Assembly (NCBI GenBank): GCA_017505415.1
Contig: JAFVPG010000347.1
Span: forward strand, 1 to 32,362
Length of the DNA: 32,362 nucleotides
Direction of reading: 5' to 3'
Source of the DNA: Lentisphaeria bacterium
GTDB lineage: Bacteria; Verrucomicrobiota; Lentisphaeria; Victivallales; Victivallaceae
Positions within the stretch are counted from its first letter, which is position 1. Every line of letters begins with the position of its first letter. Both the position numbers and the translations under genes were made by a program. Shown piece after piece: positions 1 to 32,362 of the stretch. Below the pieces are notes generated by a model. It did not search any database and was not told the DNA's origin. It saw nothing but the letters and a program-made list of their open reading frames with translations.

Positions 1-19
1 ATAAAAAAAGGAGATTATT

Positions 20-646
20 ATGGCTGTTTTTGATAATGATGAAAAAAATATCAGTTACGCTCTCGGTATGAATATGTGTGAATATATTTCACATCTTCCC
101 ATCAAAATTGATGTCGAAACTTTCAGCAAGGCTTTCGCCGACTTTCACAAAGAAGGAAAATTTGCATTCGATAATGAAGAATACCGCAAATATATGACCA
201 TGTTCCAGCAGCAGGCTCAGGAAGCAGGCAAAGCCGCAATCGCTGAAATGGCTGCAAAAAATATCGAAATCGAAAAGAAATTCCTCGCTGAAAACGGTGC
301 TAAAGATGGCGTTAAAACCACTGCCAGCGGTCTTCAGTTCGAAGTCATTACCGAAGGCAGCGGCGCAAAACCCGGCAAAACCGATATGGTCAAAGTTCAT
401 TATACCGGTTCTCTGCTCAACGGACAGATATTTGACTCTTCAGTTCAACGCGGCGAACCTGCTCAGTTCGGTGTCCATCAGGTCATTCCCGGCTGGACAG
501 AAGCTCTTCAGATGATGGCTGTCGGCAGCAAATACAAACTGTATATCCCCGCCAGACTCGCTTACGGCGAAAACGGTGCAGGAGACCGCATACCGCCGAA
601 CGCAACCTTGATTTTTGAAGTCGAACTTCTTGATATAGTAAAATAA
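20..646 (+). CDS. FKBP-type peptidyl-prolyl cis-trans isomerase
   Basis: The 208-residue protein has the two-part layout of Mip/FkpA/FklB-type FKBPs. A charged helical N-terminal half (about 1-110) corresponds to the FKBP_N dimerisation region. The C-terminal FKBP catalytic domain (about 115-208) contains VKVHYTGSLLNGQIFDSS, VIPGW and LAYGENGAG...IPPNATLIFEVELLDI, the usual active-site and core signatures. The family isomerises Xaa-Pro bonds and acts as a folding helper. No signal peptide is visible, so this is probably a cytoplasmic FklB-like form and not the periplasmic FkpA/Mip type. The start ATG at 20 is supported by an AGGAG ribosome-binding site a few bases upstream. A hairpin terminator follows directly, so the gene ends its transcription unit. 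The assignment is firm at family level; the client proteins are unknown. Confidence 0.95.
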   Translation: MAVFDNDEKNISYALGMNMCEYISHLPIKIDVETFSKAFADFHKEGKFAFDNEEYRKYMTMFQQQAQEAGKAAIAEMAAKNIEIEKKFLAENGAKDGVKTTASGLQFEVITEGSGAKPGKTDMVKVHYTGSLLNGQIFDSSVQRGEPAQFGVHQVIPGWTEALQMMAVGSKYKLYIPARLAYGENGAGDRIPPNATLIFEVELLDIVK

Positions 647-669
647 CAGAATTTTTATCAGTAACAGGG

Positions 670-696
670 ACGGGGTTTTTTTGCCCCGTTTCTTTT
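670..696 (+). terminator. Rho-independent terminator after the FKBP gene
   Basis: An inverted repeat ACGGGG (670-675) / CCCCGT (684-689) with an 8-base T-rich loop is followed by TTCTTTT. It lies 24 bases after the FKBP stop codon and before the kinase gene, the right place to separate the two units. The T tract is interrupted by one C. Confidence 0.75.
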
Positions 697-724
697 ACCT
701 TGAAATAACAGACAGGATCACATC

Positions 725-1546
725 ATGGACAAAAAACTTCTCACTATTCAGGACATTTCCTGTTTCGGTCAATGTTCACTTACTGTTGCATTACCGGTCA
801 TCTCTGCATGCGGCATTGAAACAGTTATTCTTCCTTCCGCAGTTCTGTCAACTCATACTGCCGGATTCAAAAATTACACCTTCCGTGACTTGACTGATGA
901 CATGAGCTCCATTGAAAAAAGCTGGCTTGACAACGATTTGAAATTTGATGCTTTTTATACCGGTTATGTCTGCGAAAATCAGATACAGCCGATCCTCAAT
1001 ATCATGCAGAGCTGCGCAGCTCCCGGGGCAGTCCGTATCGTCGACCCTGTAATGGCTGACAACGGCAAACTCTATCCCGGATTCAATGCAGATTTCCCGC
1101 AGAAAATGGCACAACTCTGCAACGGTGCAGATTATCTTCTGCCCAATATGACCGAAGCCGCTTTTCTCCTCGGTGAAGAATGCCGCCTTGAAGGATACGA
1201 TAGAGAATATATTGAAAATACTGTCAGAAAACTTCACAGTCTCGGCGCAAAAAATGTCATTCTCACCGGAGTTTCATTTGATGACAAATATCTCGGCTGT
1301 GCCGTAAGCGATGGCAAAAAAATAGAATATGACTTCAATGAAAGACTCAGCCGCTGTTCTCACGGTACAGGGGATCTTTTCGCATCAGTTTTTGCAGGAG
1401 CAATCGTGCGCGGCAAATCAGCTCTTGAAGCCGCCGCCATTGCCGCAGATATTGTATACTGCGCCATTCCAGCCACCCCGGAAGAACACTGGTATGGAGT
1501 CTGTTTTGAAAAAGTTATTCCCGATATTGTCAAATTGTTGAAATAA
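725..1546 (+). CDS. pdxY: Pyridoxal/pyridoxamine kinase (PdxY/PdxK family)
   Basis: This 273-residue ribokinase-superfamily protein would phosphorylate pyridoxal, pyridoxamine or pyridoxine with ATP in the vitamin B6 salvage pathway in the cytosol. The N-terminus (LLTIQDISCFGQCSLTVALPV) resembles the pyridoxamine-kinase branch. The central VDPVMADNGKLY motif and DYLLPNMTEA are typical of PdxY/ThiD relatives. Near the C-terminus, SHGTGDLFASVFAGA is the GTGD anion-hole/catalytic-base motif that defines the superfamily. Length is normal. The ATG at 725 follows AGGA with a 7-base spacer. The next gene begins a few bases after the stop, suggesting cotranscription. Specificity between pyridoxal and pyridoxamine, or activity on hydroxymethylpyrimidine, cannot be settled from sequence alone. 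Confidence 0.88.
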   Translation: MDKKLLTIQDISCFGQCSLTVALPVISACGIETVILPSAVLSTHTAGFKNYTFRDLTDDMSSIEKSWLDNDLKFDAFYTGYVCENQIQPILNIMQSCAAPGAVRIVDPVMADNGKLYPGFNADFPQKMAQLCNGADYLLPNMTEAAFLLGEECRLEGYDREYIENTVRKLHSLGAKNVILTGVSFDDKYLGCAVSDGKKIEYDFNERLSRCSHGTGDLFASVFAGAIVRGKSALEAAAIAADIVYCAIPATPEEHWYGVCFEKVIPDIVKLLK

Positions 1547-1565
1547 TCAGATGAAAGGTTTTGTC

Positions 1566-2411
1566 ATGGTCAGGATTTTCAGTTATGTGTTATTGATTTC
1601 AGCTTTTTTTCTCTGCGGCTGTTCTTCTGCCAAGCAGTTGATGCTGGAGACTGAAAAAGCAGAAAAATGGCAGGGGCATGTTGAATTTGCTCCGGAATAC
1701 GCAAGAGACAAAGGGCCTTGTTTTGTTCTTTACGGTAAATATCCAACCCGATTGGTCTACAAAGATTTCATACCGGTCGATCCCGGAAAGATTTACACGC
1801 TGAAAGCATCGTTCCGCACTCTCGATCCAAACTTGCCCGCCAGCGCATACCTCGGACTGAACCTCTATGATGAAAATAAACACATCATCGGACATTACAA
1901 CGTGCAGTCCTGCAGCAATACTGATTCAGAGGTGATTTCTGCCAGAAAAGGCGATAAATTTCTGACAGTCAAGATGATAAAAAATTATGACAAGATTAAA
2001 TATTCCGCAGTTGCTTTCAATACCAAAAAAGATTTCAGCGATTTGCCGAATTACGATATTTCGCCCCAATGCGCAAAAATGTCTGCCGACAAGGATGGTA
2101 ATTTGCGCATCGACCTTAAATATCCGTTGAAAAATGATTATAAAAAGGGAACTCCTGTCCGTCTGCATTCGCCATGGTCTCCGAGTTTGTATTTTCTCGC
2201 CTCCGGCTGGATGCCGGCAGGAGACGGCAGAGATTGTACCGCCGTACTGCATGGTATATTGAATGGTCCCGGTGTGCCGCATAAAAAATTCTGGAAGGGT
2301 ACTAAATATGTCCGCCCGTTCGTCTGGTTCGGCAATTGGAACCGTCTCCCCAAAAAAGGTGCAAAACTTCTGATTGACGGCTTCTCTTTTGAAGAAAGTG
2401 ATGCTGAATAA
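1566..2411 (+). CDS. Putative lipoprotein, unknown function
   Basis: The 281-residue product begins with a lipoprotein signal peptide (MVRIFSYVLLISAFFLCGC); the lipobox LCGC puts the lipid-modified cysteine at residue 19. An ATG at 1551 is also in frame, but the AAAGG at 1554-1558 lies 7 bases before the ATG at 1566, so I prefer 1566. The mature part is rich in aromatic and glycine residues (for example IPVDPGKIYTLKASFRTL and AYLGLNLYDENKHIIG). This looks like a beta-sandwich of the carbohydrate-binding type often found in Lentisphaerota and other PVC secreted proteins, but I see no diagnostic motif. It lies directly downstream of the pyridoxal kinase gene and ends 12 bases from the convergent mnmE gene. 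Function unknown; envelope anchoring is the only firm statement. Confidence 0.7.
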   Translation: MVRIFSYVLLISAFFLCGCSSAKQLMLETEKAEKWQGHVEFAPEYARDKGPCFVLYGKYPTRLVYKDFIPVDPGKIYTLKASFRTLDPNLPASAYLGLNLYDENKHIIGHYNVQSCSNTDSEVISARKGDKFLTVKMIKNYDKIKYSAVAFNTKKDFSDLPNYDISPQCAKMSADKDGNLRIDLKYPLKNDYKKGTPVRLHSPWSPSLYFLASGWMPAGDGRDCTAVLHGILNGPGVPHKKFWKGTKYVRPFVWFGNWNRLPKKGAKLLIDGFSFEESDAE

Positions 2412-2423
2412 AAAAATAATCTT

Positions 2424-3752
2424 TTATTTACCGATACAGAAACGGCTGAATATTTCTCCGAGAATATCTGCATCTGCAGTTTCACCGGTAATAAATCCGA
2501 TATTACGCATAGCGGCATGGAGCTGCACAGCGGCTATTTCAAATTCACCTGAAGAGCAATTCAAAATAGCTTCTCCAAGCATATTTTTCACCTCTTCAAG
2601 CAGAGCCGCATGACGTGCATTAACAGCAAAATCCGCCTCTTCTGATTTATCACCCATTCCCCAGACAGCTTTTTCAAATGCATCAGAAAGTGCCTCAAGC
2701 CCTGTTCCTTTGAGAACAGAAATACGGACAGATTCCACCGGAAGTTCCGGAAGCGGCATATCATCTGAAATCAAATCACATTTGTTCCAAACCGCAATTA
2801 TATTACTGTTTTTACCGCTGTATTTTATAAGTTCATCAACGTCAGGCGCTGATGCATCAAGCATCCAGAAAACCACCTGTGCTTCATCCAAATGTTTGTA
2901 ACTGCGTTCAATGCCGATTCTTTCAACTTCTTCAGCATTTTCACGCAGTCCGGCAGTATCTATCAAACGCACAGGAATATCACGTATTATTACAGATTCC
3001 TCCAGAGAATCCCGTGTGGTTCCTGCAATATCTGTAACGATTGCACGGTCATAACCGAGCAGAAAATTAAGTAAACTTGACTTACCTGCATTCGGTTTGC
3101 CGACGATAACAGTTTTTACGCCGTTACGGAGTATATCTCCGCGTTTGGCACTGTCAAGCAAGTGCTGTACCTGCGCCAATGCGGCGGCAATTTTTTCCGG
3201 TAATTCCTCATCCCAATCAAGATTTTCTTCAGGAAAATCCAAGCGGGATTCACATTCACTTAAAATGAATAACAAATTTTCCCGCAATTCATGCAATCTG
3301 TTGCTTAAAGCGCCATCAAGTTGCCGGGATGCAATTTTCATTGCCAGATCATTATTGGATTCAATCAAATCTGCTACTGCTTCACTCTGAACGAGGTCAA
3401 GTTTACCATTCACAAACGCACGGAAGGTAAATTCTCCCGGTTCTGCCAAACGGCATTCCGGCTGATTCAACAGCAGATTCAAAACACTTTTAGCAACTCT
3501 GGCACCACCATGACACTGAAACTCAACCACATCTTCTCCGGTGTAACTTGCCGGCCCTTTGAAATAAACTGCCAGAGCATGATCAAAGCCGATGCGTACA
3601 AGCATCATTTTTCGCGTATTATCCCCGTCCAGACGGACTTTACCTATCAAGCGGTGAGCGATATTCAATGCTTGCTCTCCCGACAAACGGAGAATTGCGA
3701 CAGCTCCATTTACTCCCGATGCCAATGCTGCAATAGTATCTACTGTATTCAT
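2424..3752 (-). CDS. mnmE: tRNA uridine-5-carboxymethylaminomethyl modification GTPase MnmE
   Basis: MnmE works with MnmG to place the (carboxymethyl)aminomethyl group on U34 of tRNAs reading NNA/NNG codons. The 442-residue protein is full length. The N-terminal TrmE domain starts with MNTVDTIAALASGVNGAVAILRLSG in truncated match to the family. The G domain has G1 GKPNAGKS (218-225), G2 TTRD (about 245), G3 DTAG (265-268) and G4 NKCD (323-326). The protein ends in the invariant CIGK (439-442), whose cysteine is the catalytic residue on the modification side. The start ATG overlaps the stop of a small upstream membrane ORF as ATGA, suggesting translational coupling. It converges with the lipoprotein gene at 2411. 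Confidence 0.97.
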   Translation of the reverse strand: MNTVDTIAALASGVNGAVAILRLSGEQALNIAHRLIGKVRLDGDNTRKMMLVRIGFDHALAVYFKGPASYTGEDVVEFQCHGGARVAKSVLNLLLNQPECRLAEPGEFTFRAFVNGKLDLVQSEAVADLIESNNDLAMKIASRQLDGALSNRLHELRENLLFILSECESRLDFPEENLDWDEELPEKIAAALAQVQHLLDSAKRGDILRNGVKTVIVGKPNAGKSSLLNFLLGYDRAIVTDIAGTTRDSLEESVIIRDIPVRLIDTAGLRENAEEVERIGIERSYKHLDEAQVVFWMLDASAPDVDELIKYSGKNSNIIAVWNKCDLISDDMPLPELPVESVRISVLKGTGLEALSDAFEKAVWGMGDKSEEADFAVNARHAALLEEVKNMLGEAILNCSSGEFEIAAVQLHAAMRNIGFITGETADADILGEIFSRFCIGK

Positions 3753-3889
3753 GCTGCAACCTCTGCTGTTTGCAATTCAAATTCAAACTTTTCGCTGTTT
3801 CGTAAAACAAGTGCAGTCAGAAAATCGAAAATACCGATACATGACAACATTATTAAATCAATATAAATGAAAAACGGAACTTTTTTCAT
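3749..3889 (-). CDS. Small membrane protein coupled to mnmE, unknown
   Basis: This predicted 46-residue protein (starting MKKVPFFIYIDLIMLS) has one hydrophobic segment, about residues 5-30, followed by a polar tail. The ATG at 3889 is chosen because a strong CCGGAGG ribosome-binding site lies immediately upstream; a longer in-frame extension has no such site. Its TGA overlaps the mnmE ATG by four bases (ATGA), the classic arrangement for translational coupling, and a good promoter lies upstream. I do not recognise the protein. It may be a genuine micro-membrane protein or simply a leader peptide whose translation sets mnmE expression. Confidence 0.55.
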   Translation of the reverse strand: MKKVPFFIYIDLIMLSCIGIFDFLTALVLRNSEKFEFELQTAEVAA

Positions 3890-3934
3890 AAAACCTCCGG
3901 AAAATAAAAAACAAAACTTTACGACCAGAGCAAT

Positions 3935-3962
3935 AATATACCGCATTTTTTCTTTTTTTCAA
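3935..3962 (-). promoter_or_regulatory. Sigma70-type promoter for the small ORF-mnmE unit
   Basis: On the minus strand TTGAAA (3962-3957) and TATATT (3940-3935) are separated by 16 bases. Each differs from consensus at one position. The start of transcription would fall near 3928, about 40 bases before the ATG at 3889. Confidence 0.55.
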
Positions 3963-4014
3963 TATTGTACAGCAGAAGCATGCTTAAAATATCAAAATAA
4001 AATTTAATTTCAGC

Positions 4015-4043
4015 TTGACAAATTGCTGTTCCGGTAGTAACTT
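4015..4043 (+). promoter_or_regulatory. Sigma70-type promoter for the TadE/TadG-like cluster
   Basis: A perfect TTGACA (4015-4020) is followed after 17 bases by TAACTT (4038-4043), which matches three of six -10 positions including the first two and the last. It lies about 45 bases before the first pilus-like gene, which has an AAGGAAA ribosome-binding site at about 4070. Confidence 0.5.
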
Positions 4044-4085
4044 TAACATAAATATATAAATATTTTTCAAAAGGAAACAACTTTT

Positions 4086-4616
4086 ATGAAAAATAACCGG
4101 CGGAAAATAAAAAAACAATCAGGAGTCTCAATGCTTGAATCTCTGATCGCATTGATGATGATGTGTCTTATTTTCTTCGGCTCTTTACAGCTTTTTCAAT
4201 GGGCTTTAGCTAAACTTTTCTGCAACTATTCTGCATTTTATGCAGGCAAGGCTTACAGTCTGGGGTATTCCGTACGGACGATAAACAAAGCCGCCCGCAT
4301 TGCCGCAATTCCGATTTCAGGTCCTGATGATGACGACCTCCTGAAACTTGATAAAAAAACTCTTGAGACCCGTTTGAGAACCTATATGGCATCCGGCAAT
4401 GCAGGTGTAAAATTCCCCTACTGGGATGCCGTCGGCAATGATCCTGATCTGGAAGTCGGTCACCCGGTTGACGGTTCAGGTTTCGTGGAAGTTTCCCTCC
4501 GGAATGCACCGTATTTCTCTGATGGACTCAAACGCTTTCTCAACATCGGAGGCCGGGCTGTCCATCCCAAAGGCAGACTCAAAGTCATAAGCCACAGCGA
4601 CGGGTGGGCAGAATGA
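4086..4616 (+). CDS. TadE-like / prepilin-like membrane protein
   Basis: This 176-residue protein has a short basic N-terminus, then SG|VSMLES followed by a hydrophobic helix (about residues 15-38). Glycine followed four residues later by glutamate at +5 is the pattern cut by type IV/Tad prepilin peptidases, and the layout (single N-terminal helix, small extracytoplasmic domain) is that of TadE-like minor pilins. It is the first of three genes with the same N-terminal style, and its stop overlaps the next gene's ATG (ATGA). The C-terminal part (about 45-176) has no motif I recognise. A role in a Tad-type pilus or a related surface assembly is inferred. No TadA ATPase or prepilin peptidase is in the window, so the rest would be encoded elsewhere. 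Confidence 0.65.
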   Translation: MKNNRRKIKKQSGVSMLESLIALMMMCLIFFGSLQLFQWALAKLFCNYSAFYAGKAYSLGYSVRTINKAARIAAIPISGPDDDDLLKLDKKTLETRLRTYMASGNAGVKFPYWDAVGNDPDLEVGHPVDGSGFVEVSLRNAPYFSDGLKRFLNIGGRAVHPKGRLKVISHSDGWAE

Positions 4617-6661
4617 AATACAAAAATAAAAAATCAGGTCAGGTATTGTTTCTCGGCATCATAATGCTGCTGGTCATCTTTTTTGCCATCTTCTTTTTCT
4701 TTGATATGCACAATATCATACGCGGCAAATTGAAATTGGAGACAGCGGAACAGGCGGCATCTCTTACCGCCGCCCGCTGGCAGGCAAAGTCACTGAATCT
4801 GGTCGGCGAATTAAATCTGCTCATTGCCACTGAAAGCATGCTGAATGACAGTTCGCAAATAGCAATCCCTGATACTGTCGAATTCAAAAATGAACGGCAT
4901 GACTCCGAACAGTTGAAATTGAGCAAACTGTACAGACGCAATTCTGCCAGAGTTCAAGCGTTGAATGAAATGCAGAGCCGTATAACTTTCATCGGTCCGC
5001 TGATCGCCCTTGCCTCTGCACAGCAGGCGGCAAAAAATAACGGCGTATCCGCAGTAAATGCAAGAAAAGACCGCGGCGGCTCAGATAAACCGTCAAATGT
5101 GGCAGAGGATTTTGAAGAATACCTTGCCCGCATAGATGATGACAACAATATTTACAGTGCCGAACCGAATCTGGTGATCAACGGTTACAAATGGCGCGAA
5201 CCTTATAAACTTCTGCTTTATGAAATCACACAGGGCGGAATTGCAGTCCGACCCAATGCAACCATTACAGGGCTGGAGGGTATCAAACCTTCATTCCTTG
5301 CAGATCTTGGACTTTATCCGGCAATTCTTGCCTCTGCAAAAGGAGAACCGGCATGGTGTCAATGGCGTCTGCGGCAGCTGGTGAAAATGGACGATTCATA
5401 TTTCAATGGAGTTGAATGGTACTCTCCGGATTTTTCAGAAATAAACTTTTCGCAGCAGAGTGAAATTTATCCGCTGGATCTGCGCCTTGAATCCACTATG
5501 CTCCCGGAAAATGAATATGTACAATTTGAAGAAGAGGCAAATCGTCTGAAACAGGAAGGCGGCTATTCAGAAGATGTCATGGATTATACATCAATACTGC
5601 CGGTACGACCGAGATTTTATGTCTACAATCAGCGATGGAACAGAATGAGTGAAACTTATACCGGTCCGATAGTGGATACTCCGGATACTCCATGGAAAAG
5701 AGGTGAATACCTCAGCCGTGATGTCGCCGACTGGGCGATTTACGGCGGTGCAGCAGCCTATGCTGAATGTGTACAGTATATTCCTGAAACTCTGCCGTTC
5801 AAAAGTATTTATTCATCTTCAACTGCAAAAAAATTTGAAAAAGGCAAAGCAAATCTGAAAAATTCGCCTTCTGATGCTTTAATACGGAAAAATCTCAATT
5901 CCTCCATTCAGGTCGGCGGTAATTATACCATTGACAGACTCAATACCGGCTGCGTTGCCAAACCGCTCGGCAAACTTTCAGGAGACCGCAATCCGACTGA
6001 TATTCCAATCGTTCTGCCGGTTTTCACCCGTGTAAATCTGATACCGAGCCTGATGCAGGAGATACGCATTTTTTCTTATGAATGGCCGCTGGTCGAACAA
6101 TTTATTCTGGCATTGAGGACAATCATAGATGACGGGAAAAGCATATATGATGATGATTTGGAAATCCCCGAAGGCAGCGAATATATGCTCGAAGCTCTCC
6201 GCCTGCTCGGCACCAGGGAATTCCGCCGCCAGGGATACAACCCGGAGTACCGTGAGGAAATCATTACAACCCGTGTCCTTAAAAAATATTTTGAAAAAGA
6301 CAATCATCTTTATCATCCGACTGAAAATCCCAACGGTCCCGGCTGGCTTCAGCAGCCTGTCCTCAAACCATGCAGAAAATATCATTTGCCCATAGAAGCG
6401 TATGAAGAAGAGATTTACTGTTATACCAGAGAAAAAGCAGAAAGACTCAACAGAATGCTTGATCCGGAAAAGGAAACTCCATATTTTATTCCTGCTGAAG
6501 GCGAAGAATGGTACTGTTTCAAAGGCAAATACATAAAAGTGAAGGACGGCAAGTTTGCCGACATCATGGAAAATGATCCCGAAGAAGGCTGCGGTAAAAA
6601 AGTCGGCAGCAATCCCGGTCGTCTGCCGGCAGGTTCAAATATGAGTCCGGAGAGGTTGTAA
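4613..6661 (+). CDS. TadG-like membrane-anchored pilus-assembly protein
   Basis: This protein of about 682 residues starts with a lysine-rich stretch and SGQVLFLG, then a strongly hydrophobic segment (about 12-34), then IIRGKLKLETAEQAASLTAARWQAK. The pattern of an N-terminal helix followed by a DxA/ETAEQAA-like heptad is typical of TadG/Flp-pilus-associated proteins. The remaining ~600 residues are predicted outside the membrane and unrecognised. Unlike its two neighbours it has no glutamate at +5 after the glycine, so it is probably not processed as a pilin. A GTG at 4604 is in frame, but the ATG at 4613, which forms an ATGA overlap with the previous stop, is the more likely start. It may act as an anchor or tip component with the flanking TadE-like proteins. 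Confidence 0.6.
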   Translation: MKYKNKKSGQVLFLGIIMLLVIFFAIFFFFDMHNIIRGKLKLETAEQAASLTAARWQAKSLNLVGELNLLIATESMLNDSSQIAIPDTVEFKNERHDSEQLKLSKLYRRNSARVQALNEMQSRITFIGPLIALASAQQAAKNNGVSAVNARKDRGGSDKPSNVAEDFEEYLARIDDDNNIYSAEPNLVINGYKWREPYKLLLYEITQGGIAVRPNATITGLEGIKPSFLADLGLYPAILASAKGEPAWCQWRLRQLVKMDDSYFNGVEWYSPDFSEINFSQQSEIYPLDLRLESTMLPENEYVQFEEEANRLKQEGGYSEDVMDYTSILPVRPRFYVYNQRWNRMSETYTGPIVDTPDTPWKRGEYLSRDVADWAIYGGAAAYAECVQYIPETLPFKSIYSSSTAKKFEKGKANLKNSPSDALIRKNLNSSIQVGGNYTIDRLNTGCVAKPLGKLSGDRNPTDIPIVLPVFTRVNLIPSLMQEIRIFSYEWPLVEQFILALRTIIDDGKSIYDDDLEIPEGSEYMLEALRLLGTREFRRQGYNPEYREEIITTRVLKKYFEKDNHLYHPTENPNGPGWLQQPVLKPCRKYHLPIEAYEEEIYCYTREKAERLNRMLDPEKETPYFIPAEGEEWYCFKGKYIKVKDGKFADIMENDPEEGCGKKVGSNPGRLPAGSNMSPERL

Positions 6662-6663
6662 AT

Positions 6664-7290
6664 ATGAAAAACAGCAAAAATTCAGGTCAGGCAATCATAG
6701 AATTTCTCACTTTGCTGTTGGCTTTTTGTATATGTTTTTTGGGACTTATACTGGTCATGGGAATTTCAATAACCAATCTTGAAGTTTTCAATACTGCCAA
6801 ATTTGAAGCTGACGAAAAAGCATATCTTGCAGAAACAGGCAGAGACGGGATAAATATAAAATCGTGGATTTATACCAATTTCCCATTTATACAGCAGGAT
6901 ATTCCTTTTCTGCCTGATGACCGTCCGACCGCTTCAACCAGAGATCTGGACTCTTTTGAAATGCAATTCAATAATAAAACCTATTCTGACCCGAAAGACA
7001 GATATGTATTCAATGATTTCAAGCAGACCAATTTCAAAATTGCAGACAATTTTACTGAAAATATCAGCGGTTTGAGTTACTTTGAAACTGCAAATCTGCT
7101 GCGGGGAAGAGCTTTTATCCCCCAAAATGAAGAACGCGTTCTTACCATAAATGATCCGCAATACTTTGACCGGCAGAAAACTTATGCCGCCATCAGAAAA
7201 ATCCTCGGAATCGAAATAAAAAAATTGAATCTCGAAGATAATCATTCAAATACAGTTTATATGCCGGCAATGAAAATCCTTGATAAATGA
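6664..7290 (+). CDS. Second TadE-like / prepilin-like membrane protein
   Basis: The 208-residue protein begins with a basic stretch and SG|QAIIEF followed by a hydrophobic helix (about 13-33), again with glutamate at +5 after the glycine, the TadE/prepilin cleavage pattern. The remaining 170 residues form a polar extracytoplasmic domain without recognised motifs. It starts two bases after the TadG-like gene with AGAGG upstream and is the last gene of the pilus-like cluster. The following trmO gene is convergent. A weak hairpin (CTTGA 7279-7283 / TCAAG 7294-7298) and a T run near 7305 might end transcription, though the stem is only five base pairs. The role is inferred from N-terminal architecture and neighbours. 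Confidence 0.62.
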   Translation: MKNSKNSGQAIIEFLTLLLAFCICFLGLILVMGISITNLEVFNTAKFEADEKAYLAETGRDGINIKSWIYTNFPFIQQDIPFLPDDRPTASTRDLDSFEMQFNNKTYSDPKDRYVFNDFKQTNFKIADNFTENISGLSYFETANLLRGRAFIPQNEERVLTINDPQYFDRQKTYAAIRKILGIEIKKLNLEDNHSNTVYMPAMKILDK

Positions 7291-7308
7291 TTGTCAAGCG
7301 AAAATTTT

Positions 7309-8118
7309 TTATTCTCCCGGATAAAACATTTTATTGAAACGGCGGTGCAAATCTTTATCGCCGTATTTATCAGAAGAATCGGGTAAAAGGTCATCCACTG
7401 AATAATTACTCTGAATCGAACTGATATTTATCTTTGAATTTTTTCCGTCATAATCAAAAAATATTTTCCATGTTCTGAAATGCAGAATATGCAAATTGCC
7501 GTCTGCATTTATCTCAACCCGTTTGCGACTGCTGTCCAGCGGCCGGTAAGACAACTGAATATCACAAAAATTACGTAAATCAAAACTGCCGTTCTTCAAA
7601 ATAAAATCTGCCTGTGCCGCAGCAGTTTGCGACCAAATCAGCGTATTGGGATTTTTTTCAACCGCATCACGCCAGCCGGCTTTTGAGTCCGGAAATGAAT
7701 CAACTTCAGGGATATATGGTTTAACATCAATGACGGCAGTACCGTCCAGCAAATCACAAGTCCCCAACTTCAAACCTTCAGGAGTTATTTCAAGCAGTTC
7801 GACTGCACTGATCCCGACAGGATTCGGACGGTAGGGCGAACGGGTGGCAAAAACACTGTAACTATTTTTTTCAGCAGGCACAGGAACACGAACTCTGGGA
7901 TGCCATCTGCCGTCTTTATTGCGGTCAAATACCCAAATCAGCCAGATACGGTCAAAACCTTGCAAATCCTCTGCACACTCTCTGTAAATACGGTCATTCC
8001 AACGCAGAAATGCACCCGGCGCAGTAAAAACGGATTGTCTCGGCAGTTCATACCGGTATTTAGCCGGACTTTCTATAATACCGACAGAACGGAATGAAAA
8101 ATTATCTGTCTCTGCCAT
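7309..8118 (-). CDS. trmO: tRNA (t6A37)-N6-methyltransferase TrmO (TsaA family)
   Basis: TrmO adds a methyl group from S-adenosylmethionine to the t6A at position 37 of threonyl tRNAs. The 269-residue protein has the TsaA-like beta-barrel signatures: VGIIESPAKYRYELPRQ near the N-terminus, then FDRIWLIWVFDRN, ATRSPYRPNPVGISAVELL and LDGTAVIDVKPYIPEVD. The TRSPYRPNPVGIS block forms part of the SAM-binding dimer interface in this family. The part after about residue 160 corresponds to the family's C-terminal domain. The ATG at 8118 has GGAAG upstream and lies three bases after the proA stop, so proA and trmO are probably one operon. Normal length and intact motifs make the assignment confident. 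Confidence 0.92.
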   Translation of the reverse strand: MAETDNFSFRSVGIIESPAKYRYELPRQSVFTAPGAFLRWNDRIYRECAEDLQGFDRIWLIWVFDRNKDGRWHPRVRVPVPAEKNSYSVFATRSPYRPNPVGISAVELLEITPEGLKLGTCDLLDGTAVIDVKPYIPEVDSFPDSKAGWRDAVEKNPNTLIWSQTAAAQADFILKNGSFDLRNFCDIQLSYRPLDSSRKRVEINADGNLHILHFRTWKIFFDYDGKNSKINISSIQSNYSVDDLLPDSSDKYGDKDLHRRFNKMFYPGE

Positions 8119-8121
8119 ATT

Positions 8122-9363
8122 TTACTTCCGCAAAGTTCCGTTACCGACAGCGACCCACTTGTATGTACAAAGTTCTGCTGGGCCGACAGGACCTCTGGCA
8201 TGCAGACGGTCAGTACTTATGCCGACGACTGCCCCCATCCCGTAATCGCCGCCGCCGGACAACCGGGTGGAAGCATTTACAAGCACCGAAGCGGAATCCA
8301 CACCGGCAGTAAAAATCTCCGCAAGTTCTTCAGATGAAGTTATTATTCCGTCAGTATGGCCCGAACCATGTTCTGCAATATGTCTCATAGCCTCATAAAC
8401 ATCATCGACAATCCGGATGGAAAGAATATTGCCGAGATATTCCGTATCCCAATCTTCATCAACAGCCGGAATACATTCAGGGAATCTGGCACAAAGTCTT
8501 TCACAGCCTCTTATTTCAACAGAATTTTCTTTGAGAGAGTTTATTATCTTCTGCATTGCATCATCCGGCAAAGCGGCGTCAATCAGCAAAGTTTCAAGAG
8601 CATTGCAAACAGCATTATTCTGACATTTTGAATTTATGACAAGTTTCATTGCCATATCGCTGTCTGCATCAGCAGCGACATACAGATGACAAATCCCGTC
8701 ATAATGCTTGAGGACCGGAATACGAGTTCCATCTGCAATAGCTTTGATAAGACTTTTGCCGCCTCTGGGAATTATCAAATCAATATACTTGTCCTGCTGA
8801 AGCAATTCTGCAACAGCGGCACGGTCAGAAGTCGGGATGAGCTGAACGGTATCTTCCGGAAGTCCGGCTTCAACAGCAGCGGCAAGCATGGCATCTGCCA
8901 GAACAATATTGGTACGCAAAGATTCCGAACCGCCTTTAAGGATTACAGCATTACCGCTTTTGACCGCAACGGCAGCGGCATCGGTGGTGACATTGGGGCG
9001 TGCTTCATAAATCATGGCGATCACACCGATTGGAACGGCAACTCGTTTCACCTCAAGCCCGCTCGGCATGCTTTTCTGTTCAATGATCATGCCGACGGGG
9101 TCGGGCATTTTTGCCGCTTCACGGAGCCGGTTTACCATATAATTGAAAACTTTTTCATCAACTTTAAGTCTTTTTTGAAAGGCCGGAGATAAATTTACAG
9201 CATCTCTGAGATCGGCGGCGTTAGCTTGAAACACTGCATTTTTACACTCAATCAGTTTCTGCGCCATCAAGTTCAAAGCGTCAGTACGCTGTGCCGGAGA
9301 TATTGTACGGAGTTTATACGATGTCTGTCTGGCTCTGAAAGCCGTTTCTTCAATAAAAGTCAT
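8122..9363 (-). CDS. proA: Gamma-glutamyl phosphate reductase
   Basis: ProA reduces gamma-glutamyl phosphate with NADPH to glutamate semialdehyde, the second step of proline synthesis. The 413-residue protein is full length for the aldehyde-dehydrogenase-like family. It shows VAVPIGVIAMIYEARPNVT (about 108-126), SGNAVILKGGSES, LIIPRGGKSLI and the active-site segment around NNAVCNALETLL, with the catalytic cysteine at residue 253. The C-terminus STRLSGGGDYGMGAVVGIST and LHARGPVG are also standard. The ATG at 9363 follows AGAAGGA on the minus strand. No proB is next to it in this window. It leads a two-gene unit with trmO. Confidence 0.96.
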   Translation of the reverse strand: MTFIEETAFRARQTSYKLRTISPAQRTDALNLMAQKLIECKNAVFQANAADLRDAVNLSPAFQKRLKVDEKVFNYMVNRLREAAKMPDPVGMIIEQKSMPSGLEVKRVAVPIGVIAMIYEARPNVTTDAAAVAVKSGNAVILKGGSESLRTNIVLADAMLAAAVEAGLPEDTVQLIPTSDRAAVAELLQQDKYIDLIIPRGGKSLIKAIADGTRIPVLKHYDGICHLYVAADADSDMAMKLVINSKCQNNAVCNALETLLIDAALPDDAMQKIINSLKENSVEIRGCERLCARFPECIPAVDEDWDTEYLGNILSIRIVDDVYEAMRHIAEHGSGHTDGIITSSEELAEIFTAGVDSASVLVNASTRLSGGGDYGMGAVVGISTDRLHARGPVGPAELCTYKWVAVGNGTLRK

Positions 9364-9587
9364 TGTAAAATCCTTCTGTTATAAACAGTAATGTAGCATT
9401 GAAAAGCATAAATGCAAGCAATATTGCACAAATGAATGATTTTTACTGAATGTTGCAGTTCTCTGCATATTGCAGAACAGCCGCCGATACCGTTAAAACC
9501 GGATTCGGTAAAAATTTTTGAATTACTTTTGAAATTACCTCTATATTTGTTTTTTCATCTTTTTTGAATGACTTTTTAAAATATTTC

Positions 9588-9608
9588 TTGAAAAAAAATT
9601 TTTTTCAA
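9588..9608. repeat. 21-base A/T palindrome upstream of the ten-gene locus
   Basis: TTG followed by eight A, seven T and CAA forms arms of ten bases around a single central base. It could be an operator, intrinsically bent DNA, or an upstream promoter element. It sits about 95 bases before the -10 candidate at 9704. Confidence 0.5.
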
Positions 9609-9679
9609 TTATGTTATTACATTATAATTTTCTTTAATTTACAAATTTTTTTTGATTTATTTAATTTGTGATGTAAGAT

Positions 9680-9709
9680 TTTATAAAAAGACATGGAATT
9701 ATTTATAAT
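9680..9709 (+). promoter_or_regulatory. Candidate promoter of the GTPase/protease/ExbB locus
   Basis: A perfect TATAAT (9704-9709) is preceded after 18 bases by TTTATA (9680-9685), a weak -35 matching four of six positions. Transcription would start near 9716, giving a leader of about 65 bases before the ATG at 9781. In such AT-rich DNA a chance -10 is easy, so confidence is limited. Confidence 0.4.
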
Positions 9710-9780
9710 AAGAGAATTCTTCAGTTATCTTCAGCTGAATGGTTGCTGTAATAAATTTATAGAAAGGTTTGTTAATTAAA

Positions 9781-11760
9781 ATGAGTAAATGGTTGGCTTT
9801 TTTGAATGGCGTGATCGTTGGTCCCTTCACTCAGGATAAAATTGAAAACATGTTCCATAACGGCGAAATAAGCGCCACAGATAAAATAAGTCGTGAAGGT
9901 GAACTTTTCTGGAAAACAATAAGTGATTTCCCCGAATTGCAGCATCTGGTAATACAGCAGGATAATTATTTCACTGCCGCTGACCCTGCTCCTCCTGCCG
10001 AACCGCATGGCGGTAAAAAAAATCTCAGCACTCTCTATTTCGGCAAAAAAGATGCAAATTCAAATACGCCTGCTGTTGCAATCGAACAGTCACTTAATGG
10101 CAGCGAAGTTCATTTCCGTTGTCCATACTGCCGTCAGAAATATATGCTTGATGCAGAAGAATTCAACGGACAGAGTGTTGATTGTCCCGGATGCAGTAAA
10201 GCATTTATACTGCAGAAAGAATTTGAACAGGATATGCCGGTTATGGAAGATTTTCCGGAATCTCCGGTCGCTCAAGAATCATTTCCTGCAGTTGAAAACG
10301 TGGATTTCACAGAAGATATTCCGGAGGGCGATATTACCTGCCCGCATTGCTGGAAGACTTTTTCAAAAGAAAACATCTGTTATATTTCAACTCATCCCGA
10401 TCTCATCGGCGATTCTATTGTCGGAGAATTTGAACAGAAACGTTTTGTTCCAACCGTTTATCATTCAAGCGGTCTGCCGCTGGATGCCAAAGGCATGCCA
10501 TGTACAGACATTGCCTGTCCGCACTGCCATCTGCGCATTCCTGCCTCCATTGTCGATCTGTCATCATTATATGTTTCCATTGCCGGGGCGCCGTCATCAG
10601 GTAAATCATATTTTCTGACTTCACTTGTTCATACCCTCCGCAGTACAATGCCAGTCAATAATTTTTCATTCTATGATGTTGATCCTATCATCAACAGTGT
10701 TCTGAATGATTATGAAGAGAAACTTTTTATGGCAATTGATTCAGATTCAGTCACTCTGCTGCCGAAAACTCAACAGACCGGAACTGAATATTCAAACCGT
10801 ATCGTTAAAAACAATATGGCTCTGGATTTGCCTAAACCCTTCATTTTCCGTCTTCAATCAATCAGCGCTTCCTCAAACGGAGAGATGACGGACCGCAATC
10901 TTATTTTCTACGACAATGCCGGTGAACATTTTCAACCGGGGGCAGATACAATAAACAACCCTGCTACCATACATCTCGCTCACTCCGATTCAATCGTTTT
11001 CATATTCGACCCCGTAAACGATGCCAATATGCGCAAAGAGTGCGACAAGCGGGACCCCCAGCTGGAAAATACAACTAAAGTAAACGACCAGACTACTCTT
11101 TTTGCTGAAATGGTCAACCGCATCCGCCGCCATGGCAACTTCAACATAAACGAAAGCTGCGATATTCCTCTTATCATCGCTGTCAATAAATATGACACTT
11201 GGAAGCAAAAATTGCCGAAAGATGTTGAAAATATCTCATTTTTCTGCGAAAATCAGGAAGACTTCACAACTGAACTCAATATGAATGCAATTCTTGACGT
11301 TTCCTTTGCCTTGCGTGAACTTATGCAGAGTGCCGCTCCGGCATTGGTTGCACAGGCAGAAGCATTCTTCAAACGGGTATTTTTCATACCGGTCAGCAGT
11401 TTCGGCTGTCTTGCCTGCAAAGATTCAATGGGCAATATCGGTATTATTCCCTCAAAAATCAAGCCGATTCTGGTAGATTTGCCGGTTTCTCTGCTGCTGG
11501 GCGAGAAAGGCATCATGCCCTGCAACAATACAAAACCGTCAGTTTCCGCATCACCTCTTGTTTGTAAAATCATTGATAACCAAATCGTTTTCAAACATCC
11601 GGTCAGTGGCAGACGTGTCTCCCTGCCTCCCATGTATTCAGAAGCCGTCCTTGAAATAGGCGGCAAAATATATAAAATGCCGCATCTTGCGGAAAATACT
11701 GCTGCTGCGAATGAAGTATTTTCTCCATCCGGCGGTTCAAAATCATCTGTTTGGGAGTAA
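9781..11760 (+). CDS. GYF_2 / zinc-ribbon / TRAFAC-like GTPase
   Basis: This 659-residue soluble protein combines three modules. Residues 2-52 (KWLAFLNGVIVGPFTQDKIENM) form a GYF_2 domain with its GPF core. Two zinc-ribbon regions follow: CPYC (114-117) with CPGC (about 134-137), and CPHC (187-190) with CPHC (246-249). A P-loop GTPase domain then has G1 GAPSSGKS (269-276), G3 DNAG (378-381) and G4 NKYD (469-472); NKxD indicates guanine specificity. The domain resembles TRAFAC-type GTPases of predicted bacterial conflict systems. A TTG at 9769 is in frame, but the ATG at 9781 is preferred although its AGAAAGG site is 13 bases away. It starts a ten-gene array and the next gene encodes a GTPase-associated (GAP1-like) protein, so it is probably the regulatory switch of the locus. 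Its target is unknown. Confidence 0.85.
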   Translation: MSKWLAFLNGVIVGPFTQDKIENMFHNGEISATDKISREGELFWKTISDFPELQHLVIQQDNYFTAADPAPPAEPHGGKKNLSTLYFGKKDANSNTPAVAIEQSLNGSEVHFRCPYCRQKYMLDAEEFNGQSVDCPGCSKAFILQKEFEQDMPVMEDFPESPVAQESFPAVENVDFTEDIPEGDITCPHCWKTFSKENICYISTHPDLIGDSIVGEFEQKRFVPTVYHSSGLPLDAKGMPCTDIACPHCHLRIPASIVDLSSLYVSIAGAPSSGKSYFLTSLVHTLRSTMPVNNFSFYDVDPIINSVLNDYEEKLFMAIDSDSVTLLPKTQQTGTEYSNRIVKNNMALDLPKPFIFRLQSISASSNGEMTDRNLIFYDNAGEHFQPGADTINNPATIHLAHSDSIVFIFDPVNDANMRKECDKRDPQLENTTKVNDQTTLFAEMVNRIRRHGNFNINESCDIPLIIAVNKYDTWKQKLPKDVENISFFCENQEDFTTELNMNAILDVSFALRELMQSAAPALVAQAEAFFKRVFFIPVSSFGCLACKDSMGNIGIIPSKIKPILVDLPVSLLLGEKGIMPCNNTKPSVSASPLVCKIIDNQIVFKHPVSGRRVSLPPMYSEAVLEIGGKIYKMPHLAENTAAANEVFSPSGGSKSSVWE

Positions 11761-11766
11761 TAAATC

Positions 11767-14328
11767 ATGCTGGAACTCGTTTTTACATCTGCTCAAGCGG
11801 GACTTATTCCCGGCCGTTCAGGATTCTGTTCAGTAGCCTGGACCGAGGGCATGCCTAAAAATTTGGTAACGATTCTTGAAAATATGAGCGGATATAACAT
11901 ACTGTATCTGCCCAATGACGCCAGAGCGGCAAACAATCCCGTCTGCCGTTCATTTCAGAAAATACGTTACGGTTCCAGAGAATTTTCCGTTATGAGTCGG
12001 ATCGCTTTTGCCGGTCTTGATTATACCAACAGAACCAACAAAATAGCACATCATATCGTTTTTGAGAATGAAAGCGAACTCGATGAATTACAGTACGGAG
12101 CGATTTCCGCTCTGCTCTGTGATGAGAATTTCTTCACCTCATGGGATGGCCAGCCAAGACTTCTTCCCCGCCGCAAACATCTGAAATCAGCACCCGTTGA
12201 CGGATATTTTGCCGGAAAATGGCAGAAAAATACCGGTCATGCTGAATGGGCAGGACATATTGCAAATACATTCATTTACAACCTCGATGACAAAAAAAAC
12301 AATTGTCTGTATCTCGAATATGATCATGAAGCTCATGGGGCGGATATTCCGGAAATGATTTGTGAAATCGTCCGCGTCCTCCCGAAAGAATTGCATAAAG
12401 AATTTACCTTCTCCACTTACTTCTCTGCTTCATCTTCTGATTCAGCATGTTTTTTCAATGCAGTACTCCCGAATTGTTCCATACTGCCTTCAATCAAGCG
12501 TTTCAAACCGGCATTCCTCATCTCTCTGACTGCCGGAACTCCGCTTCCCGCTGTTGAAAATACTCCCTGCGTTGAATCTGCCAAAACCGGCAACGCTCCG
12601 AAATTCGGTATTGATCCCGAAGAGGAGGAAGAAGAGGTAATTTACATGGACCTCTCTGCCCAAAATACAGCAGTTGAAGAATATGAAGAGCAAGCACCGG
12701 AAGACGAAGAAGTTATTGTCGCCCAAGCTGTTCCAGCTCAGTCCGCATTCAAATTGCAAATGCCGCGCAAAATCAATCATTCCCAGAAAAAAACAAACAA
12801 AACTCATAATCATAATTCCCCAAGCCACCCTGATAATCAGCGTCAGCGCATGATGATTTTTGCCGGTGCGGCAGCACTTGTAATACTTGCGATCGTAGTT
12901 TCAATACTTCTGTCGCTGAAAATATCGGCCAGAAAAAATGCCATTGCTGAAGCATCCGCTGATAATGAAGCTCACATTTTTACCGTTCAGGAACTACGGA
13001 AAGAAAAAAAATTAAAATCTGTTAACTCTGAAAAAAAACAGAAAAAGTCAGAGCAGAAAAATAACTCAGACAGCAAAAAAACACCTTCTGATACCGGAAA
13101 AGATAAAACTACTTCCGCTCCCAAAACACCTGCCCCAAAAAAGACAGTGACTCCCCCCAAGAAAAAAGCTGTCCCTCCGCCTCCGAAAGTTAAAAAAGAA
13201 ATCAAACTTTCAACAAAAGATAAATTCATGCTGCTGAAAAATTTTAACAGCGGAGAAAAATTGAATTTGCCTTTTGAAATAAAGAAAATTGAAATCCGGA
13301 TAAAAAATGAATGGTCAGATACTGTTTCAATCAGTAACCAAAAGGATTTTATCATCATAAAAAATGCAAAAGAGATCCATGTAATGCCGGTTGATATAAA
13401 TGCTTTCCCGCTGGCTCCGCGCAATGATGGTACCGGAGTTATGAAAATCATTGCCGAAAGCAAAAGTATCATTATTGAAGAAAACAAAGCAGATGATGAT
13501 GATTATGCCCCATTCAAAGAAATCATCAGTGAATTTATTTTTTATCATGCAAACGGCGAATGCCGCTGGCAGGTAAAGTGGGACAAAAGTTTTTTAACAC
13601 ACTTGAGCAAGGGACATATTAAAATAGACAATACGAACAGTATGAAATATGAAACGTCTGAAGATGAAGAATTATTTCTCAAATATATTGAATTTGAAAA
13701 TAATTCTTTTTCAGAATTCAACGATTTGAAAGAATGGGATACAAATGCACCTTATGTAAAAAATGCAATAAAATCAGGCAAAACTCCGTTCAAAGCAGAT
13801 ATTGATTTTATTTCAGACAAATATGATACAATCAAAGCCGGATTGCAAATTGCTGATGCAGCAAAAATCAATTTTAAACAACTGAAAAAAGAATTTGATA
13901 TTTTTTACAAACATTTACTCGCTGTTGATAATACAAAATTATCCAAAAAACTTAAACTGGATGCAAATTCTATGCTGACAGAAATCTATAATTTGTGGAA
14001 AACAAAAATGACCGAACGGGAAGGAAAATTCGGCGGAGATCAGCAAATCAAAGATGATATTAACAATACTTGTAAATTACATGAAAAGCTGTTGAATAAT
14101 TTTGAATCAGACAGAAAAAAACAGAATGAAGTCAACAAATTAGAGAGAAAAATAAATCGGCAGAAAAAAATGCAGGAAGATTTGAAAAAAGCTTTCAAAA
14201 AATATGAATTACCTGCAAAATTCTCAAAAATTTTAGAAAATTATGATTCTTTCTCTCAAGACGAGAGAGAAGAATTATGTAAGGAATTGGAGAAAAAAAT
14301 AATCAGAAAAGCCAAAGGGACAAGATAA
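11767..14328 (+). CDS. GAP1-N2-like membrane protein, GTPase partner
   Basis: The 853-residue protein opens with LELVFTSAQAGLIPGRSGFC, then VAWTEGMPKNLVTILENMSGY, which resembles the N-terminal domain (GAP1-N2 type) of GTPase-associated proteins found next to TRAFAC-like GTPases in predicted conflict systems. That region spans about residues 1-280. An acidic linker (about 285-315, with EEEEEEVIYMDL) and a basic linker precede one transmembrane helix (about 361-385). Beyond it lies a lysine/proline-rich stretch (about 430-480) containing AVPPPPKVKK, then a C-terminal domain ending in coiled coil. N-in topology places the GAP1-like part in the cytosol and the rest in the periplasm. It starts six bases after the GTPase gene. 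The domain call is by remembered pattern, not by a profile search. Confidence 0.68.
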   Translation: MLELVFTSAQAGLIPGRSGFCSVAWTEGMPKNLVTILENMSGYNILYLPNDARAANNPVCRSFQKIRYGSREFSVMSRIAFAGLDYTNRTNKIAHHIVFENESELDELQYGAISALLCDENFFTSWDGQPRLLPRRKHLKSAPVDGYFAGKWQKNTGHAEWAGHIANTFIYNLDDKKNNCLYLEYDHEAHGADIPEMICEIVRVLPKELHKEFTFSTYFSASSSDSACFFNAVLPNCSILPSIKRFKPAFLISLTAGTPLPAVENTPCVESAKTGNAPKFGIDPEEEEEEVIYMDLSAQNTAVEEYEEQAPEDEEVIVAQAVPAQSAFKLQMPRKINHSQKKTNKTHNHNSPSHPDNQRQRMMIFAGAAALVILAIVVSILLSLKISARKNAIAEASADNEAHIFTVQELRKEKKLKSVNSEKKQKKSEQKNNSDSKKTPSDTGKDKTTSAPKTPAPKKTVTPPKKKAVPPPPKVKKEIKLSTKDKFMLLKNFNSGEKLNLPFEIKKIEIRIKNEWSDTVSISNQKDFIIIKNAKEIHVMPVDINAFPLAPRNDGTGVMKIIAESKSIIIEENKADDDDYAPFKEIISEFIFYHANGECRWQVKWDKSFLTHLSKGHIKIDNTNSMKYETSEDEELFLKYIEFENNSFSEFNDLKEWDTNAPYVKNAIKSGKTPFKADIDFISDKYDTIKAGLQIADAAKINFKQLKKEFDIFYKHLLAVDNTKLSKKLKLDANSMLTEIYNLWKTKMTEREGKFGGDQQIKDDINNTCKLHEKLLNNFESDRKKQNEVNKLERKINRQKKMQEDLKKAFKKYELPAKFSKILENYDSFSQDEREELCKELEKKIIRKAKGTR

Positions 14329-14329
14329 T

Positions 14330-17300
14330 ATGGCTAAAATAAATGATATGATGAATGAAATCGAACAGCTCCTCAGCTGTAACGATTTAAGTAATAATCC
14401 GCACAGCAAAAAACTTGCCTCTGATTATGCCGCAATATGCCGTGACCTTAACAATGATTTGCGGGAGTGCAAAAGCCTTTTTCAAATGGGAGCATACGCT
14501 GAAGCAAGACGATTGAATAGCCGCAGTAAACCTCCTTTCACAGAACGGTTCCGCATCCTCAATTTTTCAGGACGTGACGAATGGATACGTTTATGCAATA
14601 TGTATTCATGGGACGTGCCGCCCGCACTCGACAGTGATACTGTAAGACAGCTCAATGAAAGCGGTGACCGGAAAGAAATTTCTATTGAAGAACTCCAAAA
14701 TCAATGGCGCAGGATAATCCGGGACGGCTCAGTTCGGGAAAAATTGATTCTTGCGCGGAAAATATATGCTATCGACAAATCTTCCGTCTGGAAATCAAAT
14801 CTGCTCAATATTGAGCGTACATGGGTCAATATGCTCAAAAAATCCGCCGAAAATGCTTTCAATGAAAAACGCATTGAAGAGCTGATTGAAATTTGCAATG
14901 AATTGAAATCTCCGGAACTCCTGCAGCCACAGCCTGAATCTTTTTTTGATAAGTATCAGAACGATATAAACGCATTCAAACGCTCAAAAACAGATGAGAA
15001 AAAAAATATACTGCTTGACGAAATCGCCGCAGATTATATGGCTCTTGACCTTGACAGTCTGGAAAAATCATTGGAAAAATGGGGCAATATGCAGGAAGAC
15101 CCCTTTTTCAGCGCCAGCAAAGAAGAGGAAAAACAGGTCAATGATGCCCGCAATTTCCTGCTGGAGAAACTCGCAGAACGCAACGCCAAAGAGGAATTCA
15201 GCCGTTTGCAGAGTCAACTGGAAATGCTGTTGAATGAAAACGGTGATCCCGAGGAGATCAACAAAGTTTATCATTCTTTGCAGCAGTTTGACAAGCCGAT
15301 AAAAAAACTGCTCGAAAACCGCATGGCTGAATTTTATGAAATGATGGAACTGGAAAGAAAACGCAAACATGTCCGCAGTTGTGTTTCATGGGGCGTTTCC
15401 GCTCTGGTTATTGCAATTGGTGTTTTTGCGACAGTACTGTATTTTCAGGCAGAAAAAGAACTGCGTGATGCCTGCGCAAGCATGCAGAAACACATCAAGG
15501 AAAATAATTACAGTCTCGCTCTCGAATTTTATAAATCAGTTCAGAAAAAAAGCTCTTCCATTGCCAATAAAGCCGCTTTGAAAGCTCTTCATGAAGAAGC
15601 TCAGAAAATGTATTCTGATGCCGTCATCGCAGAAAAAGAATTTACTGAAAAATGCGAACTGCTGGAAAAAAAATATTTCAATGATGAAAACATTCTGCAT
15701 CCTGCCGTCAGCAAAATCATGACCGAACTTGAAGAGCTTGCAGCAATCCTGCCCATTGAGAAAAAAAATATCAGAAGTCAGCTTCAGGTAAAATATGAAA
15801 ATCTCAAAACTGCAAAAATTGCTGCTAATGAAATCAAATTCCGCAATGAAATACTTAAACTGCAAAAAGAGTGGACCAATCTTTTCAACTCTTTCAACAA
15901 AGTCCCCGCACACGATAATTTGAAGAAAAAAAATATTCTTGAACGCAGAGGTACTGCATTGTTGAATGAATACAAATCTAAAATCTCTGCTGAATTATAT
16001 GCTGAATGGGAGAAAAACCTTGCTGACAACACTGTTTCTTTCGGAAAATATCAGAAAAACCGTGAAGAGATGATGAGCAAAACAAAAAATCTTTATCAGC
16101 CTGTTTCAGCAGAACAATATTTCCTCGCTTTGCGAGGTGATGTAAATATTTCATCTGAAACCGCAAATGATTTCAATAAAGCTCTGCGCCAGCTCGTTAT
16201 AGATGAACCGATCTTCCGTATCATCAACAATGTCTATGATGAAACGAAACTGAATGCAATAGCCAATCAGTATACTGCAAATCCTTTCTGCCGTGAATTG
16301 AACCGCAGAAATAAAGCTGCTCACAATACTGCTGCATTCCGCAGCAATCAGAAAAATATATTTGATTCATACAAAAAGCTTATCATGCCGCAGCATGCGG
16401 TAAAAGAAATAGTATTGTATGACAAAAATCAACAGTATCACTTTTATTTCAATAATCCCGACAAAGATATTGATATTGAAAAAACATGGGACAACAAAAA
16501 AATAAAATCTTTGCAGTTTTTCTTTCTGCACAGTGCAAATAATATCAAACACTCAGCTGTATTCAAGGTCAATGATGAAAAAATTGCAGAAAAAATCGCA
16601 GAGTTGAAAAAGGAACATGCACAAAAAAACAGTTCTCTCAAAAAGAAAAACAGAAAACAATTCGTTCCTCCTCCTGCTAACGAATTGTTTAAATATCTTG
16701 AATTCATATTTATGCCGAATCAGAAATACGGAACTCTGCCGTCAAAAATGATGTTGAAAGATTATGAAGTTCTGTCCGACCTGACCAAACTCCGTACCGC
16801 CGCACAAAATACTGTTTTACAGGCAACTGCAGACAACTTGCAAAAAGGCGATATTGTTTTGATCCTTAAATCAATTATCCGTGTTGCAGAAGATAATACA
16901 ATCACCAACATTTATGCAAAAGTCAATATCATCCGCGCCATGCTCGCTTTCCTGCCGCAGGACAAGCAATGGATTTATCATAATTCATTACAGCCGCTGA
17001 ATGAACTTCTGAGAAAATATTCAGCCGGAGAACGTGCATGGTGGCAGAATCCGGCCGCATCATTCAAATATCCTGAAGATAAAGTGAATTTCCCGAAAGA
17101 ATTCTCTAAACTTGATTTGAGAAAAATATTTGCCGGAATTATATTGAGTGAAAAACTTTCCCATGTGATCTGTAAATATCCTCCGCTTCCATGCGGTATA
17201 TTTTTCCGGGAAGGCAACTTCTGGAGACTGCATTCATTTCAGTTCAATTTGACGGATTACAACACTTTGTTCATCGTATCATCCGCGGCAAATCCGCAGG

Positions 17301-17563
17301 ATAACAAAATGCATGCCTTTTCTGCCATTGATTTTGTAAAGCCTGTTCCGCAGGAAAAATTGCCGCAAGATATTGCATCCGAACTTTATAATGGGCAGCT
17401 TGTTTACTTTGTCTCTTCTCTTGATTCCTGGAAACTCGGTTTCAAATCTGCAATAGAAGAATTGAAGAAAGAAAACTTTTCCGTTCCCGAAAATGCAGAT
17501 GGTATTGTATGGCCGGAATACTGGCCTCAAAACAAAAGAAATTTCAAGGAGTTGATGAATTGA
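14330..17563 (+). CDS. Large bitopic coiled-coil protein, unknown function
   Basis: I do not recognise this 1077-residue protein as a family. It has a mostly helical, charged N-terminal part (1-345), one transmembrane helix at about 350-370 (SWGVSALVIAIGVFATVLYF), and about 700 further residues. Of these, 370-560 are rich in E/K heptads and probably coiled coil, and the last ~350 residues look globular with many aromatics. No catalytic motif or signal peptide is visible. With N-in topology the long C-terminal part would be in the periplasm, as in its neighbours. It starts one base after the upstream stop. Its own TGA overlaps the TTG start of the protease gene, so production of the two is probably coupled. 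It may be a scaffold spanning the envelope. Confidence 0.75.
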   Translation: MAKINDMMNEIEQLLSCNDLSNNPHSKKLASDYAAICRDLNNDLRECKSLFQMGAYAEARRLNSRSKPPFTERFRILNFSGRDEWIRLCNMYSWDVPPALDSDTVRQLNESGDRKEISIEELQNQWRRIIRDGSVREKLILARKIYAIDKSSVWKSNLLNIERTWVNMLKKSAENAFNEKRIEELIEICNELKSPELLQPQPESFFDKYQNDINAFKRSKTDEKKNILLDEIAADYMALDLDSLEKSLEKWGNMQEDPFFSASKEEEKQVNDARNFLLEKLAERNAKEEFSRLQSQLEMLLNENGDPEEINKVYHSLQQFDKPIKKLLENRMAEFYEMMELERKRKHVRSCVSWGVSALVIAIGVFATVLYFQAEKELRDACASMQKHIKENNYSLALEFYKSVQKKSSSIANKAALKALHEEAQKMYSDAVIAEKEFTEKCELLEKKYFNDENILHPAVSKIMTELEELAAILPIEKKNIRSQLQVKYENLKTAKIAANEIKFRNEILKLQKEWTNLFNSFNKVPAHDNLKKKNILERRGTALLNEYKSKISAELYAEWEKNLADNTVSFGKYQKNREEMMSKTKNLYQPVSAEQYFLALRGDVNISSETANDFNKALRQLVIDEPIFRIINNVYDETKLNAIANQYTANPFCRELNRRNKAAHNTAAFRSNQKNIFDSYKKLIMPQHAVKEIVLYDKNQQYHFYFNNPDKDIDIEKTWDNKKIKSLQFFFLHSANNIKHSAVFKVNDEKIAEKIAELKKEHAQKNSSLKKKNRKQFVPPPANELFKYLEFIFMPNQKYGTLPSKMMLKDYEVLSDLTKLRTAAQNTVLQATADNLQKGDIVLILKSIIRVAEDNTITNIYAKVNIIRAMLAFLPQDKQWIYHNSLQPLNELLRKYSAGERAWWQNPAASFKYPEDKVNFPKEFSKLDLRKIFAGIILSEKLSHVICKYPPLPCGIFFREGNFWRLHSFQFNLTDYNTLFIVSSAANPQDNKMHAFSAIDFVKPVPQEKLPQDIASELYNGQLVYFVSSLDSWKLGFKSAIEELKKENFSVPENADGIVWPEYWPQNKRNFKELMN

Positions 17564-18783
17564 ATCAGCAAAGATTTTTTTATCTGAAACAGCAAAACCG
17601 CATATACGGCCCGTTTCCGGCTGCTAAAATACTGGCAATGTACCGGAGCAAAACATTATCTGCGGCAGATCAAATTTCTCCTGACAAAATAAATTGGAAA
17701 AATGTCAATGATTTTTTCAATCCGCCACGTCCGAAAGTACAGAAAATACAGCCGGTTCAGACAGTTGCCGTGTACAATAATGATCCCCGGAATACTTATG
17801 TTACAGCCGCACCTGCTGTTCCATCAGAAAAAAAGATAGAATATATCAAAGTCACTCCTGTTCCCCAGGCGCATCCTGTTCAGCAAAAGGCTTCTTCCGG
17901 AATGCTGATCATGATATTTGTCCTGTTTTTCCTGCTTGTAACAGCGGGAGGAATTTTCTTTTATTTCGCAGGTCAAAAAGATTCAGGAAATTCATCCGGC
18001 AAAACAAGTGACTCATGGACATCTGTTATTGAAAAAAATAAACATGCAGTCGCACTTGTCGTACTGAATGTCACCTTGAAAAACGGAACCATTCACAAAA
18101 TTCCCATGGGAACAGCATGGGCTTTTGCAGATAATACTTTTGCCACCAACGCTCATGTGATTCAGGGAGTCCATAAAAACGGCATTGAACTCCTCAAACA
18201 ACATTCTGATATTATTTCAGATATGGAAATATCTCTTATTCTGAATGAAACAAAAACTTCTTATCCGGTAAAATCATTCCGGGTGCATCCGGAATATGAT
18301 ACTGCCAAAGATGCAGATTTCGCACTTCTTTATACTGACAAAGTAACTCATAAACTGCAAATTGCCGATGACAGAGAATTGCATAATATCAAGCAGGGAA
18401 CTCCGATCGCATTTCTCGGCTTCCCGATGGAGGGATTGTCAAACGGCAATGTCAATACCGCTAACCCGATGGCTTCTCTGCAAACCGGCAATATCGTTGC
18501 CATATCTAACGCAGAATACGGCGACAGCGGTTTTGCAGGAAACACTACAATACGGCACAATCTGCCGACTGTCGGCGGCGCCAGCGGCAGTCCGATCTTC
18601 AACAGAAACGGCAAGGTTATAGCAATCCTGTTTGCCGGTCACATGAAAATTGAATTCGATAAATCCGGCAGAATGGTCAGAACCCCAATGGCAGCAATGA
18701 TAAACTTCGGTATCAGAATCGACCGTATGAAACAATGCTTCAATGCCAAAGAAATTTCAACCGCAAATCTATGGACCCGCTGA
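17560..18783 (+). CDS. GYF_2-TM-trypsin-like serine protease
   Basis: This 407-residue protein has an N-terminal GYF_2 domain (about 2-50, FFYLKQQNRIYGPFPAAKIL), a proline-rich linker, a transmembrane helix (about 115-137) and a C-terminal trypsin/HtrA-like protease domain (about 150-395). The catalytic triad is visible: His199 in ATNAHV, Asp253 in DADFALL and Ser342 in GGASGSPIF. The protease should face the periplasm with GYF_2 in the cytosol. The start is a TTG at 17560, inferred because AAGGAG lies eight bases upstream and homology to GYF_2 begins there; this TTG overlaps the previous stop codon as TTGA. No PDZ domain is seen, so it is not a standard DegP. It is the only clear hydrolase in the locus besides the GTPase and a likely effector or signal-cutting component. 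Confidence 0.85.
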   Translation: MNQQRFFYLKQQNRIYGPFPAAKILAMYRSKTLSAADQISPDKINWKNVNDFFNPPRPKVQKIQPVQTVAVYNNDPRNTYVTAAPAVPSEKKIEYIKVTPVPQAHPVQQKASSGMLIMIFVLFFLLVTAGGIFFYFAGQKDSGNSSGKTSDSWTSVIEKNKHAVALVVLNVTLKNGTIHKIPMGTAWAFADNTFATNAHVIQGVHKNGIELLKQHSDIISDMEISLILNETKTSYPVKSFRVHPEYDTAKDADFALLYTDKVTHKLQIADDRELHNIKQGTPIAFLGFPMEGLSNGNVNTANPMASLQTGNIVAISNAEYGDSGFAGNTTIRHNLPTVGGASGSPIFNRNGKVIAILFAGHMKIEFDKSGRMVRTPMAAMINFGIRIDRMKQCFNAKEISTANLWTR

Positions 18784-18786
18784 TAT

Positions 18787-19758
18787 ATGTCAAAATTTTA
18801 TTACATAAAAAGAAATGATAATATAACTGGACCATTCTCTGAAATACAGTTGAAAAATATGTTTGTAAAAAACATTCTTGACAATAATACTCTTATTTCT
18901 GACGATCGCATAAAATGGTCTACTTTCTCCTCCGTTTTTGTCCCGAAAGAACCGGAAACTGTTTATATGGAACTGCCGGTAAAACCGGTAGTTGAAGAAC
19001 CTGCCACAGTCTATCTTGAGCTGCCGCCAAATAAAAAAGAAATAATTCAGGAAGAAGAGGAAATAACAGAGGAAGATGTTCCTGAAGAAGAGGAAAACGC
19101 AGAACCGGAAGATGATGTCATGCCGGATGTCATACCGGATCCGGTTTATATTACTTTCAGCATGATATGGAATGCCCCTGCTTATATACGCAACATGCAT
19201 TACATGTACAGCTTGGAGGAGAGCCGCAGCAGTGCGATGAAATTTACATTATCAGTCATATCATTGTCAGTTGTGCTGGAAATTTTTGTCTGCGGAATGC
19301 TTTTCTTTTTTGCCGACAGAAATTTATGTATTGCCGGTATAACTTCAATTTTTTTGACTGCGGTTATGGCAATTCTGATACTGTTGTTGGAAAATCTCTG
19401 TATTACCTCAATAGTCAAATATGAAAAAATGCTGAATCATTTTCAGCTGTTCATGCAGATAAATCTTTTCGCTTTTTCTGCATTCGTCTGCGGCATGCCG
19501 CTGGCAGGGCTTGCGGCTGCCAATACAGCAGTATCTCCGGCATTGAAAGCTGTATGTATTGCTTATGCCGCACTGACCGGCACTGCATGTATGATAAATA
19601 TGGGGGCAGGAATCGTTCATGTTTCCAAAAAATTTTTCAAAATGCACAATTTCAGCAGTATTTTTGCAGCGATATTGAATATTGTTCTATGGTTTTTAAT
19701 GCTTCTTACCGGATGTAAAATCACAGAATTTCTGAAAAATGCACTTTTTGAAAAATGA
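18787..19758 (+). CDS. GYF_2 multi-pass membrane protein
   Basis: The 323-residue protein begins with a third GYF_2 domain (about 2-52, FYYIKRNDNITGPFSEIQLK). It continues with a highly acidic linker (about 55-120) and ends in about five transmembrane helices (152-323), a layout reminiscent of Yip1/DUF-type bacterial membrane proteins. In the linker a short motif occurs twice, TVYMELP and TVYLELP, and a similar IYMDL is present in the GAP1-like protein. No catalytic residues are evident. It starts three bases after the protease gene. It may hold the cytosolic complex at the membrane through its GYF_2 domain. Function is inferred from context only. Confidence 0.75.
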   Translation: MSKFYYIKRNDNITGPFSEIQLKNMFVKNILDNNTLISDDRIKWSTFSSVFVPKEPETVYMELPVKPVVEEPATVYLELPPNKKEIIQEEEEITEEDVPEEEENAEPEDDVMPDVIPDPVYITFSMIWNAPAYIRNMHYMYSLEESRSSAMKFTLSVISLSVVLEIFVCGMLFFFADRNLCIAGITSIFLTAVMAILILLLENLCITSIVKYEKMLNHFQLFMQINLFAFSAFVCGMPLAGLAAANTAVSPALKAVCIAYAALTGTACMINMGAGIVHVSKKFFKMHNFSSIFAAILNIVLWFLMLLTGCKITEFLKNALFEK

Positions 19759-19762
19759 TTTC

Positions 19763-19791
19763 TTGACAAGGTGATAATACAGGATTAAATT
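19763..19791 (+). promoter_or_regulatory. Candidate internal promoter before the ExbB-like gene
   Basis: A perfect TTGACA (19763-19768) and TAAATT (19786-19791, four of six) are separated by 17 bases. They lie in the only sizeable gap of the locus (65 bases), just before the channel gene, which has a GGGAG ribosome-binding site. The ExbB/ExbD/vWA half could therefore be transcribed separately. Confidence 0.5.
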
Positions 19792-19823
19792 AAAAAATAT
19801 TAAAAAATAACAGGGAGTAAAAA

Positions 19824-20687
19824 ATGGAATACGGAAAAAAACTTTCATGGGTACAGTCTGACATTGAAAATATTTGCGGATTCAACAGCAAAAAGTTTAC
19901 ACGTGTCAATATTGTTTTCGCCTTTATCATCGGACTTTTGCTGACTGCACTTTTTTACGGGGTTTTATTTCCGTTCAGAGGCAGAGGTTTTCAGATGATC
20001 GACATGTTTTTTCACGGCGGAGCAGAAAACAGATCTTCAATTCCGTATTATACAGTTTTTCTCGCAATGTTTTCATTCGCCATATTGTTCCTTAAAAACA
20101 TGAAACTCAAAGTTCAGCAGAAGGCTCTCAAAGTCAACATTATGCCAATAGACAGCAGTTTTTCACTCACCCCGGTCACTGCCCGTGAAATACTTGATAC
20201 AATGTATGAAAAAGTCGATATTCCTGCCAGATTCATACTTTTCGACCGTGTTGAGCGGGCAATTTCCAATCTGAAAAACCTCGGCAGTGTTTCTGCCGTT
20301 GCCGAATGTCTGACCAACCAGGCAAATAATGATGACAATTATCTTTCAAGTTCATACACTATTTTGAAAGGTTTTATCTGGGCGATACCGGTTCTCGGTT
20401 TTATTGGAACGGTTATCGGTCTTGCCGATGCTGTCGGCGGCTTCGGCAAAGTCGTTTCTGAAGGTGCGGATATTGAACAGCTCAAAGCATCCCTCGGCGG
20501 AGTGACCGGAGGTCTTGCTACCGCATTTGAAACCACACTTATTGCCCTTGTCCTTGCAATGTTTGTCCAGCTTTTCATGACTTTCACTTTGAACAAAGAA
20601 GAATTGTTCCTCGATGATTGCGCAGATTATTGCCACCGCAACATCATTTCAAAAATGAAAACCATCAACCTTCAGGATGAAGAATGA
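19824..20687 (+). CDS. MotA/TolQ/ExbB-family proton channel protein
   Basis: The 287-residue protein has four hydrophobic segments (about 29-50, 72-94, 179-205 and 231-256). The signature IPVLGFIGTVIGLADAVGG, followed by GGVTGGLATAFETTLIALVLAM, is the MotA/TolQ/ExbB core, including the pore-lining threonines in GTV and FETT. This family forms pentamers around an ExbD/MotB-type dimer and uses ion flow to do mechanical work in the envelope. The large loop between helices 2 and 3 is cytosolic in the family. Its last codons overlap the next gene by four bases (ATGA), and two ExbD/MotB-like genes follow, so a complete motor module is present. The family is clear; the ion used is not. Confidence 0.88.
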   Translation: MEYGKKLSWVQSDIENICGFNSKKFTRVNIVFAFIIGLLLTALFYGVLFPFRGRGFQMIDMFFHGGAENRSSIPYYTVFLAMFSFAILFLKNMKLKVQQKALKVNIMPIDSSFSLTPVTAREILDTMYEKVDIPARFILFDRVERAISNLKNLGSVSAVAECLTNQANNDDNYLSSSYTILKGFIWAIPVLGFIGTVIGLADAVGGFGKVVSEGADIEQLKASLGGVTGGLATAFETTLIALVLAMFVQLFMTFTLNKEELFLDDCADYCHRNIISKMKTINLQDEE

Positions 20688-21547
20688 GCAAAAAAGACGA
20701 TTCTCCTGCAATCTCACTTTTTTCCTTTCAGGATATTATCACCTCCATTACAGGTATCATGTTTCTGGTGGTGCTGCTTTTGCTCCTCCTGATTTTTGAG
20801 GGGACTCCCGTCAAAACTCCGCCAAAACAGTCCGCTGAAGATAAACAGGAAATGCAAAAAATGGCTGAAGAGATAAAAAAAATCAGCGGGGAAATACAAA
20901 AATATAAAGAATCCAGAGAGAAACTTGTCAAACAACTGCGCGAATATCAGAAAATGCCGCTTTCAAAAATAGAAGATAGAAAAAACGAGCTTGAACAGCG
21001 TATTCAGCAGCTTACTGAAAAAAATATCAATACCAAAAATTCCATTGTTATTGCCAAACAGCAGCAGACAAAAAATATTGAAGAGATAAATCAGGCAGAA
21101 AAAGACCTCAAAGATACAGAAAAAAATATTGTCTCTGCTTCTGCTGAAAATAAAAAGAACTCTGAAAAAATCAAGGAATTGAAAAAACGTATAGAAACTG
21201 TCAAACAGACAGTCGGTTTCTCCGTAGAAGAATCTTCCGACAAAAAACCTTTGCTGGCAGAATTTACCGCAGACGGTTTCATGGTACTTGATTTCAGTAC
21301 CGACAAAGTTTATGACCTGCGTGACCGGAATGCAGATTTGAACAGCAAAGCAAAGAAATTCGTTGAGTGGGTCAAAACATGCGACAAAAATAATTATACA
21401 CTCTCAATCATTCTCGGTCCTTCAAAACTTAAATACTGGGATGCTATCTCTGAAGAACTCAGAAAAATCGGCATCACTCACGGACTGGAACTGCACCCGA
21501 AAGATGATATGAGTATTTTCTCTGCAGAAATGCGAGGTGAAAAATGA
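20684..21547 (+). CDS. ExbD/MotB-like motor protein 1
   Basis: This 287-residue protein has a short cytosolic N-terminus, one transmembrane helix (about 16-40) and a long coiled coil (about 55-175), then a periplasmic domain (about 190-287). The segment FQDIITSITGIMFLVVLLLL places an aspartate (D17) at the entry of the helix, just as the proton-carrying Asp of MotB/ExbD lies in its helix. This supports a role as the partner of the preceding ExbB-like channel. The periplasmic domain is not a recognisable OmpA-like peptidoglycan-binding domain. It overlaps both flanking genes by four bases, indicating tight coupling. Confidence 0.75.
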   Translation: MSKKDDSPAISLFSFQDIITSITGIMFLVVLLLLLLIFEGTPVKTPPKQSAEDKQEMQKMAEEIKKISGEIQKYKESREKLVKQLREYQKMPLSKIEDRKNELEQRIQQLTEKNINTKNSIVIAKQQQTKNIEEINQAEKDLKDTEKNIVSASAENKKNSEKIKELKKRIETVKQTVGFSVEESSDKKPLLAEFTADGFMVLDFSTDKVYDLRDRNADLNSKAKKFVEWVKTCDKNNYTLSIILGPSKLKYWDAISEELRKIGITHGLELHPKDDMSIFSAEMRGEK

Positions 21548-22488
21548 GCCAGAAACGCGACTTTGAATCAAGTTTGGAATTGCTGCTTGATACCATGTGC
21601 AACTCTTTCGGAGGCGTCATGTTCATTGCAATTTCTCTCATTATTGTACTTTCAATGACCTCAAAAGTCAAAGAGGCTGTCACGGATAATTTCCAGAACC
21701 TCGAAGAAATGCAGACCAAAGTTGAGGAACTCAAAAAAGAATTCACTCAAATCCAACTCGATACAAAACAGATACAGCATGCTCTCGAAATATTCAAAAA
21801 TGACCCGCGATTAAAATATCTGAAAGATATTGTTTTACTCGAAGATAAATTGAAAAAAATCGAAATGGAAGACAAAATGCTCTCCGTCGAACTTGAAGTG
21901 CAGAACAAAAAAAACAGTGAACTTGTCAATAAAAAAACTCTCATTCAAACCGAACTTACAAAAAAACAACTCAAATATCAGAAAATTGCTGCTGAAAACA
22001 TCAAACAGGAACAGGAACTCAAATCTCTCAATGAAGAACTGAAACGTACTGCTTCTGAACATATTACATTCAAAACTATGTCCCCGACGCAAAAAGCTCC
22101 CTATTACCTGATCGTTTTCAACTCGAAAATCTGGCGTGTCGGACCGGACAAAAAAGGAGATCCGCCGCACAGTGACGTAAATTATGCCAAAGCCCGACAG
22201 GATGGACAGGAATATATAATCTGCACTATCCGTGACCTCAATTCAGGAGTCCCCCTGATCGAAAACGGCAGAATATCTTCGGAGGCTTATGCTCTGCTGC
22301 AGAATATTCCTCAAGACCGCTTCCCGTCCTTAAGTATACATTCAGATTCTGTCGAAGATTTCTGCAAATTCAGAGAGGAACTTAAAAAGAATAACACCAC
22401 ACACTCTGTTGACACATTCTTTGAATCACTGGGAAATAAATTTATCTATTTCTATACAAATACGAAAGATCATTATAATGCATATTGA
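21544..22488 (+). CDS. ExbD/MotB-like motor protein 2
   Basis: This 314-residue protein is built like its upstream neighbour: a short cytosolic N-terminus, one transmembrane helix (about 17-40), a coiled coil (about 45-175) and a periplasmic C-terminal domain. ELLLDTMCNSFGGVMFIAIS carries an aspartate (D16) at nearly the same distance from the N-terminus as D17 of the first protein, consistent with a proton-carrying residue. The two proteins are clearly different in sequence, so the motor may contain a heterodimer in place of the usual ExbD homodimer. The LDTMCNxFGG style is one I associate with ExbD-like proteins of planctomycetes and relatives. The next gene starts 11 bases before this one's stop. 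Confidence 0.75.
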   Translation: MSQKRDFESSLELLLDTMCNSFGGVMFIAISLIIVLSMTSKVKEAVTDNFQNLEEMQTKVEELKKEFTQIQLDTKQIQHALEIFKNDPRLKYLKDIVLLEDKLKKIEMEDKMLSVELEVQNKKNSELVNKKTLIQTELTKKQLKYQKIAAENIKQEQELKSLNEELKRTASEHITFKTMSPTQKAPYYLIVFNSKIWRVGPDKKGDPPHSDVNYAKARQDGQEYIICTIRDLNSGVPLIENGRISSEAYALLQNIPQDRFPSLSIHSDSVEDFCKFREELKKNNTTHSVDTFFESLGNKFIYFYTNTKDHYNAY

Positions 22489-23569
22489 TAAATTCAAAAA
22501 AAATCCTTACCTTGCGGCAGCAGTTTTTTTTCTGATACTGTTCTGCTCATCTCTGCTTTTCGCACTTGCCGTAAAAATTAAAATCACCCCGGAACCTGAC
22601 GGCTTCGGAGACGGCAAAGGGCCGAATATTTTCGGCAAAGGCGGCGACGGCAATGGAACAGGAGACGGAAGCGGAGACGGATCGCATTCCGGAAGTTTCA
22701 AAGGAGTCGGAGACTCCGAAGGAAACGGCAAATCCTCCGGCGATAGTAAAAAAGATTCAGAATTGAAAAACGAAAATACCGCAAAAAATCAAAAAGGTCA
22801 GAAAAATTCCGCCCCTGAAAGCAAAACTGACGGCAAAGATTCTGAAAATGCTGACAACTCAAAACAATCTGAAACTCCTAAAATACAAAAACTCAGAGGC
22901 GCCAAAATATATGCAGATTCTGACAAAGCTAAAAAAGTAAAGAAAAAAAAAGAAACAGAGATTGATCTTGACGACTCCGCAGAGCAAGGCAGCAAAGGCT
23001 TCACCTCCGGAGGCAGAAGTGTTTTCCGTATCAAAAGAAACAAAAATATCCTCTTTATCGTTGATATTTCCCCGTCAATGGATGCTGAAACCGCAGAAAG
23101 ACTCACCCGCATTACCATTTTGAAAGATCAACTCATACATACGATAAAAAAGCTTAACAAAGAAAAATCAAAAGGCTTGTACAGCATTCTCGCATTCAGC
23201 AGTAATTGTTATTCATATCCCGATAAAAAAAGCAGTAAACAACTGAAATTCTCCTCTGCCGCAGATATAAATTCCACAGAAAAATGGATCAGTCAAATGG
23301 AAAAATTACCACGCGCAGGGACTTACCTTTACAAGGCAATTTCAACTGCTCTGACAATGATCAATCAAAACGGTATAAAAGTGGATATAATATTCATTCT
23401 CACCGACGGAGAACCGAATGACGAACATCAAACTGATGTGTATTTAAAATTGCTGAGCAGAGAATTACCGGAAAATATAGTTATCAACACTATTTCAATC
23501 GGAACTTCTTCTCCGCTTTTGCAGGAGATAGCCAAACAGCATAAAGGCAAATATGACGAATATAAATAA
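22478..23569 (+). CDS. TonB-like anchored vWA-domain protein
   Basis: The 363-residue protein has a basic N-terminus and a single signal-anchor helix (about 9-32). A glycine/aspartate/serine-rich region (about 40-90) and a charged linker (to about 175) follow, then a von Willebrand factor A domain (about 190-363). The MIDAS metal site is complete: DISPS (D196, S198, S200), T282 and D310 in TDGEP. The layout of helix, flexible linker and C-terminal binding domain, placed right after ExbB/ExbD genes, is that of TonB/TolA, with vWA replacing the usual C-terminal domain. The start ATG at 22478 overlaps the previous gene; an upstream in-frame ATG lies deep inside it and is less likely. It probably binds a partner protein in the periplasm in a metal-dependent way. 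Confidence 0.8.
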   Translation: MHIDKFKKNPYLAAAVFFLILFCSSLLFALAVKIKITPEPDGFGDGKGPNIFGKGGDGNGTGDGSGDGSHSGSFKGVGDSEGNGKSSGDSKKDSELKNENTAKNQKGQKNSAPESKTDGKDSENADNSKQSETPKIQKLRGAKIYADSDKAKKVKKKKETEIDLDDSAEQGSKGFTSGGRSVFRIKRNKNILFIVDISPSMDAETAERLTRITILKDQLIHTIKKLNKEKSKGLYSILAFSSNCYSYPDKKSSKQLKFSSAADINSTEKWISQMEKLPRAGTYLYKAISTALTMINQNGIKVDIIFILTDGEPNDEHQTDVYLKLLSRELPENIVINTISIGTSSPLLQEIAKQHKGKYDEYK

Positions 23570-23583
23570 TGAAAGGATATATT

Positions 23584-24387
23584 ATGAAAAAAATTTGTAA
23601 AATGCTTAAAACCGTACTCTTCGCAGCAGTATGTATGACTGTTTTGCCTGCTTCGGCAGAGTTTAGTTACAAAGATTGAGTCGTGCCTTTTTACTCCACC
23701 CAGCGCATTGCACTCACTTTCATGGGCAAAGAGGAAATTTTCAAATTCAGTTCAAAAAAAGTTACCTGGCGGAATAATATTAAAACTGATCTCGAAAAAG
23801 CAAAACTTTATAAATACAATTCCGACCGTGTTGACATGCTGGATGATTATCTCTTCGCTATTTCAGAACAAAGTTCCACTGAATGGGAAGATTTTGACTC
23901 TGCCATAGATGAAATAAATACAAAATCAATTGAACCGGCTGTAAACAGAAATGACCTTATCTGGGCAATAGCAATGGCTTACAGATTGAATAACTTTTGC
24001 AAAGGCTTCATCTATAAAAAACTCAGTGATACCGATGCCGTAAAAGAAGAACTTGCCACTGTTCTCGATTCAATAAAAGAAAAAGTACGTGAACGTTATG
24101 AAGATGATGTGCTGAAAAAACTTACAGCTGAATACAAAAAACTTTTCCCGAACAGAAGACTGCTCATAGATCAATCCCTGCCGTCAAATTTTAATGCCTG
24201 TGTCAAGCTGCAGAATGAATGTCTGGCCGCCTATTTGAACTTGAACAAATATTCAGCCGCCGCAGAATTTGAAGAATGGGGCGCAAATATGCTCAACTTC
24301 CTTCTGCTTGAATATGATGTACTCTTTATCAAAGAATTTGAAACACGCCTGAAAAACTATACTGCCAATTTCAAAATAAAAAAATAA
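23584..24387 (+). pseudogene. Secreted helical protein with in-frame TGA (broken gene or readthrough)
   Basis: A gene with a strong AAAGGA site six bases before ATG 23584 encodes a clean signal peptide (MKKICKMLKTVLFAAVCM...PASA, cut after residue 25) and then EFSYKD. At codon 32 (23677-23679) there is a TGA, after which the same frame stays open for 235 codons, starting VVPFYSTQRIAL. The downstream part is helical and charged and unrecognised. A GTG at 23683 or ATG at 23710 could start the second part, but neither has a ribosome-binding site. Tryptophan (TGG) would fit the context. Explanations are a recent nonsense mutation, a base-call error, or UGA readthrough. It is the last gene of the locus and, if expressed, its product is periplasmic. 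Confidence is in the broken-frame observation, not in loss of function. Confidence 0.75.
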
Positions 24388-24435
24388 GGTACTGCACTTT
24401 CCTTCGGGGAGACTCCACAGTACCGTCTCATTTTT
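24388..24435. terminator. Bidirectional hairpin terminator ending the locus
   Basis: A seven-base inverted repeat GGTACTG (24388-24394) / CAGTACC (24418-24424), with an inner CTTTCC-TTCG-GGGAGA arm carrying a TTCG tetraloop, is followed by TTTTT (24431-24435). On the other strand it is followed by an A-tract-derived T run (24378-24387 reversed). It sits between the secreted-protein gene and the convergent ABC ATPase gene, so it can serve both. Confidence 0.8.
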
Positions 24436-24446
24436 GATTTCTGCTG

Positions 24447-25181
24447 TTACAGAACTTTAGAGAAAAATTCTTTCACACGCTGATTACTTGAATTTTCGAT
24501 GACTTCTTCAGGAGTGCCGTCAGCGATAATACGCCCTTGATCCATGAAAATTATACGGTCGGCAACTTCAGCCGCAAAACCAATTTCGTGGGTAACGACG
24601 ACCATAGTCATACCTTCTGCTGCAAGTTCCTTCATCAATGACAGAACCTCTCCTACCATTTCCGGGTCAAGTGCTGAAGTCGGTTCGTCAAACAGCAGTA
24701 CATCCGGATTCATCGCCAATGCACGGACAATGGCAATACGCTGCTTCTGTCCCCCTGAAAGTTGACTGGGGTATGAATCTTTTTTGTCATACAAACCGAT
24801 CCGTTTAAGAAGTTCAAAGGCTTTTTCATTCGCCTCTTTGCGGGACATACGATGAGTTTTTACCGGTGCGAGAGTTATATTCTTCAGAATTGACAAATTC
24901 GGGAACAGGTTGAAATGTTGAAAAACCATACCGACCTGACGGCGGAACTTATTCAACCCGATTTCATGTCCGGTCACATTTTTACCTGCAAAAATGATTT
25001 CACCGGAAGTCGGAGTTTCCAGCAGATTCAAACAACGCAGAAATGTACTTTTACCGGAACCGGAAGGTCCGACGATGAACACTACTTCTCCGCTTTTGAT
25101 AGTAGTACTTACATTATCAAGAGCGGTCAGTTTTTTGAATTTTTTTACAATATTACGGATTTCAAAAATTACTTCACTCAT
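24447..25181 (-). CDS. Polar amino-acid ABC transporter ATP-binding protein
   Basis: The 244-residue protein is a GlnQ/HisP-type ATPase. It has Walker [10 protein letters not shown] (38-46), the Q-loop at [10 protein letters not shown] (about 85-94), the ABC signature LSGGQ (141-145), Walker B with DEPTSALDP (165-173) and the H-loop at VVTHE. HFNLFP after the Q-loop is typical of the polar amino-acid uptake group. It overlaps the preceding fused binding-protein/permease gene by eight bases, and the two make a complete importer. The exact amino acid is not determined by these motifs. Confidence 0.94.
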
Positions 25182-26625
25182 TTTTATTCAACCTTTTTTC
25201 AAGAAGTCCGAGAAGTTTGCTCAAGCATACAACAACGATAAGATAGATCAAAGCAACCGCCGCCAGCGGCAGAAATGCATCATAGGTCTGACTGCGGATA
25301 ATATCGCCGCCTTTAGTCAAATCATCAAGTGCGATATAACCTGCCACACTTGTTTCTTTCAGCAGCACAATAAATTCATTACCGAGCGCAGGCAGCACAT
25401 TTTTGAATGCCTGCGGCAATATGATCTGGTTCATAGTTTGAAAATAAGAGAGACCGAGAGAACGTCCGGCCTCCATCTGTCCTTTGTCTATCGACATGAT
25501 GCCGCTGCGGATGATTTCTGCAACATACGCTCCGGAATTTATACCGAAAGCTATGATCGCAACAAATATTTTATCAACATCTATCGACCTGAAAATTACA
25601 AAATAAATAATAAGCAGCTGAACGACGACCGGTGTTCCGCGGATCACTGTCAGATAAATACGGCAGAAAAAGTCGGCAAGTTTCATTTTGCCGGTCAAAT
25701 CCGCTGTACTTCTGACGATTGCAACTCCGAAACCGATGACAATACCTAATATCAATGAAAAAAAAGTAATGTGAATAGTATTAAAAAAACCTTTCAGTAA
25801 ATATTGATAACGGTTTTCCTTTATGAAATTGATTCTGAAAGAAGCACCAAGTTTGCCGAAAAATGTATCAGATTCTACCTTATTGTCAGCAGCATTTGCA
25901 CTGTGGCGGCTTTTGTATTCATCAATAATATTTTTGAGTTCGCCGCTTTTTTGCATTGATTGCAGTTCACGGTTGAATTTGTCAAGCAGTTCCTTATTTT
26001 TCCGGTTGATGGCGAAAGCATATTCCTCATAAGTCAGCGGCTCATCAAGAATTTTCAGATTCTTGCGCTGAGAAATATAAACTTCAGCAGGCTCACTGTC
26101 AACTACTACCGCATCAAGTTTTGCCGCGATCAAAGCGGCAACGGCAAGCGGGCCGTGAGTAAAACGTTCCGGATTCTGTATTTTTTCTGTCACATAGAGA
26201 TCTCCGGTGGTACCGTGCTGTACACCGATCCGTTTTCCTTTCAGTTCTGTACTGTTTTTGATCGGAGAATTTTCAGGAACTATTATGACCTGTTTGGCAA
26301 TAACGTATGGAATTGAGAAAGCAACCTGTTTTTTGCGTTCTTCAGTAACAGTTATTCCGGAAGCTGCGACATGCGCCTTGCCGGATTGGACAGCGGCAAT
26401 AACAGAATCAAAACTCATGTCCTGAATTTTAAGCTGATAACCGAGACGGTCGGCAATACGTTTGATAATACACGGGTCAATGCCGTCAATCCTGCCATTC
26501 TGCACATACTCATAAGGCGGGAAGGTCGCATTTGTGACCATAATGAGTTCAGGTTTCTCCTGTTCCGAACAGGAAGTCAGCAAAAACGTAAAAAGCAAAA
26601 ACAGAAAAGTATAAAAATATTTCAT
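25174..26625 (-). CDS. Fused amino-acid ABC substrate-binding protein and permease
   Basis: This 483-residue protein joins two subunits that are usually separate. The N-terminus is a lipoprotein signal (LLTSC, cysteine 19). Residues about 28-245 form a periplasmic amino-acid binding domain of the type 3 family ([48 protein letters not shown]). The C-terminal part (about 270-480) is a permease with several transmembrane helices and the EAA loop [22 protein letters not shown]. Such fusions are known in GlnP-like transporters of other bacteria. It is the first gene of a two-gene unit with the ATPase and has AGAGG upstream of the ATG. Substrate is likely a polar or charged amino acid, not resolvable here. 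Confidence 0.92.
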
Positions 26626-26653
26626 TATAAACCTCTTTTATTGTCAATCACAT

Positions 26654-26682
26654 AACATACAGCCATTCGGCTCGTTTTTCAA
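26654..26682 (-). promoter_or_regulatory. Sigma70-type promoter for the amino-acid transporter unit
   Basis: On the minus strand TTGAAA (26682-26677) and TATGTT (26659-26654) are separated by 17 bases. The start of transcription would be near 26647, about 22 bases before the ATG at 26625. The rest of the 231-base gap to mrdA shows no gene; a CTGCA/TGCAG repeat after mrdA is too weak to call a terminator. Confidence 0.5.
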
Positions 26683-26856
26683 ATACTTATTGAAAAAAGG
26701 TTTATAAAAAAAACATTAAAAAGATTATTCCTGAAATTATCTCCAATTCCCTGAATCACTCCGGGGATAATGAGTTTAGCAGTATAGCAGAATTGAACTG
26801 CTTGAAAACAGCTGTGCAGAAATATTATTTATCCTGCAAATTCTGACGGAAGTTTT

Positions 26857-28692
26857 TTATTGTGCATCTGTTTTGGAATCAAGATAATATTCCAGAAATT
26901 CAGCCATTACCGGAGCGCAGGTCATACCGCCGGATTGCCCATCCTGAATTACAAGAGCAGCGGCATAAGTTCTGTTATTGTGTTTCACAAATGCAATAAA
27001 CCATGTATTCTGCCGGCGATTATTTTTTGAACCGATCTCAGCAGTTCCGGTCTTGCCGTAAATGGTATAATTTTCAAGTTTTCCATTACGTCCTGAACCG
27101 GTTGGCGAATTAACTACTCTGAACATGCCCTCTCTTACTGCTTTGAATCCGGCTTCTGAAGCAGGAATCACAGAAGCAACGGATGATTTACGTTGATACA
27201 GGATATTGCCCTGATGATCAAGTATTGAGTTCACAAGATGCGGACGGAAAACCTTTCCGTTATTGGCTATTGCCGCAGTATACAATGCCGCCTGAAGCGG
27301 GGAAATGGTTATCAAGCCCTGACCGATAGAGATAAGTGCGGTATCAAAATCTGTCCAGCGCGATGTTTTCTGAATGCGGTATTTATTCTGAACCGTAGGC
27401 AGAAGACCGGACGCACATGGCAATTCAAGGGCAGGGGCAGTCCCGAAACCGGCAGCTTTCATAAAATCACAGATTTTTTCCCGTCCGATTTTCAAACCTT
27501 CCTCAATAAAATAATCATTGCAGGACTTTTCCAATGCACCATAAATATCCATGTCACGATGTCCTCCGAAACGATAAGAGGTGCAATTTATTTTTGCATC
27601 ACCGATATGCGTTGAACCATCGCAGAAAACTGTACTTTCAGGAGCAGTTCCATTTTCAAGGATGGCAAGACCTATAAGCACTTTGATAATTGATCCCGGA
27701 GTGTAAGTCCCCGCAAACGCCTTTGCCAGAAGAGGTGCAGTCTTGTCTTTCACAAGTTTATTATAATAATCCTGTTCTACTCTCGGAGAAAAACGGCTCA
27801 AATCATATCCAGGCGAAGATGCCATTGCCAGCACATCGCCATTATCAGCATCGACGAGAACCAAAGCTCCTGTTTCATATTTGAGAAGTTCCTGCGCTTT
27901 TTTTTGGGCATTATACTCCAGATTGAGAACGACATGATTGCCATGCAGAGGAGATATTTCCTGCACCAGAGAATGATGTACATAACCAAGATTATCCACC
28001 TGCACCAATGAATAACCGGGTTTGCCCCGCAAACCGCGCAATGCAGGATATTCTTTTGAATTTATTCTGTCAAAAACTTTTTCCAGACCTGCTTTTCCCT
28101 CATAATCGGATATATAATAAGAAAATTCCTTGCGGTCAGCCGCATCGGCGGGATCACCTTTGCGGGTATAACCGACAAGATGTGCCGCCCAGTCTTTTTG
28201 CGGATAGACACGGACAGAATCTATTTCCAAAGCCCATCCTCTGTGATCGGCAAGATGGTCATTTATTATTGCCCGCTCTTTTTCATTCAGGTCGGAAAAA
28301 ACTTTTAACGGCAGTCCCGGATACCAGTTCAAATGCCTTTCAATATCTGCTCTTGTAAATTTATTTTCTCTGCCAAGCAGTAATGCCATATAAATAATTT
28401 CATTTATTACTGCCTCTATTGTTTTTTCTTTTCCCGGACGGCGAATTTCATGGATATAAAGCAAGAGATCAAATATCATACGGTTATCCGCAATGACTTT
28501 GTAGTCTGCACTGTAAATTCTGCCGCGTCTTGCAGGAATACGGATCTTGCGTACTGACTGGTGCAGGATTTTATTATTATATCCCTGAAAATTTGCCTGT
28601 TTGCAAAAAAGTTTGACAGCAAGTACCAGCGTCAGCAATATTAATATGATACCGATAATAAAAATCCGTTTCCTGATATGAATATCAACCAT
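26857..28692 (-). CDS. mrdA: Penicillin-binding protein 2 (elongation transpeptidase)
   Basis: PBP2 crosslinks peptidoglycan during cell elongation with RodA and MreC/MreD. The protein of about 611 residues has an N-terminal anchor helix (about 9-29), a dimerisation/pedestal region with RIPARRGRIY (51-60), and a transpeptidase domain with all three motifs: SIIK (334-337), SCN (390-392) and KTG (547-549). The start at ATG 28692 is chosen over an upstream in-frame codon because GGGGAGGAG stands just before it. It overlaps the preceding mreD-like gene by eight bases. It is the last gene of the alaS-STAS-LolA-mreD-mrdA cluster. Confidence 0.93.
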   Translation of the reverse strand: MVDIHIRKRIFIIGIILILLTLVLAVKLFCKQANFQGYNNKILHQSVRKIRIPARRGRIYSADYKVIADNRMIFDLLLYIHEIRRPGKEKTIEAVINEIIYMALLLGRENKFTRADIERHLNWYPGLPLKVFSDLNEKERAIINDHLADHRGWALEIDSVRVYPQKDWAAHLVGYTRKGDPADAADRKEFSYYISDYEGKAGLEKVFDRINSKEYPALRGLRGKPGYSLVQVDNLGYVHHSLVQEISPLHGNHVVLNLEYNAQKKAQELLKYETGALVLVDADNGDVLAMASSPGYDLSRFSPRVEQDYYNKLVKDKTAPLLAKAFAGTYTPGSIIKVLIGLAILENGTAPESTVFCDGSTHIGDAKINCTSYRFGGHRDMDIYGALEKSCNDYFIEEGLKIGREKICDFMKAAGFGTAPALELPCASGLLPTVQNKYRIQKTSRWTDFDTALISIGQGLITISPLQAALYTAAIANNGKVFRPHLVNSILDHQGNILYQRKSSVASVIPASEAGFKAVREGMFRVVNSPTGSGRNGKLENYTIYGKTGTAEIGSKNNRRQNTWFIAFVKHNNRTYAAALVIQDGQSGGMTCAPVMAEFLEYYLDSKTDAQ

Positions 28693-29236
28693 TTGCTCCT
28701 CCCCGTCTGCGGTATATTCTGGGATGATGAGCAATATGCTTTACAATAAACGGAACTTCAAGACGCATCTTCATTTGCAGAAAATCAAATGTTTTGATCA
28801 ACAGCATTTGCAGCAGAAATGCAAAAGGCAGCAATGCAATCATCAATGCCGCATCCGCCGATAATCTTTTTACAGAAAATCCGGTCAACAGCAAAGATGC
28901 TGTGAATTGCACTGCGTATGAAACAACCAGCAGAACCGGTGCAAAAAAACTTCCCTTGATAATCGAACTCCGCCAGAAATCTTTATACTTCTGCCCATAA
29001 TAAAGCAGCCAGACAAAAATAAAAAAATCAGGCAGTAAAATACGGTGAAACAACAGCAAGTCAACCAGCAATATGCAAATCAGAGCGAATGGCAAAAGAA
29101 TTTGTTTCAAATAATCAGCTTCAAAAAAATAAAAAAATCCCATCCATGCCAGCGGCAGATAAATTCCGGATGTGCCGATATACAACTCAATCAGCAAAAG
29201 AGCAAAAAGTATGAAAATGCAGAAAAATATCCTCAT
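28685..29236 (-). CDS. mreD: Probable rod shape-determining protein MreD
   Basis: This 183-residue, very hydrophobic protein has about five or six transmembrane segments and a basic C-terminus (HHPRIYRRRGG). No sharp motif exists for MreD. The call rests on size, topology and its position directly before the PBP2 gene, the usual neighbour of mreD. It overlaps the LolA-like gene at its start and the PBP2 gene at its end (eight bases). MreD works with MreB, MreC, RodA and PBP2 in side-wall synthesis. mreB and mreC are not in this window. Another small membrane protein in this slot is possible. Confidence 0.6.
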   Translation of the reverse strand: MRIFFCIFILFALLLIELYIGTSGIYLPLAWMGFFYFFEADYLKQILLPFALICILLVDLLLFHRILLPDFFIFVWLLYYGQKYKDFWRSSIIKGSFFAPVLLVVSYAVQFTASLLLTGFSVKRLSADAALMIALLPFAFLLQMLLIKTFDFLQMKMRLEVPFIVKHIAHHPRIYRRRGGANG

Positions 29237-29952
29237 TTAAGACTCCGGAAAATGCCGGTTCCCTGTTTTGCATCATAAACATTCATATCCGCTTTGTCAA
29301 AAGCTATATCAGTACGCCAGCCGGGACCTGATATTTCAATCGAACGGGTATAATACAAATCGTTTTTCTGAGCGAATGAATTTACTTCCAATGTCCTTAC
29401 AGGCACACTGTCTTTTCCCGGCTCTGAAGCAAAAAATTCAGCTTTAAGCACAAAGAAATAATCTTTGGCGGCATATATTTTCACCCATTCATTCTGCTCT
29501 TTGTTCTTAAGCAGCAGTACACGGCAATCAACCATTCTCAAAGTTTCCTGCGGCAGTTCCCTGACAAATTCTCCGTCAAGAAAACTCATCGCCAAATCAC
29601 GGGGCGAAACTCCTATACGTTCCATAATACCGGATTTTTTACTTAAGCGGCGGACAGAGGTACTTTCATTCTGAACTCTGCCGACGAGATAACCCTCTGC
29701 ATTATCGAGAATGATTTGCGTAATAGATTTGCCGGGGGTGATTATTATTGCCATAAAACAGGGAAATTCCTCAACTTTTTTACGTCCTTTTTCCCGGCGG
29801 ATATGAGTTGCCGTTCCCTCAAGCACTCCATAAGTTGACCCGTTGCGGGAAGAAGCATCCTGCAGGATACGGAAAAATTCTGTACTGCTCAGCTCTGCGG
29901 CAAATACATTACAGAAGAGAAATAAACTTGCAAAAAGTACAATTTTTTTCAT
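29233..29952 (-). CDS. Secreted LolA-like / outer-membrane lipoprotein-sorting protein
   Basis: The 239-residue protein starts with a signal peptide (MKKIVLFASLFLFCNVFAA, cleavage about 18-19). The mature part has the feel of the LolA/LolB-like fold: a helix with EFFRILQDASSRNGS, then alternating beta strands with GTATHIRREKGRKK, FPCFMAIIITPGKSITQII and SIEISGPGWRTDIAF. Periplasmic LolA carries lipoproteins to the outer membrane, but the resemblance here is to the broader lipoprotein-sorting superfamily, not to classical LolA. The start has a strong GGGAGGGGAG site. It overlaps mreD (ATGA) and follows the STAS gene by about 34 bases. Confidence 0.55.
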   Translation of the reverse strand: MKKIVLFASLFLFCNVFAAELSSTEFFRILQDASSRNGSTYGVLEGTATHIRREKGRKKVEEFPCFMAIIITPGKSITQIILDNAEGYLVGRVQNESTSVRRLSKKSGIMERIGVSPRDLAMSFLDGEFVRELPQETLRMVDCRVLLLKNKEQNEWVKIYAAKDYFFVLKAEFFASEPGKDSVPVRTLEVNSFAQKNDLYYTRSIEISGPGWRTDIAFDKADMNVYDAKQGTGIFRSLK

Positions 29953-29986
29953 ATTTCATCTCCCCTCCCTGCTGAAAACAATCAGA

Positions 29987-30490
29987 TCAGTTTTGATTTT
30001 TTTTAAGATTTTCAATATCTGCATCAGCAAACTTGATGACCTCTTTGAATTTTTCAGCGTTACTGTCATCTGCTTCAACCAGAGTTTTATGCGCTTCGGA
30101 AACAGTTTCCGCAGTTTCGAGCGCACTTTTTTTCTGCGGCAGAACATTGTGCCATGATTCGACCGTGATACCGCCGTTTTCATCGCAGAAAGTAAACAAT
30201 TTATCAACGCCCAAACCTTTCAGCAAAGCCCGCACTTGAGGCGCCATACAATGAATTTCAACAATTGCACGGAACTTTTTGGCCTTCATGCCGATCATGG
30301 CAAGCACCCCCATAAAGGTACTGTCCATGAAAGTACATTCAGATGCTTCGATGCAGATGAGTTCAATACTGCTGCTCATACAGTTGGAAAAGTGCCGCAG
30401 GGGAACGGCATATTCAAAATTCGCACGTCCCCTGACTTTGATATTATAAACACTGCCTGAATTGGAGATCAGAATATCATCATCTTTCAT
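29987..30490 (-). CDS. STAS-domain protein, anti-sigma factor antagonist-like
   Basis: The 167-residue protein contains an STAS domain (about 10-110): IELICIEASECTFMDSTFMG is the beta strand and loop with the potentially phosphorylated serine (DST), followed by VLAMIGMKAKKF and GVDKLFTF. STAS proteins of the SpoIIAA/RsbV kind bind anti-sigma factors or partner kinases when dephosphorylated. The tail (about 125-167) is charged and helical and is not part of the domain. It lies 14 bases after alaS and before the LolA-like gene. No anti-sigma factor or kinase gene is nearby, so the partner is unknown; a membrane-transport or lipid-asymmetry STAS role is also possible. Confidence 0.8.
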   Translation of the reverse strand: MKDDDILISNSGSVYNIKVRGRANFEYAVPLRHFSNCMSSSIELICIEASECTFMDSTFMGVLAMIGMKAKKFRAIVEIHCMAPQVRALLKGLGVDKLFTFCDENGGITVESWHNVLPQKKSALETAETVSEAHKTLVEADDSNAEKFKEVIKFADADIENLKKNQN

Positions 30491-30504
30491 GAAAACACCT
30501 CAGC

Positions 30505-32286
30505 TCACTGCTGCTTGCCGATAACAGCTTTGATACGGCGGACACCGCGGCTGGAACTTTCTTCTTTGAGAATTCTGAATCCTTCGAGGTCGCCGGTATT
30601 ATTTGCATGGGGACCACCGCAAATTTCTTTGCTAACATCGCCCATGGTATAAACTTTTACCTTTTCGGCATATTTGCTTTCAAAAAGTCCCATTGCACCG
30701 GATTTCTGTGCATCTTCCAGATCCATCTCTTCGCAAATGACGGGCAGTTTACGTTCAATAGCTTCATTGACGAGTTTCTGAACTTCAGCGATCTGTTCCG
30801 GAGTCATTTTTTCTTCATGAGAGAAATCGAAACGCAAACGTTCAGCAGTGATGTTTGAACCTTTCTGACAAACATGATTGCCGAGGACTTTGCGCAAAGC
30901 AGCCTGCAGCAGATGGGTTGCAGTATGAAGTTTGGCAGTTTCTTCAGAGTGGTCGGCAAGACCGCCTTTGAACTTCTGTTCTGCGCCCTGACGTGAAAGA
31001 GCCTGATGTTTTTCATAAGCCGCTTTATAACCTTCCATATCAACAGTAAATCCCTTTTCTGCTGCCATTTCAGCAGTTAATTCAACGGGGAAACCGTAAG
31101 TTTCATAGAGGAAGAAAGCATTTTTTCCGGAGATGACTTTTTTGACAACGTGAGCAGGGACACGGGCAATAAGTTTTTCAAATTCACGAGTACCTTTTTC
31201 AAGAGCTTCTTCAAAAGTTTTCTCTTCACGGCTGAGTTCATCAAGAATCTTGGCTTCATTATTTTTGAGTTCAGGATAGACATCTCCGAGCTGATCAATA
31301 TAAACTTTAGCGATTCTGGCGCAGAAGTTGCCTTCGATATTAAGATTTCTGCCGTTCTTGATAGCACGGCGGATGAGGCGGCGCAGGACATAAGGCTGAT
31401 CGACTTTGCCGGGAGTGATACCGTCAGCAATAATGAAAGTTGCGGCACGCAGGTGGTCGGCAATGATACGTTCTGAAGCAGTGCGTTCTGCAGGAGCAGT
31501 ACGATTCAAAATTGCATCGATCTCAGCAAAAACAGGAGCGAAAATCTCTGTTTCATAGCAGCTTTTTTTGCCTTGAAGAATAGCAGTGACACGTTCCAAT
31601 CCCATACCGGTATCAACATTTTTCTGCTTGGAGAGTTCATATTTGCCGTCAGCATTTTTGTAATACTGCATGAAAACGTCGTTCCAGATCTCTACCCAGC
31701 GTTTGTCAGCGGGATCAAAAACTGCAGGAGCTTCACCGCCGCCGGTCCAGTAAAACATTTCAGTATCAGGACCGCAGGGACCGGTCTGACCGGCAGGGCC
31801 CCACCAGTTGTCTTTTTTGGGAAGTTTGGCAATACGGTCAGGAGAGACTCCGAGACTCTGCCACAAATCGTATGCCTCCTGATCGAAAGGCGCATCTTCA
31901 TCACCTGCAAAAACGGTGAATGCAAGCATATTCAACGGAATATTAAGATTGTCTTTGCCGGTCAGAAATTCAAAACTGAAGCGTATGGCATCTTCTTTGA
32001 AATAATCTCCGAGTGACCAGTTGCCGAGCATTTCAAAAAAGGTCAGATGTACGGGATCGCCGACTTCATCAATATCTCCGGTACGGATGCATTTTTGAAA
32101 GTCTGTCAAACGGGTGCCGAGCGGATGTTTTTCTCCGCTCAGATAAGGAACGAGCGGATGCATACCGGCAGTGGTAAAAAGACATGTCGGGTCATTATCA
32201 GGAATAAGAGATGAACTTTTGATTTCCTTGTGACCTTTGGAAACAAAAAAATCAATGTACTTTTTGCGAATATCAGCTGCTTTCAT
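30505..32286 (-). CDS. alaS: Alanyl-tRNA synthetase, short form without C-Ala domain
   Basis: The 593-residue protein charges tRNA(Ala) with alanine. The catalytic core is complete: FTTAGMHPLVPYL, QKCIRTGDIDEVG, FFEMLGNWSLGDYFK, TGPCGPDTE and DTGMGLERV. The tRNA-recognition helices follow. The editing domain is also complete, with zinc ligands H454/H458 (HTATH) and C556/H560 (CGGPH). The protein stops about 30 residues after this motif, whereas common bacterial AlaRS runs to about 875 residues with a C-terminal oligomerisation/tRNA-binding C-Ala domain. The stop is not a frame break in a longer gene that I can see, since STAS starts 14 bases later. The ATG at 32286 has AAAGGA upstream. Confidence 0.95.
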   Translation of the reverse strand: MKAADIRKKYIDFFVSKGHKEIKSSSLIPDNDPTCLFTTAGMHPLVPYLSGEKHPLGTRLTDFQKCIRTGDIDEVGDPVHLTFFEMLGNWSLGDYFKEDAIRFSFEFLTGKDNLNIPLNMLAFTVFAGDEDAPFDQEAYDLWQSLGVSPDRIAKLPKKDNWWGPAGQTGPCGPDTEMFYWTGGGEAPAVFDPADKRWVEIWNDVFMQYYKNADGKYELSKQKNVDTGMGLERVTAILQGKKSCYETEIFAPVFAEIDAILNRTAPAERTASERIIADHLRAATFIIADGITPGKVDQPYVLRRLIRRAIKNGRNLNIEGNFCARIAKVYIDQLGDVYPELKNNEAKILDELSREEKTFEEALEKGTREFEKLIARVPAHVVKKVISGKNAFFLYETYGFPVELTAEMAAEKGFTVDMEGYKAAYEKHQALSRQGAEQKFKGGLADHSEETAKLHTATHLLQAALRKVLGNHVCQKGSNITAERLRFDFSHEEKMTPEQIAEVQKLVNEAIERKLPVICEEMDLEDAQKSGAMGLFESKYAEKVKVYTMGDVSKEICGGPHANNTGDLEGFRILKEESSSRGVRRIKAVIGKQQ

Positions 32287-32362
32287 AAAAAAAATCCTTT
32301 ATGTAAATAAAAATTAAAATACTATTAAATAATAATATAATATATCATCATCTTTTAATTTA

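Follow-up and report, generated by a model that had tools for sequence, protein, structure and literature searches.

A DO-GTPase/GAP1 locus with an ExbB/ExbD-type motor in a Lentisphaeria bacterium

Systems pairing a DO-GTPase with a GAP1-N2 protein, along with GYF proteins, have already been predicted (Kaur et al. 2020). There they are predicted conflict systems, and GYF-trypsin or GYF-TM genes are described in planctomycetes (PMC7159879). Among the effectors of MglA in Myxococcus, AglR and GltJ serve gliding and SgmX/FrzS serve pili (PMC12288465); MglA-GTP binds SgmX, which is a TPR protein (PMC7519303). Cassettes from PVC bacteria contain a TPR gene, a tolQ-like gene, two tolR-like genes, and a vWA gene, and the vWA proteins beside tolQ/tolR pairs are proposed force transducers (PMC12204202). 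Here we describe a ten-gene locus in a 32,362-nucleotide stretch of DNA (the window) from a Lentisphaeria bacterium. Four of its genes (g1, g2, g4, and g5) belong to the known DO-GTPase/GAP1-N2 kind. The locus also contains a new and distinct motor subfamily, with one ExbB-type and two ExbD-type proteins, that is tied to a core of GTPase, GAP1, and a third protein, g3.

Gene content of the locus

A sequence-only reading had placed ten plus-strand genes at 9781–24387, and all ten open reading frames (g1 to g10) were found there on that strand. The close spacing it reported holds for most neighbors (overlaps or gaps of at most 15 bases) but not for g5 and g6, which are 65 bases apart, and the start of g9 was corrected to about 22478. 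A terminator had been claimed after g10; a hairpin and T-run lie there, at about 24388–24436 on the plus strand (−14.2 kcal/mol, z −2.4 by folding), and probably act as a terminator, but the hairpin was not among the calls of a consensus terminator scan. Eight of ten flanking proteins scanned against Pfam fall in housekeeping or metabolic families, including an FKBP isomerase, MnmE, TrmO, a PBP transpeptidase, and AlaRS; the other two have no family. Searches of the ten locus proteins with Pfam, PADLOC, and NCBIfam yielded no nuclease or toxin domains, in agreement with the earlier statement that no nuclease is present.

The first gene, g1 (9781–11760; residues numbered from the TTG ORF at 9769), codes for a TRAFAC GTPase with GYF_2 (E = 1.6e-7) and DO-GTPase2 (E = 1.7e-8, over the Pfam cut-off) domains. 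The motifs GAPSSGKS, DNAGE, and NKYD are present, and its earlier assignment as a GTPase is upheld. P-loop residues G278/K279/S280, together with Y381/D382/G385/E386 and K474/D476, are conserved in 0.97–1.00 of 102 rows, with the Walker B glutamate E386 kept in all of them (1.00). A cysteine quartet (191/194/250/253) present in 0.99–1.00 of the same 102 rows marks a zinc ribbon, and a second candidate ribbon near residues 112–142 is below the Pfam cut-off. A GYF profile built on members of this family matched one domain each in g1, g4, and g5; the GTPase itself therefore bears a GYF domain, which the earlier reading lacked. In Myxococcus, the GYF and zinc finger of GltJ (AgmX) bind MglA/MglB. 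Comparison of the GYF domains with the gliding-protein structure 7z3c gave weak matches (E = 0.16 and 0.12).

Downstream of the GTPase gene, g2 (11767–14328) codes for GAP1-N2 (E = 2.4e-18) and GAP1-M (E = 3.8e-6) domains, both over the Pfam cut-off and in keeping with the GAP1-N2-like identity first given to it. Hydropathy places a transmembrane (TM) segment near residue 360, with a tail in the periplasm beyond it. GAP1 stands for GTPase-associated protein 1, not GTPase-activating protein. Two observations on g2 were set aside: a GltJ match (NCBIfam, E = 0.0021) that falls in a low-complexity stretch, and a VYMEL-like motif shared with g5 that was not found in relatives and occurs no more often than in shuffled sequences. 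The sole excess of this motif over shuffles is two copies in the g5 of the window.

The third gene, g3 (14330–17563), codes for a bitopic helical-repeat protein of ~1,000 amino acids, with a cytosolic part (residues 1–345), a TM segment near residue 348, a helical periplasmic part, and beta-rich domains. There were no Pfam matches of note. Its profile matched in 63 of 79 GAP1 loci and 70 of 80 ExbB loci, and g3 is thus a third constant partner of the GTPase/GAP1 core, new here. The AlphaFold2 model (mean pLDDT 83.6) had no match in the PDB at E ≤ 0.001, and the likenesses returned were rejected as background typical of helical repeats: Foldseek gave E = 0.0024 at best, and designed proteins reached Z 8.8 at an rmsd >20. 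GAP1-N2-type systems also include an FNIII-repeat component; Pfam found no FNIII domain in any of the ten proteins, but g2 and g3 have unclassified periplasmic parts.

Two GYF proteins follow. g4 (17509–18783) combines GYF, a TM segment, and a trypsin-like protease (Trypsin_2, E = 9.4e-17; motifs NAHV, DADF, and GGASGSP), and g5 (18787–19758) combines GYF (GYF_2 at E = 2e-4, below the cut-off) with four predicted TM helices. A trypsin domain occurs in nine of 159 loci (79 GAP1 loci, window included, plus 80 ExbB loci), at seven distinct places, so its fusion to the GYF protein is optional. The protease is accessory, and the proposal that a periplasmic protease serves as the general effector is not supported by these counts.

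The motor is encoded by the next three genes. g6 (19824–20687) is a MotA/TolQ/ExbB-type channel with four predicted TM helices (Pfam MotA_ExbB, E = 2.8e-10, 40.5 bits against a cut-off of 22.9) and a member of a distinct ExbB subfamily; T196 and T238, in the last two TM helices, are found in 1.00 of 93 rows. It had no match among PDB sequences up to E 0.1. The genome of the window contains two more MotA_ExbB proteins, which score 109 and 108 bits vs 41 for g6. The two ExbD-like proteins are g7 (20684–21547) and g8 (21544–22488). g7 has an FQDI motif, a TM aspartate (D17, in 0.99 of 86 rows), a coiled coil, and a putative TolR-like C-terminal domain; g8, which aligns with g7, has a TM aspartate (D16, in 0.97 of 89 rows), a glycine (G23, in 1.00), and a coiled coil. 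The AlphaFold2 model of g7 (pLDDT 89.6) matched TolR 5by4 with Z 7.7 and rmsd 3.4 over 84 residues, rank 4 among the listed matches and not above unrelated folds; Foldseek placed TolR at rank 10 (E = 0.019), and ExbD 8vgd (Z 6.4) also lay amid unrelated folds. Pfam returned only sub-threshold coiled-coil matches for g7 and g8, with no ExbD match among 58 g7/g8 rows, and matches to SMC, myosin, and similar proteins were discarded as composition matches to the coiled coil.

The last two genes are optional parts of the system. g9 (22478–23569) codes for a TM-anchored vWA protein (Pfam VWA, E = 6.9e-8) with a Gly-rich linker, found in 24 of 80 ExbB loci. Its TM segment has no histidine in the window and hence no match to the SHLS motif. 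By eye, no conserved TM histidine was seen in 43 unaligned N-termini of the family, although a few relatives have a histidine near or in the TM segment. g10 (23584–24387), found in 10 of 80 ExbB loci, codes for a probably exported protein without a Pfam match. Its ORF covers the 3′ portion of a longer frame, which opens at 23584 with a signal-peptide-like stretch and is interrupted by an in-frame TGA at 23677–23679. In ten relatives, a homologue of g10 lies upstream of g1.

Linkage of the GTPase core to the motor

Of 387 genomes from the phylum, 72 contain GAP1-N2, a patchy distribution. Among 79 GAP1-N2 loci (78 from the phylum plus the window), g1 was found in 73 and g6 in 30. In 39 of the 72 GAP1 genomes the core occurs without this motor, although contig ends truncate some of these loci; the motor thus does not accompany every core. 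The reverse test started from ExbB alone and covered 80 loci, of which 50 have at least 8.5 kb of upstream sequence; 47 of these 50 carry g1 or g2, as do 30 of 33 once the 17 loci whose ExbB built the profile are removed. This linkage spans Lentisphaerota/Verrucomicrobiota, Planctomycetota, and Desulfobacterota. A scan of the 387 genomes (up to six candidates scored per genome, kept at E ≤ 1e-15) returned 37 close ExbB matches, 30 of them within 15 kb of GAP1-N2, a fraction that says little by itself because the profile was built from 30 rows beside GAP1. The contigs of the other seven break off close to the set; g3 was seen in five of the seven. None of 73 distant ExbB relatives was within 15 kb of GAP1-N2.

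Gene order varies between loci, with the motor before the GTPase (L063), between g2 and g3 (L039), or divergent (L176), and the parts stay together still. A full set is found in Victivallis vadensis (L111), which is non-motile. Trees of g3 and g6 each need seven phylum changes, where the minimum possible is four, and inheritance is mostly vertical at phylum depth. The same gene set is kept in distant bacteria and so probably forms one machine. The sequence-only reading had treated the two halves as one system unless they proved to be rarely neighbors in other genomes; this neighborhood survey found them linked, and the claim of one system stands.

A second module replaces the motor in ten motor-less loci, where a PilM-like gene comes next after g3. 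g6 was absent from all ten and the PilM-like gene was never alongside the motor. Genes after the PilM-like one have a likeness to PilN/PilO below the cut-off. The GAP1 TM segment (hydropathy, after residue 250) was found in 30 of 30 motor loci vs 0 of 10 PilM loci. On a quick GTPase tree, motor and Pil loci part by one change, and none of 500 shuffles was as low. This swap of the motor for a PilM-like gene behind the same core is new here, and it suggests that envelope machines of different kinds share one type of control unit.

Proposed function and alternatives

We favor, with some confidence, an envelope machine in which a GTPase close to the membrane switches an ion-driven motor. The DO-GTPase g1, with its GYF domain and zinc ribbon, would bind GTP and act through its partner g2 and the bitopic g3, both of which would span from cytosol to periplasm, with the GYF proteins g4 and g5 anchoring the GTPase core at the membrane. 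The active core may then engage the g6 channel by direct contact, control presumably passing from GTPase to motor, with the two different ExbD-like subunits g7 and g8 seated in g6 as a putative heterodimer. Ions passing g6 Thr196/Thr238 and the TM residues Asp17/Asp16 would turn g7/g8, whose coiled coils and TolR-like domains could relay force to peptidoglycan or the outer membrane, in some lineages through the optional TM-anchored vWA protein. The logic would match the way in which Myxococcus MglA/MglB acts on AglR/AglQ/AglS. Most likely the output is a process at the surface or in the envelope, with adhesins, polymers, or the outer membrane as possible cargo to be moved or organized, and not killing; the envelope or surface-transport role that had been listed as an alternative is now the best fit.

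Two other functions are each unlikely. In conflict or phage defense, the core would sense an invader, while the effector (motor, protease, or membrane protein) would depolarize or damage the envelope, as is predicted for GAP1 systems generally and as in Zorya with its MotA/MotB-like motor. The published prediction of GAP1-N2 systems as conflict systems (PMC7159879), their patchy spread, the PADLOC matches of the g4 protease domain to RT-Protease_XI (E = 3.1e-13) and LmuA (E = 1.1e-8), and a weak match of g6 to ZorA (E = 9.9e-6, the best ZorA match of the locus) are consistent with this role. Against it stand the housekeeping flanks, the lack of nuclease or toxin domains in the ten proteins, the few phylum changes in the g3 and g6 trees, and the rarity of the protease. 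Neither ZorC nor ZorD (or ZorE) was found among the ten locus proteins by PADLOC or the ten flanking proteins by Pfam, and Zorya-type defense is not supported. Alternatively, and about as improbable, the motor could tether the outer membrane or move lipids in a Tol-Pal-like maintenance role, with the GTPase tuning it to the cell cycle or membrane stress. The putative TolR-like domain of g7 and the proposed force transducers beside PVC tolQ/tolR pairs would fit, as would a DO-GTPase beside psp genes that is predicted to act in membrane stress (PMC11237479). However, the two other MotA_ExbB proteins of the genome score far higher than g6, the vWA protein is optional and without a TM histidine, and GAP1-N2, found in only 72 of the 387 genomes, is not spread as a general maintenance system would be.

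That the halves are chance neighbors, or co-regulated with separate functions, is very improbable. Cores without the motor, and a related three-gene motor without a nearby GTPase in four weak-tier loci examined, point that way, but the linkage persists across phyla and through changes in order and orientation, and motor and Pil loci separate by a single change on the GTPase tree. Beyond the GTPase-switched motor that we prefer for this locus, we suggest more tentatively that DO-GTPase/GAP1/g3 is a general switch unit for envelope machines, acting on a dedicated ion-driven ExbB/ExbD/ExbD′ motor or a PilM-type platform, and that it gives PVC and some Desulfobacterota a GTPase-gated surface motor of separate origin from MglA/Agl. 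If true, a group of predicted conflict systems becomes a switchable mechanical device, the PVC group joins Myxococcus in having a GTPase-gated surface motor, and a testable set of seven to eight genes is available in Victivallis vadensis DSM 14823 (L111) and Botrimarina colliarenosi Pla108 (L158).

Comparison with described systems

Zorya (ZorAB) likewise has a MotA-like channel and a partner with one TM segment and a coiled coil, but here the channel protein is short, there are two ExbD-like subunits, and a GTPase core is present. The systems of Kaur et al. (2020) share with this locus the DO-GTPase2 with a zinc ribbon, GAP1-N2/GAP1-M directly downstream, the C-terminal TM segment of GAP1, and GYF proteins joined to trypsin or TM regions. 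To these the present locus adds a dedicated ExbB/ExbD/ExbD′ motor and, as a third constant member of the core, a bitopic protein; ExbB, ExbD, MotA, TolQ, and proton have zero occurrences in the main text of that paper. The open-licence literature, supplements aside, contains no paper with both "GYF domain" and "ExbB."

The PVC vWA cassettes resemble the motor half, with one channel, two different TolR-like genes, and a TM-anchored vWA protein downstream. The TM segment of g9 differs in lacking the SHLS histidine, and a GTPase core is attached here, whereas PMC12204202 has zero occurrences of GTPase.

The closest functional parallel is Myxococcus MglA/MglB, which acts as the switch both for gliding by the AglRQS motor and for type IV pili, although the two are not homologous as systems. 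No MglB-type Roadblock domain (PF03259) was matched in the genome of the window (84.5% complete), so the locus is not classed as a member of Agl-Glt/MglA-MglB. The GTPase is of another family, and here GTPase and motor genes share one operon. The likeness to Myxococcus xanthus MglA/MglB with Agl-Glt (gliding) and Nfs (spore coat) lies in a GTPase switch and one ExbB-type plus two ExbD-type proteins, a composition found here in g6, g7, and g8, with conserved TM aspartates. Just as the MglA switch also runs type IV pili via a TPR effector, the core described here pairs with either the motor or a PilM-like module.

Gene content and protein features of the locus

The plus strand of the window holds ten genes (g1–g10) between 9781 and 24387. 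Pfam searches with the ten proteins assigned g1 to GYF_2 and DO-GTPase2 and g2 to GAP1-N2/GAP1-M. A trypsin-like protease (g4, with a GYF domain), a GYF membrane protein (g5), a MotA_ExbB channel (g6), and a vWA protein (g9) were also identified, and no Pfam family scored above its cut-off for g3, g7, g8, or g10. The families of g1 and g2 trace to Kaur et al. 2020 (PMC7159879), which defined DO-GTPase + GAP1 systems (GAP1, GTPase-associated protein 1) and describes planctomycete GYF proteins fused to trypsin or transmembrane (TM) regions. The terms ExbB, ExbD, MotA, TolQ, and proton have zero occurrences in the main text of that paper.

Four TM helices are predicted for g6, in which Thr196 and Thr238 are conserved at 1.00 of 93 rows. 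The two ExbD-like proteins, g7 and g8, keep their TM aspartate in 0.99 of 86 and 0.97 of 89 rows, respectively. In the g7 model (pLDDT 89.6), a TM helix and long helices are combined with a beta-alpha domain at the C-terminus. This domain resembles TolR 5by4 (rank 4, Z 7.7, with 84 residues aligned at rmsd 3.4) and ExbD 8vgd (rank 49, Z 6.4), but unrelated folds reach similar scores. The g3 model (mean pLDDT 83.6) has helical parts on the cytosolic and the periplasmic side of its TM segment and also contains beta-rich domains; it has no clear relative in the PDB. GYF was detected in 99 of 159 loci (79 GAP1 and 80 ExbB loci, described below). Two vWA-profile matches beside ExbB/ExbD genes open with a GYF-like stretch (L137:3461–4621 and L173:5309–6568), a fusion that would unite the GYF and vWA parts.

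The putative exported protein g10 (23584–24387) has an in-frame TGA at 23677–23679, directly after a signal-peptide-like start, and is a broken gene or a sequencing error; its relative in locus L058 (185–991) has 268 aa and no interruption. A PBP transpeptidase gene (26857–28734) adjoins genes for a four-TM protein of 183 aa and a one-TM protein of 239 aa (26857–29952 together), which from gene order we take to be perhaps MreD and MreC.

A constant core with exchangeable modules

A GAP1-N2 match occurs in 72 of 387 genomes sampled from the window's phylum. Stretches of up to 20 kb were taken around 78 matches outside the window, omitting one weak match (G283), and searched with profiles built on the proteins of the window together with their hits. 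Across the resulting 79 loci, window included, g1 was found in 73, g2 in 77, g3 in 63, g7/g8 in 30, g9 in 13, and g10 in 12. The ExbB gene and its two ExbD-like partners share the strand of GAP1, usually downstream of g3 and of a gene for a GYF protein. For 16 of the listed loci that lack a motor (g6–g8; motor-less loci), the gene run extends to the stretch edge and a motor may lie beyond.

The ExbB profile alone was then the query, and the best 80 loci from titled genomes among the matches listed span Lentisphaerota/Victivallales, Planctomycetota, Verrucomicrobiota, and Desulfobacterota (Desulfamplus). These contain g3 in 70 cases, g2 in 53, and g1 in 49. The sequence-only reading treated the GTPase/GAP1 and ExbB/ExbD halves as one system, and the two are indeed neighbors elsewhere: g6 is present in 30 of 79 GAP1 loci, and g1 or g2 in 47 of the 50 best-80 loci with at least 8.5 kb upstream (exceptions: L172, L178, and L189). 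ExbB was already part of the profile in 17 of the 80; among the 63 others, g1 and g2 are present in 30 of 33 with enough upstream sequence. One set lies on a contig titled Syntrophus aciditrophicus (L126; ExbB 59% identical to the window's), probably a mislabelled bin.

Within the 387 genomes, 37 ExbB matches score at least 356 bits, and the next drop to 231 bits. GAP1-N2 lies within 15 kb of 30 of the 37, as expected, since those 30 served to build the profile; the contigs of the other seven end near the set, with g3 visible in five. No GAP1-N2 occurs within 15 kb of any of the 73 weaker matches, whose genomes are not associated with it (Fisher p 0.86). Four weak-match loci that were inspected contain a stand-alone ExbB and two ExbD-like genes. 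Loci L197–L200 encode an ExbB of 439–473 aa and two ExbD-like proteins with no GTPase core nearby, and these genes are read as a sister motor.

The constant part of the system is g1, g2, and g3. Ten motor-less loci (Pil loci) carry a PilM-like gene as the next one downstream of g3. Among the first post-g3 genes of seven scanned with Pfam, five matched PilM_2 above the cut-off (best E 5.7e-17), one matched weakly (E 0.0014), and one had no match; an eighth (L061) had none either, but the 744-aa ORF scanned was wrongly framed. In most Pil loci, one or two single-TM proteins follow, with sub-threshold matches to PilO (E 0.0041) and T2SS-M (E 9.5e-4). At L055:10072–13344, L070:10059–13458, and L048:10295–13715, the core is directly followed by a PilM-like gene that includes a TM region and by two more single-TM genes. 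No locus has both motor and Pil module, and one genome (G079) has one locus of each type (L048 and L050). A single change separates 30 motor loci from eight Pil loci on the GTPase tree (0 of 500 shuffles as low). This tree of 72 rows was built by a quick method and carries long-branch warnings; 34 rows bearing neither label were left uncounted, and two Pil loci are absent because g1 was not long enough. Hydropathy places a TM helix beyond residue 250 of GAP1 in all 30 motor loci, in none of the 10 Pil loci, and in 26 of 36 others. The Pil loci may reflect few events, since they are drawn from two families of one class.

Defense system or envelope motor

Sequence and model data point to a locus that would encode a GTPase-switched envelope motor, although this motor is absent from 39 of 72 GAP1 genomes, which counts against that reading. 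The alternative is a defense system, for which the published prediction and the patchy distribution speak. PADLOC matches of the protease domain also favor it. Against it, the protease is found in 9 of 159 loci, in seven distinct places. The flanks likewise argue against defense: of ten flanking proteins scanned, eight fall into housekeeping or metabolic families and two have no family assignment. Trees of g3 and g6 for the loci from titled genomes each require seven phylum changes against a minimum of four; inheritance is therefore mostly vertical at phylum depth, apart from some transfers or wrongly labelled bins, and this too counts against defense.

Comparison with the Myxococcus gliding machinery

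For the GTPase-switched motor, the locus recalls Myxococcus in its set of parts: a GTPase that carries a GYF domain and a zinc ribbon, its partner, a protein built of helical repeats, and a single channel accompanied by two ExbD-type subunits. AglR and GltJ are named among MglA effectors in gliding (PMC12288465), AglR/AglQ/AglS are described as a proton-driven motor (PMC11444678), and the TPR protein SgmX is reported to mediate MglA-GTP action on type IV pili (PMC7519303). Matches of GYF to the structure 7z3c ("Adventurous gliding motility protein X") are too weak to establish kinship (g1 GYF, E 0.16; GYF profile, E 0.12, ranked below several unrelated chains). A search of the window's genome (84.5% complete) found no Roadblock protein, so the likeness to Myxococcus lies in the logic and does not make the locus a member of that system.

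Follow-up and report, generated by a model that had tools for sequence, protein, structure and literature searches.

The last gene of a ten-gene operon-like run (positions 9769–24387) carries an in-frame TGA directly after its signal peptide, and the question it raises is whether this codon is read as an amino acid, ends translation as usual, or is an error of the assembly. All coordinates refer to the window, by which we mean the whole 32,362-nucleotide stretch of DNA that was analysed, and all features lie on the + strand unless stated otherwise. The gene starts with ATG at 23584, about 10 nt downstream of the Shine-Dalgarno-like motif AAAGGA (23573–23580). The predicted signal peptide, MKKICKMLKTVLFAAVCMTVLPASA (23584–23658), has an n-region, a hydrophobic core and an AxA site, and the TGA is codon 32 (23677–23679). 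The remainder of the gene (23680–24387) is intact, with 235 sense codons in the same frame before a TAA at 24385–24387. An earlier, sequence-only reading had described the ribosome-binding site, the signal peptide, the TGA and the 235 open codons, and each was found at the position it gave. Codon log-odds after the TGA were 0.49 per codon in the gene’s frame, versus -0.12 and -0.17 in the other two + frames, and the value of 0.49 falls inside the span of 25 other window genes (0.25–0.56). GC3 of the post-TGA frame was 0.37, with window genes at 0.35–0.47. The open frame downstream of the TGA is coding and did not arise by chance. A search for a second stop or a frameshift in the broken frame found neither which, together with the full coding signal, argues against long decay of the gene. 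In-frame starts downstream of the TGA are GTG 23683, ATG 23722 and ATG 23836; a Shine-Dalgarno-like motif was sought before each and found at none, in agreement with the earlier statement that the later starts lack ribosome-binding sites.

A direct protein search of genome contigs for close relatives of the broken protein gave no match. Relatives of the locus were reached instead through the MotA-like neighbour, which is up to 81% identical in them, and 20 syntenic loci were retrieved. The relatives of the window genome are Lentisphaerae / Victivallales, nearly all of them metagenome-assembled genomes (MAGs), plus the cultured Victivallis vadensis. The nearest homologue is an intact 268-aa gene of the related Lentisphaerae MAG isolate SIG90 (contig SUWE01000049.1; L034/L054; L034:269-1075), which occupies the same operon slot, after the vWA gene, and aligns with the window frame from signal peptide to C-terminus at about 29–30% identity (E about 5e-33). 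Another 14 intact but more distant homologues were found in Victivallales, including that of V. vadensis (L055), whose gene directly precedes the DO-GTPase gene. When a profile was searched against 137 genomes of the order, 16 family members were recovered, of which 15 lacked an internal stop and the window copy was the sole broken one. The broken gene is a single real, formerly intact gene. In two genomes, those of the window and of L034, the family member closes the operon at its 3′ end, and in most others (L035, L036, L041-L043, L045-L047, L057, L060, L062-L065 and L067) it lies directly upstream of the DO-GTPase gene, encodes 318–394 aa and has an extra N-terminal region.

The TGA is very probably an ordinary nonsense codon, which either reflects a wrong or minority-strain base in the MAG consensus or arose in this strain by a recent inactivating point mutation. 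The observations behind this reading are the identity of the gene, the intact state of all 15 other homologues, the unconserved site, and the absence from the sequence examined of any machinery for selenocysteine or suppression; we infer normal termination at 23677–23679 and a recent break. If the TGA is real, translation would end six residues past the signal peptide, and the gene would yield no functional secreted product. The real-allele version would be a recent, private loss of the operon’s secreted component in one strain, which would then live without that component of a GAP1-N2-type operon. Three interpretations had been offered earlier, a recent break, a base-call error or readthrough; the first two stand, with homologues intact, the frame undecayed, and a second isolated nonsense codon in the same fragmented MAG, and the third found no support.

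That second codon came from a survey of the window genome, a 403-contig MAG that is 84.5% complete. Predicted proteins of the same-genus genome G002 were aligned to 0.42 Mb of the window genome, about 34,000 codons, and one further clear isolated in-frame stop was seen: mutS has a TAG in place of the highly conserved Gln of GKSTYIRQ, its Walker A segment. This mutS (L115, G000:C126, about 3905, - strand) is 75% identical over 840 residues to the same-genus copy. Other survey rows, with several stops each, were overlapping antisense reading frames or similar-looking. No frameshift breaks were seen in the roughly 34,000 codons surveyed, and the reverse comparison, of the window genome against G002, gave no isolated stop in G002. 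The mutS TAG, a single event, shows that genes of this assembly which are otherwise good can carry an isolated nonsense codon, be it a consensus error or a true mutation. If the mutS TAG is real, the strain would be mismatch-repair-deficient; a base error is as likely there, because no homopolymer frameshifts were seen. Since the other window genes that were scanned all appear unbroken, errors are not frequent. For related MAGs of the SIG series, record titles state assembly coverage of only about 2–6x.

The alternative that survives best, though we consider it improbable, is that ribosomes terminate at TGA 23677 and re-initiate at GTG 23683, so that the mature domain would be made in the cytosol. 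The GTG lies one codon past the TGA, near enough for termination-coupled restart, and the domain is whole from this codon onward. No Shine-Dalgarno motif precedes the GTG, however, and no relative carries the stop. The N-terminus of the homologues is signal peptide-like and runs straight on into the domain, and a cytosolic form would therefore be outside the protein’s normal compartment.

Still less probable is programmed or leaky UGA readthrough giving a small amount of full-length secreted protein. The intact, coding downstream frame, free of frameshifts and second stops, fits with this proposal, as does the placement of the stop directly after the signal peptide, where the readthrough product would be secreted. 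But the 15 other homologues all lack a stop at the site. In a readthrough gene the stop and both of its flanks are expected to be conserved in relatives, and here no other family member has the stop. The TGA column is in a divergent linker, at which the SIG90 homologue has Ser in one alignment and Met in another. Aligning homologues for a Trp or Cys at this position, a check proposed in the sequence-only reading, showed neither to be conserved, and the idea that a TGG tryptophan would fit the site found no support in them. Around and downstream of the TGA the mRNA showed no stable hairpin or other structure, its folds being no more stable than those of shuffled sequences (z about +0.3 to +1.1). 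ARAGORN read 37 of the 40 tRNAs found, and none of the 37 had a stop-reading anticodon (UCA, CUA or UUA); RF2 is intact and RF1 is present. A suppressor tRNA was rejected on this tRNA set, in a genome about 85% complete. The unconserved site, the stop-free relatives, the tRNAs and RF2 likewise disfavor the earlier proposal that readthrough supplies a minor secreted share of a component that is costly or toxic. A form of this proposal in which the TGA is real and low-level readthrough lets translation termination throttle export of the operon protein in a single lineage is slightly less probable again.

Reassignment of the code was rejected for the same genome, about 85% complete, which has an intact RF2 and uses TGA as a regular stop, at the end of 13 of the 25 window genes and of 27 of the roughly 60 genes sampled from the genome. 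The earlier reading, from the window alone, had likewise taken TGA to be a normal stop. Stop usage differs between the two same-genus genomes. In G002 (contigs L127-L186), TGA ends 3 of 65 genes and TAG 12 of 65, whereas in the window genome (G000; contigs L107-L126 and L187-L206) TAG ends 1 of about 60 genes, with TGA at the 27 of about 60 given above.

It is highly improbable that the locus comprises two genes, one for a 31-residue exported peptide and the other a separate cytosolic gene: the stub is by itself a full signal peptide, AxA site included, but both parts form one continuous frame in the closest relative and the second part lacks a usable start signal. Selenocysteine insertion has a negligible probability and was rejected (genome about 85% complete), since beyond the in-frame UGA that the window gene shares with selenoproteins it differs from them on every point examined: SelB scored under the curated cut-off in the window genome and 20 relatives, a cut-off that 2 of 14 control genomes passed; no tRNA-Sec match in the window genome exceeded the cut-off, and the matches that ARAGORN read were ordinary tRNAs, mostly Ser, Gly, Arg and Cys; no SECIS-like hairpin was found after the UGA; and the homologues have no conserved Cys at the position. 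The search for selenocysteine machinery that had been suggested earlier thus came out negative. When homologues are intact and recoding machinery is absent, an in-frame stop in a single MAG should not be taken as recoding.

The operon upstream of the broken gene begins with a DO-GTPase2 protein with a GYF_2 domain and a zinc ribbon, the latter under its curated cut-off (9769–11760). It continues with a GAP1-N2 / GAP1-M protein (11767–14328), a 1077-aa protein that is kept in syntenic relatives and has no Pfam family (14330–17563), a trypsin-like protease (17560–18783), of which a longer version from 17509 gives a weak GYF match, and a protein with transmembrane helices and a GYF_2-like N-terminus (18787–19758; Pfam E = 0.0002, under the curated cut-off). 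A MotA/TolQ/ExbB-like channel subunit (19824–20687; PF01618) comes next, then two single-TM coiled-coil proteins (20684–21547 and 21544–22488), each a possible MotB/ExbD-like partner by position, sequence and conserved synteny, and a von Willebrand factor A (vWA) domain protein (22478–23569; PF00092). For the DO-GTPase and the GAP1 protein with its N2 domain, Pfam scores were 34.9 bits for PF19993 (cut-off 27), 66.9 bits for PF20013 (24) and 27.5 bits for PF20014 (24). Systematic decay of the operon was rejected: measured against homologues, its other genes are open from end to end, and both the trypsin and the vWA domain are recognised by their Pfam models. Traced by its strongly conserved MotA-like protein, the Victivallales version of the operon was found in 25 of the family's 78 genomes. 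Elsewhere in the window, at 30505–32286, the alanyl-tRNA synthetase frame is just 593 aa long and lacks the usual C-terminal part, a shortness that may be normal for this group.

Pfam, PADLOC and PDB sequence searches with the broken protein assigned no function. Its AlphaFold2 model is mostly helical (mean pLDDT 81.8), and a fold search with the model found no relative, the best E being 0.85. From the homologues, the coding signal and the model, the remainder of the gene appears to specify a helical secreted protein of a Victivallales family tied to GAP1-N2/DO-GTPase operons. The gene encodes a predicted secreted accessory protein of a GAP1-N2/DO-GTPase-type operon, and we infer that its family is an envelope-side accessory of a membrane-associated GAP1-N2/DO-GTPase system.

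Among known cases, the window gene resembles the nonsense alleles and consensus errors of metagenome-assembled genomes, with a single in-frame stop, intact flanks, intact homologues and a fragmented assembly. One lesion in an otherwise intact frame, with homologues intact, is what such a case comprises, and we found no feature that sets the window gene apart. The operon, for its part, is a suspected bacterial conflict system of the GAP1-N2 type, judging from its domain content: a DO-GTPase gene is followed by a GAP1 gene with the N2 domain, as in GAP1-N2 systems. A literature search on the Victivallales operon type found nothing relevant. GAP1-N2 neighbourhoods in general were described by Kaur et al. 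2020 (PMC7159879) as including a DO-GTPase with GYF and zinc ribbon, GAP1-N2/M, GYF with trypsin or a TM protein, and vWA, and planctomycete versions with GYF/trypsin/TM proteins were noted there. The window operon has these same elements of the GTPase-centric conflict systems; for an FNIII-repeat component, no Pfam match was found among the ten operon proteins scanned. Unlike the systems of that paper, in whose main text neither ‘MotA’ nor ‘ExbB’ occurs, the Victivallales operons also carry a MotA/ExbB-like protein and two single-TM coiled-coil proteins. These three proteins may assemble into a proton-driven unit like that of Zorya; ZorA matches were weak (PADLOC E about 1e-5).
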